Source: Hydrogenobacter thermophilus TK-6 (GTDB lineage Bacteria > Aquificota > Aquificia > Aquificales > Aquificaceae). Taken from it: DNA of 64,000 nt. A program made the position numbers and the translations under genes. The stretch lies in the NCBI RefSeq assembly GCF_000010785.1, contig NC_013799.1, positions 124,001 through 188,000 of the forward strand, given 5' to 3'. The notes beneath the pieces are model-generated. The model was not told the DNA's origin. It searched no databases and saw only the letters and a program-made list of their open reading frames with translations. The number at the start of each line of letters is the position of its first letter. Position 1 is the first letter of the stretch. Positions 1-64,000 of the stretch are shown here, piece after piece.

Positions 1-1314
1 GGCTCCGAGGTTTCTGGCCTCCTCGCAAGCCATCCCTGTTGTATTTACTATTATGATGCCCCCTCCGGGGAGATGGTCAAGTCCTTCTAAGTTTATTGGT
101 TTTAGCTTGGCATCTTTGTATGTCCTGCCATACTTATAAACTTTGCCTTTTATGTAGTAAGAGAGGACTGGTGCACTGGAGGTAATGTCATCACCCACAA
201 GCACATAGTGGTCCGCTCCTTTTATGTCCTCCAAGTGCAGAGGCGTATAATCACCGTAGCCCTCCAAGAAGGCATAAAAGTCCACCGTTAGAGGTGATGT
301 TATGTAAGCACCCACCCTCGTAGCTACTTCTTTTAGCACACCTAAAACTTCGTTGCTCAGATAAGAAGAGAGTAAAATAGCTGTTTCTTCTCCTTTGCTT
401 TTCAGCATGTAGGCAAGATGGTTTATTACATTCCCTATGCTCTCTTCCTTTCCGTATCTGTGAGGTTTTAAGAGTCTATCCCTGTTTAGTGCATCGTAGC
501 CAAAGAAAGTTTTTGCGCATATTTCAAGGTCATCCGTAGGCTTGGTTCTGTAAACCTTCTCCTTTGACCTCCAGTCGCCTATGCCATACTCCACCTGCAC
601 CTGGCATCCCACAGGACACACACTGCAAACAGTTATTTCTCTTTTCAAAAGCCAGCTTCTCGTCCAGTACTTGAAAGGTTTGGAGATGATGGCTCCAACT
701 GGGCAGACATGCACACAAAGACCGCACATCTCACAGGAGGATGTGTCTATGGGTCTTACGGTAGGCACTATATTGGTATGAAAGCCTCTCTCTTCAACAT
801 AAAGGGCGCGCGCTCCGTTTACATCATCGCACACTCTTGTGCATCTATAACACACCACACACCTGTTGGTGTAATACTCAAGAAAATCACTCTCCCAATC
901 TATGTAGTGTCTTTCCTTTTCAAGGGCAGATACTGGCACTATCTGTCTTTGGGGTCCAAAGAGCGCACCGTAATTCTGAAGGTCACACTCTCCTGCCTTA
1001 TCGCATATAGGACAGTCAAGGGGATGTCTTGTCATAAAAGCCTGAAGCAGATACCTCTGATTGTTTTTAACCAGCTGGTGCTGAGTGGATATGATCATGC
1101 CATCTTCCACCCTTGTGTTGCAGGAGGTTATCAGTCTTCCCGTCTTTTCGTTATAGACTATGCACATTCTACAGGCACCTATGATCTTAAGCTTTGGGTG
1201 ATAGCAAAAGTAAGGTATGCTTATACCTTCCTTTAGAGCAACTTCCAAGAGGGTTTGCCCTTCCTGAGCTTCTATCTCTCTTCCATCTATAACTATCTTT
1301 ACCTTCTTCTCCAT
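1..1314 (-). CDS. nuoG: NADH-quinone oxidoreductase subunit G (NuoG), 3' part beyond left edge
   Basis: I translated this minus-strand frame by hand from the ATG at 1314-1312; it stays open for 438 codons to the window edge. The N-terminus has the ferredoxin-like 2Fe-2S pattern (a Cys in FCYHP, then GACRMC, then a further Cys in ITSCN). It is followed by HPLDCPICDKAGECDLQ and by further 4Fe-4S motifs (CVVCYRCTRVC and CEMCGLCVHVCPVGA). This order is diagnostic of the electron-input arm of complex I. The rest resembles the molybdopterin-oxidoreductase-like fold, which is cut off by the window. It is divergent from nuoE-nuoF, the other two peripheral-arm subunits, with 101 bp between the two starts. 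No strong ribosome-binding site precedes the ATG. Confidence 0.95.
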   Translation of the reverse strand, partial: MEKKVKIVIDGREIEAQEGQTLLEVALKEGISIPYFCYHPKLKIIGACRMCIVYNEKTGRLITSCNTRVEDGMIISTQHQLVKNNQRYLLQAFMTRHPLDCPICDKAGECDLQNYGALFGPQRQIVPVSALEKERHYIDWESDFLEYYTNRCVVCYRCTRVCDDVNGARALYVEERGFHTNIVPTVRPIDTSSCEMCGLCVHVCPVGAIISKPFKYWTRSWLLKREITVCSVCPVGCQVQVEYGIGDWRSKEKVYRTKPTDDLEICAKTFFGYDALNRDRLLKPHRYGKEESIGNVINHLAYMLKSKGEETAILLSSYLSNEVLGVLKEVATRVGAYITSPLTVDFYAFLEGYGDYTPLHLEDIKGADHYVLVGDDITSSAPVLSYYIKGKVYKYGRTYKDAKLKPINLEGLDHLPGGGIIIVNTTGMACEEARNLGA

Positions 1315-1358
1315 GTCTTTCTGTTAAGATACCACAGCTGTTATCCCTTTTGTTGTTA

Positions 1359-1376
1359 TTATGATTTGGGTCATAA
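1359..1376. promoter_or_regulatory. Perfect inverted repeat TTATGA-N6-TCATAA between nuoG and nuoE
   Basis: The 18-bp element is a perfect 6-bp inverted repeat with a 6-bp spacer. The spacing matches Crp-family operators (TGTGA-N6-TCACA). It lies between the two divergent nuo starts, about 40 bp upstream of nuoE, so it could control both. The regulator is unknown and chance cannot be excluded. Confidence 0.45.
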
Positions 1377-1399
1377 ATGCTTTGTAAGCTTTATGAAGT

Positions 1400-1405
1400 T
1401 ATAAT
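1400..1405 (+). promoter_or_regulatory. Probable nuoE -10 box (TATAAT)
   Basis: A consensus -10 hexamer ends 10 nt before the nuoE ATG at 1416. Transcription would start near 1412 and leave only a few leader bases. No Shine-Dalgarno sequence is visible before the ATG. The same arrangement recurs at several other genes in the window. Confidence 0.5.
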
Positions 1406-1415
1406 TTATTAAGCC

Positions 1416-1880
1416 ATGCTGGAAGAAAGCCTTCTGGAAAAGCTCAAGCAGCATGCGGAATACTTTCCCAAAAGGGAGCAGGCTATACTTCTCTGTCTTC
1501 ATGAGGTTCAAAACCACTACGGACACATTCCAGAATTTGCTCTTGAAGAGGTGGCAAAGATCCTTGACTTGCCTCTCAATCATGTGGAAAATGTGGTGTC
1601 CTTTTACGATATGTTTGATAGAGGAGAGCCTGCAAGACACAGGATAAGAGTCTGCGTAAGTGTTGTTTGCCATCTTATGGGTAAGGACAAACTTATAAAA
1701 GCTTTAAGGGAGCTTTTAAACATAGACTTTGGGCAGGTTACAAAAGACGGGCGATTTAAGCTTTTGGCGGTTCAATGCTTGGGAGCATGCTCAGAAGCTC
1801 CCTTTTTCATGGTAGACGAAGACGCTTATAAGTTTGAAAACAAGGAGAAGTTAAATGAGGTCCTATCCCGTTACGCCTAA
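1416..1880 (+). CDS. nuoE: NADH-quinone oxidoreductase subunit E (NuoE, 24 kDa subunit)
   Basis: This 154-residue thioredoxin-fold subunit carries the 2Fe-2S cluster N1a of complex I. Its four cluster cysteines are visible as CVSVVC near residue 75 and CLGAC near residue 128. The N-terminal helical region (HEVQNHYGHIPE) is typical of the family, and the length is normal. It overlaps nuoF by 26 bp, the usual translational coupling for this pair. It begins a long plus-strand run of overlapping genes reaching 8483. The start codon closely follows a TATAAT box and has no clear ribosome-binding site. Confidence 0.95.
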   Translation: MLEESLLEKLKQHAEYFPKREQAILLCLHEVQNHYGHIPEFALEEVAKILDLPLNHVENVVSFYDMFDRGEPARHRIRVCVSVVCHLMGKDKLIKALRELLNIDFGQVTKDGRFKLLAVQCLGACSEAPFFMVDEDAYKFENKEKLNEVLSRYA

Positions 1881-3126
1881 CATATACGCAGAGACAACCC
1901 TTGACATGCTCCTAAGAAGAGCAAAAAAGCCAAGGGTGCATCTTATAGAAGAATACCTGAAGGATGGTGGCTATCAGGCGCTTGAGAAAGCCATCAACAT
2001 GTCGCCCGAGGAGATAGTGGACTGGGTGGATAAAAGTCAGCTAAGAGGTCGTGGTGGTGCGGGTTTCCCCACAGGGAAAAAGTGGAAGTTTGCCATTCAA
2101 AACCCAGCCCCCAGGTATCTTATATGCAACGCAGATGAGTCCGAGCCGGGGACCTTCAAGGATAGGGTGCTTCTTGAAAGAGACCCACATCTTCTCATAG
2201 AAGGTATGATCATATCAGCTTATGCTCTGGGAGCAAACCAAGCCTTTATCTATATCAGAGGAGAGTATCCAGCAGCCTATTACATACTAAAAGACGCCAT
2301 AGAGGAAGCTAAAAAGAAGGGCTTTTTGGGAAAGGACATTCTGGGAAGCGGTTTTGACCTTGAGATATATGTAGCAAAGGGTGCAGGTGCTTATATATGC
2401 GGTGAGGAGAGCGCTCTTATAGAGTCCTTAGAAGGTAAAAGAGGCTTTCCAAGGACTAAACCACCTTTTCCTGTGCAGTACGGTCTTTTTGGAAGACCTA
2501 CCGTGGTAAACAATGTAGAGACGCTCTGCAACATACCCTTTATCATTAAACTTGGATGGGAAGACTACAGGTACATAGGACCCAGCGATTATCCAGGTCC
2601 CAAGCTCTTTCCTGTAAGTGGTAAAGTCAAAAAGCCTGGTGTTTACGAGCTTCCCATGAACACCACCTTAAGGGAAGTAGTTTACAAGTATGCAGGAGGA
2701 ACTATAAACAACAAGAAGGTAAAGGCGGTATTTTCGGGTGCGCTTGATTGCTTTTCCGCTGATGAGTTGGACACTCCTATGGACTATTCACCTCTGGGCT
2801 TTGGTGGGACAGGCACAGTCATAGTGCTGACAGAAGAAGACAGTATAGTGGAAATGTGTCTCAAGGTGGCTGAATTTTATGCTCACGAAAGCTGCGGTCA
2901 GTGCACACCTTGTAGAGTGGGCACATACGAACAAGCCAACTTACTTGAGAAAATAATGAAAGGTACAGCCACCGAAAGAGATTGGGAAGGCTTTGATTTT
3001 GTGAATAGCTATATACAGCCCACTTCCATATGCGGTTTGGGTGCAGTAGCAGGAAGACTCATAAGACAAACTATGAAGAAGTTTCCAGAAGAATGGGAAA
3101 AGTTAAGAAAGTTAGTTTCTGTGTAG
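1855..3126 (+). CDS. nuoF: NADH-quinone oxidoreductase subunit F (NuoF, NADH- and FMN-binding)
   Basis: This 423-residue subunit is the NADH entry point of complex I and binds FMN and the N3 4Fe-4S cluster. Visible motifs are RGRGGAGFPTGKKW (flavin/NADH glycine-rich loop), CNADESEPGTFKDR, GAGAYICGEESALIESLEG, and the cluster motif ESCGQCTPCRVG with a downstream Cys in TSICGLG. The length is normal. The start overlaps the end of nuoE. Its 3' end overlaps the start of a small secreted protein by 34 bp. Confidence 0.96.
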   Translation: MRSYPVTPNIYAETTLDMLLRRAKKPRVHLIEEYLKDGGYQALEKAINMSPEEIVDWVDKSQLRGRGGAGFPTGKKWKFAIQNPAPRYLICNADESEPGTFKDRVLLERDPHLLIEGMIISAYALGANQAFIYIRGEYPAAYYILKDAIEEAKKKGFLGKDILGSGFDLEIYVAKGAGAYICGEESALIESLEGKRGFPRTKPPFPVQYGLFGRPTVVNNVETLCNIPFIIKLGWEDYRYIGPSDYPGPKLFPVSGKVKKPGVYELPMNTTLREVVYKYAGGTINNKKVKAVFSGALDCFSADELDTPMDYSPLGFGGTGTVIVLTEEDSIVEMCLKVAEFYAHESCGQCTPCRVGTYEQANLLEKIMKGTATERDWEGFDFVNSYIQPTSICGLGAVAGRLIRQTMKKFPEEWEKLRKLVSV

Positions 3127-3341
3127 TACTTGTATTGGGATTTTCCTACGCTCAGGAAAAGGACTGCAATACCAATCCTCTGAGGGACCACTCCTGGTGC
3201 AAATACGCATGGTTTCTGTGCAAAAAGGCTACACTTTATAGACTTGATCAGGTCAAAAAGTGCATAGAAGAGAGCAAAAGCTACGATGAAGGTGTTAAAT
3301 GTTTTGAAAAGCCGTGGATAGAAGGATTCTTGCAACAATAA
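3093..3341 (+). CDS. Small secreted cysteine-containing protein, function unknown
   Basis: This 82-residue ORF starts with a short basic stretch and a hydrophobic segment (VSFCVVLVLGFSYAQ) that looks like a Sec signal peptide with an AQ cleavage region. The mature part is about 63 residues and has five cysteines (DCN, WCKY, LCKK, KCIEE, KCFEK). It lies wholly between nuoF (34-bp overlap) and the uracil-DNA glycosylase gene (28-bp overlap). I do not recognise a family. The ATG at 3093 is chosen because it directly precedes the signal sequence, although the ribosome-binding site is weak. It could be a periplasmic protein of redox or metal-binding type, but nothing proves this. Confidence 0.55.
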   Translation: MGKVKKVSFCVVLVLGFSYAQEKDCNTNPLRDHSWCKYAWFLCKKATLYRLDQVKKCIEESKSYDEGVKCFEKPWIEGFLQQ

Positions 3342-3973
3342 AGTCTCTTGAGGAAATAGGAATAGCAGAGATTTACGGTTTTAAAGAGCAAAAAAGCAAA
3401 CCAGATAAAAGAAGGATGCTCCATGAGCTTTATGAAACTTTAAGCAAAGAGAAAAAGTGCATACTTTACGAGGGTAGCAGTGGATACGTTTTTGGTGATG
3501 GGAATCCAGACTCGGCGGTGGTTTTTGTGGGAGAAGCTCCTGGTGAGGAAGAGGACAAACAGAAGAAACCTTTTGTAGGGAAGGCTGGCAAGTATTTAAA
3601 TGCCAAACTCCAAGAGGTGGGGATGAGACGAGAGGATGTATACATCACCAATGTGGTAAAGTCAAGACCTCCCGGCAACAGAAAGCCTACAAAGGAGGAG
3701 ATGCTCAGCTGCCTTCCTTATCTGAGAAAGGAGATAGAGATAATAAAGCCCAAGCTCATAGTGTGCCTGGGGTCTACTGCCCTTGAGGGTCTTCTTGGAA
3801 AGGCTCTTCCAATAACCAAGTATCGCGGACAGGTATTTGAGTATCCCTATAGCAGAAACATAAAGGTGTTGCTTACATATCACCCCGCCTATGTGCTTAG
3901 AAATCCCTCAGCGGACAGGGAATTTATGGAGGACATGAAAAAAGTAAAGGCACTCTTAGGTATAATTTTTTAG
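3314..3973 (+). CDS. Family-4-type uracil-DNA glycosylase with incomplete Fe-S ligand set
   Basis: This enzyme removes uracil from DNA, which matters in thermophiles where cytosine deamination is fast. The 219-residue protein has the family motifs GEAPGEEEDKQKKPFVGKAG (residues 74-93), YITNVVK-RPPGNR (110-122) and the late HPAYVLRN (190-197). Family 4 enzymes carry a 4Fe-4S cluster on four cysteines. By eye only C49 and C133 align. The residue three after C49 is Tyr52, and the usual Cys in the KCRPP motif is Ser117. The start is GTG at 3314, overlapping the upstream ORF by 28 bp. The region before residue 36 is poorly conserved, so a later start is possible. Confidence 0.85.
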   Translation: MDRRILATIKSLEEIGIAEIYGFKEQKSKPDKRRMLHELYETLSKEKKCILYEGSSGYVFGDGNPDSAVVFVGEAPGEEEDKQKKPFVGKAGKYLNAKLQEVGMRREDVYITNVVKSRPPGNRKPTKEEMLSCLPYLRKEIEIIKPKLIVCLGSTALEGLLGKALPITKYRGQVFEYPYSRNIKVLLTYHPAYVLRNPSADREFMEDMKKVKALLGIIF

Positions 3974-3985
3974 CGGAGGAAAAAG

Positions 3986-5242
3986 ATGGAATATCACATC
4001 AAAGACATAAGTCTTAAGGAAGAGGGAAAGAAAAGGATTGAGTGGGCTGAAAAAGACATGCCTGTACTCAGAAGCATAAGGGAGAGATTCTCAAAAGAGA
4101 AGCCTCTCAAAGGAGTAAAAATATCGGCGTGTCTTCATGTGACTACCGAGACGGCAAATCTCATCATCACTTTAAAGGAAGGTGGTGCGGAGGTTTATCT
4201 TACTGCCTCCAATCCCCTTTCTACTCAGGACTATGTAGCATCAGCTTTGGTGGCATACTACGGTGTGCCTGTCTTTGCCATAAAGGGTGAAGATACACAG
4301 ACTTACTACCAGCACTTGCGTGAGGTGATAAAAAGAGAGCCTGACATAGTAATAGATGATGGTGCGGACCTTATCTCAACTCTTCATAAGGAGTATTCAG
4401 ATATAGCACAGAGAGTTTTGGGAGGGATGGAAGAGACCACCACAGGTGTCATAAGGCTCAAGGCTATGGCAAAAGAGGGGGTTTTGAAGTTTCCCATAAT
4501 AGCTGTCAATGATGCTTACACCAAGCACATGTTTGATAACAGATACGGAACCGGTCAATCCACCATAGATGCCATCATGAGAGCTACCAACAAACTCATA
4601 GCTGGCTCCAACTTTGTAGTGGCAGGTTACGGTTGGTGCGGTAAAGGTATAGCACAGAGGGCAAGAGGTATGGGGGCAACGGTGATAGTCACAGAAGTTG
4701 ACCCCATAAAAGCTCTTGAGGCAAAAATGGATGGATTTATAGTGATGCCTATGATAGAAGCCGCTAAAATGGGAGACTTTTTTGTGACAGTCACAGGCAA
4801 CACATCCGTCATAAGGGAGGAACATTTTCAAGTGATGAAAGATGGTGCCATAATCTCCAACGCAGGACACTTTAATGTAGAGATAGACATTCCTGCTCTT
4901 GAGAGGCTAAGCGTAGGCAAAAGGGAAGTGAGAAGTTTTGTGGAGGAGTACCAGCTTGCCGACGGAAGGAGGATTTATCTCCTTGCACAGGGAAGGCTCG
5001 TAAACCTTGCCAGCGCCGAAGGACATCCTGCATCAGTGATGGACATGTCCTTTGCCAATCAGGCTCTCTGTGCGGAGTATATACTTAAAAATCACCATAA
5101 GCTGCAGAAGGATGTGTACAGAGTGCCCGAGTCCATAGACAGGCAAATAGCTCACTTGAAGCTAAAAAGTATGGGTGTAGAGATAGATAGCCTTACGTCG
5201 GAACAAGTTAAATACCTGTCATCGTGGGAGGTTGGCACATGA
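3986..5242 (+). CDS. ahcY: Adenosylhomocysteinase (S-adenosyl-L-homocysteine hydrolase)
   Basis: This enzyme hydrolyses S-adenosylhomocysteine to adenosine and homocysteine, recycling the product of SAM-dependent methylation. The 418-residue protein has the substrate-domain motif [14 protein letters not shown] near residue 46 and the NAD-binding loop [19 protein letters not shown] near residue 213. The late GHFNVEID and [11 protein letters not shown] blocks are also family hallmarks. A good ribosome-binding site (GGAGG) sits just before the ATG. The stop overlaps the next ATG (ATGA). A methyltransferase (prmA) lies two genes downstream, and a possible SAH/MTA deaminase lies at 18920. Confidence 0.96.
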
Positions 5243-5796
5243 GCTTAGAAAAGTTTTTCCTAAACAGGGAGAACAGTCTTTTTGTCATCATAGACATTCA
5301 AGAGAAACTTGCCAAAGTGATGGAAAGAAGGGAGAGCGTAATTGAGAATGTGCTCCACCTTATAGAACTCTCAAAGCTCCTCTCTATTCCGGTAGTCCTT
5401 ACCGAGCAGTATCCAAAGGGATTGGGACAGACAGTTGAAGCAATAAGGAACGCTATTGCTGAGTATAAACCTATTGAAAAAATGAGCTTTAACTGTTGCG
5501 ACGAGGAGAAGTTTCTTGAGGCAATAGAGAGCTACGGAAGGAAAAATATAGTCCTTACAGGTATGGAAACCCACATATGCGTCCTCCAGACTGCCTTGGG
5601 TCTCCTTAAAAGAGGTTATAATGTGCATGTAGTTGCGGATGGCGTATGCTCACGCTCTTATGAAAATCACCTTACAGGTCTTGAGTTTATGAGAGATGCG
5701 GGTGCGGTGATAACTTGCACAGAAACGGTGCTCTTTCAGCACCTTGGAGTTGCAGGAACTCCAGAGTTCAAAGTCATATCACAGCGCATAAAGTGA
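5239..5796 (+). CDS. Isochorismatase-family cysteine hydrolase (nicotinamidase-like)
   Basis: This 185-residue protein has the isochorismatase-fold triad pattern: Asp in [11 protein letters not shown], Lys in EKMSFNC and the nucleophile Cys in [12 protein letters not shown]. Family members hydrolyse nicotinamide, isochorismate or related amides; the substrate cannot be set from sequence alone. The start at 5239 is preferred over an upstream GTG at 5224 because GGAGG at 5227-5231 is correctly spaced for it. The ATG overlaps the ahcY stop, and the stop overlaps the next start (GTGA). Confidence 0.88.
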
Positions 5797-6518
5797 TATA
5801 CACAAGATACATATACTCCTTGGAGGAGGAAGAATTTTACCAATTTTTGGCAGACCAGCCACAAGGTGTAGAAGTCATAAGAAGGCAAGATAACAGGGTA
5901 GAATTTGCCACTTACACAGAGTTAAAGTGGCTAAAGCCCCTAAAGGTTGAAAAGATAAAAGTAAAACCACCCGAGAGCTTTTTAAGACCCATACGCATAA
6001 GAAGCTTTCTTATAGTGCCACCTAACATGAAAACACTGATCATAAATCCGGGAATGGCTTTTGGCACAGGACTTCATCCCTCAACGCAGCTAAGCCTTAT
6101 GCTTATAGAGGAGTTCTTTAAAAGAGGATGGAGTGCCATAGATGTAGGTTGTGGTAGCGGTATACTTGCTTTTGCTCTGAAAAAACTATCTGCCAGAAAG
6201 GTTTTAGCTATAGATATAGATGAGAGAGCTATAGAGGAGTGTGAGAAAAATGCAAGTCTTAACCGTCTCAAAATAACCTGCCTTAAAGCAAAGCCGGAAG
6301 ATATAAAGGAAAGCTTTGACTTTTTGGTAGCTAATCTTGAACTGAGTATATTCAAAAGGGAGATAGACCATATAAAGCCTCTGTTTAAAAAGCTTGCCAT
6401 TTTTTCGGGCATATATGGAAAAGAGGAGCTGGAGGAGTTTTTGTTTTTTTTGGCGGATCTGAGGGTGGTTAAAATAAAGAAGTTGAAAGGTTGGTATGCC
6501 GTGGTGGTAAAAAGATGA
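5793..6518 (+). CDS. prmA: Ribosomal protein L11 methyltransferase (PrmA)
   Basis: This is a 241-residue SAM-dependent methyltransferase. The block INPGMAFGTGLHPSTQL is the PrmA signature and precedes the SAM-binding loop AIDVGCGSGILAFAL. The N-terminal 60 residues form the short substrate-recognition domain. I chose the GTG at 5793, which overlaps the previous TGA as GTGA; a longer ATG start at 5715 would run back through the isochorismatase gene and add unrelated residues. The size then fits compact PrmA proteins of thermophiles. The stop overlaps the next ATG (ATGA). Confidence 0.9.
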   Translation: MIYTRYIYSLEEEEFYQFLADQPQGVEVIRRQDNRVEFATYTELKWLKPLKVEKIKVKPPESFLRPIRIRSFLIVPPNMKTLIINPGMAFGTGLHPSTQLSLMLIEEFFKRGWSAIDVGCGSGILAFALKKLSARKVLAIDIDERAIEECEKNASLNRLKITCLKAKPEDIKESFDFLVANLELSIFKREIDHIKPLFKKLAIFSGIYGKEELEEFLFFLADLRVVKIKKLKGWYAVVVKR

Positions 6519-7828
6519 AGTACAGAAAGTATAAGATAGAGAGAAAGACAGATAAGAAGCCAAGGAGTAGGAAGTTTATAAAGTTGTTATTGCTTTTAGG
6601 TGTTTTTGGCTTTGTTCTTTACATTACTTTCCAGCTTTTTGTCCAAAAACCGCAGTTGGAAAACTTGGAGGCTCTTGCAAAAATACCCGTTCAAAAGGAC
6701 ATTACGCTAAAGCTTAAAGGATCACCTAATGTAAAGCTGGTGAAGGTAAAGCTGATCCAAGGAGAGAAAGAGTTCATACTCTACGAGGGTAAACCTTCAA
6801 AAGATGGCAAGGTATATCTGAGTATATCTCCGAAGAAGATGGGAATTGAGGATGGTAAAGGGCAGGTGCTCATCAGCCTAAGATACGGACTCTTTGGCAG
6901 AGAAACTTACCGAGTTAGTACCTTTATAGACACTCAACCACCAAAAATAGAGCCTTTAAGCTACACCGAGTATGTGGTGCAGGGAGGAGCAGGTGCTGTA
7001 AAAGTCAGAGTAAAAGATGGTACTCAAGCTTTTGTGTATGTGGGAAGTGATAGATATCCCATGTACCGGCTGGAAAAAGGCTACTTTTTTACGCTGTTTC
7101 CTATAAGGGTAGACCAAGACCCTTCTACGCCCATTAAAGTGGTAGCTTACGACGATGCAGGTAATGTCTCTGAACTGCTTTTGAAGACAAAAATAGCAAA
7201 GGTTAATTTTAGGATAGATAAAATACGGCTAACGGAGGAGTTTATAGACAAGGTTATAATACCGCTTCTTGGGAAGCATCTTCCACCAAAAGAAGCCTTT
7301 AAAGAAGTTAATGAAATGTGGAGGAACAGAGATGTAGAAAAATTAAAAAAGATAGGCTCTGTGAGCGAAGGGAAAAAGCTTTGGCAGGGGAACTTTTTAC
7401 AGCTTCCTAACAGCAAGGTCATCTCCACCTTTGGGGATATAAGGTATTACTACTACCAAGGGGAGGAAGTAAGCACCAGCAGACACATGGGCTACGACTT
7501 TGCATCCTTTGAAAAGGCTCTCATCCCTGCCAGCAACGACGGTATAGTTGTCTTTACAGGAAGCTTAGGTATATACGGGAATGCCATCATAATAGACCAC
7601 GGCTTTGGTCTTATGAGTTTGTATGGGCACCTTTCGGAGATTAAAGTGAAGAAGGGGGAGTTGGTAAAGAAGGGTGAAATTATAGGAAATACGGGTAATA
7701 CGGGTTTAGCCTTGGGCGACCATCTGCACTTTGGCGTGCTGGTGCATGGCATTGAGGTAAATCCAAAGGAGTGGCTTGATGCAAGATGGATAAAAACGAG
7801 AATAGAAAGAGTGCTTGATGCGCAGTAG
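6515..7828 (+). CDS. Membrane-anchored M23 family metallopeptidase
   Basis: The 437-residue protein begins with a basic stretch and one transmembrane helix (about residues 24-43), followed by a long extracytoplasmic region. The C-terminus carries the LytM/M23 peptidase domain with the zinc ligands in HMGYDFAS and the HLHFG motif near residue 410. Such enzymes cleave peptidoglycan cross-links or, if modified, activate amidases; here all expected zinc residues are present. The start at 6515 overlaps the prmA stop (ATGA); an upstream start would double the overlap. A second, lipoprotein-type M23 protein is encoded at 50297. Confidence 0.9.
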   Translation: MKYRKYKIERKTDKKPRSRKFIKLLLLLGVFGFVLYITFQLFVQKPQLENLEALAKIPVQKDITLKLKGSPNVKLVKVKLIQGEKEFILYEGKPSKDGKVYLSISPKKMGIEDGKGQVLISLRYGLFGRETYRVSTFIDTQPPKIEPLSYTEYVVQGGAGAVKVRVKDGTQAFVYVGSDRYPMYRLEKGYFFTLFPIRVDQDPSTPIKVVAYDDAGNVSELLLKTKIAKVNFRIDKIRLTEEFIDKVIIPLLGKHLPPKEAFKEVNEMWRNRDVEKLKKIGSVSEGKKLWQGNFLQLPNSKVISTFGDIRYYYYQGEEVSTSRHMGYDFASFEKALIPASNDGIVVFTGSLGIYGNAIIIDHGFGLMSLYGHLSEIKVKKGELVKKGEIIGNTGNTGLALGDHLHFGVLVHGIEVNPKEWLDARWIKTRIERVLDAQ

Positions 7829-8483
7829 AATAAGGTTTTTATTCATAAAGATACTTCTGCCTTTTATAGCTCTTCTGGTGCGCATCTTGGGAAGAACTAT
7901 AAGGTGGGAAAAAAGATACGACTTTAACCTTGACAGAGGCAAGATATACGCCATATGGCACGGAAACGCTTTGGGAATAGCGCTCTTTGGTATGGACAGA
8001 GGCATTTACACGCTGGTGAGCAGGTTCAGAGACGGAGACATAGCTGCTTACATACTAAAAAAGCTCGGCTACCATGTAATAAGAGGTTCAACGGAAGAGG
8101 GAAGGGCAGAGAAGGGTGGGAGGAGTGGCGTTATAAAACTCATAAAAGCTATAAAGGATGGTAATAATGTAGCCATAACCGTTGATGGACCAAAAGGACC
8201 GGCCTTTAAGGTAAAGGAGGGAGTTGTCTTTCTGGCTCAAAAGACTTCTTCCGTCATCATCCCCGCCTTTGCGGAGTTTGACAGATGCATAAGACTAAGC
8301 TCGTGGGACGGCTTTACAGTACCCCTCCCCTTTGCCAGAGGAAGGGTGCATATAGGAAAGCCTATAAAGGTAAGTGAGCAGGACAGTATAGAAGAAAAAA
8401 CTAAGGAGCTTGAGGAGGAGCTTTTGAGGATCTCTTCCTTGGGAAAAGAAAGTCGGTTAACCTTGGAGCAAAGACAAAGCTAA
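7818..8483 (+). CDS. DUF374 family lysophospholipid acyltransferase-like protein
   Basis: The 221-residue protein has an N-terminal hydrophobic helix and the DUF374 pattern: IWHGNALGIALF, LVSRFRDGDIAAYIL, RGSTEEGRAEKGG and the TVDGPKGP block. Members are related to acyltransferases of the LPLAT superfamily and are thought to act on lipid or lipid A precursors at the inner membrane; the exact substrate here is unknown. The ATG at 7818 overlaps the M23 gene by 11 bp. The last 83 bp overlap the antisense 3' end of the antiporter gene, the longest convergent overlap in the window. Confidence 0.85.
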   Translation: MRSRIRFLFIKILLPFIALLVRILGRTIRWEKRYDFNLDRGKIYAIWHGNALGIALFGMDRGIYTLVSRFRDGDIAAYILKKLGYHVIRGSTEEGRAEKGGRSGVIKLIKAIKDGNNVAITVDGPKGPAFKVKEGVVFLAQKTSSVIIPAFAEFDRCIRLSSWDGFTVPLPFARGRVHIGKPIKVSEQDSIEEKTKELEEELLRISSLGKESRLTLEQRQS

Positions 8484-9567
8484 AGCTTCCCAGAAGGGAT
8501 GTGATAAGTACCACAAAGAAGGTAATCATCTGTGCAGGTGGATACAAGCTTGAGAAGACCAGGGAAAATTCACCCCTTTGCAAAAAGGATAGTGATGCCC
8601 TCATGGAGACCCTTTTATCAAAACCGTAAACAAGGGAAGATATATAGGTGGAGATGAGCTTAAAGACAAGAGCCGTGGCTACTAAAAGGAGCACAAAGGA
8701 TAACTGCTCAAGGCTGTTTATATCTGTCTTGTAAGTAAAAAAGAAGAAAAATAAACCTACAGAAAGTTCCTTCAATGGTGATAGAGAGCTCTCCACAATT
8801 TTGAAAGCTCTGGAATTTTCTGGTATGAGTACCCCAAATATAAAAGCGACCAGCGCCTCTGAAACATCATACTTCAGAGCCAATCCGCACAAAAGTAAAA
8901 GAGTACCAAAGATAAGAAAAACAAAAAGATTTTCATCAACTTTTCTCTCTGCAAACTCAAAAAACACTTTGACAGGGTTTCTGATAAGGTAAAAAAGCAG
9001 AAAAAGGAAGGTCAATATAAAGATTGATTTGCTTATAGCATAATAGTTTATGTTTCCCAAACGGACAAAGCTTGTCAAAAGCGAGAGGAGAATTATGCAT
9101 ATGAGGTCTTCAAATATGAGGATGCCAATAAGAAGGTCCACTTCTGGATTTATCAATCTTTTATAGTCCATAAATAGCTTTACTGTTATAGCTGTGCTTG
9201 AGGGATAGAGAGCGCTGGCAAGCACCAAAGAGAGAATAAATTCCTTGGTAAACGCGTAGGATATGGCAAAGATAGGTAAAAAGTTGATAAGCAAGTCCAA
9301 AAAGCCTGCCTTTAGTATTCTAAGCATACCCAGAAGTTTTTCAAAGGAGTACTCAAGACCCACGAAGAAAAAAAGAAGAGCCACTGCTGAGTATTCAAAT
9401 ATTAGAAGAATACCTGAAACATCTTCTGGCACTACGGACTTTAAAAGAAAGCCCGACAACATAAAGGATATGATGTAGGGGAACTTGAGAGTTTTTAGAC
9501 CGTAGGCTAAGGAGAACATAAAAAGTAGAATAAAGCCCGCATATACAAGCTCGGCTCCTGCGTGCAT
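8401..9567 (-). CDS. Monovalent cation:proton antiporter membrane subunit (CPA2, KhtU/KefB-like)
   Basis: This 388-residue hydrophobic protein has about 12 predicted membrane helices and CPA2 family features, such as FFFVGLEYSFEKLL in helix 3, ASALYPSSTAITVKL and LIFEDLICIILLSL. It lacks the cytosolic RCK domain of KefB. Instead the preceding gene encodes a separate RCK_C-type protein, the arrangement of the KhtT-KhtU K+/H+ antiporter. The two ORFs overlap at 9567. K+/H+ or Na+/H+ exchange is inferred; the ion is not visible in the sequence. Co-transcription with hspR and dnaJ suggests a stress link. Confidence 0.82.
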   Translation of the reverse strand: MHAGAELVYAGFILLFMFSLAYGLKTLKFPYIISFMLSGFLLKSVVPEDVSGILLIFEYSAVALLFFFVGLEYSFEKLLGMLRILKAGFLDLLINFLPIFAISYAFTKEFILSLVLASALYPSSTAITVKLFMDYKRLINPEVDLLIGILIFEDLICIILLSLLTSFVRLGNINYYAISKSIFILTFLFLLFYLIRNPVKVFFEFAERKVDENLFVFLIFGTLLLLCGLALKYDVSEALVAFIFGVLIPENSRAFKIVESSLSPLKELSVGLFFFFFTYKTDINSLEQLSFVLLLVATALVFKLISTYISSLVYGFDKRVSMRASLSFLQRGEFSLVFSSLYPPAQMITFFVVLITSLLGSFSFVFAPRLTDFLFPRKRSSKAPPQAP

Positions 9568-10052
9568 TAAGTGCTACACCTACCGCAAATTTCTATGAAG
9601 TGCTTTATCTGTTGGCGTGTGCCTACCACTATAAGAACATCTCCCACCTCTATTTTCTCCCTGTAAGGGTCTGGACTGGGTATTATCCTCCCGCCCCTGT
9701 CTATAGCTATAACGGATGCCCCTGTGATCTTTCTTATCTGGAGTTCTGCTATGGTCTTACCTACCAAGTTAGAACCCTGTTCCACTTTTATCCACTCAAT
9801 GAGAACCTCTTTAAGTATCAGCTCCATCTTCTCAACCTTTACGGGTTGGTAAAGTACCCCCGCAACGAGAAAACCAAGCTCTTTTGCTTCCTCATCGGTG
9901 AGTTCAAAAGAGCAAATGGGTTCTTCCTGCTCCATGAGGTAAATCTCTCTTTTGCCCGTGTTGTATATGATGATAACCAGGTCCCTCCCTTCCGCTAAAG
10001 TCACAGCGTACTTTTTTCCTATGCCTGGCAGGTCAGTCTCTCTTACCTTCAT
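9567..10052 (-). CDS. KhtT-like cytosolic regulator of a cation/H+ antiporter (TrkA-C domain)
   Basis: The 161-residue protein starts [15 protein letters not shown], the characteristic N-terminus of KhtT-type antiporter regulators. The C-terminal half is a TrkA-C (RCK_C) domain (GSNLVGKTIAELQIRKITGASVIAIDRGG and VGDVLIVVGT). RCK_C domains bind ligands such as cyclic nucleotides and gate the partner transporter. The partner gene follows directly. The start overlaps the end of hspR by 20 bp, so all four genes of this operon are translationally linked. Confidence 0.82.
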   Translation of the reverse strand: MKVRETDLPGIGKKYAVTLAEGRDLVIIIYNTGKREIYLMEQEEPICSFELTDEEAKELGFLVAGVLYQPVKVEKMELILKEVLIEWIKVEQGSNLVGKTIAELQIRKITGASVIAIDRGGRIIPSPDPYREKIEVGDVLIVVGTRQQIKHFIEICGRCST

Positions 10053-10428
10053 TTTTTCCTATTATATCCAACACCCCCCTTCTTTCCGATAACACTATGG
10101 ACTTGATGTTTTCGTCCTCCGCATAAATTTTTGACATCTCCCTCTGTATAAACTCAACGAGTTTTTCTATTTGTCTCTCCATTTCCTCCATCTGTTCCTT
10201 CATGCGGAGTATCACATCAACGCCCGCCAGATTAACGCCCAGATCCCGCGTGAGGGTGAGTATAAATTCTAACTTTTTCAGGTCCTCATCCGTGTAATGC
10301 CTTGTCTTTCCCTTTGTTCTTGAAGGTTTCAAAAGCCCCTCCTTTTCGTAAAGTCTCAGGGTTTGAGGATGTATACTATACATCTGAGCGACAACACCTA
10401 TGGTGTAATATCTCCTTCTCTCCTTCAT
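10033..10428 (-). CDS. hspR: MerR-family transcriptional regulator, HspR-type
   Basis: The 131-residue protein has a MerR winged-helix domain: [31 protein letters not shown], then [11 protein letters not shown]. The [11 protein letters not shown] sequence and position beside dnaJ are typical of HspR, which represses chaperone genes and uses DnaK as co-repressor. A dimerisation coiled coil follows (residues about 80-110). The ATG overlaps the dnaJ stop (ATGA). I searched the dnaJ promoter for the HAIR operator (CTTGAGT-N7-ACTCAAG) and did not see it, so its target here may differ. Confidence 0.85.
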
Positions 10429-11567
10429 GCTTCTTTCTCCTTTATCCTGCTTGGTTCTGGAAGAAGCTTGTCAAGCTCTTCAAGCATCTGCTTTATCTTT
10501 TTCCCATTTCCAAAGACTTTGTCCATAAAACTGAGCTTAGGCACATCTATATGTACCCTCACAAAGAGGTCACCCCTTGAATTACCCCTAAGCTTAGGCA
10601 TACCCTGTCCCGGCACCTGAATAATGTCTCCCTCCTTTGTCCCTGGGGGCACTCTGACTTTTATCTTCTCTCCAGATAAAGTAGGCACCTCTATCTCTGT
10701 ACCGAGAACAGCCTCAGTAAACTTTAGGTTTACATCCAGATACAGGTTATCACCCTTTCTTTCAAAAAGCTTGTGAGGTAATACTTTAACTACTACATAG
10801 AGATCACCGTACGGACCACCATTCCTACCTGCATGTCCTTTACCCTCAAATAACACCTTAGAACCGTTGTCCACTCCCGGTGGTATGCGCACAGTTAGCT
10901 CCTCTCTTATTGGCACGCTTCCCCTACCTTTACAGTTGGAGCAAACCTCCCTTATGACACCCTCACCTCCGCAGGTGGGACAGGTTTGAGATATGGTTAT
11001 AAAGAACTGCCTCTGATATACCTCCCCTCTACCAGCGCAGGTAGGACATACCTTCTCACCTTTAGAAGGATCGTACCCTTTACCCTGACATACATGGCAA
11101 GACACTTCCCTAAGAAGAGGTATCCTTAGGATGGTGCCTGTGAAAGCTTCCTCAAGTGTTATCTGTGCTGTGTAGTAAATATCCTCACCTTTGACCGGTC
11201 TTCTGTAGGTTCTCCTTCTTTCCCTCGTTGCCCTCTCAAAGATGTCTTCAAAGCCAAAGCCTCTGAAAACTTCCTCAAGTATATCACCTATATTTGTGCT
11301 AAAAACCTCCTGTGAAAAACCTTCTGTCCCTTGTGCTGAAAAGGCAGCGTGACCATACTGATCGTAAAGCTTTCTCTTTTCCGGGTCCGAAAGCACCTGA
11401 TAAGCCTCGTTTATCTCCTTGAACTTCTCCTGAGCTGATGGGTCTTTGTTAAAGTCAGGGTGGTATTTACGCGCAAGCCTTCTGTAAGCCTTCTTTATCT
11501 CCTCCTGCGTCGCATTTTTTGGTACTCCCAGTATCTCGTAATAATCCTTCTTCGCAGATTGTGCCAT
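10425..11567 (-). CDS. dnaJ: Chaperone protein DnaJ (Hsp40)
   Basis: The 380-residue protein is a full-length type I DnaJ. Its J domain has the HPD motif in KYHPDFNKD (near residue 37). A Gly/Phe-rich linker follows, then the four-repeat zinc centre ([32 protein letters not shown]) at about residues 155-215, and two C-terminal substrate-binding domains. It stimulates DnaK ATPase and delivers unfolded proteins. It is the first gene of the dnaJ-hspR-khtT-antiporter operon and has a strong ribosome-binding site (AAGGAGGAAAC) before the ATG. Confidence 0.97.
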
Positions 11568-11587
11568 AGTTTCCTCCTTTACATTAC

Positions 11588-11615
11588 ATAATAAACTTTA
11601 GTATATTATTGTCAA
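11588..11615 (-). promoter_or_regulatory. Sigma-70-type promoter of the dnaJ operon
   Basis: On the minus strand TTGACA (11615-11610) is followed after 16 bp by TATTAT (11593-11588), about 20 bp before the dnaJ ATG. Both hexamers are close to consensus. Confidence 0.6.
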
Positions 11616-11623
11616 GTTTTGCT

Positions 11624-11637
11624 ATGATTGTAATCAT
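11624..11637. promoter_or_regulatory. FNR/DNR-like inverted repeat ATGAT-N4-ATCAT upstream of the DUF2249 gene
   Basis: This perfect 5-4-5 inverted repeat differs from the FNR/DNR consensus TTGAT-N4-ATCAA only at the outer base of each arm. It lies about 48 bp upstream of the ATG at 11685. Oxygen- or NO-responsive Crp/FNR proteins use this geometry, so it is a candidate activator site; binding is not shown. Confidence 0.4.
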
Positions 11638-11684
11638 TTACATACTAAAACGACAGGGCTAACCTTTTCCAAAAGGAGGAGAAG

Positions 11685-12170
11685 ATGGTTATAAATCAGG
11701 TGGGTAGTTTCAACCATATGTATGTGATGCTTTCTCAGGAGGGAATCTTACCATCTGCAAGGGGCTATAGGAGGATCTACATACTGTTGGAGGGAAGTGC
11801 TAAGTACATGCTGGGTCAAAAGTTTGGTATATCTCAGTCTCCGTGTGTTTTTGGAGTTGAAGAGGGTGACATCTTTGCTCTTATACCTGTAGACAGAGCA
11901 AGCATTCTTGAGATAAGCCTTGGAAAAGATGAGGAGTGTGAAGGTGAAACTATAGATCTGAGGTTTGTGGAACACGGAGCAAGACATCCCCTTGTAATGA
12001 AAAAGTTTTCAGAGCTAAAAAAGGGTGAAGGATTTTACATCATCAACGACCATGACCCTTTACCACTTTATTTCCAGATGAGTTTTGCCTTTCCCAAGAA
12101 GGTGGGATGGAGGTATGTAGAAGTTAAGGAGGATTTCTGGAAGATAGGCATAAAAAAACTCAAAGAATAA
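11685..12170 (+). CDS. DUF2249 domain protein, possible redox/NO-related factor
   Basis: The 161-residue protein has a C-terminal DUF2249-like segment (about residues 102-160: FSELKKGEGFYIINDHDPLPLYFQM, then GWRYVEVKEDFWKIGIKK). The N-terminal 100 residues look beta-rich and cupin-like (GSAKYMLG, VEEGDIFALIPV), but this is only a guess. DUF2249 genes are often found in denitrification regulons, and an FNR-like repeat precedes this one. The start has a good ribosome-binding site (AAAGGAGGAGAAG). The biochemical role is unknown. Confidence 0.65.
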   Translation: MVINQVGSFNHMYVMLSQEGILPSARGYRRIYILLEGSAKYMLGQKFGISQSPCVFGVEEGDIFALIPVDRASILEISLGKDEECEGETIDLRFVEHGARHPLVMKKFSELKKGEGFYIINDHDPLPLYFQMSFAFPKKVGWRYVEVKEDFWKIGIKKLKE

Positions 12171-12180
12171 CTTTATATTG

Positions 12181-12723
12181 ATGTCCGTTGAAGATAGAGA
12201 GCGATGGGATAAAAGGTATGCAGGTGGTTGGAAAACACAGCTCCACAGGACGCTTCTTGAGTTTTATCATCTTGCCCCTGTAGGAAAAGCTTTGGAGCTG
12301 GCGTGCGGTACAGGAGAAAACGCTGTATTTCTTGCAAAGGTAGGTTTTAATGTGGATGCCATTGACGTATCCTGCGTAGCCATAGATAAGGCAAAACAGA
12401 GAGCTTTGGAAGAAGGTGTCCAAGTCAACTTTATATGCGCTGACCTTGATGAATACAAGCTCTCCACTGATACTTACCATCTTGTAATAAATTTTTATTA
12501 CCTCAACAGAAAACTTTCGGAAGCTATAGTGAAGGCTTTAAAACCAGGTGGGATTCTCATCTTTGAAACTTACAACGAAAAACACATCATCCTAAGGGAG
12601 GACTTTAATCCCCTTTACCTTCTTAAGTGTGGAGAACTTCCGGACCTTTTCAAGGACCTTGAGCTCATTTATCATGCGGAAAACTTTAATGTATCAACTT
12701 TTGTTGGTAGAAAGATCACATAA
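12181..12723 (+). CDS. Class I SAM-dependent methyltransferase (TehB/thiopurine methyltransferase-like)
   Basis: The 180-residue protein has the SAM-binding motif ALELACGTGENAVFLAK at about residue 37, an acidic motif II (VDAIDVS) and motif IV in ICADLDEY. KALKPGGILIFETYNEKH is the usual post-motif strand. The short size and RWDKRY N-terminus resemble TehB-like enzymes acting on small toxic molecules. The substrate is unknown. The ATG at 12181 is preferred over the TTG at 12178. Its end overlaps the antisense mrdA gene by 8 bp. Confidence 0.8.
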   Translation: MSVEDRERWDKRYAGGWKTQLHRTLLEFYHLAPVGKALELACGTGENAVFLAKVGFNVDAIDVSCVAIDKAKQRALEEGVQVNFICADLDEYKLSTDTYHLVINFYYLNRKLSEAIVKALKPGGILIFETYNEKHIILREDFNPLYLLKCGELPDLFKDLELIYHAENFNVSTFVGRKIT

Positions 12724-14488
12724 ACTCCTTGTTTATGCCTTCTACATATATTCTCTCTATAACATTTTTAGCTATGGGTGCTGCGGCTGCCCCTCCGGAA
12801 CCACCGTGTTCTACTAAAACACCTACTATGAAGATAGGGTCCCTATAAGGTGCAAAGCCTACAAACCACGCGTGATCTCTCAGATGGTAAGGTAGGTGCT
12901 TTCTCCTTGTGCTAAAGGGAGACACCTGCGCTGTACCAGTCTTGCCAGCTATCTCCGCTATGTGAGAGTTAGCTAACTGAGCTGTTCCCCTTCTTACCAC
13001 ATCCCTTAATGCTTCCCTTACCACACTAAAGTACTCCGGTGAAGCTTTTATCACTTTATAAACTGACTTTCTGTTTTTCCACACCACCTTTCCAGACGGA
13101 TCCCTTATCTCCCTCAGTAGAGTAGGTTTGTATATCACGCCGTTATTGACTATACCGCTCATCATAAGCACCTGCTCCAACAGTGTAGCTGTTATATAGC
13201 CCTGACCTATGGACATGTTTACCGTGTCGCCTCCATACCAGGCTTCTCCAAATCTTCTTTTCTTCCAAGCAGGTGTTGGTATAAAGCCTTTGGCACAGGG
13301 AAGTTCAAAAGGGATACCTTCACTGTAAGAGAAGGCTCTTAAAATCTCCTCTATGCCCCTGGGTCCCAACTTGTAATAACCGTAGTGGTAAAAGAAGACA
13401 TCGCAGGAATCCCTTATGGCGGTTTTGACATTTTCCCAACCGTGACCGTGTCTGTTCCAACAGTAAAAAGTTCTGTTACCAAGCTGAAACTCGCCAGTAC
13501 ATACAACACCCTCTTTAACAGAAAGTCCCTTCTCAAGGAGTGCTATAGCAAGAGCTGGCTTTATTACAGAGGCGGGTGGATATTTGGCAAAAAGACACCT
13601 GTTGAATAGAGGTTTGTAAGGGTCTGAGGCATACTCCTTCCATCTGTCAGAAACCGCATTTGGGTCAAAGGAAGGATAACTCAGCATGCCAAGCACCTCT
13701 CCTGTCTTTGCATGAAGCACCAAAACCCCGCCTGCTTTGTGTCCAGATTCCGCAAAAACTTGGTAAATTATCCTCTGAATTCTTACATCAATAGTCAAAA
13801 CCACTGTATCACCTTTTTTGGAAGGTATATTCCTTACTACCCTTATAGGTCTTCCCACCGCATTTATCATGATCTCCTCACCTCCAATAAAACCCAAAAG
13901 GAGATGGTCCAGCGCTCTCTCTATACCGAACTTACCTACGGAGCTTTGCGTATATATTCTTCCTTTGTACTTTTTGAGCTCCTCCTGAGTAGGATAACCC
14001 GTATACCCTGTTATGTGAGCTGTTATCTCTCCATAGGAATAGTACCTCTGAGGGACCATGTTTATAAATACTCCAGGAAGTTTGTAGCTGTTGTTATAAA
14101 ACCTGTCTATCTCCTCCTGACTCTCAAGAGTTTTTATTGGTATGGGTTCAAAGCCTTTCATTCTTTGTCTTAAATCACTCTCCTTTAGGTCCACACCAAA
14201 GAGGTTTTTAAGCTCCAAGAGAAGATCCCCTAAGGATACAGCATCTTCAAGCTTTTGCGGGTCTAAAAACAGTATATATTTGGGCACATCGTAAGCTATC
14301 TTCTCTCCATTTCTGTCTAAGATGTCCCCCCTTTGGGGATAAAGCACTCTTAATCTAAGATAGTTCTTCTTGGAAAGCTCTGCGTAGTATGACCTTCTAA
14401 AAATCTGCAGATGTATGAGCCTTAAAAGCACCACCAAGTAGAGTGCTAAGCCAAGCACTGCAAGAAAGATAAATCTACGTCTTGGCAT
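12716..14488 (-). CDS. mrdA: Penicillin-binding protein 2 (peptidoglycan D,D-transpeptidase, MrdA)
   Basis: The 590-residue protein has a short cytoplasmic N-terminus, one membrane helix (residues about 6-26), a PBP dimerisation domain and a transpeptidase domain. The active-site motifs are present: SVIK (nucleophile Ser, in YPPASVIKPALA), SCD in the SxN position, and KTGTAQ. It cross-links peptidoglycan during lateral growth with RodA and the Mre proteins. It is the last gene of the mreB-mreC-mreD-mrdA operon and overlaps mreD by 14 bp. No rodA gene is in the window. Confidence 0.95.
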   Translation of the reverse strand: MPRRRFIFLAVLGLALYLVVLLRLIHLQIFRRSYYAELSKKNYLRLRVLYPQRGDILDRNGEKIAYDVPKYILFLDPQKLEDAVSLGDLLLELKNLFGVDLKESDLRQRMKGFEPIPIKTLESQEEIDRFYNNSYKLPGVFINMVPQRYYSYGEITAHITGYTGYPTQEELKKYKGRIYTQSSVGKFGIERALDHLLLGFIGGEEIMINAVGRPIRVVRNIPSKKGDTVVLTIDVRIQRIIYQVFAESGHKAGGVLVLHAKTGEVLGMLSYPSFDPNAVSDRWKEYASDPYKPLFNRCLFAKYPPASVIKPALAIALLEKGLSVKEGVVCTGEFQLGNRTFYCWNRHGHGWENVKTAIRDSCDVFFYHYGYYKLGPRGIEEILRAFSYSEGIPFELPCAKGFIPTPAWKKRRFGEAWYGGDTVNMSIGQGYITATLLEQVLMMSGIVNNGVIYKPTLLREIRDPSGKVVWKNRKSVYKVIKASPEYFSVVREALRDVVRRGTAQLANSHIAEIAGKTGTAQVSPFSTRRKHLPYHLRDHAWFVGFAPYRDPIFIVGVLVEHGGSGGAAAAPIAKNVIERIYVEGINKEFM

Positions 14489-14930
14489 CTCCTTTGATTA
14501 TAAAGAAAGTGAGGAAAAACAAGAGAGAAAGCTCTACTACAAAACCAGCAAAAAAAAGCCAAGGCTCAAAGGGATAGTAATACTTTAGCCTGAAGATGGC
14601 ATATCTGAGGAGGTGTTCGCTCAGCGCTATCAAACTGTAAGATATTATTACAGACAGGCGAGTTGCAAATATGTACCTACTTTTGAGAAGTTCAAGAATA
14701 AAAGCACTAAAAAGCTTTCCTGAGGTGTTCCATCCAAAGGAGTCATACATAATGTCAAGGTAAAGTCCAGATAGCAAGGGCTTTTTTATGTCCACGGCAT
14801 TTTCTCTGCTAAGGTGGAGAAAGAGGTATACAAGAACAAGGTCAGGTACATAGAGATTTGACACAAAGGCGCCAGTTATCACTGACGCCTGCAAGAAAGC
14901 CAAAATTAAAGAAAGCACATAGAATCTCAT
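14475..14930 (-). CDS. mreD: Rod shape-determining membrane protein MreD
   Basis: The 151-residue protein is very hydrophobic, with about five predicted membrane helices (starting RFYVLSLILAFLQASVITGAF). The FVSNLYVPDLVLVYLFLHL and LYLDIMYDSFGWNT segments are MreD-like. Sequence conservation in this family is low, so the assignment rests partly on its place between mreC and mrdA, with 4-bp and 14-bp overlaps. It is a component of the elongasome linking MreC to cell-wall synthesis. Confidence 0.85.
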   Translation of the reverse strand: MRFYVLSLILAFLQASVITGAFVSNLYVPDLVLVYLFLHLSRENAVDIKKPLLSGLYLDIMYDSFGWNTSGKLFSAFILELLKSRYIFATRLSVIISYSLIALSEHLLRYAIFRLKYYYPFEPWLFFAGFVVELSLLFFLTFFIIKGDAKT

Positions 14931-15727
14931 AGCTTTTCCTTTACTATTACCACATACTCCAACTGTCTTATATCAATGGAGGGATTTACCCAAACTCTTT
15001 TAAAAAACTGATCACCCTTTTCTTCTACGCTAAAGACTGTTCCTATTACAAAAGCTGGGAGAGCTTTTTTTGTATCTCTCAAAAGCACCACATCACCTTT
15101 CTGGACCTGGTCCTCAAGCCGGACATAAAGGAGCTGACCGTACATCCATCCCCCTCTGTATATGTAGCTCTTTCCTGTAGCTTCTGTAGTTGAAGATACT
15201 GTAAGATCCCTGGAGTAAACGGTTCTTATGCGTGAAGAGCTACCAAAGACTTTTTCTACAAAACCTACAAACATATCCTTGTAAAAAACCACAAAGCCTT
15301 CCTCCACACCCTGATCCTTACCCTTGTCTATGATGATAAAAGTGTCTCTTCCAGACGGGTCGTATCCTAAAACGCTTGCAAAGATGAGACCCCTTCCAAA
15401 TTCCTCACTTTTTACGCCTAAAAGTTCCGAGACGCTTTTTAAAGACATCTGGCATGCTCTCAGCTGACTTTTGTAAAAGTAAAGCTCCTGCACTTGTTTT
15501 GATAGCTTCTTGTTCTTCTTTTCCACCTCTACAAGGTAAAGATATCTGCTCACTCCCTCCTTGACCGCATTGGCTATGTCGGTTTTGAGTTCAATGACAG
15601 GCAGGATCAAACTGTAGAGAGTATCAAAAAGAAAAGATGTATATCTGCTGGAGGAGATATTTAAAAAGTAAGTGAGAAGGCTTAAAGAGAAAAGAAACAG
15701 GTAAAGAAGGAGCCTCTTTTTGTTCAT
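14927..15727 (-). CDS. mreC: Rod shape-determining protein MreC
   Basis: The 266-residue protein has an N-terminal signal anchor (LLLYLFLFSLSLLTYFLNI), a coiled-coil stretch (about residues 65-100) and a periplasmic beta-domain containing ASVLGYDPSGRDTFIIIDKGKDQGV, typical of MreC. It is a bitopic scaffold that regulates PBP2 activity. It overlaps mreB and mreD by 4 bp each, consistent with co-translation. Confidence 0.93.
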   Translation of the reverse strand: MNKKRLLLYLFLFSLSLLTYFLNISSSRYTSFLFDTLYSLILPVIELKTDIANAVKEGVSRYLYLVEVEKKNKKLSKQVQELYFYKSQLRACQMSLKSVSELLGVKSEEFGRGLIFASVLGYDPSGRDTFIIIDKGKDQGVEEGFVVFYKDMFVGFVEKVFGSSSRIRTVYSRDLTVSSTTEATGKSYIYRGGWMYGQLLYVRLEDQVQKGDVVLLRDTKKALPAFVIGTVFSVEEKGDQFFKRVWVNPSIDIRQLEYVVIVKEKL

Positions 15728-16755
15728 TCCATAGATATTCTCTTTATTAAGTCTATCTGATCCAAAATTTTCCCCACGCCTCTTGCAACCGCAGTCAGGG
15801 GGTCATCGCAGTAGTATGTCTTTATCCCTATTTCTCTTTCTATCCTTATGTTGAGATTTTTCAGAAGGGAGCCACCACCTGCCAGCACAATCCCCCTTTC
15901 TGCTATGTCTGATGCAAGCTCAGGGGGTGTTCTTTCCAGCGTTATCCTTATGGCATTTACTATGGAACTTATAACATCTTCAAGAGATTCTACCACATCC
16001 CTGCTGGTGATTCTTACAGTTTTAGGAAGACCTGTGATGTCCCTTCCTTTTATTTCCATCTCACGCTCTTCCTCTTCGTATATGGCGTTTCCCAGCTCTA
16101 TCTTTATCCTCTCTCCGGTCTGCTCTCCTATAAACATGTGAAACTTCTTTTTTATATACTGTATGATAGCCTCTGTCATCTCATCCCCTGCCACCCTTAT
16201 GGAGTTGGAAACCACTATACCCGCAAGGGATATAACCGCTATTTCTGTAGTGCCCCCACCTATATCAACGACCATGCTTCCTATGGGTTCCTCTATAGGC
16301 AATCCAGCCCCTATTGCTGCTGCCATCGGTTCTGGGATTAGGTAGACTTCCCGTGCTCCCGCTCCTTTTGCTGCGTCAATAACCGCTCTCTTTTCCACCT
16401 GGGTGACCCCTGAGGGAACTCCTATGATTATGCGCGGTTTTGGTCTGAATATGCCACCGCCGATAGCTCGGTCTATGAAGTAGGTGAGCATAACCTGGGT
16501 AGCTTCAAAGTCCGTTATTACGCCGTCTCTGAGAGGTCTTATTGCCTGTATGCTTTCGGGAGTCTTGCCAAGCATCTCCTTGGCTTCTCTACCCACCGCA
16601 ATAACCCTCTTTGTCCTTGTGTCTATGGCTACTATGGAAGGCTCGTAGAGGACTATACCCTTACCGTCTGCATATATGACTGTATTGGCGGTACCTAGGT
16701 CAATACCTATGTTGTTGGAGAAAAAACCTAAAAGAGACATGAGTCTATCAAGCAT
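15724..16755 (-). CDS. mreB: Rod shape-determining actin homologue MreB
   Basis: The 343-residue protein is a complete bacterial actin: NIGIDLGTANTVIYADGKGIV (phosphate 1), VVDIGGGTTEIAVISL (phosphate 2) and GIVLAGGGSLLKNL (adenosine motif). It polymerises beneath the inner membrane and guides lateral wall synthesis. I start it at the ATG at 16755 (MLDRLMSLLGFF), which follows a strong GGAGGAGAT site; an in-frame ATG at 16809 would run into the divergent rel gene. It is the first gene of the shape operon. Confidence 0.96.
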   Translation of the reverse strand: MLDRLMSLLGFFSNNIGIDLGTANTVIYADGKGIVLYEPSIVAIDTRTKRVIAVGREAKEMLGKTPESIQAIRPLRDGVITDFEATQVMLTYFIDRAIGGGIFRPKPRIIIGVPSGVTQVEKRAVIDAAKGAGAREVYLIPEPMAAAIGAGLPIEEPIGSMVVDIGGGTTEIAVISLAGIVVSNSIRVAGDEMTEAIIQYIKKKFHMFIGEQTGERIKIELGNAIYEEEEREMEIKGRDITGLPKTVRITSRDVVESLEDVISSIVNAIRITLERTPPELASDIAERGIVLAGGGSLLKNLNIRIEREIGIKTYYCDDPLTAVARGVGKILDQIDLIKRISME

Positions 16756-16803
16756 ATCTCCTCCTTTAAAACATTTTATCAAAAAAGACATTAACTTATT
16801 AGT

Positions 16804-18903
16804 ATGCACACAGCTGCTGAAAAACTCAAGGTTGAGGGGCTTTTAAAATTCTTTGAAGGTGAGGATAGAGAGAAGGTAAGGAAGGCTATAGATTTTATTG
16901 AGGAAAGACACGAGCATCAAGTTAGAGCTTCTGGCGAGCCTTACATTATGCACCCCATAGAGGTAGCCATCACCTTAGCAGAAATGGGTCTTGACGCAGA
17001 TACCATAGTAGCAGCTCTTTTGCACGATGTTTTAGAAGACACACCCACCACTTACCAAGAGCTAAAAGAGAAATTTGGTCAAGGGGTGGCGGATATAGTG
17101 CAGGGCGTTACCAAGCTTGGAAAGTTTGAGTTTAAAGATATGGAGAGGCAGAAGGCAGAAAATTACAGAAAGCTACTTTTGGCTACCGCCAAGGACCTGA
17201 GGGTTATACTCGTCAAGCTTGCGGATAGATTGCACAACATGAAAACCCTTGGATATCTCAGAAAGGATAAGCAGGTGAGAATAGCAAAGGAGACCCTTGA
17301 GATATATGTACCCATAGCCAACAGATTGGGCGTTTGGAAGATAAAGACGGAGCTTGAGGACCTGTGCTTTATGTATCTGTATCCTGCTGAGTACGAGAGG
17401 GTAAAGAATTTTGTAGGCAGGAGTAAGAAGGACCTGGAGGAATATCTTAAAAGGAGCTTTATTCCCAAGCTAAAAGAAGCTCTTAGAACATTTAACATAG
17501 ACGCACACATTATGTACAGACCTAAGCACCTTTACGGTATATGGCAGAAGACAGTCAGAAAAGGCATAAAGCTGGAGGATGTTCACGATGTGTTAGGTGT
17601 TAGGGTGATACTAAGCACACCTCAGGAGTGCTATCTGGTACTGGGTATAATACACAGCACTTTTAAGCCTGTGCCGGGTAAATTTGACGACTATATATCC
17701 CTTCCCAAACCCAACCTCTACCAGTCCCTTCACACCGCAGTAATAGGTCCTAAAGGGAGAATGGTGGAGGTGCAGATACGCACTTGGGAGATGCACGAAA
17801 GAGCAGAGAAGGGCATAGCAGCTCACTGGGCTTACAAAGAGGGGAAGACTCTAAAAGATAACAGCATTTACGCCTGGCTAAAGAGCTTGGTGGAGAGCAT
17901 TCAAGGTAGCAAAAACCCACAAGAACTTATAGAGAACATGAAGATGGAGCTTTTCTCCGAGGAGGTGTTTGTGTTTACTCCCAAGGGAGACCTTCTGGTG
18001 CTTCCCAAAGGTGCCACACCTGTTGATTTTGCCTATCACATACACACGGATATAGGAAATCAATGTGCAGGTGCAAAGGTAAACGGCAGGATAGTTTCTT
18101 TAAACTACAAGCTTCAAAACGGTGATATGGTGGAGATCATCACAAATCCCAGCAGAAGACCTAATCCCGAGTGGCTCAAATTCGTTGTGACCTCAAAGGC
18201 AAAGAACAAGATAAAGGCGTACCTAAGACAGCTGGAAAAGGAGAGATACCTTCAGGAAGGAAGGCAGATACTGGATAAAATAACCTACAAGCTGGAACTC
18301 TCTAAGGAAGCCATCCTTGAAAAGCTATTGCAAGAGATTGGCTTTAAAAGTGAGGAAGATCTTTTGGTAGCAGTAGGTAGCGGTAAAGTAAGCAAGGAAA
18401 AGATATACTCCCTCTTTCAGCAAAAGATAAAGGAAAAGCATAAAGAGGAGAGGAAAGAAGACCTGCTTATCATAGATGGCTTGGGAAGCGTTCTTCACTC
18501 GGTTGGTACTTGCTGTCTTCCCATACCGGGTGAGGAGGTTTACGGTGTGATAACCAGAGGAAGAGGTGTAGTTGTCCACTCAAAGCTGTGTCCAAACTTA
18601 CAGTACATACAGAGGAATCTGCCTGAAAAAGTAATTCCTGTAGTGTGGAGAGTATCAGGTGGAAAGCATCCAGTTAGGATCAGGGTGGTGGTAAAGGATA
18701 AAGTGGGTGTGCTGGCGGAGATCACATCCAGCATCTCTAAGGTTGGAGCTAATATACTGGAGGCAAAAACCAAAAGTACCAGCACAGGTAAAGCCTTTAT
18801 GGAGTTTTTAGTAGAGGTAAGCAATTATGCGGAGTTTTTGAGACTCTTAGATACCATAAGGTCTGTTGAAGGAGTAGAGATATGCGAGAGGGTCTTTTCC
18901 TGA
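16804..18903 (+). CDS. rel: Bifunctional (p)ppGpp synthetase/hydrolase (RelA/SpoT family)
   Basis: The 699-residue protein is a long RSH enzyme. The hydrolase HD domain is intact (GEPYIMHPIEV and AALLHDVLEDT, residues about 45-80). The synthetase domain follows (about 240-350, with YQSLHTAV and HWAYKEG), then TGS (VFTPKGDLLVLPKGATPVDFAY) and a C-terminal ACT domain. It controls the stringent response through (p)ppGpp. It is transcribed divergently from mreB with 48 bp between the starts. No Shine-Dalgarno sequence is obvious. The amidohydrolase ATG follows 16 bp after its stop. Confidence 0.95.
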   Translation: MHTAAEKLKVEGLLKFFEGEDREKVRKAIDFIEERHEHQVRASGEPYIMHPIEVAITLAEMGLDADTIVAALLHDVLEDTPTTYQELKEKFGQGVADIVQGVTKLGKFEFKDMERQKAENYRKLLLATAKDLRVILVKLADRLHNMKTLGYLRKDKQVRIAKETLEIYVPIANRLGVWKIKTELEDLCFMYLYPAEYERVKNFVGRSKKDLEEYLKRSFIPKLKEALRTFNIDAHIMYRPKHLYGIWQKTVRKGIKLEDVHDVLGVRVILSTPQECYLVLGIIHSTFKPVPGKFDDYISLPKPNLYQSLHTAVIGPKGRMVEVQIRTWEMHERAEKGIAAHWAYKEGKTLKDNSIYAWLKSLVESIQGSKNPQELIENMKMELFSEEVFVFTPKGDLLVLPKGATPVDFAYHIHTDIGNQCAGAKVNGRIVSLNYKLQNGDMVEIITNPSRRPNPEWLKFVVTSKAKNKIKAYLRQLEKERYLQEGRQILDKITYKLELSKEAILEKLLQEIGFKSEEDLLVAVGSGKVSKEKIYSLFQQKIKEKHKEERKEDLLIIDGLGSVLHSVGTCCLPIPGEEVYGVITRGRGVVVHSKLCPNLQYIQRNLPEKVIPVVWRVSGGKHPVRIRVVVKDKVGVLAEITSSISKVGANILEAKTKSTSTGKAFMEFLVEVSNYAEFLRLLDTIRSVEGVEICERVFS

Positions 18904-18910
18904 GTTATTA

Positions 18911-18916
18911 TATAAT
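18911..18916 (+). promoter_or_regulatory. TATAAT box just before the amidohydrolase ATG
   Basis: TATAAT at 18911-18916, or the overlapping TATTAT at 18906-18911, lies 3-8 nt before the ATG at 18920, within the 16-bp gap after rel. No ribosome-binding site is present. It may drive a leaderless transcript, but the spacing is shorter than at the other cases. Confidence 0.3.
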
Positions 18917-18919
18917 TCC

Positions 18920-20218
18920 ATGTTAGACATCCTTATAAAGCAAGCCATCGTCCCGGATAGAGGAATTTTTGACATAGCCATAAAGGAAGGCAGGATAATA
19001 AGAATAGAAAGGGATATAAAGGAAGAAGCCAGACATACCATAAGAGCCGATGGCAAGATAGCCATACCCTCCTTTGCCAACATGCACACGCACATCTCCA
19101 TGAGCCTTTTGCGCGGCATAGGCTCAGACCTTACGCTCATGGACTGGCTCCAGAAGGTTATATGGGTGTTGGAGGCTGAGTTTGTATCGCCAGAGTTCGT
19201 AAGGGACGGTGCGCTCCTTGGCATAGCGGAGAGCATCATGTCGGGCACAACTCTTCTTATGGATATGTACTTTTTTGAAGAGGCTGTAGCACAGGTGGCA
19301 CTTTCCGCAGGCATAAGGGTAGGTTTGGGTTTTGGCATCCTTGATTTTCCAACAAAGGTGGCATCAGGTCCAGAGGAATATCTAAAAAGGGCTGAGGAGT
19401 TTATAAAAACCTTCAAAGGTGAGGAGCTTGTTTTTCCCGTTCTGTGTCCGCACGCTCCTTACACATGCTCACCTACAACCCTCTTAAAAGTGAAAGAGCT
19501 CGCAGAAAGGGAAGGAGTACTTATACATACGCATGTGGCAGAGACCAAGTCCGAGGTGGAAGGCGTAAAGGAAAAGTACGGAAAAACTCCCGTAAAGCAC
19601 CTTGAATCTCTTGGATTTGTCTCAGACAGGGTGCTTATGGCACATATGGTCTGGCTTGACGAGGAGGAGAAAGCCATAGTTAAAGAGAGAGGTGCCAAAG
19701 TGCTTCACTGTCCGGAGAGCAATCTCAAGCTTGCTTCTGGTATAGCACCGGTATGGGAGTACATAAGTATGGGAATACATGTGTGCTTGGGAACAGATGG
19801 GCCTGCCTCCAACGATAACTTGGACATGCTGGAAGAAATGTCGCTGATGGCAAAGCTTCAAAAAGGCTACAGCTTATCAGCAAAAGCCATGGATGCAAGA
19901 ACAGCCTTAAAGATAGCAACCGAAAATGGGTTTTTAGCTTGTGGAATAAAGGCTGGCAAGATAGAAGAGGGCTACGAAGCAGACCTTATACTTATAGACA
20001 CACAAAAGCCTCACCTTCAACCCCTTTATGACCCAGTGGCTCAGATAGTTTACTCTGCAAAATCATCCGATATAGACACGGTTATATGCAGAGGTAAAGT
20101 AATTATGGAAAGAAGAGAGCTAAAAACTATAGATATGGAGGAGCTTTTGCACATAGCCAAAAAGTGGAGGGAAAAAATCACAGGCTTTATGAGGGAGAAA
20201 AATATGTTATATTTTTAG
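18920..20218 (+). CDS. Amidohydrolase, probable 5-methylthioadenosine/S-adenosylhomocysteine deaminase
   Basis: The 432-residue protein has the metal-dependent amidohydrolase layout: NMHTHISMSLLRG (HxH metal ligands), the later His in CPHAPYTCSP, HTHVAET, and GTDGPASNDNLDM with the metal-binding Asp. This matches the MtaD/SsnA-like deaminases that act on MTA, SAH or adenosine; substrate choice cannot be read from sequence. Start and stop are clean. It heads a plus-strand run with a small unknown gene, dapB and archease. Confidence 0.85.
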   Translation: MLDILIKQAIVPDRGIFDIAIKEGRIIRIERDIKEEARHTIRADGKIAIPSFANMHTHISMSLLRGIGSDLTLMDWLQKVIWVLEAEFVSPEFVRDGALLGIAESIMSGTTLLMDMYFFEEAVAQVALSAGIRVGLGFGILDFPTKVASGPEEYLKRAEEFIKTFKGEELVFPVLCPHAPYTCSPTTLLKVKELAEREGVLIHTHVAETKSEVEGVKEKYGKTPVKHLESLGFVSDRVLMAHMVWLDEEEKAIVKERGAKVLHCPESNLKLASGIAPVWEYISMGIHVCLGTDGPASNDNLDMLEEMSLMAKLQKGYSLSAKAMDARTALKIATENGFLACGIKAGKIEEGYEADLILIDTQKPHLQPLYDPVAQIVYSAKSSDIDTVICRGKVIMERRELKTIDMEELLHIAKKWREKITGFMREKNMLYF

Positions 20219-20243
20219 TGAAAATCTTGGTAAGGAGAGTATC

Positions 20244-20495
20244 ATGGAAGAACAAATGTACGCAGTCCCTTTCAGTTTAGTAGGTTTTTTCTTCACCAGC
20301 AAGCCCATTGAGCAGAGCATCAGGAGCGATCTTACACCAGAAGAAATGGAAAAACTTCAGGAGATACTTGCCCGCTTCCTCTTTACTGAGGACATAAAGA
20401 TAGCCCTCTATCCTTCTGTGGTACCACCCGATCAGGCAGAGGAAGCTCTCGAAGAGCTTGAAGATATGATGTTTGGAGAGGGTGAGGAGGAATGA
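20244..20495 (+). CDS. Small acidic protein, function unknown
   Basis: The 83-residue ORF has a good ribosome-binding site (AAGGAGAG) before its ATG and overlaps dapB by 4 bp (ATGA), which supports it as a real gene. It has no membrane helix. The C-terminal 25 residues are very acidic (EEALEELEDMMFGEGEEE). I do not recognise a family. Its position with dapB and the amidohydrolase suggests only co-expression. Confidence 0.7.
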   Translation: MEEQMYAVPFSLVGFFFTSKPIEQSIRSDLTPEEMEKLQEILARFLFTEDIKIALYPSVVPPDQAEEALEELEDMMFGEGEEE

Positions 20496-21295
20496 CTAAA
20501 GCGGTACTCTGCGGTGCGCTTGGAAGGATGGGAAGAACCATCCTAAGGCTATCCCTTGAGTACTCAGATTTTGAAATAGTAGCAGGTGTAGAGCACCCAG
20601 ATTGCGTAAGAAGCACCGATTTGGGGGAGGCATCAGGAATACCTGAACTCAGAGGGAAGGTTTTGACCTCAAGGTTGGAAGAAGTGGTGTCTCTTTGCCA
20701 TGTGGTGATTGAGTTTTCTGGAAATACTTCTGCTGCAGTATCTCATACTAAGATAGCTTCTTTGGCTGGCAAAGCTGCAGTAGTAGGAACCACAGGCTTT
20801 TCTGAAGAGGAAATGAAAGAGATGGAGGAGTGCTCCCAAAATGCTCCTCTTTTGATCTCCCCCAACATGAGCTTGGGCGTTAATCTTCTTTTCAAGCTGG
20901 TACAGATATCGGTAAAAGCTCTCAAAGACAAAAACTTTGATATGGAAATATCGGAGATACACCACAGGTTTAAAAAGGATGCACCAAGCGGTACTGCTCT
21001 AAAACTTGCAAGCATAGTGGCGCAGGAGCTGGGAGTACCTCTAAAGGACCATGCAGTTTTTGGAAGGAAGGACATTCAACCGAGAAAGGATAAAGACATA
21101 GGCGTTTTTGCTATAAGAGGTGGGGATGTGGTGGGAGATCACACCGTTTACTTGCTTGGCTTTGGAGAGAGGATAGAGCTAACTCATAGGGCAACATCAA
21201 GAGATACCTTTGCAAAGGGTGCTATAGAAGCTTCCAGATGGATAAAGGACAAACCACCAGGACTTTACTCCATGTTTGATGTGCTTGGACTATGA
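20492..21295 (+). CDS. dapB: 4-hydroxy-tetrahydrodipicolinate reductase (DapB)
   Basis: The 267-residue enzyme reduces the dapA product to tetrahydrodipicolinate for lysine and peptidoglycan synthesis. The NAD(P)-binding loop AVLCGALGRMGRTILRL opens the protein. The catalytic/substrate motif EISEIHHRFKKDAPSGTALKLA, near residue 150, is the family signature. The length is normal. It overlaps the preceding small ORF (4 bp) and archease (ATGA at 21292). Confidence 0.95.
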   Translation: MTKAVLCGALGRMGRTILRLSLEYSDFEIVAGVEHPDCVRSTDLGEASGIPELRGKVLTSRLEEVVSLCHVVIEFSGNTSAAVSHTKIASLAGKAAVVGTTGFSEEEMKEMEECSQNAPLLISPNMSLGVNLLFKLVQISVKALKDKNFDMEISEIHHRFKKDAPSGTALKLASIVAQELGVPLKDHAVFGRKDIQPRKDKDIGVFAIRGGDVVGDHTVYLLGFGERIELTHRATSRDTFAKGAIEASRWIKDKPPGLYSMFDVLGL

Positions 21296-21708
21296 GCTTT
21301 TATGAAGTTATAGAAGACATCACAGCGGATGCTGGTGTGCGGGTAAGGGCAAAAACCCTTGAAGAGCTAATATGTAAAGCTATACTTGCCACCTTCAATG
21401 AAATGACGGATATAGACACAGTAGAAAGCAGAGAAAGTTATATCCTTGAAGTGCACGCTAATTTTCCCTATTTACTGGTAGATATAATAAATGAAGCTAT
21501 AGTTTTGCACGAAACTAAAAAGTTTGTAGCTTCCAAGTGTCATGTGCTGGAGCTTTCAGAGAAGCACATAAAAGTTAAACTCATGGGAGATAAGTTTGAT
21601 CCCGAAAAGAACGAATCTAAGTTGGTCATAAAAGCGGCAACCTACCACAGACTAAAGGTGGAAAAAACCTCAGAGGGATACATGGCGGAGGTGATCTTTG
21701 ATATTTAA
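21292..21708 (+). CDS. Archease
   Basis: The 138-residue protein matches the archease family: an N-terminal EVIEDITADAGVRVRAKTLEELI block, a central PYLLVDIINEAI, and the C-terminal KAATYHRLKVEK motif before a terminal EVIFDI. Archease activates the RNA ligase RtcB, normally used in tRNA splicing or RNA repair. No rtcB gene is in the window. The stop overlaps the stop of the antisense PIWI-like gene (TTAA at 21705-21708). Confidence 0.85.
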   Translation: MSFYEVIEDITADAGVRVRAKTLEELICKAILATFNEMTDIDTVESRESYILEVHANFPYLLVDIINEAIVLHETKKFVASKCHVLELSEKHIKVKLMGDKFDPEKNESKLVIKAATYHRLKVEKTSEGYMAEVIFDI

Positions 21709-24047
21709 CCTAAGTTCTTATCCGCTGGAATTTTGCTTATGAGGTATATCATCTCATAAAGTACTGCGTTCAGAGGTATCTGGTACTCTCCTTGATTCCT
21801 CCTGATTTTCAGATAAAGACTTTTGCGCTTTTGCCAAAGGTCCAGCTTGCTATAGGGAGATTGAAAAGATTCGCTCTCATACTGAGATAGAGCCAGAAGG
21901 GTAAAAAGAAATAGATTTCTACGCTCCGAATAAACATCATCCCTCTCCCATCCCAGACCATCGGTAGAAAACACCTGAAGCGAAGAGTGATAGAAAAATT
22001 CCCCATCATCTAATCTAAACCTACTCTCATCTTTAATATCAGCTGGCTTTATAGCTAAGCTAACCTTATTACTCTCTTTGCTAATTCCTAAGCTTTCCTT
22101 TAGCTTCTCAAACTCGCTGGTGTATATAACAAAACAATCTTCTTGAGCCTTGTCGGATATGTATGCGGTTGGAAGCTCAGAATACTCTACAAATAAACTT
22201 TTGGACTTTATATTACTGCTCTCTCCGGATTTACTTATTATCTCATTCATGTAAGAGTCTTCCCAAGCACCTGCGGTTATAAAGCAGAACTTAGTCTCCC
22301 CATCTTTCGCTTTTTCCTCTATCCACCTTCTGAACTTGTCAGCCTCAAAGTCCAAGCCACCCGTGAGGACAAGGTATTTATCCTCCAATTCCACCGTTGC
22401 CCTATTTCCATTCACACTGATCTTGTATATCTCATAAAGGAAGTGCCTGTAAGCTTTCTGAGTAGGATCTCCCCTTCTGTAGCAAAATCCTGTAGAAGGT
22501 TTTTCAAGAACGGCAAAAACATTCAGTTGGGTTGGGAGATTGAATCCTTCAAACTCAAACTCCAAAGTCTTTAAATCCTTCAAAAGGCTAATGAATAGGT
22601 TTTTATATACGCCTTGCACCTCTTTTTCCTTTATCTTCCCTTCAGAAAAACCACAGAAAAGATTTATAGTAGTCTTATTTAGCGTTTGCACAGGCAAGCT
22701 AAAAAACTCGTAAATGAAGTTAAAAGCATCCCAGAAAGAATAACCTCCGCCATCTTCTCTTATATCCGTATCAAGCAAGAGTAAAATGCCCACAGGATTC
22801 TTATTTTGCATAACATCAACGAAACCCTTCAACCTGCAGTTGAAATACGCAAGGTTAAACAGAAGTTCAAAAGAGTCCTGGTGCAGAAGGTTTGAGAAGT
22901 TCATGTTCTTCAATTTATCAAAGTCCGGTATCAACCCATCTATTGGGAGTGATCTTTCAATTTTGATGCCTATGTTGCCTGTGAATCTGCTAAACGCTTT
23001 AGCAGACTTCTCCAAGCCTTCTTTGAACTTTTCAACTTTACTCTCTACACCTTTCTCATAAAAAATATAAAGACTTATCTCCTTATTGGGAACTCTGAAA
23101 CTGCCGTAGCTGACCCAACCTTCCTCACGCATCTGTTTTTTCACAAAGCTACCTATAGCCTTCTTTTCTTCTCCTTTAATAATATCCTTCAATAGCTCCT
23201 TCCAATCTTGGCGAAGCTTCCTCAGGAATTTTTCATTAAAAGCCTTTTCCAATACCTTTTTAAGCTCCTCTTCTGTGATACCTTCCTTTTTAAAAGCATA
23301 CAGAAGATCCTCCCAGATAACTTTTTCCTGCTTTAGCTCTTCTATAAGGTCTTCAGCTTTTGTTTTCCTCTCAAAAAGCCTTGCTCTGCTTACCAAATAC
23401 GCATCTTCAAAAATCTTGAAATCAAAGGGTGCAAGATAACTAAACAGCTTAAAAATGGAAGGTTTTTTAAAATCCTCGGGTGCAAGATAGGTTTTTATTA
23501 TATACCCTATCTGTGCAACTTTTGAAAGATACTCCTTTATCTCCCCATCTTCTGTTTTATTTTTCCATATGTCTATAAGATCTTCTCTACCTTTCCATAC
23601 ACTCTCCTTGGTAATATCTTCCCCTTGAGCTTCCAAGATTCTCAAGAAAGCAAGTCCAGAACTTTTTTCTATTTGGCTGGCAATTGACACAACACCTTCC
23701 GCAAGACGGAATATCTTATCCTTCCTGAACCTTTCAAAAACAGCCTCTCTTTCCTTTCTGAAAAGCTCCCGAGGTTTTAACCATATTACTCTGTCCTTCT
23801 TATAGATAGCTTCTCCTTGCAGAGAAAAATCTACCTTTTCCAAAAATTCCTTAAACATCTTTTTGCATTCTTCCAGTTTGTCTTTTTTCTTTATAATCTT
23901 GTATAGAAGTTTTGAAAGACTCTCTGCGTAATTTTCATCACCACACCAAAAGACACCGCCATACAGAAAGCCATTCTCAGAAACTCGCAAGCCTTTCGCA
24001 AAGTATTCCATACAACTAGGCGTTTCCTTACCCCTTATCTCCACCAT
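21705..24047 (-). CDS. Candidate MID-PIWI (Argonaute-like) protein with degenerate active site
   Basis: I do not recognise this 780-residue protein with certainty. The first 310 residues are helical and highly charged. From about residue 318 the pattern resembles an Argonaute MID-PIWI half: FRVPNKEISLYIFYEKG and a Rossmann-like GILLLLDTD (420-428). YSFWDAFNFIYEFFSLPVQTL (436-456) looks like the MID helix followed by the 'gip.Q' strand. A helical YKNLFISLLK and strand LNVFAVLEK (508-516) come next, and a C-terminal helix (761-773) follows QIPLN. The first catalytic Asp position would be Glu515 and no RDG-type motif is visible, so slicing is unlikely. Its start overlaps the helicase stop by 20 bp. 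A relation to the pPIWI-RE family is possible but unproven; a CRISPR Cas8-like protein is an alternative. Confidence 0.45.
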   Translation of the reverse strand: MVEIRGKETPSCMEYFAKGLRVSENGFLYGGVFWCGDENYAESLSKLLYKIIKKKDKLEECKKMFKEFLEKVDFSLQGEAIYKKDRVIWLKPRELFRKEREAVFERFRKDKIFRLAEGVVSIASQIEKSSGLAFLRILEAQGEDITKESVWKGREDLIDIWKNKTEDGEIKEYLSKVAQIGYIIKTYLAPEDFKKPSIFKLFSYLAPFDFKIFEDAYLVSRARLFERKTKAEDLIEELKQEKVIWEDLLYAFKKEGITEEELKKVLEKAFNEKFLRKLRQDWKELLKDIIKGEEKKAIGSFVKKQMREEGWVSYGSFRVPNKEISLYIFYEKGVESKVEKFKEGLEKSAKAFSRFTGNIGIKIERSLPIDGLIPDFDKLKNMNFSNLLHQDSFELLFNLAYFNCRLKGFVDVMQNKNPVGILLLLDTDIREDGGGYSFWDAFNFIYEFFSLPVQTLNKTTINLFCGFSEGKIKEKEVQGVYKNLFISLLKDLKTLEFEFEGFNLPTQLNVFAVLEKPSTGFCYRRGDPTQKAYRHFLYEIYKISVNGNRATVELEDKYLVLTGGLDFEADKFRRWIEEKAKDGETKFCFITAGAWEDSYMNEIISKSGESSNIKSKSLFVEYSELPTAYISDKAQEDCFVIYTSEFEKLKESLGISKESNKVSLAIKPADIKDESRFRLDDGEFFYHSSLQVFSTDGLGWERDDVYSERRNLFLFTLLALSQYESESFQSPYSKLDLWQKRKSLYLKIRRNQGEYQIPLNAVLYEMIYLISKIPADKNLG

Positions 24048-27000
24048 TCCTCTCCTCCAGAAGGTACTTTATAAATTCTATAGGAAATTTAACAAACCTT
24101 CCACTCAAAACCTCTTTATAAGGATACTCCTCTCCTAAAGGTATACAAGCATACTCCCTATCTTGCTCTCCGTTAAAGCAGTAAGTTCTTGGTTTCTCGC
24201 TTCCCAGCAGAGTTTCCGCCTTCCCCCTTCCTATACGCTTATCAATAGTAAACCCAAGCAATTCATTGATTTTTAAGAAGTGCTTAACCAAAACAATTGA
24301 ATAAATGGGTACCAAAACAGGCAGTGCGCTCTCTTGGACTGGTAGGAAGCTATTTATTATTTCTTCAATATCCTCGGTTTTTTCTGGATTATGCTCTTCT
24401 AATTTTTCTTTTACCTTATAAAAAAGACTTTTTGCCCGACCTCTGCTTTCGTTATCAAATCCAAACCTTACCCTTTGGTTGTTGAAGAGTATATAAGGAT
24501 GATAATACTCCATCTCTTTATCAAAGCTTATATCTACAACTGAGACATAAAGAGCTTCGGTTAGCACTTCTATGAGAATTAGTATATTTTTCTTTATCTC
24601 ATCATCCTTCTCTAATTCCAATATGTCATTCAGAAAACTAAGGCATCCTTCTATTTCTGATATCTTGTTGGGAATGTATACGCTTTTATACTGCTCGCCC
24701 AAAGGCACCAATACTTTGCTTTTTTCTTCTGGAGTTTTTATAAACTGGGTTATTATCTGAGTAATGACATCATCAAGGTAGATTTTTTCTCGTAGATTTA
24801 TCTTTTCGTTAAGAAGTCTAATAAGGTCCTTATGTATAGTATCTTCTTCAAGGTAGGCGATGTTTTCATTTTTTGTTGGATAAACTAAGTAGATGAGGTG
24901 TATGGTCTTGGGCTCTGATTCTGTTTTTTTGTCTCCTCTTGCTCTGGATACGGCTTGTATTAGCTCTACCATATTCTTTTCAATCCCCCAATCGTATATG
25001 ACTGTGTATATGTGATTTACAGGCTTGTGTGGTCTTGATAGGTCTATGCCTCTTGATATAGCGGATGTGGAGAGTATGATATCTTGATTACCTTCGTTTA
25101 TTTCCCTTTGGCTTCTTTTGGAATTGGCAGTGGCTACCATAGAGCTAAAGCCTTTTCCTTCTAAGAGTTCTCTAAGACGAGCTATATGTCCTCTGTTCTG
25201 GACAAATACTAAAGCTGTGCTTTCTTCTTTGTAATTTTTGAAGGTTTTTTCTATATACTCTGCGATTTTTTTATTTATAAGCTCATCTTCTGGTTTTTTC
25301 TTTAATTTCACTTCTTCCTCTGACAAAAATATAAACTTCTTTACCAGATTTATCCGAGGGGAGGGATATCCGTGCTTTGCGCTAACATAAACTTTTATAT
25401 CTCTTTCTTTAAAAACATTTCCAGAACTGTATTCGCAAAGTATAGTAGCATCTGGCATAACCTGAAACTCTTTGTACTCTTCCAAAAGTTTTTCCAAAAG
25501 TGGCGGTGCAAAGCCGTTGGCATCAAAAAGGTAAAGATTGACTCTGCCTCCTTCTTTTTTTACATAATTCAGAATTTTGAAAAACTCTTCTATCGCAAAC
25601 AGTCCGTTGTTGTGTCCAAAAAACTCATCAAGTATAAAGTGAAAAGTGTATTGATTTATTATCCTTTTACTGAGTAGCTCTTTTAAGTATTCTGCTGTGC
25701 TATCTTTATAAAGAGTTCCTACTATAGCTTGCTGTGTAGCAAAAGCCCATATAAAGTTGTGATCTTTTGTAGTTAATTCTCTTATTTTCTCTACTGTTTT
25801 TTTAAGTATGCCTGCATTATCTTTGGGCAAGTCCTTATAGGTATCTCCAATGTTTCTAACCCATTCATTGTCTTTTTTGGCGCTTTTCTCATAAACTATC
25901 TCTATTTTATATTGATCTTTGAGTTTTCTTAGTTCTTTTTGCTCTCTATCCAGGAGTATCTTCCTGGTTGCCATATAAAGGATTATGTGTTTTCCTTCCA
26001 TCTGAAGAATCTTTTTCCTTGTTTGGGTGGTTTTTCCGCTTCCTGCTGAGTGAAACAGACATACTGCCTTTACTGGGTCAGGGTCCATAAAAAACCTGTC
26101 AAGGACTTTACTCACATGCTCCCTTGAGGCATATATGCTATCTGGAGATAATACAGTTTCTTGTTTTTCTCTAACTTTTATCTGTTGTTTTAAGTTTTCT
26201 ATCTCCTTTGGTATCTCTTCCCTTAATCTTTCTATTCTCGCAAGAGATGGGCTCTCTACCTGCTTATATTCTAATTCCAGTCGTCTTATCCTGTCATATA
26301 GGCTGATAATTTTTTCCCTGTATTGACTGAGGTCCTCCCCTCTCAGGTAAAATCTCGCTATAAAGGGTTCCGCAAGCGGGTAGAGTAAGGATAAACACAC
26401 CTCCTTTATGTCTTCTGGTTTCTCTTTGTGCAGGTAATCTACTGCATAAGAGACCACCTGCAGAAAGCCCTTTAGCTCAGGTGAGGCTTCTTGCAAAGAA
26501 AGCAATTCATCTTCCAGCAGAGTTAAGCTTTTCAAAAAGCCCTCAAAGGTTAGCTCACCCAGAGCTAAATTCACAGGAAGTCCGTAGTTCCTAAATGGTA
26601 TAGCTACCTTTTGTTGGGTTATTTGTTTGGTTATTATATCGGTAAGCTGGGAACGAACTCCGCTTAGCTTAAAGTCAGCCACATAGAGAGTTTTGTTGCT
26701 CTTAAAAATCAGGTCCGCATTGTAGTATACACCTGCCTGTGAGCTTTCTTCACCTATGGTATACTTGATTAGCTCTAAGTCTCCAAAGCTCAGCCCATAA
26801 AAGTATCCTTCATAGTAGCCTACCAGAAACACAAAGAGTAAATGAGTTTTATGATCATCTTGCAGGCCAAGCTCTCTTAACTCCTCTGGCTGTTCAACTT
26901 TTGGATCAAAGGGAATGTTTCTTTCAAGAAGCTCCCAGATGTATTCAAGCTCTTGAAAGTGTTCATGTATAAACTCCTGCTTTAGTTTTTCAAACACCTG

Positions 27001-27105
27001 CCTTTCCTTAAACTGCTGATAGTCCTCTATACGATCTTTTAAAAAACCAAGCTTAAAAGCCCCCTCAAAGGCAAACCCCAAAAACTGGACAAACTTGTTT
27101 GCCAT
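24028..27105 (-). CDS. PD-(D/E)xK-type nuclease fused to an SF2 helicase, probable defence protein
   Basis: The 1025-residue protein has a helical N-terminus and a nuclease-like strand pair, ADLIFKSNKTLYVADFK (residues 130-146), giving Asp131, Asp144 and Lys146. A coiled coil follows (about 265-315). The helicase core has Walker A SAGSGKTT (353-360), motif Ia YMATRKILLD, motif II LDEFFGH (492-498) in place of DEAD/DEAH, QDIILSTSAISRGIDLS as motif V and QAVSRARGD (717-725) as motif VI. The last 280 residues are unassigned. It is first in the two-gene unit. No convincing ribosome-binding site is seen. The unit is AT-richer than its neighbours, a sign of possible transfer. Confidence 0.7.
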   Translation of the reverse strand: MANKFVQFLGFAFEGAFKLGFLKDRIEDYQQFKERQVFEKLKQEFIHEHFQELEYIWELLERNIPFDPKVEQPEELRELGLQDDHKTHLLFVFLVGYYEGYFYGLSFGDLELIKYTIGEESSQAGVYYNADLIFKSNKTLYVADFKLSGVRSQLTDIITKQITQQKVAIPFRNYGLPVNLALGELTFEGFLKSLTLLEDELLSLQEASPELKGFLQVVSYAVDYLHKEKPEDIKEVCLSLLYPLAEPFIARFYLRGEDLSQYREKIISLYDRIRRLELEYKQVESPSLARIERLREEIPKEIENLKQQIKVREKQETVLSPDSIYASREHVSKVLDRFFMDPDPVKAVCLFHSAGSGKTTQTRKKILQMEGKHIILYMATRKILLDREQKELRKLKDQYKIEIVYEKSAKKDNEWVRNIGDTYKDLPKDNAGILKKTVEKIRELTTKDHNFIWAFATQQAIVGTLYKDSTAEYLKELLSKRIINQYTFHFILDEFFGHNNGLFAIEEFFKILNYVKKEGGRVNLYLFDANGFAPPLLEKLLEEYKEFQVMPDATILCEYSSGNVFKERDIKVYVSAKHGYPSPRINLVKKFIFLSEEEVKLKKKPEDELINKKIAEYIEKTFKNYKEESTALVFVQNRGHIARLRELLEGKGFSSMVATANSKRSQREINEGNQDIILSTSAISRGIDLSRPHKPVNHIYTVIYDWGIEKNMVELIQAVSRARGDKKTESEPKTIHLIYLVYPTKNENIAYLEEDTIHKDLIRLLNEKINLREKIYLDDVITQIITQFIKTPEEKSKVLVPLGEQYKSVYIPNKISEIEGCLSFLNDILELEKDDEIKKNILILIEVLTEALYVSVVDISFDKEMEYYHPYILFNNQRVRFGFDNESRGRAKSLFYKVKEKLEEHNPEKTEDIEEIINSFLPVQESALPVLVPIYSIVLVKHFLKINELLGFTIDKRIGRGKAETLLGSEKPRTYCFNGEQDREYACIPLGEEYPYKEVLSGRFVKFPIEFIKYLLEERNGGDKG

Positions 27106-27146
27106 CTTATTATCACTTTATTTTAATACGCTGGGTGAGAAATTTA

Positions 27147-27156
27147 GAAAGCTTTC
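27147..27156. promoter_or_regulatory. Palindrome GAAAGCTTTC upstream of the helicase gene
   Basis: A perfect 10-bp palindrome lies 42 bp upstream of the helicase ATG, in the 87-bp gap between the helicase and the denitrification genes. TATTAA/TAAAAT -10-like sequences lie between it and the ATG. It could be an operator of the two-gene unit; HindIII-type palindromes also arise by chance. Confidence 0.25.
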
Positions 27157-27192
27157 AGTCCACAAGTAAAAAGCCCAAAGTCAGAGACAGAA

Positions 27193-27942
27193 CTAAATAG
27201 CCTGCCAGGTTGCAGAAACTTGCCCGCAATAAGGAGAAAGTCTTACCACCTGACCTACCACCATAACAGCAGGAGGGTTTACCTCAGGTGGGTCGTTGGC
27301 AAGCTCATAAAGGTCTGTTATCACCACCCTCTGCTCCCTGGTGGTGCCTCTCTCTATAAACGCCACAGGCTCCTTTGGGTCCCTACCCACCTCTATGAGC
27401 CTCCTGGCTATCTCCTTCCTGTTGGAAACCGCCATCAGAAAGACTAAGGTATTTATACCTTTCAGGCTCTCCCAGTCTACGCTTGAGCTTCCCTTCTTTG
27501 GGTCTTCGTGCCCTGTGATGACTGCGAAGGAAGAAGATAATCTTCTAAAGGTTATGGGTATGCCCGCATACGCAGGCACCCCTGTGGCTGAGCTTATACC
27601 TGGCACAACCTCCACCTCCACCCCGTGCTGAGCCAAAAAGAGAGCCTCCTCACTACCCCTTCCAAAGACAAAGGGGTCTCCACCCTTTAGCCTTACCACA
27701 ACCTCTTTTGTGTGAGCATAGTGGAGCAAAAGCTCGTTAATCTTCTCCTGCTCTATGGTGTGCTTTCCCTCCTCTTTTCCCACATAGATGAGTTGGCATT
27801 CTGGTTTAGCCAGTAGAAGGATCTCTGGATTTACCAGTCTGTCGTAAAGCACCACATCCGCAGATTTTATAAGTCTGTAAGCTTTTAGGGTTAAAAGCTC
27901 CGGATCTCCAGGTCCCGCACCTACTATGTACACTTTACCCAT
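27193..27942 (-). CDS. nirE: Uroporphyrinogen-III C-methyltransferase (NirE/CobA)
   Basis: The 249-residue enzyme adds methyl groups at C2 and C7 of uroporphyrinogen III to give precorrin-2, the entry to d1-heme, siroheme and cobalamin. The N-terminal VYIVGAGPGDPELLTLKAYRLI and the VVRLKGGDPFVFGRGSEE block are SUMT signatures. VEVVPGISSATGVPAYAGIP follows. There is no fused uroporphyrinogen synthase or Met8 domain. Being last in the nirS-nirN-V4R-nirJ-nirF cluster with an 8-bp overlap to nirF, it most likely serves d1-heme synthesis. Confidence 0.9.
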   Translation of the reverse strand: MGKVYIVGAGPGDPELLTLKAYRLIKSADVVLYDRLVNPEILLLAKPECQLIYVGKEEGKHTIEQEKINELLLHYAHTKEVVVRLKGGDPFVFGRGSEEALFLAQHGVEVEVVPGISSATGVPAYAGIPITFRRLSSSFAVITGHEDPKKGSSSVDWESLKGINTLVFLMAVSNRKEIARRLIEVGRDPKEPVAFIERGTTREQRVVITDLYELANDPPEVNPPAVMVVGQVVRLSPYCGQVSATWQAI

Positions 27943-28990
27943 GATGGTTCCTCCTTATCAAAAATACCCCGGAGGGGTGTGGTATATTAAGCTCATACAA
28001 AAGCTTCAAATCCGGTACTTGAAAGGCTCTGAGCTTGGAATCAAAGTAAGAAGAAACATACAGTCTCGTGCCATCCTGGGAGAAGCGAAGATGCATGATC
28101 CTCTGACCCAGCTTTAACTCCTTCAGAACCTTCATCTCTTTTACATCTACGAGAGCCAGGTAATCCTCTCTATCTCCGCTGAAGTTTACTGCTAAGTAAT
28201 TGCCGTTGGGAGAAACAGAGGCAAAAACAGGAAGACCTCCAAGCTCCACATGACCCAAAATCTCCATCTTCCTGAGATCCACCTTGTATAGTCTTTTTTC
28301 ACCTACAGCAGGAATAAAAGCCTCATCACCTACAATCCCCCATGTGCCAAAGTGAGGTATCTTAAAAACGACCTCCTTCCCCTGTGCCTTAAAATCCAGC
28401 TTCCTGTAAAGCTTGTTTTTTATGTCTATCATGCCTATGCCCGACTCCTTGAAAAAGCCAAGAAGGTATATGTCTCCACTCAGGAGGGCATCAAAGGGCA
28501 TATTTCCCACCTTAAACTTCCTAATTTCTTGCCTCTCCACGACCCAAACTTCGTCCTTGTCCATCAGAGAGAAGACAAAGCCACCTTCAAAGCCCTTAAT
28601 CCCCACATTCCTTGACCCCGTTTTTAGTGTTTTTAAGATGTTCAGCTCTTCATCCAGCACCACAACCGTATGGGGATCATAATTAGCAACAACTATGTGG
28701 TTGTCAGTAAAGTCCAGACCGATAGTGCTGTTTCCCACCTTCACCCTTTTTAAAAGCTTGTCTTCCTTCGGGTCTATCTTGGACAGATACCCATCCCTGC
28801 TTATCACATAGGCATAACCCTCCCATACTTTTACCGTTGCATGACTGAGGTTCCCCAAACCTTCTATCTCTTTGACCACTTTACCTTCCTCCACCACCGC
28901 CAGACTTCCCCTTTCTCTCTCCACAACATAGAGCTTTTCCGCAATGGAAAGGAAGGGCAAAATCAGTATGAAAAGCATTACAAGTAGCAT
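27935..28990 (-). CDS. nirF: d1-heme biosynthesis protein NirF
   Basis: The 351-residue protein starts with a signal-like hydrophobic segment (LLVMLFILILPFLSIAE) and continues as a beta-propeller of the cytochrome cd1 d1-domain type, without a CxxCH motif. That combination, in this gene cluster, identifies NirF, which acts in the periplasm in a late step of d1-heme synthesis. YLAVNFSGDREDYLALVDVKE and RLYVSSYFDSKLRAF are propeller blades. It overlaps nirJ by 13 bp. Confidence 0.88.
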   Translation of the reverse strand: MLLVMLFILILPFLSIAEKLYVVERERGSLAVVEEGKVVKEIEGLGNLSHATVKVWEGYAYVISRDGYLSKIDPKEDKLLKRVKVGNSTIGLDFTDNHIVVANYDPHTVVVLDEELNILKTLKTGSRNVGIKGFEGGFVFSLMDKDEVWVVERQEIRKFKVGNMPFDALLSGDIYLLGFFKESGIGMIDIKNKLYRKLDFKAQGKEVVFKIPHFGTWGIVGDEAFIPAVGEKRLYKVDLRKMEILGHVELGGLPVFASVSPNGNYLAVNFSGDREDYLALVDVKEMKVLKELKLGQRIMHLRFSQDGTRLYVSSYFDSKLRAFQVPDLKLLYELNIPHPSGVFLIRRNHHG

Positions 28991-30060
28991 GCTGGGTCCT
29001 CCTCTGTGTAATCCCCAAAAACTGCGTAAGCCCTCGCCCTTGAGTTCCCGTTGCAGATACTTACAAAACCACAGTTAGAACACTTACCTTTGAGCTTCCT
29101 TGGTTTCTCTCTGAGAAAACCCAAAAGACCGTTACCCTGCCAGATTTTTACTATGTCTTCTTCTTTTACATTACCAACGCTATGAAAGAAAAAGGGATCT
29201 GGCTTTACATTCCCTCTGTGGTCTATATTCATGAGCTTAACGCCTGCCTGATTTCCTCCCCACTTCAGAAGCCTTTCATAAAGCTTGTCTGCAAGCTCTG
29301 GATGCCTTCTTGCAAACTCCCTGTATAAAAGTACAGCATCCGCTTCGTTGTTGCCCGTCACTACGTCTATGGGTAGCCCTCTCTCCACATACTCAAAGGC
29401 TTTATGGACTATAAACTCTACCCACCTTCTGTAGTCCTTCTTCTCAAGGTGGGAGAGCTTCCTGCCTCTGCCTGCGTAGACGAGGTGGGATATGTATACC
29501 TTAGGTATTCCTTCTTTCTCCGCAAGTTCAAAGACAAAGGGAAGACTTTCAGCAGTTATGGGAGTAAGGGTAAACCTGAGACCTACCTTTATACCCTCCT
29601 TTAAACACATCCTTATAGCTTCTAAAGAAGTTTCAAAGGCTCCCCTTTTGCCCCTGAAGAGGTCATGTACCTCTTGTTTTCCGTCAATGCTTATGCCCAC
29701 ATAATCAAAGCACTCCTTGATCTCTTTCAAATGTTCCTTAACCAGAATTCCGTTGGTGGAAAGGTATGTCCTTATGCCCCTCTCCTTTAAAAGTCTGGCT
29801 ATATGGAAGAGGTCCTCCCTTAAAAGTGGCTCACCTCCTGAAAGGATGGTAAACTTCACACCAGCTTCTGGCAGTCTGTGGACAAGGCTTATCGCTTCTT
29901 CGTAGCTTAGCTCCTCTTTATCCTTGTTGGCGGAAGAGTAGCAGTGTTTGCAGTGGAGGTTGCATGCATTGGTCAGGTTCCATATGAGTATCACACCTTC
30001 AAAAGCTTTTGGCTTTTTGCCCTCAAGAGTATTCCTTATGTACTCCGTCATCCTAAGCAT
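28978..30060 (-). CDS. nirJ: Radical SAM d1-heme biosynthesis protein NirJ
   Basis: The 360-residue protein has the radical SAM cluster motif CNLHCKHC (near residue 33), GGEPLLRED, and a C-terminal auxiliary-cluster region (CSNCGFVSICNG, then DPACYL). NirJ removes two propionate side chains and installs the keto oxygens in d1-heme. The cluster context supports NirJ over related heme (AhbC/AhbD) or peptide-modifying enzymes. It overlaps the V4R gene by 8 bp. Confidence 0.85.
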   Translation of the reverse strand: MLRMTEYIRNTLEGKKPKAFEGVILIWNLTNACNLHCKHCYSSANKDKEELSYEEAISLVHRLPEAGVKFTILSGGEPLLREDLFHIARLLKERGIRTYLSTNGILVKEHLKEIKECFDYVGISIDGKQEVHDLFRGKRGAFETSLEAIRMCLKEGIKVGLRFTLTPITAESLPFVFELAEKEGIPKVYISHLVYAGRGRKLSHLEKKDYRRWVEFIVHKAFEYVERGLPIDVVTGNNEADAVLLYREFARRHPELADKLYERLLKWGGNQAGVKLMNIDHRGNVKPDPFFFHSVGNVKEEDIVKIWQGNGLLGFLREKPRKLKGKCSNCGFVSICNGNSRARAYAVFGDYTEEDPACYL

Positions 30061-30541
30061 AGTTCATCTCCACCACCACTTCGCATATACCGTCCCCATG
30101 AGCGTTGCACTTGGTTTCGTAAGCTCTTACCTTATTACCCGTATGGGCTTCAACTATGCCTGCTACAAAACCTGCTTCAAAGTGGCATATGCGTTTTCCT
30201 ATGTTGGGCATACCTGCGCATGTAATACACTCATCAAGAGCGACTACTAAACTGCCTTCCTTCAAATCAACAGGTATTAAAAGCCCTATCTTTGCATCCT
30301 TCACAAAGTCTATGACTTTACCTATGTATCTATCAAGGCTACTGTCCTGGAGCCTTTCTCCAACCTCTTTTCCGAGTTCCCTTCCTGCATTCTGTATGAG
30401 GGCTGTTGCTCCCTTGTGCCCCAGAACATCTTCAAGGTACATGCCTGTAAAGACCCTGAAGGCTCTGAAAACGAGAAGTGGCACATCTTCACCCAGGTGA
30501 GGTCTTCTCACCTGCGACAGCGTCTCAATCCATCCAGCCAT
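30053..30541 (-). CDS. V4R (4-vinyl reductase-like) domain protein in the nir cluster
   Basis: The 162-residue protein has a helical N-terminal half, then a V4R-type domain: LDECITCAGMPNIGKRICHFEAGFVAGIVEAHTG and ETKCNAHGDGICEVVVE. The conserved cysteines (CITC, RIC, TKC, GIC) may bind a metal. V4R domains occur in bacteriochlorophyll 4-vinyl reductase and in sensors of hydrophobic ligands. It sits between the nirN-like gene and nirJ with overlaps on both sides (17 and 8 bp), so a role in d1-heme synthesis or delivery is inferred. It is not one of the usual nir genes. Confidence 0.75.
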   Translation of the reverse strand: MAGWIETLSQVRRPHLGEDVPLLVFRAFRVFTGMYLEDVLGHKGATALIQNAGRELGKEVGERLQDSSLDRYIGKVIDFVKDAKIGLLIPVDLKEGSLVVALDECITCAGMPNIGKRICHFEAGFVAGIVEAHTGNKVRAYETKCNAHGDGICEVVVEMNYA

Positions 30542-32147
30542 CTTTTAATGCCTCCATAAATTTCATCAGGGCTTTCAGTTCCCCCTCCTTCAGTTCTATT
30601 CTGGGCATGGCATTCCTGCTGTATCCCAAAAGCCTGTAAGTATTTTCTGGGTTAAGTATCTGAGCTATTACGAGTGCTTTTTCTCTGTTTTGAATAGACC
30701 ACCTGAGGGAAGGACCAAAGGCGTTCTCCGTGGTGTGATGACAGCCCCAGCACTTCTCCATAAAAACCTGATAACCGAGCTGAGCCCCCTCAAAGTACCT
30801 GCTTTTGTTTACAAAGTTATACTTACCTGCGGGAAGGTTTGCAGGAAACTCTCCAAGCTTTTTCAGGCTCACCCCGTCGTAAAGCATCAGAGCGCCTTCC
30901 TTTTCGTACACGCTTACATAAGCTATCCTGCCATCGCCTGTGAATTCAGCATGCGTTACCCTCTTGCCCGGCGCAGGTATGAACTTTTTAACTTCAAGGC
31001 TCCTCTTGTCCAGCAAAAGCATGCTGTCTGTTGACATGTCCACCCACACATAAGGTGTCCCGTAAGAGCTCCTTGCCAGAAAGCCATTGCCGTCAAGGGG
31101 AATGTCCTTCACATGCTCCCACGAGTATGCCTTCCAAACAGAAAGCACAGGCTTATTAAGGAGGGGTGTGGCAAAGTAAAAATCACCCTTTGAGTACCAG
31201 AAGTAGGCGGAAGCCAGGTGAGGAATATCAAGAGCTTTAAGCTCCTTCACCAGTCTCAGGTCGTTGAGAGAGTATATCTCTAAGCCACTCCTTGTGCTTC
31301 CTATAAGATACTCCTCAAGGGGATCTATGATGAAGTCCTCTAGCGCTACCCCTAAGTTTTCATACGTAAGCTTCAGGTCTTTATAGTTCAAAAAGCCTAC
31401 AAGAGGTTTATCTTTAAAGGTGAAGATAAAACCATCACGAATGTAAAGCTCGTAAACTGCGTTTATTCTACCATGCAATTCAAAGCTCTTTACATAATTC
31501 AGCTGACTGTCAAAAACCACCAGCCGTGAGGGAACCCAGCAGGAGGCTACAAGAAGACCACCGTAAAAGGCTATGTTCCTCAAGTATATACAGGCTCTTA
31601 CCCTCTTTAGCTCACCTTTTGTAGGGTCGTACCTCCCTATCCACCCATCCCGTGAGGGTATGTATGCCACACCCTCCTTTGAGAACTTTATACCACCATG
31701 CATGCTGGAAAAGGCAAATTTGTCCAGAAGCCTTTCCCCCTCCATAACCCATACGAGATTTTTACCCCTTTCAACTACAAGGGTGTAATCTTTCAAGTTT
31801 TTAACTTCCACCTTCTTTGTATAAACCCTTTCTACACTACCCTTTATCCTCTCCTCGTCCCACCTTAGCTTTTCCTTCTCAACGGGACTTTTTATGAATT
31901 CCACTATCTGTTTTACTTCCTCCTCTTTTAGCTCTTTAAAGGAGGGCATACCCACAGCACCCTCCCTTATTATTCTGTAAAGCCTTTCTTCTGGTATATT
32001 AAAAAAGGGAGGGAAAAGGGGAGGTGCGTGTCCTCCAAGCCTGTCTTCTCCGTGGCAGGAGGAGCAGTATTTAAGATACAGCTCCGCCCCTCCCCCAAAG
32101 GAGAGGGAGCAGAGCAGAGGGAGTAGTAGAAGGTTTTTTAACTTCAT
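30525..32147 (-). CDS. nirN: NirN-like cytochrome with d1-type propeller and a second, C-terminal cytochrome c
   Basis: The 540-residue protein has a signal peptide and an N-terminal cytochrome c domain (CSSCHG near residue 28, axial Met in VGMPSF). A d1-type beta-propeller (about 130-440) follows, then an additional cytochrome c domain (CWGCHH near residue 469, with AMPRIE). Standard NirN has one c domain plus the propeller and dehydrogenates dihydro-d1 to d1; NirC is a separate small cytochrome c. This looks like NirN with a NirC-like tail. It starts as TGATG on the nirS stop and overlaps the V4R gene. Confidence 0.82.
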   Translation of the reverse strand: MKLKNLLLLPLLCSLSFGGGAELYLKYCSSCHGEDRLGGHAPPLFPPFFNIPEERLYRIIREGAVGMPSFKELKEEEVKQIVEFIKSPVEKEKLRWDEERIKGSVERVYTKKVEVKNLKDYTLVVERGKNLVWVMEGERLLDKFAFSSMHGGIKFSKEGVAYIPSRDGWIGRYDPTKGELKRVRACIYLRNIAFYGGLLVASCWVPSRLVVFDSQLNYVKSFELHGRINAVYELYIRDGFIFTFKDKPLVGFLNYKDLKLTYENLGVALEDFIIDPLEEYLIGSTRSGLEIYSLNDLRLVKELKALDIPHLASAYFWYSKGDFYFATPLLNKPVLSVWKAYSWEHVKDIPLDGNGFLARSSYGTPYVWVDMSTDSMLLLDKRSLEVKKFIPAPGKRVTHAEFTGDGRIAYVSVYEKEGALMLYDGVSLKKLGEFPANLPAGKYNFVNKSRYFEGAQLGYQVFMEKCWGCHHTTENAFGPSLRWSIQNREKALVIAQILNPENTYRLLGYSRNAMPRIELKEGELKALMKFMEALKDGWMD

Positions 32148-33802
32148 CAGTATATGTCCTTCATGGTGTTGTAAACATTGAAGTGTCCGGTAGGTGTTGC
32201 CACCCAGTTGCCCGTTATGGCTTTCTTGAGGGTAAGCGTTTTATCGTCATAAACGAGTATAGCCTGTTTTTCTGGCTCGTTCTTCTTACTCCAAACTGCT
32301 ACCCACACCTCATCTCCGTTCTTGTTATACTCAAGGTGCACAGCCCTTCCCTGAAACTCAGGTGGTATCTCTATTACCTTTTTAATCTGGAAGGTGTTTT
32401 TGTCAAAGACAAAGAGGGACCTCTGGAGTTTGGGGTCGTTGTTTAAAGCTCTGTCAGCCCAGAGGTGAGGGGACTTGGGATGGGTCTTTATAAAGAGGTT
32501 CCCTCCACCCTCACCGGGCATCTCCATCTTTACAACCACCTTCCATGCGTACTGAGGATGCTTTACGGGGTCTGTGCCTATGCACCGGATGGTGTTATCT
32601 CCCAAGTGTCCAGTACACCATAGAGGTCCGTACTTGGGATGGTCTATGTTGGCTCCCCTTCCAGGGTGGGGTCTTGTACCCACCTTTATGTTTTTTACCA
32701 GCTTCTTCTCCTTTGTATCCACAACGGATATGGTGTCTCTGAAGTTGGCAGCCACTAGGAAGTACCTTTTGGAAGCATCCCATCCTCCGTCATGGAGAAA
32801 TCTCTCAGCATCTATCATGGTTATCTTGGGTGCGTGTATGTTAGAGTAGTCTACAAGCCATATCTGACCTGCCTCTTTGACATTTACCACCCACTCGGGG
32901 TCGTAGTGAGAGGCTACTATTGAAGCTACCCTAGCTTCTCTGAGAAACTCGTTGGTATCGTAAGTGTAGGCACTGGTGGCAACTATCTTGAGCGGTTCAA
33001 GGGTCTGCCCATCCACTATGACAAAAGAAGGAGGCCAGTAGCATCCTATGATGGCAAGCTTGTCAAGGAAGTCTCCCTTTGGTCCTTTGTACTTGGATGT
33101 GTCAAGAGACCTTCCATCGTAGCAGGTCTTTACTTCAGCAACCTTATCAGGCTTTTTCATCCAGAGGTCAATGAGGACAACTTTGCCATCCCTACCTATG
33201 GTGTAGAGATACCTTCCCGATGCGGAATATCTGGCTATGTGGACAGCATAACCTGTATCCACTGTGCTCACAAGCTCCTTAGTATCTCCATCAATTATCG
33301 CAACCTTACCTATGTCCCTGAGTATGACTGCCATGAAGTTCTGCCAGTTTCTGTTGTGCTCGGGTTTTTGGGGTCTTTTTTCGGGCGGAACATATACCTT
33401 CCAGGACTTTTTCATCTCACCTAAGGGCAGTTCAGGGGGTGGGGGTGGGTCGTGCTGTATGTACCTTGCCATCAGGTCCACCTCTTCAGGCGTCAGTATA
33501 CCCTGCCTTCCCCAGTCGGGCATACCACCGGGTGTACCGTAAGTGATGAAGGTCTTGAGCGTCTCTGTCCCCAGCTTTCTCGTTTTATCCGGTGTGAGAG
33601 CAGGTCCTGTAGCTCCCTTCCTGAGGGCACCGTGGCATCCCGCACACCTGTCAAAGTAGATCTCCTTAGCCCTTTCCATCTCCTGTTTGGTTAGAGGTGG
33701 GGGAGGCGGAAGCTCCTCCTTCTGCTGTTGCTGTGCATAGGTACCTGCAAAAAGGACAAAAACTAAAGCTCCACCTATGAGCACCTTTTTCCTCTTTCTC
33801 AT
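32147..33802 (-). CDS. nirS: Cytochrome cd1 nitrite reductase (NirS)
   Basis: The 551-residue periplasmic enzyme reduces nitrite to NO. It has a signal peptide (ending near TYAQQQQ), a cytochrome c domain with CAGCHG (near residue 55), a Pro-rich linker and the eight-bladed d1 propeller. The d1 proximal His region (HIARYSASGRYLYTIGRDG) and both active-site His regions (RPHPGRGA and CTGHLGDN) are intact. The ATG follows a GGAGG site. A consensus promoter lies directly upstream and overlaps the SCO1 stop. It leads the operon nirS-nirN-V4R-nirJ-nirF-nirE. Confidence 0.97.
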   Translation of the reverse strand: MRKRKKVLIGGALVFVLFAGTYAQQQQKEELPPPPPLTKQEMERAKEIYFDRCAGCHGALRKGATGPALTPDKTRKLGTETLKTFITYGTPGGMPDWGRQGILTPEEVDLMARYIQHDPPPPPELPLGEMKKSWKVYVPPEKRPQKPEHNRNWQNFMAVILRDIGKVAIIDGDTKELVSTVDTGYAVHIARYSASGRYLYTIGRDGKVVLIDLWMKKPDKVAEVKTCYDGRSLDTSKYKGPKGDFLDKLAIIGCYWPPSFVIVDGQTLEPLKIVATSAYTYDTNEFLREARVASIVASHYDPEWVVNVKEAGQIWLVDYSNIHAPKITMIDAERFLHDGGWDASKRYFLVAANFRDTISVVDTKEKKLVKNIKVGTRPHPGRGANIDHPKYGPLWCTGHLGDNTIRCIGTDPVKHPQYAWKVVVKMEMPGEGGGNLFIKTHPKSPHLWADRALNNDPKLQRSLFVFDKNTFQIKKVIEIPPEFQGRAVHLEYNKNGDEVWVAVWSKKNEPEKQAILVYDDKTLTLKKAITGNWVATPTGHFNVYNTMKDIY

Positions 33803-33844
33803 GTCCTACCTCCTTTATGAAATAAATCACTGACATAGATTATA

Positions 33845-33873
33845 ATTATAAGTAAACACTTACCACATGTCAA
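33845..33873 (-). promoter_or_regulatory. Perfect consensus promoter of nirS (TTGACA-N17-TATAAT)
   Basis: On the minus strand TTGACA (33873-33868) and TATAAT (33850-33845) are separated by exactly 17 bp. The -35 box overlaps the last codons of the SCO1 gene. Such a perfect core would be constitutively strong, so a repressor is likely to be needed. Confidence 0.75.
33849..33862. promoter_or_regulatory. Putative operator TAAGTAAACACTTA in the nirS promoter spacer
   Basis: A perfect inverted repeat (TAAGT-N4-ACTTA) overlaps the end of the -10 box and fills the spacer of the nirS promoter. It matches 12 of 14 bases with each of two other sites, at 38261 and 38383. The position implies repression. 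Confidence 0.55.
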
Positions 33874-34610
33874 GATTTTTTTACTATAAAATCATGTAAA
33901 CTTTTGTAGGCAGACTTCCCCCACACTAAGGCAGGGACAACAAGAAAAGTCAGAAGACCGCCCATCACATCAAAGACGAAGAACCAGTCAATCTGGTAAT
34001 CGCCTCTATCGGGGTCGTATCTGAAGCACCTCAAAAAGAAACCCTCAACCGGTGAGAGTTTTGAGCTTTCTCTCTTTGCTTCAAGCACGGACAGCTTTAT
34101 GTCCCTTACCTTTGGATTCACACCGTATATGTATCTGGATATCTTTCCGGAGGGTGTTATGACCACATAGATGTTTGGATGTTCAAACTCTTCAAGACTT
34201 TTATCGTACCTGTATCGGAAGTCTATAGATTTCAGTAAGCTGTCCACCTGCTCACTTTTTGCCACCACCCAGTTCTCCGGCAGGCTCTGATGCCGGGCAA
34301 ACCTCTTCAGGTCTTCTATGCTGTCCCTTGGGTCAAAGCTAAGGGATATAACCTTTACATCATTCATTAAATCCTTTATAGCTCTTTTGAGACCCTCTGT
34401 CATCAGAGGACATGCGGAGCTACACCTGGTGTATATGGGATTGATGATAATTACCTTACCCCCCGCAAATTCCTTTATCCTCAAGACTTCACCCGTATGT
34501 ATCTCCAAAGGTATGTCAGGTATGTAAGTGCCTATGCTCTTCTTCTCGTCCGGCAGAAAGCTTCCGAAGGCAGTACATACTATAATCAGAAGACTAATAA
34601 GCTTTAGCAT
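33870..34610 (-). CDS. SCO1/SenC family copper chaperone
   Basis: The 246-residue protein has an N-terminal signal anchor (LKLISLLIIVCTAFG), a thioredoxin-like fold with the copper motif CSSAC and the distal His in FEHPNIYV, then a C-terminal membrane helix (VFDVMGGLLTFLVVPALVW). SCO proteins deliver copper to CuA centres. It closes the operon that encodes a CuA subunit, so CuA assembly is the likely job. I start at the ATG at 34610, which overlaps the previous gene by 17 bp; a start at 34667 would lie deeper within it. Confidence 0.88.
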   Translation of the reverse strand: MLKLISLLIIVCTAFGSFLPDEKKSIGTYIPDIPLEIHTGEVLRIKEFAGGKVIIINPIYTRCSSACPLMTEGLKRAIKDLMNDVKVISLSFDPRDSIEDLKRFARHQSLPENWVVAKSEQVDSLLKSIDFRYRYDKSLEEFEHPNIYVVITPSGKISRYIYGVNPKVRDIKLSVLEAKRESSKLSPVEGFFLRCFRYDPDRGDYQIDWFFVFDVMGGLLTFLVVPALVWGKSAYKSLHDFIVKKS

Positions 34611-35862
34611 GTTTATAAATACTGAGCAGGGACTGCCCTGCGTAAAGAATAAAGAGGAGACCTCCAAGGACTGCCATAAGACTTCCCAGCCCTGCTATGT
34701 TCAGTGCGATGAGCACTTTCGTATTCATAACATACTCAAAACCGTAAGTCTTTCTTGGCGCTCCCATTCTTCCTGCCATATAAAAGCCAAGCACCAGAAG
34801 GTTTATACCCATGCTGAGAACTACCGGCTGGAGTTTTGCGACCCTTTCCCAGCATATGTATCCGAGCCTCTCCTTTAATATACTGTAGCCAAGACCCATA
34901 AAAGCTATGCTTACCGCAGACACAACCCCGTGATAGTGAGCCGGCACTCTCAGGTCGCTCTGCATGCCTGCATAAGCCACCACCACCCCAGCATAATAAA
35001 CGCTTACAGAGGACAGCAAAGCTAAGCTGGGGACATCTGCACTTAGCCTGATGTTTTTTAGTACATAGTAAGTGTGGATAAGCACTGGCACACCTGTCCC
35101 AAGCCCGAAGGACATGACTGTTAGAAGTCTAAACTCCCGTGAAAAGATATCGGTAAAGAAGCCTGCCATCAGCAAAGATGGGAAGACAAGGAGGAGAAAG
35201 TTTACCGTGCTCAGAAGAGGGGAAGAGACCTCCTTTCCGTTGCCCCTCTTTAAAAGCTCGTGCCAGACGGCCAGCATCACCGAGGCATAAAGAAACTGCT
35301 GAAGATGCCCCGGAATCCAGAAGAGCCTCTCAAAGTAAAGCTTTTGCCCACCTTCCGCATTTGCTATGAAGAAGGAGGGGATTAACGAAAGAAGTGTGGC
35401 AAGCCCCAGTGCCACGGACATGGCATAAAGCTGGGGTATGTTTTCAAAGGAGGTTATTTCCTTGAGCTTTTTGACCCTGCTGAGAGCTTCAAAGAAGAAG
35501 GCAAGGAAGAAGACAAAAAGCCCAGCATAGAAGATTGGACTATCAATAACCGGGATATAATTGTTCAGGTAAGGTTCACCGTAAGGTAAAAGGCAGGAAA
35601 GGGAAAGAAGAAGCATACCCAGTAGGGTGGCTGGAGGTGCAACTCTTCCCTTCCTGCCTTCCTTATAGTGCCAGTAGGCGAGAGTAAAGGTCATGAGCCA
35701 TACAGTTATGGAGAAGGTTACATGTCCAACAAGAAAGTGGTAAAAGAGGCTCGGGGACTTCAAGAGAGAAAAAGCGGGCGCGCGCGTTAGAGCTATGAGA
35801 AGTCCAAAAACTCCAGCCTGAACAAGAGACAGAAGGGAGAGGGAGAGGTAGAAGAGGCGCAT
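34594..35862 (-). CDS. Second haem-copper oxidase subunit I-like membrane protein
   Basis: The 422-residue protein has about 12 membrane helices and a reduced set of haem-copper motifs: His47 in FLVGHVTF, His186 in WIPGHLQQ (where oxidases have GHPEVY), His263 in LIHTYYV (a second His of the CuB pair is missing) and His309/His311 in AHYHG. The cross-linked Tyr is absent. It starts as TGATG on the stop of the preceding subunit I gene, so the two are translationally coupled. It could be an NO reductase-like subunit, a partner carrying only haem, or a separate enzyme. No matching entry is known to me. Confidence 0.6.
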   Translation of the reverse strand: MRLFYLSLSLLSLVQAGVFGLLIALTRAPAFSLLKSPSLFYHFLVGHVTFSITVWLMTFTLAYWHYKEGRKGRVAPPATLLGMLLLSLSCLLPYGEPYLNNYIPVIDSPIFYAGLFVFFLAFFFEALSRVKKLKEITSFENIPQLYAMSVALGLATLLSLIPSFFIANAEGGQKLYFERLFWIPGHLQQFLYASVMLAVWHELLKRGNGKEVSSPLLSTVNFLLLVFPSLLMAGFFTDIFSREFRLLTVMSFGLGTGVPVLIHTYYVLKNIRLSADVPSLALLSSVSVYYAGVVVAYAGMQSDLRVPAHYHGVVSAVSIAFMGLGYSILKERLGYICWERVAKLQPVVLSMGINLLVLGFYMAGRMGAPRKTYGFEYVMNTKVLIALNIAGLGSLMAVLGGLLFILYAGQSLLSIYKHAKAY

Positions 35863-37529
35863 CACTTTACCTCCCACATGGCTGCGAGCCAACCCCAGTT
35901 TAGAAGCAGGAACACGAGGAACACACCCATAAAAAGGAGAGTGAGGGTTAAAGTTCCCGGTGCTTCAAAGCCGTGATGCTCTTTAGCGGGAGGCGGTGGT
36001 GATGCGATCTGCAGTTGCATGTCCTGAGGACCCCTGACAGGCTGTCCCAAGAAGACGGAAAAGACCACTATAAGTATCCACATCAAAGCACCTATAACTG
36101 CGGTTATTCCACCTATGGCAAAGAGAACCCAGAAGAAGTCAACCGCAGGGTTAAAGGTGTAAGTGAAGGGACCTCCGGAGAAGGTTATGTCGTAATGCCT
36201 TCTTGGAACACCGAAGGCTCCAAGGATGTACATGGAAACAGCCAAGACAGCTATGCCGAGCCCAAAGACCCAGGGCTGTGCCTTGGCAAGCCCAAAGAAA
36301 GCAATCTTCTTCCTGAATATGAGAGGTATCAGGTAGTAGGTAGCTCCCATGAAAGCGAGAGTAGTTCCACCTACAACAGTACCCTTAAAGTGTCCGGGTA
36401 TGGAAAGTGTGTTGTGGACTATGATGTTAGTCTGCTCCATGCCGTTGACCACACCTGTGACACCACCTATGAAGCCAAAGATGATTATGGAGAGGAATAC
36501 TGCGGAAAAGGCGGGATTGCCCCAGGGTGCGTTCTTAAGCCAGTCAAAGAGTCCTTTGGTAAAGCCTCTCCTCCTTTGGGCGGATTCTACTGCAGAAGGT
36601 ACTGCGAAAGCATGTATCATAGAAGCAAGGACTGCTATGTACATGATGTAGCTGGTGTTAAACACCTTCCACGCGGGACTGGGTCCAGGGTCAACAAGAA
36701 GGTGGTGAGCGGAAGCTACATTTATACCTATCACGTAAAACACAAAGGCAAATCTGCTCACCTTCTCGTTTATGGACGCACCGCCTACCGTTAAGAAGGC
36801 TCCCAGATACCACACAGCTATCATAGCGGTCACATTTATCTGCTGGGAGGAGTGTCCAAGACCCCACCATACGAGTTTATAAACCCCCGCATCTATGCTC
36901 TTTATGATGCCCAAAGACCAGAGGAGTGTAGGTATGTATATGATGGCACCTGTTGCGAGGGTAAGGGTGGCTATTATAGCCGCAGCTACAAGACCAAATG
37001 TGAAAAGGGGTAAGGAATCACCGTAAGTCCTCTCCTTTCTGGCTATGAGCAGGTTGGCAAAGAAGAGAAAGACGCCTATCAAGGCACCTACCGCAAAGAG
37101 AATTATGCCAAGGTAGTAAATAGGGCTTGCCTGGAGTGGAGCGTAGGAGGTCATGAGCACATCCGCACTGCCGGTAAGAATGGTGTAGTTAACCAGCAAA
37201 AAGCCAAGAACCATAAGGATAAAGGCAAGCCAGCCAAACTTGGGAGAGGACATACGGGAGTTTAGAACGACGGTGGAACCAAAGTAAAGACCCGCAACCT
37301 CAAAGAAGATTATCCAGAATATGAGAGCGTTAAGACCGTGAAGGGTAAGGATTCGGTAGTACCACTCCACAGGCAGGAGGTGAACCACCTGCCACCTCGT
37401 GAGAACAAGAAGCAGAGCCGCTATGACACCTACTAGCAGAGAGACAACGGCCATGACTGCGTTTAGCTGTATAAGTCTCTCCGCCCTTAAATCCACCTTT
37501 AGACCCGTTATATCGCATGTTCTAAACAT
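35862..37529 (-). CDS. Haem-copper oxidase superfamily subunit I, candidate CuA-type NO reductase
   Basis: The 555-residue protein has about 13-14 membrane helices. Ligands seen are His64 (LTLHGLNAL, low-spin haem), His226 (GHSSQQ), His275-His276 (SAHHLLVD, CuB) and His380 (IPGHFKG, high-spin haem). The oxidase motif GHPEVY is GHSSQQ, so the catalytic Tyr is Gln230. The usual second His of GHFH, a low-spin haem ligand, is Lys382. Loss of the Tyr is typical of NO reductases of this superfamily. With nirS and nosZ adjacent and no cNor/qNor present, NO to N2O reduction is the best inference. An oxidase-like role is possible. Confidence 0.7.
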   Translation of the reverse strand: MFRTCDITGLKVDLRAERLIQLNAVMAVVSLLVGVIAALLLVLTRWQVVHLLPVEWYYRILTLHGLNALIFWIIFFEVAGLYFGSTVVLNSRMSSPKFGWLAFILMVLGFLLVNYTILTGSADVLMTSYAPLQASPIYYLGIILFAVGALIGVFLFFANLLIARKERTYGDSLPLFTFGLVAAAIIATLTLATGAIIYIPTLLWSLGIIKSIDAGVYKLVWWGLGHSSQQINVTAMIAVWYLGAFLTVGGASINEKVSRFAFVFYVIGINVASAHHLLVDPGPSPAWKVFNTSYIMYIAVLASMIHAFAVPSAVESAQRRRGFTKGLFDWLKNAPWGNPAFSAVFLSIIIFGFIGGVTGVVNGMEQTNIIVHNTLSIPGHFKGTVVGGTTLAFMGATYYLIPLIFRKKIAFFGLAKAQPWVFGLGIAVLAVSMYILGAFGVPRRHYDITFSGGPFTYTFNPAVDFFWVLFAIGGITAVIGALMWILIVVFSVFLGQPVRGPQDMQLQIASPPPPAKEHHGFEAPGTLTLTLLFMGVFLVFLLLNWGWLAAMWEVK

Positions 37530-37541
37530 GACCAGACCTCC

Positions 37542-38072
37542 TCACTCCTTTACTATGATTTTGCCTATCATCGTATGATGTCCTATACCGCAAAACTCGT
37601 TGCAAATTATGGCAAACTCTCCGGTGGAAGTGGGCTTAAAGGTAAGCACATAGTCGTAGCCCGGATACACCATAAAGTTCATATTCACAGGCTGAAGAGA
37701 AAAGCCATGAAGCAGGTCAAGGGAGGATATGTGAAACCTGTACTCCTGACCCTTCTTTAACACAAGCACTGGTTCCCACCTCCACATCTTAGCCACCAGA
37801 AACACATCACTGTTTGGGGGAGGTTCAACAACCGGTATGCCGTTCATCTCACCCGTCCTGTACTTGTTGATAAAAGCGTTGGCAAGAGCGTTAAACTCCT
37901 GAGGCGTAGTCCTGTAAGTGGTGAAGGAGGGGTTCTGTCTGCCGTAGATGTGCCACACTATCATCCAGAAAAAGAGGATAAGACAAACCACCAGAGCTAA
38001 GGCTATCCACATCTTCTCGTCTTTTGCCACCCTCTTGTAGTACCATCCTTCCTCAGGCGGTAAAAGAGCCAT
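37542..38072 (-). CDS. CuA-containing subunit II of the haem-copper enzyme
   Basis: The 176-residue protein has one membrane helix (about residues 20-42) and a periplasmic cupredoxin domain. All CuA ligands are visible: His122 (LLHGF), Cys157, Glu159 and Cys161 (CNEFC), His165 and Met168 (GHHTM). It takes electrons from cytochrome c or another carrier and passes them to subunit I, which follows 12 bp downstream. The short, single-helix form resembles B-type (ba3-like) oxidases and CuA-containing NO reductases. Confidence 0.9.
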   Translation of the reverse strand: MALLPPEEGWYYKRVAKDEKMWIALALVVCLILFFWMIVWHIYGRQNPSFTTYRTTPQEFNALANAFINKYRTGEMNGIPVVEPPPNSDVFLVAKMWRWEPVLVLKKGQEYRFHISSLDLLHGFSLQPVNMNFMVYPGYDYVLTFKPTSTGEFAIICNEFCGIGHHTMIGKIIVKE

Positions 38073-38073
38073 C

Positions 38074-38247
38074 TCACTTACCTCCTAAAAGAGACTGTTT
38101 TAGTTCTGCGGGTATTGGCGAGAGCCACGCCAACTCTATGAGCCCCCATATGAGATAGGAGACCGCATAGATGGTAACTCCCAAAAAGAGCAGAAGCATA
38201 AAATCGTCCAACACCAGTTGAAGAAAGGGTGTCTTTCTTTCCTCCAT
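38074..38247 (-). CDS. 57-residue single-helix membrane subunit of the haem-copper enzyme
   Basis: This short ORF reads from the ATG at 38247, after an excellent ribosome-binding site (CGGAGGTG), to a TGA at 38074, two bases before the CuA gene start. It contains one hydrophobic helix (LLLFLGVTIYAVSYLIWGLIEL) and a polar C-terminus. Small single-helix subunits (such as subunit IIa of ba3 oxidase) are common in this superfamily. It is the first gene of the operon; its promoter and a putative operator lie just upstream. Confidence 0.7.
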   Translation of the reverse strand: MEERKTPFLQLVLDDFMLLLFLGVTIYAVSYLIWGLIELAWLSPIPAELKQSLLGGK

Positions 38248-38260
38248 AGTGGCACCTCCG

Positions 38261-38274
38261 TAAGGATTTACTTA
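38261..38274. promoter_or_regulatory. Putative operator (TAAG-N6-CTTA) in the leader of the CuA operon
   Basis: Read on the minus strand the 14 bp are TAAGTAAATCCTTA, a perfect 4-6-4 inverted repeat matching the nirS element at 12 of 14 bases. It begins right at the predicted transcription start (about 38275) and ends before the ribosome-binding site, a repressor-like position. Confidence 0.5.
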
Positions 38275-38281
38275 CTTGAAA

Positions 38282-38310
38282 ATATTAATACTTGAAGGTA
38301 AATAAAGCAA
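38282..38310 (-). promoter_or_regulatory. Promoter of the CuA/haem-copper operon (TTGCTT-N17-TAATAT)
   Basis: On the minus strand TTGCTT (38310-38305) and TAATAT (38287-38282) are 17 bp apart. The predicted start is near 38275. A direct repeat TACTTGAA (38273-38280 and 38289-38296, plus strand) flanks the -10 box. Confidence 0.5.
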
Positions 38311-38347
38311 GAATTAAATTTACCACAATATTAAGATAATTTAAAAT

Positions 38348-38376
38348 CTGACAAAATCGCGCACGCATGCTACATT
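38348..38376 (+). promoter_or_regulatory. Promoter of the cytochrome b fusion gene (CTGACA-N17-TACATT)
   Basis: On the plus strand CTGACA (38348-38353) and TACATT (38371-38376) are spaced by 17 bp and point toward the gene at 38415, with a predicted start near 38383. Confidence 0.5.
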
Positions 38377-38382
38377 AATTAG

Positions 38383-38396
38383 TAAGTAATCACTTG
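38383..38396. promoter_or_regulatory. Putative operator TAAGTAATCACTTG at the cytochrome b transcription start
   Basis: This near-palindrome matches the nirS element at 12 of 14 bases and sits at about +1 to +14 of the predicted transcript, directly before the AAGGAGG ribosome-binding site (38398-38404). The placement mirrors that at the divergent CuA operon. Confidence 0.5.
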
Positions 38397-38414
38397 CAAG
38401 GAGGTGCATGATAG

Positions 38415-40358
38415 ATGGAAACTCTGCAGAAGGTTTCTCCTCTTTACATGGCTTTTCAGAGACTGTCCTACGCGGTTAGTACGTTTTTTACCTCAAGGCT
38501 AAATCCTCTGTATCATCTGGGTGCAATAGCAGTATTCCTTTTGGTGGTAGATGCTCTTTCGGGTATATACCTTTTCTTCTTTTACAGCATAGACCCTCAG
38601 ACCTCCCACGCTTCTGTAGAAGCTATCTCCAGTAGCTTTATAGGGAACATAATGAGAGGTATTCACAGGTACTCTTCTGATGCTCTCATACTCACCACTT
38701 TAGCCCACATGATACATGTGATAATAACGGACCGCTTCAGGATGTTCAGATGGGTGGCCTGGGTAACTGGTGTGGCAACCCTTCTGATATTCTTAGCCAT
38801 AGGTGTATCTGGGTACATACTTGTCTGGGATACAAGAGCTCAGCTTACGGGTCTCCTTACCGCCAAGTTCTTCTCCTTCCTGCCGGTCTTTGGTGATGCC
38901 CTCATGAGCGCCTTCTTGGGGAGTGATATAAAGTACCTGGGGGGTCTTTTCAGAATACTCCTCTTTGCCCACATAGCCCTAACCATACTCATCGTCTTTA
39001 CCCTGTGGATACATGTGATGAGAAACGCAAGACCAAGGCTCATACCTCCCAGATTCCTTTACATAACCATCACTTTACTTCTAATATTACTTTCCATAAT
39101 TTTCCCGGCTAAGAGCGACCCGCCCGCCTACATAAACAAGCTCCCCTTTGAGATGAGCGTAGACTGGTTTTATCTATTTGGATACCCTCTGCTCAAGTAC
39201 ATACCCATGTCTGCCAACTGGCTGTTCTTCCTAGGCTTTTTTGCCTTTCTCTTCCTCTTCCCTTGGCTTATCAAAGGCAAGAGAAATCCTCCTGCGCATA
39301 TAGACTTTGAAAAGTGTACAGGCTGTGAACAGTGCTATATAGACTGCCCTTACGAGGCTATAACCATGAAGGATTTTGAGGATAAAAAGAAGGCTGTCCT
39401 CAACGAGAGCAAGTGTGCCGGCTGTGGTATATGCGTGGGTTCTTGCAGTGTGCAGGCAATAGACATTCCCACTTTCCCCATAGAGGAAGTTATTAAGGGA
39501 GTGAGTCAAGAAAGCCCTTCCTATGTAGCCTTCAGGTGTCCCTTCAGCGCACTGCCGCCAAAGAGAAAGGATTTGCTCACCTTTACCCTCCCTTGTGCAG
39601 GAGCTTTGAACACTTACTACGCAGAGGAGATACTCCGCAGGGGAGTAAAAGGCATAGTGATCATCTCCTGTGAGTACGAGGACTGCTACTTTAGAGAGGG
39701 CAACAAGTGGCTTGAAGAGCGCTATGAAAGGAAGAGAAGACCCATTCTCAGGAAGAGAGTGGAAGGCGGAAGGATTCTTGTGCTTGAGGCTCCCTATGTA
39801 AAGTCCATAGAGAGAGAGGTGGAGGAATTTATAAACTCGTCTAAGGAAGGGCGTGAGGTTAAGGTTGTACCTTCCGGCAGACTGAACTACGCTTTTGCAA
39901 GCCTTGTAATATCACTACCCATATTCCTCTTTTATCCACTTACCACCCATAAGGTATCCTTCTATCCCAAAGAGAAGTCCGCAGTGGTTTTAAGCTTCAA
40001 ATACAGGTCCTCACCCGTTGTGGAGGTCTACAAGGAGGAGGGAAAAGGTCTTAAGCACATGCAAACTCAGCTGGCTATAGTGAAGGAGAGGTCTCCCGTG
40101 AGGGTTGAGTTTTATGAAGGTGGGAAGCTCGTATATTCCAAGGTATTTAACCCGAGGGGGATAAGGAAGGATGCATCCGTTTTTGTTTACGAGGAGCTAC
40201 TTTTACCACCAGGTAAGCATAGCCTGAGGGTGCGCCTTGAGGAGACCAAAGGTAAGAGAGAGGTAAAGGAGGTCAAGCTTGACGCTCATCTGAAAGCAAA
40301 GGATAGCTTGCTGATAACCTATGACGAGGACTCTGGGGGCTTCGTTGTTCTGAGATGA
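38415..40358 (+). CDS. Cytochrome b / two-[4Fe-4S] ferredoxin / MvhD-like fusion protein
   Basis: The 647-residue protein starts with a cytochrome b of the bc-complex type. Two His-x13-His pairs (His84/His98 and His186/His200) would bind two haems across about seven helices. Two ferredoxin motifs follow (C301-C304-C307-C311 and C334-C337-C340-C344). An MvhD/FlpD-like domain comes next, with Cys375, Cys394, Cys419 and Cys424 (ISCEYEDCYFREGN). The end has one more helix (FASLVISLPIFLFYPLT) and a beta-rich domain. No cytochrome c1 or Rieske gene is adjacent. It may move electrons between quinol and the nitrogen-oxide reductases, possibly with a soluble [Fe-S] partner. It is divergent from the CuA operon. 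Confidence 0.8.
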   Translation: METLQKVSPLYMAFQRLSYAVSTFFTSRLNPLYHLGAIAVFLLVVDALSGIYLFFFYSIDPQTSHASVEAISSSFIGNIMRGIHRYSSDALILTTLAHMIHVIITDRFRMFRWVAWVTGVATLLIFLAIGVSGYILVWDTRAQLTGLLTAKFFSFLPVFGDALMSAFLGSDIKYLGGLFRILLFAHIALTILIVFTLWIHVMRNARPRLIPPRFLYITITLLLILLSIIFPAKSDPPAYINKLPFEMSVDWFYLFGYPLLKYIPMSANWLFFLGFFAFLFLFPWLIKGKRNPPAHIDFEKCTGCEQCYIDCPYEAITMKDFEDKKKAVLNESKCAGCGICVGSCSVQAIDIPTFPIEEVIKGVSQESPSYVAFRCPFSALPPKRKDLLTFTLPCAGALNTYYAEEILRRGVKGIVIISCEYEDCYFREGNKWLEERYERKRRPILRKRVEGGRILVLEAPYVKSIEREVEEFINSSKEGREVKVVPSGRLNYAFASLVISLPIFLFYPLTTHKVSFYPKEKSAVVLSFKYRSSPVVEVYKEEGKGLKHMQTQLAIVKERSPVRVEFYEGGKLVYSKVFNPRGIRKDASVFVYEELLLPPGKHSLRVRLEETKGKREVKEVKLDAHLKAKDSLLITYDEDSGGFVVLR

Positions 40359-40663
40359 AGGATCCACTCTGCCATCCTCTCCGCCTCCTCCTTGCTCACC
40401 TTCTGAGGAGGCATGCACTCCCACCTTGCCTTCCACTTTCCGCAGGAACCTTCCAGTATGCTTTTCACAAGTATATCTTTCTCTTCGTATCTTTGGGATA
40501 TGTCAAAGAAGGAAGGTCCTACCAAGGACCTTTTAGTATCGTGACAGTCAGTGCATCCTCTCCATCTAATAAGCTCCTTCGTGTTTATTGCCAGGCTTGG
40601 CTTTTCTTCCACCTTTGCCTTCTCGCAGGAAAGCACGAAAAGAAAAACAAGCAAAAGCCACAT
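40319..40663 (-). CDS. Lipoprotein cytochrome c in the nos cluster
   Basis: The 114-residue protein has a lipobox (FVLSC) after a hydrophobic segment and one haem c site (CTDCHD). MPPQKV is the probable distal Met region. It resembles the small monohaem cytochromes (NosC-like) of clade II nos clusters that pass electrons to NosZ. I start at the ATG at 40663 because AAAGGAGGG precedes it; a longer start at 40690 lies inside nosY. Its 3' end overlaps the antisense cytochrome b fusion gene by 40 bp. Confidence 0.8.
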   Translation of the reverse strand: MWLLLVFLFVLSCEKAKVEEKPSLAINTKELIRWRGCTDCHDTKRSLVGPSFFDISQRYEEKDILVKSILEGSCGKWKARWECMPPQKVSKEEAERMAEWILHLRTTKPPESSS

Positions 40664-40664
40664 C

Positions 40665-41432
40665 TTAAAAATCCCTCCTTTTGAAGACACTCAGGTTCAA
40701 AAGAAATACTAATAAAGTGTAAAGGGCAGAGAGTAAGGCAGGTAGAAACCAGAGGTCTTTAAGGTAGTTAGCCAACCACCTTCCCACAAAGCCCATAAGC
40801 TCATAAAGTCCCACCTCCATAAGAAGAGTGAGCCTCAACAGGTCTATAGGATTTAAAAGTGTGAGGGTCAGAAGCATCTTTTCCACAGGGTAGTCGGAAA
40901 GAGCTATTACAAGGTACAAAAGTATAGCGTCATAGAATACGCAGAAGAAAAGCCAAAGAAAGAGGGAAAAGCCAAATCCTCTTATCCTGTCTTCCACCAG
41001 TAAGGATGAAAGGATACCTAAGCTTACAAAAAGCGGTACCAAAAAGAGGTTAAGAAGTACGCACCTAAAAAAACCCTGGTTGTAGCCCACCAAGTAGTAA
41101 AAGGGAAGCAGGGAACCAAGCAGATAGCTGATGGAGAGGGATAGGCTTAAGCTGACATTAATGGAAAGCATTAGGGTAGACCTCTTTACGGGTTGTGAAA
41201 GGAGGAACTCAAAAAAGTTCCTGTTACTATAAAGGTATGTGGTAGAAAGAAGAAGGGAGAAAAGGGAAAGAGAAAGAGAGGAGAGGTTGCCATAACTCAC
41301 CACAGCCTTTTCTACGCTCCTCCCAAACTCAAGCAGTATGTATACTACCAAGGCATAAAAGAAAAAGGTTGCCAAAACCCATCTACTCTTCAAGAGGTCA
41401 TAGAAGATATACTTGGTTAATTTAACAAACAA
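40665..41432 (-). CDS. nosY: ABC transporter permease NosY
   Basis: The 255-residue protein is hydrophobic, with six predicted helices and the ABC-2 permease layout. The N-terminal TKYIFYDLLKSRWVLATFFFYAL segment fits. With NosF (the ATPase) and NosD it forms the NosDFY complex needed for CuZ-centre maturation of N2O reductase. It overlaps nosF by 16 bp. Confidence 0.88.
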   Translation of the reverse strand: MFVKLTKYIFYDLLKSRWVLATFFFYALVVYILLEFGRSVEKAVVSYGNLSSLSLSLFSLLLSTTYLYSNRNFFEFLLSQPVKRSTLMLSINVSLSLSLSISYLLGSLLPFYYLVGYNQGFFRCVLLNLFLVPLFVSLGILSSLLVEDRIRGFGFSLFLWLFFCVFYDAILLYLVIALSDYPVEKMLLTLTLLNPIDLLRLTLLMEVGLYELMGFVGRWLANYLKDLWFLPALLSALYTLLVFLLNLSVFKRRDF

Positions 41433-42115
41433 AGCACAGCCTCCTCAAGCCTTTCTTTACCTGTCCTTTCTTTTAGTTCTTCAAGGCTACCATCAAAGAC
41501 TTTTCTCCCCTCCGCTAAAAACACCACATAGTCAGCCACCTCTTCCACCTCACTCATTATGTGGGATATAAAGAGCACAGTTTTATTCCTCTGTTTCTCC
41601 TCAAGGATAAATCTCTTTAACCTGTAAGCTGATATGGGGTCAAGGCCTACCATAGGTTCGTCCAGTATGAGCATAGGAGGGTCAAAGGCTAAGGATACTA
41701 AGGCTCCTACCTTCTGCCTTGTACCTCCCGAAAGGCTTGAAAACCTCTTGTCCAATTCCATCTCAAGGTTCAAAAGTTCAATGAGTTCTTTAAACCTGAC
41801 AGCCTCCTGACCCCTTATATCTTTGACCATGGAAACTATCTCTTTAACGCTGAGATTCTCTGGAAATTCTGGAATTTGAGGCATGTAGCCTATTAACCTC
41901 TTGTGTTCCGCATCCTTACGAGCATCCCGTCCATCTACAAGTATCCTCCCTCTGTCAGGCACTACAAGACCGAGGATCATCTTTACTAAGGTGGTCTTTC
42001 CAGAGCCGTTCGGTCCAAGTATGGCTGTGGTTTTTCCCTCTTTAAGTTCAAGGTTCAGGCCATCAAAGAGCCTTCTTCCCTTAAAGGACTTATAAACGCT
42101 TTCAAACCTTATCAC
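41417..42115 (-). CDS. nosF: ABC transporter ATP-binding protein NosF
   Basis: The 232-residue ATPase has Walker A (GPNGSGKTT near residue 35), the Q-loop (MPQIPEFPENLS), the signature LSGGTRQK and Walker B (MLILDEPMVGLD). Its place between nosD and nosY fixes it as NosF of the CuZ-assembly transporter. The ATG overlaps the nosD stop by 4 bp. Confidence 0.94.
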   Translation of the reverse strand: MIRFESVYKSFKGRRLFDGLNLELKEGKTTAILGPNGSGKTTLVKMILGLVVPDRGRILVDGRDARKDAEHKRLIGYMPQIPEFPENLSVKEIVSMVKDIRGQEAVRFKELIELLNLEMELDKRFSSLSGGTRQKVGALVSLAFDPPMLILDEPMVGLDPISAYRLKRFILEEKQRNKTVLFISHIMSEVEEVADYVVFLAEGRKVFDGSLEELKERTGKERLEEAVLCLLN

Positions 42116-43302
42116 GGTCTCCTCACCAAAGGCTTACTATCCAGAAGAGATTGGGGATTGAGCAAGGGAATGTATCTCTCTACAGCATCCATAATGTGAG
42201 CAAAAAAACTCCCATAGAGAAGAAGGGAAAGGGGATACCGCTCAAAGAGTACAGCTACAAAGGACACAGGTCTATAAGGTATGTCTCCGTATCCATCCCT
42301 GTTTATGTCGTAGCCTTCGTACTGGTCATAGTAATTGCTCTCAAAGGTGTTCCTAAAGTAGGAGAGTGTGTTGGTGGATACATCAAAGGCATTGCCCAAA
42401 AAAGAGTTTTTGATAAACAGGTTGTCCTCACTGTTGGCGTATATCCTAACCGCCCAGCCGTTGTTTTCAAAGAGGTTTCCTTTAAACTCTGTCCTGTTGC
42501 ATCCCTCTAAATAAACTCCGTGGGTGTTGTTGATAAACCTGTTTCCGTAGAGGACGCTGTCATATATGTCCTTCAGAAGAAGCCCGTAGTTTGCCTGTCC
42601 TTCGTTTTTGGCAAAGGTGTTTTCCTCCATCCTTATGTTTTTTGAATACATAACCGCCACACCTGCACCGTTCTTATAAAAGTAGTTTTTCCTGTAAGTG
42701 TCGTCGTTGGAAAACATGAAGTGAAGTCCGTACCTGAGGTTGTATTCGCTTCTGTTGTTTTCTATCAGGCTGTCTTTTACAAACTCAAAGTATATACCAT
42801 CCCTGTGTCCTTTCACATAGTTGTTCCTTATTATAACTTTTTCCGAGTTCCAAGCATGTATTCCATTACCTGAAGAGCCTTCGGACCTTGCAAAGCCCAC
42901 TATGCTGTTTCCCTCAATAAGACAGCCTTGCACCCTCTCAAGGTAAATAGCAAAGAAGTTGTTTAGAAATTTGTTGTTTTTTATAACGCAGTCTCTTGAA
43001 TTTATCACTTTGAGTCCGGCTATATCTTCGCTGTAGGACATGCCGGAGTTCTTTATTATAAAACCCTCAATCTTTACGCTGTCCGCCTTTACAGTTATCA
43101 CCTGCAGTTTCCCCTCGCCATCTACCACTGGCTTTCCCTCTCCCACAAGCTCCACCTTTTTGTCTATAACTATACCACCTTTGTATGTTCCAGATTTCAC
43201 CACTATCCTGTCGCCTTCCCTTGCCTTTTTCAGAGCGCTCTGTATGTCTTTGAATTCACAGGTTGAGCAGACGAGGAGAAGGGAAAGCATAAAGCTAAAC
43301 AT
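42112..43302 (-). CDS. nosD: Periplasmic copper-processing protein NosD
   Basis: The 396-residue protein has a signal peptide and a right-handed beta-helix of the NosD/CASH type, visible as repeating I-x-N-N and G-N-x-I units (NFFAIYLERVQGCLIEGN, RNNYVKGHRDGIYFEFV). The late NYYDQYEGYDINRDGYGDIPYRPV block is NosD-specific. It delivers copper or sulfur for the CuZ site of NosZ with NosF and NosY. One base separates it from nosL. Confidence 0.93.
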   Translation of the reverse strand: MFSFMLSLLLVCSTCEFKDIQSALKKAREGDRIVVKSGTYKGGIVIDKKVELVGEGKPVVDGEGKLQVITVKADSVKIEGFIIKNSGMSYSEDIAGLKVINSRDCVIKNNKFLNNFFAIYLERVQGCLIEGNSIVGFARSEGSSGNGIHAWNSEKVIIRNNYVKGHRDGIYFEFVKDSLIENNRSEYNLRYGLHFMFSNDDTYRKNYFYKNGAGVAVMYSKNIRMEENTFAKNEGQANYGLLLKDIYDSVLYGNRFINNTHGVYLEGCNRTEFKGNLFENNGWAVRIYANSEDNLFIKNSFLGNAFDVSTNTLSYFRNTFESNYYDQYEGYDINRDGYGDIPYRPVSFVAVLFERYPLSLLLYGSFFAHIMDAVERYIPLLNPQSLLDSKPLVRRP

Positions 43303-43303
43303 G

Positions 43304-43759
43304 TCAGTGAGAGAACCTGTACTCCCTTTTTATAAACTCCCTCAGAGCCTGCCAATCAAGTATTTCACCCTCTTTGCCCTGAAGAGCCTTTTGAGCATCC
43401 TCCCTGCTTCTGTAGGCAGACAGGTTCATACCCATGGGACTCCTTATCTGAGGGCTTCTCACATAGTAAGCGGACTGTGCAGGTAAAAACTCCTCAGGAT
43501 TTAGAAAGTTTATCACATAAGCTCTTTTTATCTCCTCCTCGTTCTCGTTGTAATATCCCACCATGCACTCTATGGCATCAAACTTGTAAACCTTTCCCTT
43601 TTTAGTTATCACCTCGGAGGCAAACCTCTTATCCGCTATGACCATCTTACACTGCTCGCACACATCCTCACCCACCTTTATGGGCTGTGGCTTGTCGGTG
43701 GCACAGGAAAAAAGAAGAAGGGGCAGGAAGACCCATAGCACTCGGAGTAGGAATCTCAT
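43304..43759 (-). CDS. nosL: Copper-binding lipoprotein NosL
   Basis: The 151-residue protein has a lipobox (LLLFSC) and the NosL core CEQCKMVIADKRFASEV, then KVYKFDAIECMVGYY, with the Cys and Met residues that bind Cu(I). NosL is an outer-leaflet copper chaperone for NosZ. Its ATG overlaps the stop of the preceding membrane protein gene by 4 bp. Confidence 0.93.
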   Translation of the reverse strand: MRFLLRVLWVFLPLLLFSCATDKPQPIKVGEDVCEQCKMVIADKRFASEVITKKGKVYKFDAIECMVGYYNENEEEIKRAYVINFLNPEEFLPAQSAYYVRSPQIRSPMGMNLSAYRSREDAQKALQGKEGEILDWQALREFIKREYRFSH

Positions 43760-44358
43760 GCAGGTTTTACCTCCATCTTTGCAGTCTTTGATAGTTTAAT
43801 TTCCAGAGCAACCGCAGCTATACCAAGCAGTAAAGAGACTAAGGCTATGTAGCCACCGATGTCAGGGAAGGAACTTGCCGTCATATTTAGCAGTTGTTTG
43901 CTACCTATGAGGGGTGGCTGGTAGGCAAGCCCGGGTATCTTTATGGGTGCGCTGGGGTCAAGGTTATGCCCGTAATCATACTCCCATTTGTAGAAATCCG
44001 CAAGACCTATAATAGCAAGAGCTATAAAAGTCCCAACCCACGCGTAAAGGAGTATCCTCTTAGCCAGAAGAGCCGAGATAAGCCCAAAGGCTATGAGGAA
44101 AGCCATTATAAAGGGAAGCACTTTAAGCTCCGGTATCGCGTTGGGGTCTATATGCTTCATGCCTATGTAGTGGTTTAGAAGGTTTATGTTGTAAAGGTCA
44201 AACTCCGTACCGCCGGTTATCCTGTTTACCCATATGAACATCCTAAGCCCCTCCGGATACTGGGGAGCTATCAGCTGTATCCTCCAGAGGGGGAAAAAGT
44301 AAGTAAGAACAAGTAATAAAGAAGCGAGGGCTAAAAGCCCCCTTGAAAAGATGCTCAT
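43756..44358 (-). CDS. nos-associated membrane protein (NosB-like)
   Basis: The 200-residue protein has about five hydrophobic segments, the first after an MSIFSRG start. HYIGMKHIDPN, GLADFYKWEYDYGHNLDP and PLIGSKQLLN resemble the nosB-type membrane proteins commonly found just downstream of nosZ in clade II clusters of other phyla. The function is not established; a role in NosZ maturation or electron transfer is inferred from conservation of neighbourhood. The gap to nosZ is 12 bp. Confidence 0.75.
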   Translation of the reverse strand: MSIFSRGLLALASLLLVLTYFFPLWRIQLIAPQYPEGLRMFIWVNRITGGTEFDLYNINLLNHYIGMKHIDPNAIPELKVLPFIMAFLIAFGLISALLAKRILLYAWVGTFIALAIIGLADFYKWEYDYGHNLDPSAPIKIPGLAYQPPLIGSKQLLNMTASSFPDIGGYIALVSLLLGIAAVALEIKLSKTAKMEVKPA

Positions 44359-44370
44359 GTCATTACCTCC

Positions 44371-46347
44371 TTACTTTTGAGCTGTGGGTGTGCCTGTGTA
44401 GTACTTTAGGGGGACATTGGATCCTGCAGGAGATACCCTCACATAACCCTGCATCTCCTGGTGCAAAGCCGAGCAAAAGTCGGTGCAGTAGAAGGGATAA
44501 ACGCCAGGAGCTTTCGGCTTCCACACAAGGGTCTTGGTCTCACCGGGCATGACTAGAATCTCCGCATCTTCCGAGCCTTTTACCGCAAAGCCGTGAGGTA
44601 TGTCCCAGTCCTGCTCAAGGTTAGTAAGGTGGAAGTAAACGGTATCTCCCACTTTTATGCCCTCTATATTATCGGGGACAAAGTGTGACCTTATCATGGT
44701 CATGTAAACATGAACCTCGTTGCCTTTCCTCTCCACCCTTGCATCCTTTTCAGCCTTTACCGCATAAGGATGCTCATTTTCAGCAAGGGGATAGATCTTT
44801 TTGACATTTTTCATTATTATGTCCACAGGTATACCTTGCGCGTAGTGGGGTTCCCCTATGGTGGCAAAGTCAAGAAGCAGTTGCATCTTCTCACCTGTTA
44901 TGTCGTAAAGCTGTGCGGACTGGAACAGCTCCGGACCTGTTGGGAGGTACCTGTCCTTTGTAATCTTGTTCATGGCAAGGAGGTACTTGCCCCAAGGTTT
45001 TGCAGAATCACCACCGGGTATCATCAGGTGTCCTATGGAGTAGTAGGTGGGTGCCCTGTCAACCACTTTGCACTGCTTGTAGTCGTACTTGACCACTTCC
45101 GAGGAGACAAAGCAGGAAGTGTAGGCAAAGCCCTTTCCATCAAATTCTGTGTGAAGAGGTCCAAGACATGGCTTCGGTACCTCACAGTGAAGCACCGCAT
45201 CGTACTTCAAAACAGGTATGCCGTCCACCTCCTTCTCAAAAGCTTTCTGCTCTATGGCTTTCAGCATCTTGGAGAAGGAGTGTATTGGTATGACAGTGGC
45301 AAGCTTTCCACCACCTATGATGTACTCACCGTCCGGGGATACATCAACGCCGTGGGGGGACTTGGGTGTGGGAAGGTAATACATAACACCCGGGCAGTCC
45401 TTGGGGATTATGACTTTCACCGACTTTTTGACCTCGGAGAAAGCCATATGTTTCTTCTCATCATAGTAATTGTGGTAGTAAGTTGCAGGTATTTCCTGAT
45501 ACTTGCCCTGTGCTATGCACTCCTCCGCCCTCTTCCAGTTGACCGCCGCTATGTAGTCCTTGTCGTTCTTTGAAGCGTTTATCTCAAGAAGGGTGTAAGC
45601 CTGCTCCGTGTTGTAAGATGTGAAGAAACACCAGCCGTACGAAGGACCCTTTCCACAGTGCGCCAGGTCATAGTCGTATCCGGGTACAAGTATCTGAAAG
45701 GCCACATCCATCTTTCCCGGCTCGTTAGCCTTTATGAAGGATAAGGTACCCTTAAAGTTCTCCGCATAAGAGCTTATGGGTACATCCTTCTGGGGTATGG
45801 GTACGGAGAAACGGGTTGCAGCGGTAACATACTTAGAGTCGGGTGTTATGAAGGGGGATGCGTGATTTCCAGCAGAGTTAGGTATTTCAATTATTTCTGT
45901 TGTTTCAAAGGTGGAGAGGTCAATCCTAGCTATCCGTGGTACATTGTTGGCGTTTATAAAGAGCCATCTGCCGTCCGGCACTCCGTCAGTCTGGGAAAGC
46001 TCTGGATGGTGAGAGTCATCCCATGGGACAAAGCCGTGCGAAGTCATAAGCATAGGCTTTGTCTCGGGTGTGTAGCCGTAGCCAGTCTCCGGGTCCTGAG
46101 AGAAAACCTTGATGATCTTTATGAGCCTTCCAGAGGGAAGCCCGTAGACGGAAACCTGCCCGCTGAAACCTCCCGACAGAAAAGCGTAAAACTCATCGTA
46201 CTTGCCCGGAGGAACATAAACCTTCTGGGCAACCTCTGCAGTACCCACCTCAGTTTTTAGCTCCTTTTTGGGTGGACATCCTGCCAAAAGAGCACCTACC
46301 ACGAGAGCCGAAAGCCCTCCTACCAGAAGCTTCTTCTTACCCAACAT
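44371..46347 (-). CDS. nosZ: Nitrous oxide reductase, clade II type, lipoprotein form (NosZ)
   Basis: The 658-residue enzyme reduces N2O to N2. Its N-terminus is a Sec-type signal with a lipobox (GALLAGC) rather than a twin-arginine motif, as in clade II (atypical) NosZ. CuZ-region His motifs are present (DSHHPE, GNHASPF, LAHCGKG, SPHGVDV, GPLHTEF). The C-terminal CuA domain is complete (PHGFAV, then CTDFCSALHQEM). It follows a lipoprotein cytochrome c and precedes the accessory genes; AAAGGAGGTG marks the start. Confidence 0.96.
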   Translation of the reverse strand: MLGKKKLLVGGLSALVVGALLAGCPPKKELKTEVGTAEVAQKVYVPPGKYDEFYAFLSGGFSGQVSVYGLPSGRLIKIIKVFSQDPETGYGYTPETKPMLMTSHGFVPWDDSHHPELSQTDGVPDGRWLFINANNVPRIARIDLSTFETTEIIEIPNSAGNHASPFITPDSKYVTAATRFSVPIPQKDVPISSYAENFKGTLSFIKANEPGKMDVAFQILVPGYDYDLAHCGKGPSYGWCFFTSYNTEQAYTLLEINASKNDKDYIAAVNWKRAEECIAQGKYQEIPATYYHNYYDEKKHMAFSEVKKSVKVIIPKDCPGVMYYLPTPKSPHGVDVSPDGEYIIGGGKLATVIPIHSFSKMLKAIEQKAFEKEVDGIPVLKYDAVLHCEVPKPCLGPLHTEFDGKGFAYTSCFVSSEVVKYDYKQCKVVDRAPTYYSIGHLMIPGGDSAKPWGKYLLAMNKITKDRYLPTGPELFQSAQLYDITGEKMQLLLDFATIGEPHYAQGIPVDIIMKNVKKIYPLAENEHPYAVKAEKDARVERKGNEVHVYMTMIRSHFVPDNIEGIKVGDTVYFHLTNLEQDWDIPHGFAVKGSEDAEILVMPGETKTLVWKPKAPGVYPFYCTDFCSALHQEMQGYVRVSPAGSNVPLKYYTGTPTAQK

Positions 46348-46374
46348 GGTGTCACCTCCTTTTATAAGGTTTAA

Positions 46375-46821
46375 TTACTTTTCGTCAACACTTCTTAAGT
46401 ACTCAAGTATCGCCCTCGCATCCTCTTGGGACACATTTTGGAAAGTCATCTGAGTAAGATACTCGGAGAGCAACTGCTTGGCTATTGGGTCCTTCTGTTC
46501 CATCTCGGTAGGATTTAGTATCATATTCATGATCCACTCGGGTTTTCTCCTCTTGGTCACACCTTTGAGAGGGGGTCCCACATACCTCTCCTCAAGCTTG
46601 TGGCATGTGGCACATTTGGAATCAAAGATCTCCTTACCCCTCTTAACTAGGTTCTGGTCTACGGGTCCCAGCTGAACCTCTTTTATGGGACCTATACCTT
46701 TATCGCTTACAGCCTCCTCCTTTGGCTTCTCTGGTGGTGTAGCAGGAGCCTCCGGCGGTTTTTCCTTGCACGAAAAGAGCAAAAGACCTGAAAGGGAAAT
46801 GAGCAGGAAAGCCTTTTTCAT
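46375..46821 (-). CDS. Lipoprotein cytochrome c, first gene of the nos operon
   Basis: The 148-residue protein has a lipobox (LLLFSC), a 30-residue Pro/Glu-rich linker and one haem c site (CATCHK near residue 75) with GPPLKGV downstream. A surface-anchored monohaem cytochrome just upstream of nosZ is a likely electron donor to its CuA site. It has a strong ribosome-binding site and lies directly behind the nos promoter. Confidence 0.85.
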   Translation of the reverse strand: MKKAFLLISLSGLLLFSCKEKPPEAPATPPEKPKEEAVSDKGIGPIKEVQLGPVDQNLVKRGKEIFDSKCATCHKLEERYVGPPLKGVTKRRKPEWIMNMILNPTEMEQKDPIAKQLLSEYLTQMTFQNVSQEDARAILEYLRSVDEK

Positions 46822-46856
46822 CTTGCACCTCCTGTGTGATCAATCTCATAAAACTT

Positions 46857-46885
46857 AATATAAGGTATAAGGATTTTTTTGTCAA
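46857..46885 (-). promoter_or_regulatory. Promoter of the nos operon (TTGACA-N17-TATATT)
   Basis: On the minus strand TTGACA (46885-46880) and TATATT (46862-46857) are 17 bp apart, with the predicted start near 46850 and the ATG at 46821. Confidence 0.65.
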
Positions 46886-46887
46886 GT

Positions 46888-46904
46888 TATAAGTATTTCT
46901 TATA
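46888..46904. promoter_or_regulatory. Inverted repeat TATAAG-N5-CTTATA upstream of the nos -35 box
   Basis: A perfect 6-5-6 inverted repeat lies immediately upstream of the nos -35 hexamer, centred near -46 from the predicted start, as expected for an activator. It shares TAAG/CTTA half-sites with the three elements at nirS and the 38.3-kb region but with a 5-bp instead of 6-bp spacer. Confidence 0.4.
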
Positions 46905-46942
46905 ATCCTGACCCACCCTACACGCTGTGCCACCTTTTCTGC

Positions 46943-46948
46943 TAAAAT
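46943..46948 (+). promoter_or_regulatory. Extended -10 box (TGC-TAAAAT) just before gmk
   Basis: TGCTAAAAT ends 6 nt before the gmk ATG (46955), so transcription would begin at or next to the start codon. No ribosome-binding site is present. Confidence 0.45.
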
Positions 46949-46954
46949 CTTCTT

Positions 46955-47596
46955 ATGGGTTGTCTTTTTGTTCTCTCAGCACCATCTGGAGCAGGCAAAA
47001 CCACTGTGGCGGAAAAGCTCATCAGAGAAGTTTCTGGTATTAAAAGGGTGGTGACTGCAACAACAAGATCAAAAAGGGAAGGAGAGAGAGAAGGTGTGGA
47101 CTATATTTTCATGAGCAGGGAGGAGTTTGAGAGGGGTATAAAGGATAGCATTTTCCTTGAGTATGCCTCCGTGTATGGCAATTACTACGGCACTCCAAAG
47201 GAGCAGGTAAAAAAGGTGTTAGAGGAGGGTTTTGACGCTCTTCTGGTTATAGATGTGCAAGGTGCAAAGAGCATAAAGGATAAACTCCCGGAAAGTATTC
47301 TTATTTTCCTTCTGCCTCCATCTCTTGAGGAACTAAAGAGGCGTCTCATCACACGAGGGTATGCGGAGGAAAACCTTCTGGAGAGGGAGAAGAAAGTGGA
47401 AGTAGAAATAGCCTGTGCCAGGCACTTTGATTACATAGTGGTCAACGATTTTCTTGACAAGGCTGTGGAAGCCATAAAGCACATAGTAAATTCTTACAGA
47501 CACACAAAGGAGAGGGTGTTTAAAGACATAGAAAAGCTCGTCAAAGATGATACTATAAAGGATATACTGCTCAAAGGCAGGTGTGATATCTTTTAA
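46955..47596 (+). CDS. gmk: Guanylate kinase
   Basis: The 213-residue enzyme phosphorylates GMP to GDP. It has the P-loop [16 protein letters not shown], the GMP-binding [26 protein letters not shown] and [11 protein letters not shown]. The length is normal. It is followed 11 bp later by lon. The start codon lies close behind a TGCTAAAAT box with no Shine-Dalgarno sequence, suggesting a leaderless message. Confidence 0.95.
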
Positions 47597-47607
47597 GAGG
47601 AGAGGAC

Positions 47608-49986
47608 ATGATAGGAGAGGAATTTATAAAGGTGCCGCAGATTCCTGCAGGAAGCTTTGAACTTCCCACCATGCCACTCAGAGACCTGGTGGTGTTTCCC
47701 ACCATGGTTATGCCCCTCTTTGTGGGAAGAGCCTTCTCCATAAGAGCGATAGAGGAAGCTCTCAAAAAAGACAGGCTCATCTTCTTAGTGCTTCAGAGGG
47801 AAAGGGACTTGGAAGAGCCTTCCATAGAAGACCTTTACCGCGTAGGAACTGTAGCGCATATTATCAGAACAGCACCCATAGAGGAAGGAAGGCTCAAGAT
47901 CTTAGTGCAGGGACTAAAAAGGGCAAAGCTGATAGACTACAAGAAAGCGGATGGTTATTATGCATCCCTCGTTGAGGTGTTAGAGGATAAAGAGATAAAG
48001 CCCGAAGAGCTCAGCAAGGAGGATAGAGCTTACATAAGCTCCCTTAAAGAGCTCTTAGACAGAGCTGTGTCTTTGGGGAAGCAGGTCATTCCAGACCTTC
48101 TTATGCTCATAAGGGATATAGAAGACCCTGGAAAGCTTGCTGACATAACAGCTTCCGTCCTTGACATAAAGTCGAAGGAAGCTCAGGCTGTGCTGGAAAC
48201 ACTGGACCCAAGGGAAAGACTCAGGCTGGTGCATCAGCACGCCCTTAACGAGGTGGGACTTCTTGAGGTGCAGAGCAGGATAAGGAACATAGCAAGGGAG
48301 AGGATGGAAAGGGAGCAGAGAGAGTACTTCCTGCGGCAGCAACTCAAAGCCATACAGGAGGAGCTTGGTGAGGGTGATGAGAGAAAGGCGGAGATAGAGG
48401 AATACAGAGAGAAGCTCTCTAAGCTTAAACTGGAGAAAGCTACAAAAAGTGAAATAGAAAAGCAGATAAATAGATTAGAGAAGCTCCATCCAGAGTCTGC
48501 AGAGGCGGGTGTTTTGAGAACTTGGCTTGACTGGGTGCTTGACCTTCCATGGAACAAAAAAACCAAAGACAGGTACAACCTTGAAAAGGCAAGGCAGGTT
48601 CTGGATAGAGACCACTACGACCTTGAGAAGGTAAAGGACAGAATAATAGAGTACCTTGCTGTCAGAAAGCTAACCAAAGGCAAGAAGTCTGCAGTTCAGA
48701 TACTCTGCTTTGTTGGTCCACCGGGTGTTGGAAAAACATCCTTAGGAAAGTCCATAGCGGAATCTCTTGGAAGGAAGTTTGTAAGAATCTCTCTAGGTGG
48801 TATAAGGGATGAGGCTGAAATAAGAGGCCACAGAAGAACATATGTGGGTGCCATGCCAGGAAGGATAATACAGGCTATAAAGCAGGCGGGAACGAAGAAT
48901 CCTCTCATAGTGCTTGACGAGGTGGACAAGATATCCATCTCTTTTCAGGGCGATCCAGCTGCAGCCCTCTTGGAGGTTTTGGACCCTGAGCAGAATAAGA
49001 ACTTTGTAGACCTTTACATTGGTATGCCCTTTGACCTTTCGGATGTCTTTTTCATATGCACAGCCAACCGCATAGACACCATACCCAGACCTCTGTTGGA
49101 CAGGATGGAAGTTATAAGCCTTGCAGGATACTCGGAAGAGGAGAAAGTCTTCATAGCCAAAAATCACCTTTTGCCTAAGCTTTTACCCCTTCATGGCTTT
49201 AAAGATGATGAGGTGGCTCTCTCGGATGATGCCATACTTGAGGTCATCAGAGGTTATACCAGAGAGTCAGGCGTCAGAAACCTCCAGAGGTATTTGGGAA
49301 GCGTGCTCAGAAAGCTGGCTCTTAAGAAGCTAAAAGGGGAGAACCCTCCCTTTATGGTAAACGCTCAGGACATAAGAACCTACTTGGGTGTTCCAAGACG
49401 CTACATAGAAAAGGAAGAAAAACCTATGGTGGGTATTGCAGTTGGGCTCGCATGGACGGAGGTAGGGGGCGAGATTATGCTCATAGAGGCTACCAAGTTC
49501 AAAGGCAAGGGCAATCTGTTGCTAACCGGGTCTTTGGGCGATATTATGAAGGAGTCTGCTCAGGCGGCTCTTTCTTACATAAAGTCCAAAGCTGAGGATT
49601 ACGGCATAGATCCGGATGCCTTTTCCAACTTTGATGTGCATATACATGTACCCGAAGGTGCTGTACCCAAAGATGGTCCCTCCGCAGGTATAACCATAGC
49701 TACAGCGCTTATCTCTTTGTTTACGGAAAGGCCTGTAAGGATGGACATTGCTATGACAGGGGAGGTGACCTTGAGAGGAAGAGTCCTGCCGGTGGGGGGG
49801 CTAAAGGAAAAGATACTCGCAGCAAAGAGAGCGGGTATATATCAGGTGATACTTCCGGAGAAGAACAAGGATGAAGTACTGGAAGACCTGCCTGAGTATG
49901 TGAGAGACAAGATGACTCTTCACTTTGTTAGCAACCTTGATGAAGTTTTTGACCTTGCTTTACTTACAAAACAGAGTGTGCTATAA
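47608..49986 (+). CDS. lon: ATP-dependent protease La (Lon)
   Basis: The 792-residue protein is a complete LonA. It has the N-terminal substrate domain ([23 protein letters not shown]), a coiled region, the AAA+ module with Walker A ([12 protein letters not shown] near residue 370) and Walker B ([10 protein letters not shown]), and the protease domain with the Ser of [10 protein letters not shown] (near 691) and the catalytic Lys about 43 residues later. It degrades damaged and regulatory proteins. It has a GAGGAG-type ribosome-binding site and ends inside the rpsU promoter. Confidence 0.97.
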
Positions 49987-49987
49987 T
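49979..49987 (+). promoter_or_regulatory. Extended -10 box TGCTATAAT for rpsU, overlapping the lon stop
   Basis: TGCTATAAT at 49979-49987 covers the lon termination codon. The predicted start near 49994 leaves a short leader containing the AAGGAGGTGAT ribosome-binding site of rpsU. Confidence 0.5.
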
Positions 49988-50011
49988 AACCATACAAGGA
50001 GGTGATATTGG

Positions 50012-50212
50012 TTGGCTATAGTTGAGGTAGGTGAAAACGAATCCTTTGAGAAGGTGCTTAAGAAGTTCAAAAGGATAGTTGAGAAGGAAGGAATACTTAC
50101 AGAAGTTAAAAGAAGGCAGTTTTACGAAAAGCCCAGCGAGAAGAAGAAGAGAAAGGAAAGAGCTGCAAGAAAGAGACTGCTAAAGGCATTAAAGAAGAAA
50201 AATCTTTTGTAG
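50012..50212 (+). CDS. rpsU: Small ribosomal subunit protein bS21
   Basis: The 66-residue basic protein matches bS21: [45 protein letters not shown] with an arginine/lysine-rich C-terminal helix. It starts at TTG (50012), positioned by a near-perfect AAGGAGGTGAT site; no ATG or GTG is suitable. It functions in 30S initiation near the anti-Shine-Dalgarno region. A hairpin terminator follows directly. Confidence 0.93.
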
Positions 50213-50217
50213 GGTGG

Positions 50218-50240
50218 AGTGATATTCTCTCACTTTTTCT
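50218..50240 (+). terminator. Rho-independent terminator after rpsU
   Basis: AGTGA (50218-50222) pairs with TCACT (50230-50234) around a 7-nt loop, followed by TTTTCTT. The stem is short, but the T-tract and position 6 bp after the rpsU stop fit a terminator. Confidence 0.5.
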
Positions 50241-50269
50241 TGACACCCTGCTCGCACAGGTGTTAAAGT
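50240..50269 (+). promoter_or_regulatory. Promoter of the M23 lipoprotein gene (TTGACA-N18-TAAAGT)
   Basis: TTGACA at 50240-50245 and TAAAGT at 50264-50269 lie just behind the rpsU terminator and upstream of GGAGGTG. An imperfect inverted repeat (ACACCCTG and CAGGTGT) occupies the spacer. Confidence 0.45.
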
Positions 50270-50296
50270 ATTCTAAAACCGAGCGGAGGTGTGATC

Positions 50297-50908
50297 ATGA
50301 AAAAGCTGTTTCTTGCGTTTGCGCTCGGAGGTGTCCTGTGCAAGCCTGCCGTTGACAGCTCCCCCTTAGGTATTGGCGGACCTGCAAAGGACACCTTTGA
50401 GTTCACACCCGAAAAAGAGCTTCAGAAGGAGGACTTTGATACGCAGAGCGTTGACAGGATAATATCCGTTGAATCTTCAGTAGAAAAAGCCATGAAGGAG
50501 CTTCTGGACGTGAAAACCGTTGACACGATAAAACCCGATATATGGCCTGTTGTTGGACTTGTTACCTCCGATTACGGCTGGAGAAGGATGGGAAGAGTAA
50601 AGGAGTTCCATCCTGGCATTGACATATCTGTGCCTTACGGCACACCTGTAAGTGTGGCTTCTGACGGCAGGGTTATATACGCAGGATGGCTAAGTGGATA
50701 CGGAAAAACTGTTATAGTGTATCACGGATACGGCTTTGTCACTCTGTACGGACACCTCTCGGATATATCGGTAAGCTACGGAGACAAGGTAGTTAAAGGA
50801 CAGATAATAGGTAGGGTGGGGATGACGGGAAGGACCACAGGACCGCACCTGCACTACGAGGTGATAAGATACGGCATAAGGCAAAATCCCATAGCTTACC
50901 TGCCTTAA
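50297..50908 (+). CDS. M23 family peptidase-like lipoprotein
   Basis: The 203-residue protein starts at the ATG at 50297, spaced correctly from GGAGGTG (an in-frame GTG at 50291 overlaps that site). The N-terminus KKLFLAFALGGVLC ends in a likely lipobox. The M23/LytM domain occupies the last 120 residues, with HPGIDISVPYG, YGHLSDI and the HLHYEV motif, so the zinc ligands are retained. It probably acts in the periplasm on peptidoglycan, like the larger M23 protein at 6515. Confidence 0.88.
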   Translation: MKKLFLAFALGGVLCKPAVDSSPLGIGGPAKDTFEFTPEKELQKEDFDTQSVDRIISVESSVEKAMKELLDVKTVDTIKPDIWPVVGLVTSDYGWRRMGRVKEFHPGIDISVPYGTPVSVASDGRVIYAGWLSGYGKTVIVYHGYGFVTLYGHLSDISVSYGDKVVKGQIIGRVGMTGRTTGPHLHYEVIRYGIRQNPIAYLP

Positions 50909-50924
50909 GTCATAAATTATTTAT

Positions 50925-52403
50925 ATGCCCTACACAGACCTTAGAGAATTTCTAAAGACTTTGGAAAGAGAGGGTGAGCTCGCCCGAATAAAGGAGCCTG
51001 TATCACCAATCTTGGAGATCTCCGAGGTCACCGACAGAGTTTCAAAAACTCCCGGAGGAGGTAAAGCTCTGCTTTTTGAAAAAGTAGAAGGCTACTCGGT
51101 GCCTGTGCTTACCAACATGCTGGGCTCAGAAAAGAGAATAAAGCTGGCTCTTGGCTATGAAAACTTAGAAGACATAGGCTGGAAGCTCTACAGACTTTTA
51201 AGACCCGAGATACCAAACACCTTTCTGGAAAAGCTCAAGCGCCTCCCGGAGCTAAAAAAGCTAAATGACTCTCTACCCAGAATTGTCAGAAAGGGACCGG
51301 TAAAGGAGAACATAATAAAAGAAAAAATCAATGTGCTGGACTTTCCCATACCCAAGTGCTGGCCCGAGGACGGGGGTAGGTACATCACCTTTGGACAGGT
51401 TATAACAAAGGACCCAGAGAGCGGTATAAGAAACGTGGGACTCTATAGGGTGCAGGTGCTTTCTCCTACGGAGCTTGCCCTCCACTGGCAGATACACAAG
51501 GACGGAAACCACCACTACTGGAAGGCAAAGAGGCTTGGTAAAAAGCTGGAGGTAGCCATAGCCATAGGAGGGGACCCGGTGCTTTCTTATGTAGCCTCCG
51601 CACCGCTCCCACCTGAAGTGGACGAATACCTCTTTGCAGGGCTCATAAGAGAAGAAGGTGTGGAGCTGGTAAAGGGCGAGACGGTGCAAGTAGAATACCC
51701 TGCGCACGCGGAGATAGCCATAGAGGGCTATGTGGACCCACAGGAGCCGCTTGTAGACGAAGGTCCTTTTGGAGACCACACGGGCTTTTACACACCCGTA
51801 GATAAGTATCCCAGAATGCACATAACCGCCATACTCCACAGAGACAACCCCATATACCTCTCCACGCTGGTGGGAAGACCACCTCAGGAGGACAAGTACA
51901 TAGGCTGGGCAACCGAGAGGATATTCCTGCCTCTTATCAAGTTCAACCTGCCTGAAGTGGTGGACTACCACCTGCCTGCGGAAGGGTGCTTCCACAACTT
52001 CTGCTTTGTTTCCATAAAAAAGCGCTATCCCGGGCATGCCTTTAAGGTGGCTTATGCGCTTTTAGGTCTTGGGCTTATGTCTCTGGAAAAGGTCATAGTG
52101 GTGTTTGACGAGTGGGTCAATGTCCACAACATGGAGGAGGTTCTGTGGGCTTGGGGCAACAACATGGACCCATCAAGGGATGTGCTTATACTAAAGGGTC
52201 CCATAGACGTGCTGGACCACTCTACCAGCCAGGTGGGAGTTGGGGGCAAGATGGTCATAGACGCCACCACCAAGTGGAAGGAGGAAGGATACACCAGAGA
52301 GTGGCCCAAGGTAATAGAAATGTCAAAGGAAGTAAAAGAAAAGATGGACAAGCTCTGGGACAGGATAAAATATCAGATATATGGAGACAATAGAGGAGCT
52401 TAA
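50925..52403 (+). CDS. ubiD: UbiD family (prenyl-FMN-dependent) decarboxylase
   Basis: The 492-residue protein matches UbiD: LREFLKTLEREGELARIKEPVSP at the start, NVGLYRVQVLSPTELALHWQIHKDGNHHY, and EGPFGDHTGFYTP with the conserved acid and Arg context. UbiD decarboxylates 4-hydroxy-3-polyprenylbenzoate in ubiquinone synthesis, or related aromatic acids; in Aquificales, which use modified menaquinones, the substrate is uncertain. UbiX is not in the window. The start closely follows a TAAATT -10-like box with no ribosome-binding site. Its end overlaps the globin gene by 23 bp. Confidence 0.9.
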   Translation: MPYTDLREFLKTLEREGELARIKEPVSPILEISEVTDRVSKTPGGGKALLFEKVEGYSVPVLTNMLGSEKRIKLALGYENLEDIGWKLYRLLRPEIPNTFLEKLKRLPELKKLNDSLPRIVRKGPVKENIIKEKINVLDFPIPKCWPEDGGRYITFGQVITKDPESGIRNVGLYRVQVLSPTELALHWQIHKDGNHHYWKAKRLGKKLEVAIAIGGDPVLSYVASAPLPPEVDEYLFAGLIREEGVELVKGETVQVEYPAHAEIAIEGYVDPQEPLVDEGPFGDHTGFYTPVDKYPRMHITAILHRDNPIYLSTLVGRPPQEDKYIGWATERIFLPLIKFNLPEVVDYHLPAEGCFHNFCFVSIKKRYPGHAFKVAYALLGLGLMSLEKVIVVFDEWVNVHNMEEVLWAWGNNMDPSRDVLILKGPIDVLDHSTSQVGVGGKMVIDATTKWKEEGYTREWPKVIEMSKEVKEKMDKLWDRIKYQIYGDNRGA

Positions 52404-53280
52404 GGTACATTACGGCTGGACGGAGGAAGACGAGGAAAACTTAGCCAAAGTCTCCTGGTTGGGAGAAAAGTACAAGGAGGACTTTATTGAGGAGTTCTAC
52501 AGATACCTTGAGAACTTTTCAGATACCAGCAAGTATTTACCTGATGAAGAGGTAAGGAAGAGACACAAGGAAAAGGTAAAGGGCTGGTTTGCTTCCCTCT
52601 TTACCTCCAAGTATGATGCTCAGTACCTGAGAAAGCTCTACAGAATAGGGGAGACACATGTGAGGATAGGCTTGCCACCTCACTATGTGCAAGCTTCCAT
52701 GAACTTTGTGAGGAATTACATAGCGGACAAACTTACAATGGAGATGGGCTCTACTCTAGAAGCCAACAGCATACTAAAATCCATAAACAAGGCGCTGGAC
52801 ATAAACCTTGATGTGATGATAAACTCCTTCAGAGAGGAAGAGCTAAGGCTTTACCTCGCATCTGGAAAGTATCAGAGGCTGCTCATTGAAAATGTAAGGA
52901 GAGTTTCATGGTTTTTTGACACCTTTATAATTCTCACCTTGGCAGTGGTAGGCGTTTTTCTCATTTTCTGGATAGTTTATGAGATAGGGCTTGTTCTGAA
53001 GGGTGATTTCCCTCTTGAGAGGGGTGGGCTTAGCATACTGGGTTCAGTGCTTGTGCTTTACGCCATATCGGAGCTTCTGGCGGAGGAGATAAAGCACATA
53101 AGAGGCTCCGCCCTGAGCCTGAAGGTCTTTGTAGGTGTTGCCCTTGCTGCGGTTATAAGAAAGATACTCATCATATCCCTCTCACCGGAAAAAGTTCAGG
53201 AGCTTATAACCCTCTCAGTGGTGACGCTGTCGCTTGGTGTAGTCTTCTGGCTCATTTACAGAGTGGAGTCAAAGCTCTGA
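52381..53280 (+). CDS. Membrane-anchored protoglobin (globin-coupled, PsiE-like transmembrane part)
   Basis: The 299-residue protein has an N-terminal protoglobin/globin-sensor domain (residues 1-160); His93 in GETHVRIGLPPHY is at the proximal haem-ligand position. After a linker, four hydrophobic helices (about 178-297) resemble the PsiE family. No kinase, cyclase or methyl-accepting domain is present. The haem could sense or bind O2 or NO. It overlaps ubiD, and its last 29 bp overlap antisense miaA. A TAAAAT box (52366-52371) inside the end of ubiD could give it its own short-leader transcript. Confidence 0.8.
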   Translation: METIEELKVHYGWTEEDEENLAKVSWLGEKYKEDFIEEFYRYLENFSDTSKYLPDEEVRKRHKEKVKGWFASLFTSKYDAQYLRKLYRIGETHVRIGLPPHYVQASMNFVRNYIADKLTMEMGSTLEANSILKSINKALDINLDVMINSFREEELRLYLASGKYQRLLIENVRRVSWFFDTFIILTLAVVGVFLIFWIVYEIGLVLKGDFPLERGGLSILGSVLVLYAISELLAEEIKHIRGSALSLKVFVGVALAAVIRKILIISLSPEKVQELITLSVVTLSLGVVFWLIYRVESKL

Positions 53281-54160
53281 CTATGTAGTCCGCACTTCCT
53301 TCTATGCCAAGTCTTTCCGCATCCACCTCTTCCCATCCCTGTCTTCTGAACCACCTTATCTGTCTTTTGGCGTACTCTTTAGTGTTCTTTATTATGCTTT
53401 CCACAGCCTCCTCAAGGCTTATAAGACCCTTCAGGTAGGGCAAAAGCTCCTTGTAGCCTATAGCCTGCGGAGAGGTAAGAAAACTCTCAAAACCCATATC
53501 CACCAGTCTCTTTACCTCTTCTACAAGACCATCCTTTATCATCTGGTGCACTCTCTCCTCTATTCTTCTGGAAAGGGTCTCCCAACTGCGCTTTATGTAA
53601 AAGGCTTTAAACTCTACCTTCGGTTTTCCCCAATGGTGGAAGGAAGAGAAAGGTTTCCCCGTTTGAATAAATACCTCTAAGGCTCTTACTATCCTTCTGC
53701 TGTCGTTGGGTGATATCTTCAAGGCATACCTTTTATCAATGGCTTTTAGCTTTTCATATAAGTAATGGCTCCCTTTTTCCTTTGCTATCCTGTAGAGCCT
53801 CTCTCTTAAAGACCAATCAGGTGGCGGAGATTCGTCTATACCATAAAGAAGCGCCTGTATGTATAGATATGTGCCTCCGCACACGATGGGCAATTTACCT
53901 CTACTCTCTATGTCCTCTATAGCTTTGCAAGATAGCTCCTCAAAGGTTTTTGCATCAAAAGTCTGCCCAGGATCAATTATGTCAATCATGTGATGTTTTA
54001 TCACCTTCATGCAATCCAGAGGTTTTGCAGTGCCTATGTCCATGTGTCTATACACGCTCATGGAATCGGCGCTTATTATTTCTCCATTTAGCACCTTTGC
54101 AACTTGGCAGGCTATAAAAGACTTACCGCTGGCTGTAGGTCCGCCTATTAGCAGTATCAT
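53252..54160 (-). CDS. miaA: tRNA dimethylallyltransferase (MiaA)
   Basis: The 302-residue enzyme prenylates A37 of tRNAs reading UNN codons. It has the P-loop LIGGPTASGKSFIACQVA, DSMSVYRHMDIGTAKP, HHMIDIIDP, and the late SPQAIGYKELLPYL block. Sizes and motifs are normal. It is divergent from yebC with 28 bp between starts, and convergent and overlapping with the globin gene. Confidence 0.95.
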   Translation of the reverse strand: MILLIGGPTASGKSFIACQVAKVLNGEIISADSMSVYRHMDIGTAKPLDCMKVIKHHMIDIIDPGQTFDAKTFEELSCKAIEDIESRGKLPIVCGGTYLYIQALLYGIDESPPPDWSLRERLYRIAKEKGSHYLYEKLKAIDKRYALKISPNDSRRIVRALEVFIQTGKPFSSFHHWGKPKVEFKAFYIKRSWETLSRRIEERVHQMIKDGLVEEVKRLVDMGFESFLTSPQAIGYKELLPYLKGLISLEEAVESIIKNTKEYAKRQIRWFRRQGWEEVDAERLGIEGSADYIVRALTPLCK

Positions 54161-54174
54161 AACTTCAGTGGGGT

Positions 54175-54180
54175 TATAAT
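54175..54180 (+). promoter_or_regulatory. -10 box (TATAAT) just before yebC
   Basis: TATAAT ends 8 nt before the yebC ATG (54189), which predicts an almost leaderless transcript; no ribosome-binding site is visible. On the minus strand TATAAT at 54184-54179 could serve miaA, overlapping this box. Confidence 0.45.
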
Positions 54181-54188
54181 TATATCCT

Positions 54189-54938
54189 ATGGCGGGACAT
54201 AGTCATTGGGCACAGATAAAGCACAAAAAAGCCAAGGTAGATGCACAGAGGGGCAAGCTCTTTAGCAAAATCATAAGGGAGATCACCGTTGCAGTCAGAG
54301 AAGGGGGTCCAAACCCGGAAACCAACTCAAGACTCAGAACTGCCATAGAGAACGCAAGAAGGGTAAATATGCCTGCGGAAACCATAGAAAGAGCCATCAA
54401 AAAGGGTGCCGGTGAGCTGGGGGGTGAGTCTTACGAGGAGGTGCTATATGAGGGGTACGGTCCTGGCGGTGCTGCCATAATGGTGATGGCTACCACAGAC
54501 AACAGAAATAGAACAACTGCGGAAATAAGACATGTCTTTTCCAAACACGGTGGTAATCTTGGGTCTTCGGGTTGTGTATCTTACATGTTTGAAAGGGTTG
54601 GGTATATGGAAGTGCCAAAGGAGGGACTGTCAGAAGATGTGCTTTACGAAAAGGCTATAGAAGCAGGTGCAGAAGACATAGAAACGGGTGAAACCTCTTA
54701 TATAATTTACACAAAGCCCGAGATGTTTTACACGGTAAAAGACAGTCTCTTAAAGGAAAATATACCTGTTGAAAATGCAACCATAACATACAAACCTCTA
54801 AGCACAGTGCAGATAACTGACCCAGAAACTGCTAAAAAACTCATAAAACTTCTTGACGCCCTGGATGAGCTTGATGATGTACAGAACGTGATATCTAACT
54901 TTGATATACCGGAGGAGGTGCTGAGAGCGTCCGCATGA
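54189..54938 (+). CDS. yebC: YebC/PmpR family protein (TACO1 family)
   Basis: The 249-residue protein is a typical YebC: MAGHSHWAQIKHKKAKVDAQRGKLFSKI at the N-terminus and the central GGAAIMVMATTDNRNRTTAEIRHVFSKHGG. The family acts as transcription regulators or as factors relieving ribosome stalling; which role applies is not visible. It overlaps ridA by 4 bp. Confidence 0.95.
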   Translation: MAGHSHWAQIKHKKAKVDAQRGKLFSKIIREITVAVREGGPNPETNSRLRTAIENARRVNMPAETIERAIKKGAGELGGESYEEVLYEGYGPGGAAIMVMATTDNRNRTTAEIRHVFSKHGGNLGSSGCVSYMFERVGYMEVPKEGLSEDVLYEKAIEAGAEDIETGETSYIIYTKPEMFYTVKDSLLKENIPVENATITYKPLSTVQITDPETAKKLIKLLDALDELDDVQNVISNFDIPEEVLRASA

Positions 54939-55327
54939 AAAGTGTTTACACAGAAAAGGCTCCAAAACCTGTAGGTCCGTATTCTCAGGCGGTCATATGC
55001 GGTAGCTGGCTCTTTCTTTCAGGTCAGATAGGTATAGACCCACAGACGGGGCTTATTAAAGACACTTTTGAGGAGCAGGTAAGGCAGATTTTTGAAAATG
55101 TAGAAGGGATTTTAAAAACCGCAGGTGCGGACAAAAATAGCATAGCCAAGGTGGTGGTTTATCTAAAAGACCTTTCACTGTTTGCCACCTTTAATGCCCT
55201 TTATCAGGAGTTTTTAAAAGATGTTGAGGTAAAGCCAGCAAGGACTACCGTAGGCGTGAGTGAGCTTCCCTTAGGAGCCATGGTGGAGATAGATATCATC
55301 GCTGCCGTAAAGCAGGAAAGAGGATAA
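54935..55327 (+). CDS. ridA: RidA family reactive enamine/imine deaminase
   Basis: The 130-residue protein has the RidA blocks KAPKPVGPYSQAV and LFLSGQIGIDPQTG, with the substrate Arg in KPARTTVGVSELPLGAMVEID. It hydrolyses reactive 2-aminoacrylate-type intermediates from PLP enzymes. It overlaps the yebC stop by 4 bp (ATGA) and the antisense end of lysS by 32 bp. Confidence 0.93.
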   Translation: MKSVYTEKAPKPVGPYSQAVICGSWLFLSGQIGIDPQTGLIKDTFEEQVRQIFENVEGILKTAGADKNSIAKVVVYLKDLSLFATFNALYQEFLKDVEVKPARTTVGVSELPLGAMVEIDIIAAVKQERG

Positions 55328-56999
55328 CCTCCCTTATAGAGTCCACATCCGCAAGGAGCATCACTAATCTGTCTATACCTATGCCCTCTCCAGCAGTGGG
55401 GGGCATGCCATACTCCAAGGCGGTAATAAAGTCCTCGTCCATCTGCATAGCCTCCTCATCCCCCATCTCCTTCTCCTTTATCTGCTGTAAAAACCTATCT
55501 CTCTGTTCTATGGGATCGTTAAGTTCCGTGTAAGCGTTGGCTATCTCTTTTCCGGCTACAAAAAGCTCAAACCTTTCTACCAGGTCTTCATCTTCTCTGT
55601 GGGTTTTGGCAAGCGGTGAGAGCAGTTTGGGAAAGTCAATCACAAAAGCGGGACCTATAAGCTCGTCCTCCACCAGCACATCAAATATCTTGTCAAGAAG
55701 CTTAGCGTGAGTAAGCTCCTGTGCTTTGGGAATGCCCAGCTCGGCGGCAAGTTTTCTGACTTCTTTTTCGTGCCTTAAAAAGAAATCCTTGTCTTTGCCG
55801 GTTTTTTCCAAAAGAAGGTCAAAGTATCTGTATACTTTGTAAGGGGGGGTAAAGTCAAGGGTGTAGTTCTGATAGGTTATCTTAAGGCTTCCCACGAGTT
55901 TTTTAAGAAGGTGAGAGAAAAGCTCTTGGGTGAATTCCATGAGGTCCTTATAGTCCCAGTAAGCGCAGTAAAACTCCAGCATGGTAAATTCTGGATTGTG
56001 AGTGGTGTCCACGCCTTCGTTTCTGAAGTTCTTGCCAAGCTCGTAAACTCTGTTGAAGCCTCCAACAATAAGCCTCTTTAGGTAAAGTTCGGGTGCTATC
56101 CTTAGGTATAGGTTCTGTTCCAGGTAGTTGTGATATGTGATAAAAGGTTTGGCGTTGGCACCAGAGGCAATGTGTTGAAGGACTGGCGTTTCCGCCTCTA
56201 TAAATCCTCTCTCTTCAAGGAACTTTCTTATCTCCGAAAGGAGTTTACTTCTGAGCAGGGTTATTCTTCTTGCCTTTTCGTTGGATATAAGGTCCAGATA
56301 CCTCTGTCTGTAGCGAACTTCCACATCCTTTAGTCCGTGCCACTTTTCTGGTAAGGGATGGAGACTTTTGGCAAGCATTTTAAAGTCTTGAACCTCAACA
56401 GTTAATTCTCCAGTGCTGGTCCTGAAAAGCCTTCCCACAACTCCTATCACATCTCCCAGGTCAAAAAGGTCATCAAACACCTTAAACTTCTCATCTCCAA
56501 CTACATCCTTTTTTATGTATATCTGCACTTTTCCCGTCGCATCCTGAAGGTGTCCAAAGATGGCTTTGCCCATACTTCTGAGAGATACAAGTCTCCCAGC
56601 AAGTCTGACTTGATAAAAGTTGGGGTCAAAATCGTAAGCTTCTTTTAAACTCTTTATGTCTATCGCCTGATTATCAGAAGGTTCAGCATCCTTTAAAGTT
56701 AGCTTCCCTTCGTATCTTACCAGCTTACCCTTAAGGATGTACTCCTCTCCCTGATTCAAATTGTGCGCTGTGATAACGAGCATTTCAACACCTTCTTGGT
56801 CAGCAACTCTCACCAGAAAGCCTTCATCTATCTTGGATACCCTCTTGACTTTACCCTTTATACACACCTCCTCTCCCGATGGGTCTTTTTCAAACATCTG
56901 CCTTATATCCTCTATGAATCTATCTACCTCAAACTTGTGAGGATACGGATTGTCAAGTTCTTTCAATTTTTCAAGTTTTTTGAGTCTCTCCTGATCCAT
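55296..56999 (-). CDS. lysS: Lysyl-tRNA synthetase, class II
   Basis: The 567-residue enzyme has an OB-fold anticodon domain (about residues 50-190) and a class II catalytic core: motif 1 in the RSKLLSEIRKFLEERGFIEAETPVL region, motif 2 (FRNEGVDTTHNPEFTMLEFY) and motif 3 (GEGIGIDRLVMLLADV) near the C-terminus. It is longer than the common ~500-residue forms, mainly by a central insertion. It is divergent from atpG, from which it is separated by a symmetrical -10 element only a few bases from each start. Confidence 0.95.
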   Translation of the reverse strand: MDQERLKKLEKLKELDNPYPHKFEVDRFIEDIRQMFEKDPSGEEVCIKGKVKRVSKIDEGFLVRVADQEGVEMLVITAHNLNQGEEYILKGKLVRYEGKLTLKDAEPSDNQAIDIKSLKEAYDFDPNFYQVRLAGRLVSLRSMGKAIFGHLQDATGKVQIYIKKDVVGDEKFKVFDDLFDLGDVIGVVGRLFRTSTGELTVEVQDFKMLAKSLHPLPEKWHGLKDVEVRYRQRYLDLISNEKARRITLLRSKLLSEIRKFLEERGFIEAETPVLQHIASGANAKPFITYHNYLEQNLYLRIAPELYLKRLIVGGFNRVYELGKNFRNEGVDTTHNPEFTMLEFYCAYWDYKDLMEFTQELFSHLLKKLVGSLKITYQNYTLDFTPPYKVYRYFDLLLEKTGKDKDFFLRHEKEVRKLAAELGIPKAQELTHAKLLDKIFDVLVEDELIGPAFVIDFPKLLSPLAKTHREDEDLVERFELFVAGKEIANAYTELNDPIEQRDRFLQQIKEKEMGDEEAMQMDEDFITALEYGMPPTAGEGIGIDRLVMLLADVDSIREVILFPALRQR

Positions 57000-57008
57000 A
57001 GCTTTATC

Positions 57009-57031
57009 ATTATAGCAAAATGTGCTATAAT
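57009..57031. promoter_or_regulatory. Bidirectional symmetrical promoter between lysS and atpG
   Basis: ATTATAGCA (57009-57017) and TGCTATAAT (57023-57031) form a perfect 9-bp inverted repeat with a 5-bp centre. Each arm is an extended -10 box facing outward. Predicted starts fall about 3 nt before the lysS ATG and about 1 nt before the atpG ATG. There is no -35 consensus and no ribosome-binding site on either side. Confidence 0.6.
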
Positions 57032-57038
57032 TTTTTCC

Positions 57039-60116
<3,078 letters not shown>

Positions 60117-60117
60117 T

Positions 60118-60735
60118 TTACTTAAATCTGGAACACAGCTCCTCAAGCACCTGTGATATGTCAACGCCTCTTATGGTTAGAGCGAGGAGCATGTGATAGA
60201 GCATGTCAGAGAGCTCTGCCTTTATACTTTCCGGATCTCCGTTTTTTAGGGCTATAAGGCTTTCTACCGCTTCCTCTCCAAACTTTTGAAGGACTCTGTC
60301 TTCACCCTGCAAGAATAAACTGTAAGTGTAAGAGCCTTCCTTTTTCTCCTCTATTCTGCTCTTTATAACATCCTGAAGTCTTTGAAGCACCTCAAAAGGC
60401 AAGACCTTATTTGCTTTCTCTCCCCATATATCTCTAAAAAAACAGTTTCTCTCTCCCGTATGACATGCCACATCTTTCTCCTGATACACCATGTATATAA
60501 GAGCATCTTCATCGCAATCTACCCTGACCTCTACAACTCTTTGAAGCTCTCCTGAAGTCTCGCCCTTCTTCCAGATGGACCCTCTTGACCTTGAGTAGTA
60601 GTGAGCATAGCCGGTTTCAAGAGTCTTTTTCACAGCTTCCTCATTTGCCCAAGCAAACATCCGTACCTCACCCGTTCTGTAATCTTGAGCTATCACAGGA
60701 ATGAGCCCGTTTTGGTCAAACTTAAGGTTCATCAT
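60118..60735 (-). CDS. hisIE: Bifunctional phosphoribosyl-AMP cyclohydrolase / phosphoribosyl-ATP pyrophosphatase (HisIE)
   Basis: The 205-residue fusion carries steps two and three of histidine synthesis. The N-terminal HisI domain has [27 protein letters not shown] and the zinc Cys motifs ([17 protein letters not shown]). The C-terminal HisE domain (about 115-205) has [17 protein letters not shown] and [11 protein letters not shown]. No other his gene is adjacent. It follows a hypothetical gene by 4 bp and may begin at ATG 60735 or 60732. Confidence 0.94.
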
Positions 60736-60739
60736 AGCA

Positions 60740-61231
60740 TCACGCCATAGTTTCGTAAGATTTCTTCGCCATAAAAAGCTGATACTTTATGGCTCTTGAA
60801 ACCATGTCTATGGTTCTTATTATCTCCTCGGAAGAGAAAACATCCATCTCTGACCCCAGCCTCTCCATAAGGGATACAACGCTCTTTATCCTTGATATTA
60901 TCGGCTGGCTTTCCACCTTTATGTGTTCTATAAATATGGGGGAAGAGGCTTCTATATAAGGCAGCATAAAACCTGTCCAAGAGAGAGCTTCCGCAGTGAT
61001 CATGGTTGCATACTCTCTTGTGTAGTCATCAGATGTATCCTGAAGAGCATTTATTATCTCCAATGTAATATCCAGCATCTCCATGTGAGTGTATAACATA
61101 TCAATAGCTGTGGATACAGACAGTTTAGCTTTTTTATCCTCTGTAAGCAGCATTAGGCTTGCCAATTTTTGCTGAGCTGTAATGAGCTCCTCAAGCCTCT
61201 CTATGAGCATGCGTAAGGGAATGTCTCTCAT
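60740..61231 (-). CDS. Helical protein of unknown function between hslU and hisIE
   Basis: The 163-residue protein is predicted to be almost entirely alpha-helical, without membrane helices, cysteines or known motifs. Its ATG overlaps the hslU stop by 4 bp (ATGA) and it ends 4 bp before hisIE, which shows a real operonic gene. I do not recognise a family. Expression with hslU is the only functional hint. Confidence 0.75.
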
Positions 61232-62580
61232 AGTATATACCTGGAAAGCTCAACATCTCTTACTATGTTTTCCAGCTTTGCCCTGACGAACTTGGTATCT
61301 ATTATGATGTGCTGTCCTTCCATTTCTGGTGCGTTAAAGGATATGTCTTCAAGGAGCTTTTCCATGACTGTGTGTAGGCGCCTGGCTCCTATGTTTTCCG
61401 TCTTTGTGTTAGCTTCTTCGGCTATTCTGGCTATCTCTTCTATAGCATCGTCCGTAAACTCTATTTCTACACCTTCTGTTTTTAAAAGCTCTATATACTG
61501 TTTCGTAAGAGCGTTTTTTGGCTCTTTTAAGATGCGCACAAAATCTTCTTTAGTGAGGGGGCTTAGCTCTACTCTTATGGGAAACCTTCCCTGAAGCTCC
61601 GGTATGAGGTCCGAAGGCTTTGCCATATGAAAGGCACCGGCTGCAATAAAGAGGATGTGGTCCGTTCTCACAGGTCCGTATTTGGTCTTGACAGTTGTGC
61701 CTTCCACTATGGGTAAAAGGTCTCTTTGCACACCTTCTCTCGAAACTCCGGGTCCTGCACCAGGAGTTTTCACCGCTATCTTGTCTATCTCGTCTATGAA
61801 TATTATTCCGAAGTTCTCAGCCCTCTGTATAGCATCACGGGATACCTCTTCCATATCTATGAGCTTTTCTGCCTCTTCTTGCTCAAGCAAAGATAGAGCT
61901 TCTTTTACTTTCACCTTTCTTCTTTTCCTTGTTGGCATCATGTTACCCAGCATGCTCTTTATCTGTTCCTCAAGCTCTTCAAGTCCCGGCGGTCCTGCGA
62001 TACCAATCATAGGCATCATCTTCTCCTGAAGGTCTATCTCTATAACCTTCTCATCCAGCTCACCACTTCTTAGCTTTTCCCTCATTAGCTCTCTTTTACC
62101 TGTGTCCTGCTGCTCCCTTACACCAAAGCTGAGCTGTTGAGGGACAAGATAGTCCAGTATTCTCTCTTCCGCAGCTCTTTTGGCTCTCTCTTTTACCTTC
62201 TGGATCTTTTCCTGCTTTACCATCTGGTAGGATACCTCTACCAGCTCCCTCACCATAGATTCTACATCTCTTCCCACATAACCTATCTCTGTATACTTGG
62301 TTGCCTCCACCTTTATAAAGGGTGCTTTTATAAGCTGAGCCAGTCTTCTGGCTATCTCTGTTTTGCCTACACCAGTAGGACCTATCATAAGTATGTTTTT
62401 GGGTGCTACCTCTTCCCTTATGTGCTGGGGAAGTTTTTGCCTTCTCCATCTGTTTCTGAGAGCTATGGCTACCGCCTTTTTTGCTTGCTCCTGACCGACT
62501 ATGTACTTGTCCAGCTCCTCTACGATCCTCTTGGGTGTTAATTCTTCCAGAAGGTCAGAAAGGGATTTCGTCATCATCAT
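61228..62580 (-). CDS. hslU: ATP-dependent protease ATPase subunit HslU (ClpY)
   Basis: The 450-residue AAA+ unfoldase has the N-terminal [33 protein letters not shown], Walker [16 protein letters not shown], the HslU-specific [22 protein letters not shown], Walker B in [12 protein letters not shown], and a C-terminus (VELSRYIL) that docks into HslV. The hslV partner is not in the window. It overlaps the preceding unknown gene by 26 bp. Confidence 0.96.
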
Positions 62581-63022
62581 TAAATTCGCTCCTGGTTATC
62601 TCCTCTTCTGTTTCTCTCACTATCCTATCAAGGAAAAGGTCCAGGTCCTCAGGAAAAATTTCAAACTCAAAGCTCACAGGAAAAACTCTTTTTATCACAT
62701 CAATTGGTGGACTTCCTATGCCTATGGACGGTAATGTACTTTTGGGAACTCTTCTTGAGGCTTCCGTGTAAGCCATTCTGTATGCTGTCCTCAGAGCTGT
62801 TTCTATGTCGTTGAACCTTTCCACCTCGTCGCCAAACTCGTAAAGCACTATGTCGTAAGCGCTCTCTTTAAAAGCCTCCCAATCTTTTATGTCAGTTATA
62901 TACTTTCTACCTTCCCACTCTTTGGTGCTGACTACGCTCTCGTCAAGGAGCTTAAAAGACACTATGTAGTAATCTATAAGGTATCTGTCTGCATAAACAT
63001 CTGTGAAGAAGAAAAATTCCAT
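62555..63022 (-). CDS. Acidic protein of unknown function upstream of hslU
   Basis: The 155-residue protein begins [22 protein letters not shown] and is rich in Asp and Glu, with an acidic C-terminus ([10 protein letters not shown]). No known motif, signal or membrane helix is evident. I choose the ATG at 63022 because a TGCTATATT -10 box lies 9 nt before it; a longer start at 63043 overlaps the divergent tsaE start. It is coupled to hslU by a 26-bp overlap. Confidence 0.7.
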
Positions 63023-63028
63023 AGTTTT

Positions 63029-63040
63029 TATAATATAGCA
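63029..63040. promoter_or_regulatory. Overlapping divergent -10 boxes between the acidic gene and tsaE
   Basis: On the plus strand TATAAT (63029-63034) is 9 nt before the tsaE ATG at 63044. On the minus strand TGCTATATT (63040-63032) is 9 nt before the ATG at 63022. The two -10 boxes share bases, so polymerase cannot occupy both at once. Neither gene has a ribosome-binding site. Confidence 0.55.
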
Positions 63041-63043
63041 CAC

Positions 63044-63424
63044 ATGGAAGTAATTTCCAGTTCTGATAAGGAAACTATTGAAATAGGAAGAAGACTCGGG
63101 AAGTCGCTAAAAGGCAACGAAGTTATATGCCTTTTGGGGGAATTGGGAGCTGGCAAAACCACCCTGGTGAAAGGTATCGCCCAAGGTATGGGTCTGCTGG
63201 AAGGCTATCAGGTAAGGAGTCCCACTTTTACCATTGTTAATGAGTATCCTACCCAAAAGGGCAGACTCATACACATAGACCTTTATAGAGTCAATGACTT
63301 TGACATAAAGGAGTTCATAGGACAGGGAGTATTGGTGATAGAGTGGGCAAAGAATATAAATTGTTGCGACATAACTATAAGCATTGAGTTTGTACCACAG
63401 GGTAGGCTCATTAAAATCAGGTAA
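63044..63424 (+). CDS. tsaE: tRNA threonylcarbamoyladenosine biosynthesis ATPase TsaE
   Basis: The 126-residue ATPase has the P-loop CLLGELGAGKTTLVKGIAQGM and the following RSPTFTIVNEY, HIDLYRV and VIEWAKN motifs, all typical of TsaE (YjeE). It works with TsaB and TsaD to make t6A37 in ANN-decoding tRNAs. Its last 8 bp overlap the convergent histidine phosphatase gene. Confidence 0.93.
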   Translation: MEVISSSDKETIEIGRRLGKSLKGNEVICLLGELGAGKTTLVKGIAQGMGLLEGYQVRSPTFTIVNEYPTQKGRLIHIDLYRVNDFDIKEFIGQGVLVIEWAKNINCCDITISIEFVPQGRLIKIR

Positions 63425-64000
63425 GCTGTCTTGTGTGGCAAAGTTTGTTTAGATAAACCAGTGTGCTTTTTTCACCTTCCATGTGGATCTCGGTTATACC
63501 CGCGTTGTCCATGTGAATGTTCCAGAGGTTTTCAAGACCTATGCCCGTAAGCAGGCACACTATGGCGTGAAGCGTCCCACCGTGTGCAACTATGAGCATG
63601 TTTTGGTAATGGCTACTTTTCACATCTTCCAGAAAGCTTCTTACTCTCTTTTCAAACTCCTCCATGCTCTCCTGTGTAGGTAAGGGATGCTTTACAGGGT
63701 TTGAAAGCCAGTTTAAAAATACATCTTTATGAGCCTCCAACATACTCCAAAAATGTTTTCCTTCGTATTCTCCAAAAGACATTTCCCTTAGGCGCTCATC
63801 TACCACCAACTGAGTACCCAGCATATCACTTATGGTTAAAGCAGTCTTGTAAGCTCTCCTCTGAGGTGAAGAGTAAATAATATCCACTTTCTTTTTTAAA
63901 AATTCCCGTGCCAAGAGTCTTGCTTGAACAAAGCCCAGAGGCGTAAGGTCGCTATCAAGCCTACCCTGAAATATGCCCTTCTCGTTATACTCGCTCTGCG
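63417..64000 (-). CDS. Histidine phosphatase (phosphoglycerate mutase-like) family protein, 5' end beyond right edge
   Basis: The minus-strand frame is open from 63417 to the window edge, giving 194 codons without the N-terminus. The first visible residues (SEYNEKGIFQGRLDSDLTPLGFVQARLLA) directly follow the RHG catalytic motif in this family, so only about 10-15 residues are missing. IYSSPQRRAYKTA, the Glu of MSFGEYEG and the second catalytic His in VAHGGTLHAIVC are present. Members include cobalamin phosphatase (CobC-like), metal-independent phosphoserine phosphatases and cofactor-dependent mutases; the exact substrate is unknown. The TTG at 63914 is not a true start. Confidence 0.88.
   Translation of the reverse strand, partial: QSEYNEKGIFQGRLDSDLTPLGFVQARLLAREFLKKKVDIIYSSPQRRAYKTALTISDMLGTQLVVDERLREMSFGEYEGKHFWSMLEAHKDVFLNWLSNPVKHPLPTQESMEEFEKRVRSFLEDVKSSHYQNMLIVAHGGTLHAIVCLLTGIGLENLWNIHMDNAGITEIHMEGEKSTLVYLNKLCHTRQLT

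Follow-up and report, generated by a model that had tools for sequence, protein, structure and literature searches.

A divergent Argonaute-like protein and its nuclease-helicase partner, a candidate guided interference system of Aquificota

Introduction

Two overlapping genes of the hot-spring bacterium Hydrogenobacter thermophilus TK-6 raise the question of whether they form a guided defence system and, if so, of which kind. The window analysed here is a stretch of 64,000 nt (NC_013799.1, assembly GCF_000010785.1, positions 124,001-188,000 of the forward strand). Coordinates below are positions in this window, and all features are on the minus strand. A preliminary description had proposed a helicase carrying its own nuclease next to an inactive Argonaute-like protein, possibly as a compact relative of the pPIWI-RE systems. 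The nearest systems are two that it did not name, DdmDE, a plasmid defence of Vibrio cholerae (PMC12409362), and ApsAB, an antiplasmid system of E. coli ST38 (PMC11096173); the general idea is therefore not new. Both have shown that a helicase-nuclease can be directed at plasmids by a dead Argonaute. We estimate with a probability of about 0.7 that the pair is a compact nucleic-acid-guided interference system, in which the dead Argonaute B and the helicase-nuclease A act against plasmids or phage.

Results

The locus

Gene A (24028-27105) encodes a fusion of a RecB-like nuclease and an SF2 helicase of 1025 residues, as identified from the ORF, Pfam, Foldseek and hhalign. Gene B (21705-24047) encodes a divergent Argonaute-like protein of 780 residues, as identified from the ORF, an AlphaFold2 model and Foldseek. 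Both ORFs announced at 21705-27105 were found, and their coordinates give an overlap of 20 bp (24028-24047), a likely sign of translational coupling. The insert is flanked by housekeeping genes and is low in GC (0.374/0.385, against 0.450 in the remaining window). Both genes are under purifying selection (dN/dS 0.10-0.21) and their trees agree (mirror-tree r = 0.977, Mantel p 2e-4); given this co-inheritance and selection, the pattern is not due to chance.

Gene A joins an N-terminal nuclease to a helicase

Residues 1-256 of A (26338-27105) form a PD-(D/E)XK nuclease domain of the RecB/Cas4 type, according to hhalign and the secondary structure of the model. Compared with RecB/Cas4-like PDDEXK_1 proteins, taken from the located PF12705 matches, the domain obtained hhalign E-values of 6e-4 and 2.9e-3. 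Both scores are higher than all 200 column shuffles made for each, and the two catalytic positions line up exactly, which supports the N-terminal nuclease proposed earlier. The motifs follow the order of the core fold, D ... (D/E)xK ... QxxxY, and are borne by strand 132-136, strand 139-145 and helix 209-228 of the model. They are the first catalytic acid, D131 (26713-26715, invariant in 17 sequences), the DxK motif D144-F-K146 (26668-26676, invariant in 15 close members) and the RecB-family motif Q216-xxx-Y220 (26446-26460, invariant in 17 sequences). The signature D131, D144, K146, on which the nuclease had originally been proposed, is kept in 15/15 members of the main clade; Q216/Y220 had gone unmentioned. 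Order and spacing are like those of the PF12705 nucleases, but A has no Fe-S cysteine cluster, is joined to an SF2 helicase and stays under the Pfam thresholds. A point against the guided-interference reading is that the two remotest relatives of A (L109 and L110) have E-L-T at the DxK position in the alignment, and so are without the lysine.

The SF2 helicase core covers residues 324-735 (24901-26136). It matches Pfam Helicase_C (1.8e-7), with weak matches to ResIII/DEAD, and Foldseek finds MrfA (3.3e-10), RecQ/BLM and UvrB, in agreement with the helicase proposed before. In the alignment we locate the Walker A motif HSAGSGKT (352-359, 26029-26052), motif II DEFF (493-496, 25618-25629; D493 and E494 invariant) and motif VI QAVSRARG (717-724, 24934-24957; Q717, R721 and R723 invariant). 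Across the family motif II reads DEF[F/L] or DEL[T]. The remaining residues 740-1025 (24031-24888) form a mixed alpha/beta region according to the model secondary structure, for which a family match was looked for and none was obtained.

We also considered A as the Cas3' of a type I-D CRISPR system and rejected this, the TIGR03158 profile scoring 23.6 bits against a cut-off of 69.1 with the helicase motifs alone matched. No cas genes adjoin the pair within the window.

Gene B has a divergent Argonaute fold

No profile of Pfam, NCBIfam or PADLOC matches B above its cut-off. The AlphaFold2 model (mean pLDDT 83.1, pTM 0.85) has an N-terminal half (residues 1-330, 23058-24047) in the place of N/L1/PAZ/L2 in long Argonautes, a MID-like Rossmann segment (residues 395-500, 22548-22865) and an RNase H-like PIWI domain (residues 507-780, 21708-22529). 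The MID-like segment is modelled with strand 419-424, helix 439-448, strand 453-456 and helix 474-488. Using Foldseek against the PDB, 41 out of 43 matches of the model at E<=0.001 are Argonaute/PIWI proteins, led by RsAgo (6d8p, 1.7e-9) and 5awh (6.4e-9), so that model and search agree on the MID-like segment and PIWI-like C-terminal half described earlier. Normalised by query length, the TM-scores to complete Argonautes are low (0.24-0.30), so that the domain arrangement differs from theirs, a point against the interference reading.

The PADLOC pAgo profile matches two orthologs of B, L044 (7e-5) and L033 (0.0022); run genome-wide in G001 it picks out L044, where the match spans the equivalent of B 314-495. 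A profile of B compared with Aquificota pAgo profiles gave hhalign E-values of 0.51 and 0.27, which are not significant, and the assignment as an Argonaute is therefore drawn from the structure and this one PADLOC profile. Together, model, Foldseek and PADLOC support a very divergent Argonaute fold for B, with both MID and PIWI parts. A structure lacking these parts, or a clear relation to a CRISPR effector or another known family, would have spoken against the original proposal. Argonaute/PIWI proteins are instead the top PDB matches, and no CRISPR effector or other known family was matched.

The best structural match, RsAgo, is a long-B pAgo. For long-B pAgos that are inactive and have nucleases as partners, the mode of action is abortive infection (PMC10620215), and recognition of a target by B could likewise unleash unspecific DNA degradation by A, so that the cell dies. 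We consider this unlikely, as the partner resembles the processive helicase-nucleases of DdmDE and ApsAB, and killing is not reported for ApsAB (PMC11096173).

The catalytic site of B appears lost

The MID-like segment holds a candidate glutamine for the guide 5' end, Q454 (22686-22688), which is invariant and which a weak profile alignment places opposite the P-x-Q of pAgos. The invariant aromatic W439 (22731-22733) lies 15 residues ahead of it, the spacing of the Tyr in the pAgo MID motif Y-x3-K..Q. A lysine four residues past W439 is absent from B, which counts against the interference reading. Y436 was tried as the MID tyrosine and replaced by W439, whose distance to Q454 fits.

In the PIWI domain, E515 (22503-22505) on the model strand 507-517 takes the place of the first catalytic Asp, as had been noted before, and this Glu is invariant in 16/16 sequences covering the position. 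The second position is D in 10, E in 3 and R/K in 3 of 16 orthologs. The claim that B has no RDG motif holds in part: the acid is not kept, but most orthologs have a K/R-D-S/G-like stretch at the end of predicted strand 4. K734 is invariant within a YSK stretch like the pAgo Y-S/A-D-K, and judged from the sequence the last catalytic residue is probably this lysine. B thus lacks the DEDX tetrad, and with Glu for the first Asp, a second acid that is not conserved and probably Lys at the end, it is probably a non-cutting protein that would bind a guide.

E515 is strictly invariant, and many orthologs retain an acidic residue close to the second catalytic position. B could therefore also be an active nuclease using E515 and D597 in a working or altered site, with A only helping in guide making or target processing. 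The R or K at the second position in three orthologs and the apparent final Lys make this highly improbable in our view, and we know of no active Argonaute whose first Asp is replaced by Glu.

The pair is kept together and has spread horizontally

About 20 genomes of Aquificota contain both A and B. Wherever the copy in this phylum is intact, the two genes adjoin with A first, and the co-conservation that we were led to look for is therefore present. The distribution is patchy, with B found in 22 out of 136 Aquificota genomes, and decayed copies exist (G036, G077). The chromosomal site varies even within the genus, and a copy in Candidatus Caldipriscus, of another phylum, is about 90% (A) and up to 65% (B) identical to Aquificota proteins. 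The pair has spread horizontally, including a jump to another phylum. Neither A nor B has a match in plasmids or IMG/VR, and B has none in phages. Among the distant homologs of A, the partner of L110 aligns collinearly with B and scores above 60/60 shuffles; for the partner of L109, 6/60 shuffles reach its score, and no relation to B could be demonstrated.

The expected vicinity of other defence genes is seen at two loci. In G001 the pair (L044) is directly upstream of cas10 and csm genes of a type III-A CRISPR operon, and at L037 it adjoins a type IIG restriction-modification gene and an AAA ATPase in a restriction island. Most copies stand alone between housekeeping genes and not in defence islands, which is a point against the interference reading. 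These locations would suit a module that assists type III CRISPR-Cas, given the operon in G001, or a housekeeping factor of DNA repair or competence, given the many copies among housekeeping genes. We regard either as improbable. L044 is the only copy with a CRISPR neighbour among the loci inspected, and a housekeeping role is at odds with the patchy presence, the decayed copies and the horizontal spread.

Discussion

Proposed mechanism and significance

The interference reading is supported by the Argonaute fold, the lost catalytic residues, the motifs of A, the obligate pairing, the purifying selection and the horizontal spread. By analogy with DdmDE and ApsAB, the catalytically dead B would bind a short guide, locate complementary invading DNA and recruit A. 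A would then load on the opened DNA, unwind it or translocate along it, and degrade it. The targets would most likely be plasmids or phage genomes, and guide binding, recruitment, DNA as the target and a purpose in defence are all carried over from these systems.

If this is correct, the design of a dead Argonaute with a helicase-nuclease has emerged or been rearranged at least twice, and a thermophilic system follows the logic of DdmDE and ApsAB with the nuclease at the opposite end of the helicase. It would provide heat-stable proteins for structural work and for programmable DNA degradation, and the choice of guides by such systems could be tested in another lineage. Standard family libraries miss B, which hints at more hidden Argonautes of this kind.

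Comparison with known systems

The pPIWI-RE systems share with the pair the functions of a PIWI protein, a helicase and a restriction-type nuclease. They consist of three genes, with a DinG-type helicase bearing Fe-S cysteines and a conserved R and E in the PIWI protein; in PsPIWI-RE, R639/E718 of a beta-sheet extension are next to D525 (PMC3702460). There the nuclease is a separate REase gene, whereas in A it is fused within one protein. The pPIWI-RE Pfam profiles match none of 17 B proteins, and PF13032 has no match in the Aquificota genomes, although its controls gave none anywhere either. There is no invariant Arg near E515+114 of B, the pPIWI-RE spacing; R750 and E765 are invariant but just 15 residues apart. 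The cysteines of a DinG-type helicase are missing from A, which lacks Cys from residue 350 to 556. The idea of a compact pPIWI-RE relative was rejected on these three grounds: PF13032, the DinG-type cysteines and the misplaced R/E signature.

Long-B pAgos such as RsAgo share an inactive PIWI domain with B, and the gene neighbours of pAgos include nucleases, some of which are PD-(D/E)XK proteins that also have DEAD-box helicase domains (PMC6299218). B differs in being missed by Pfam Piwi (PF02171), in its MID pocket and in being the obligate partner of one nuclease-helicase family.

DdmDE has the same two-gene make-up, an SF2 helicase with a PD-(D/E)XK nuclease and an inactive long pAgo, and the same horizontal spread. 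In DdmD the helicase is N-terminal and followed by a C-terminal nuclease (PMC12409362), whereas the nuclease of A is at the N-terminus (residues 1-256). ApsAB likewise joins a helicase-nuclease and an Argonaute-like protein, and B, too, has an invariant glutamine and lysines in the MID segment. ApsA is much longer than A, its nuclease is C-terminal with the active-site residue K1435, and ApsB has the MID motif Y-x3-K-xn-QG-xn-K (PMC11096173). B keeps only the Q and the downstream K of this motif, with W439-x3-N/S/R and Q454-T455 (QT) in place of Y-x3-K and QG. The distant relatives at L110 have P-x-Q-G in the MID-like segment, like the QG of ApsB.

The shared two-part logic could reflect common ancestry, the pair being a true member of the DdmDE/ApsAB family in which domain shuffling transferred a formerly C-terminal nuclease to the N-terminal end of the helicase. 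ApsA and DdmD are reported to belong to a single broad family whose two Argonaute partners look unrelated (PMC11096173), and the P-x-Q-G of the L110 relatives also fits such a descent. Apart from the position of the nuclease, it is opposed by the Foldseek results, in which the best 50 structural matches of A or B include neither DdmD nor DdmE, and by PDB sequences, where the profile of A matches no DdmD chain and no DdmD or DdmE chain is among the matches of A and B. We find common ancestry conceivable but doubtful.

We give slightly less than even odds to a third and independently assembled class of DNA interference by a helicase-nuclease and an inactive Argonaute. It would be set apart from DdmDE and ApsAB as judged from published descriptions, PDB sequence matches and the best 50 structural matches. 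Beside these two systems, the class would be defined by an N-terminal RecB/Cas4-like nuclease and by an Argonaute lineage of its own that has diverged deeply. Its centre would lie in Aquificota, and the cousins at L109 and L110 would extend it.

Two-gene locus and its distribution

The two overlapping minus-strand genes of the preliminary description are found as ORFs: A (24028-27105), encoding a nuclease-helicase, followed by B (21705-24047), encoding an Argonaute-like protein, with an overlap of 20 bp. GC content is low in these 5.4 kb, 0.374 for A and 0.385 for B, compared with 0.450 in the remainder of the window. Upstream lie cobA and denitrification genes, and at the other end B is convergent with an archease gene. 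Judged from ORF lists only, window 27193-46400 holds a cobA/cysG-like methyltransferase, heme d1 synthesis genes, cytochromes, and nitric oxide and nitrous oxide reductase-like ORFs.

B is present in 22 of 136 Aquificota genomes. The pair is co-conserved: A directly precedes B in each intact or contig-complete Aquificota copy, and the between-genome distances of A and B are concordant (r = 0.977, Mantel p 2e-4). The dN/dS of the pair is 0.10-0.21. The chromosomal site varies, even inside the genus of the window; dapA follows archease in genomes G002 and G003, and the pair is located elsewhere in G001, G003 and G004. A related cross-phylum copy, in Candidatus Caldipriscus T1.2 (L049), adjoins V-type ATPase genes. 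Here A is intact and B is broken, with a run of N inside it, reflecting either transfer followed by decay or an assembly effect. B is also damaged in G036 and G077. We conclude that A-B is a genuine two-gene system, conserved and moving horizontally, whose Argonaute had gone unrecognised.

Proximity to defence genes holds for two copies; the others stand alone. The copy at locus L044 adjoins cas10 and csm genes, and the one at L037 has as neighbours a type IIG restriction-modification gene and a gene for an AAA ATPase similar to those of defence systems. The L044 pair (L044:7989-16847) is followed after 12 bp by a type III-A csm operon that looks complete, which may be a functional link or chance. 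The defence-like island directly upstream of the L037 pair (L037:1-6300) encodes the type IIG protein, the AAA ATPase, which is like NsnB/AriA, and a small protein that weakly matches oligonucleotide cyclases. One genome carrying the divergent A-B pair has a second pAgo-profile match (G016:C47:40301-40846, 4e-12).

B has a predicted Argonaute fold

B of the window has no match to the family libraries at the cut-off. Built with 17 homologs, its AlphaFold2 model is of good quality (pLDDT 83.1, pTM 0.85), and the MID/PIWI-like nature proposed for B is borne out by Foldseek: 41 of the 43 PDB matches at E<=0.001 are named Argonaute or PIWI structures, with RsAgo on top (1.7e-9, probability 1.00). 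Of the other two, 8jsi is an unnamed DNA-protein complex and the second is unrelated. Whole-chain TM-scores are low, which would be expected from a different arrangement of the lobes. The PADLOC pAgo model matches the B orthologs of L044 (7e-5, residues 314-495) and L033 (0.0022), which gives independent sequence support for the Argonaute identity; its matches in the 136 genomes are mostly conventional pAgos, plus the L044 ortholog of B.

Pocket and active-site residues were tentatively assigned by their spacing, a weak alignment and the strands of the model. In the MID-like segment the invariant W439 stands 15 residues before the invariant Q454, the Tyr-Gln spacing of Aquificota pAgos. Four residues after W439, where the pAgo Lys is expected, B has N, S or R. 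In a weak profile alignment N483 and K/R490 align with the pAgo Asn and Lys, and K482 is likewise invariant. The catalytic positions described as lost do differ: the first Asp corresponds to an invariant E515, the second position is D, E, R or K, and 'YSKL', with invariant K734, resembles the pAgo 'YSDK' stretch. Given these substitutions, B is most likely catalytically inactive.

A combines a nuclease domain and a helicase

D131, D144-x-K146 and Q216-xxx-Y220 all fall within the N-terminal 256 residues of A. Among 17 homologs D131 and QxxxY are invariant; DxK is conserved in 15 of them, the two most distant having E-L-T instead. Using hhalign, the domain was compared with RecB/Cas4-like PF12705 proteins from other Aquificota (E 2.9e-3 and 6e-4), pairing 'NADLIF...TLYVADFK' with 'GKLDFVF...TLYIVDHK'; none of the 200 column shuffles run for each comparison reached the scores of 28.1 and 32.5 (shuffle maxima 20.3 and 20.1). 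In the AlphaFold2 model (pLDDT 83.5, pTM 0.83) neighbouring strands carry the acids of the motif and the next helix carries QxxxY, in agreement with the proposed nuclease signature. The remainder of A is an SF2 helicase, as first described, matching Pfam Helicase_C (1.8e-7) and, in Foldseek, MrfA (3.3e-10), BLM/RecQ and UvrB.

Distant relatives

Two Aquificota genomes encode a homolog of A of 915-916 aa (E about 1e-35), adjoined by a 754- or 790-aa protein (L109:8696-13817 and L110:6220-11241, the latter with reversed gene order). Both have lost the DxK lysine (ELT). The L110 partner is collinear with B over 369 columns, scoring above 60 shuffles; the score of the L109 partner in the same comparison is unremarkable. 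Three other genomes, all of one genus, encode a 1161-1179-aa A-like protein (L111:8416-11898, L112:8616-12101, L113:1-1689), next to which no Argonaute-like partner is evident. Two of these three carry a conventional pAgo elsewhere.

Comparison with known systems

A compact pPIWI-RE relative, considered possible in the preliminary description, is rejected; the DinG cysteine cluster was looked for in A and none was found. We also do not file the pair under DdmDE or ApsAB, judging by published descriptions and best-match lists, because the nuclease is N-terminal in A and C-terminal in both known systems, B does not have the MID motif of ApsB, and neither DdmD nor DdmE appeared among the best matches of A and B.

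By analogy, B would hold a short guide, find complementary invading DNA and recruit A, which would unwind and degrade it. This mechanism is established for DdmDE (PMC12409362) and proposed for ApsAB (PMC11096173), and the pair is predicted to work like them. PD-(D/E)XK proteins with DEAD-box helicase domains were reported near pAgos by Ryazansky et al. (PMC6299218); the theme of a nuclease-helicase with an Argonaute is thus already known, and the A-B variant is new.
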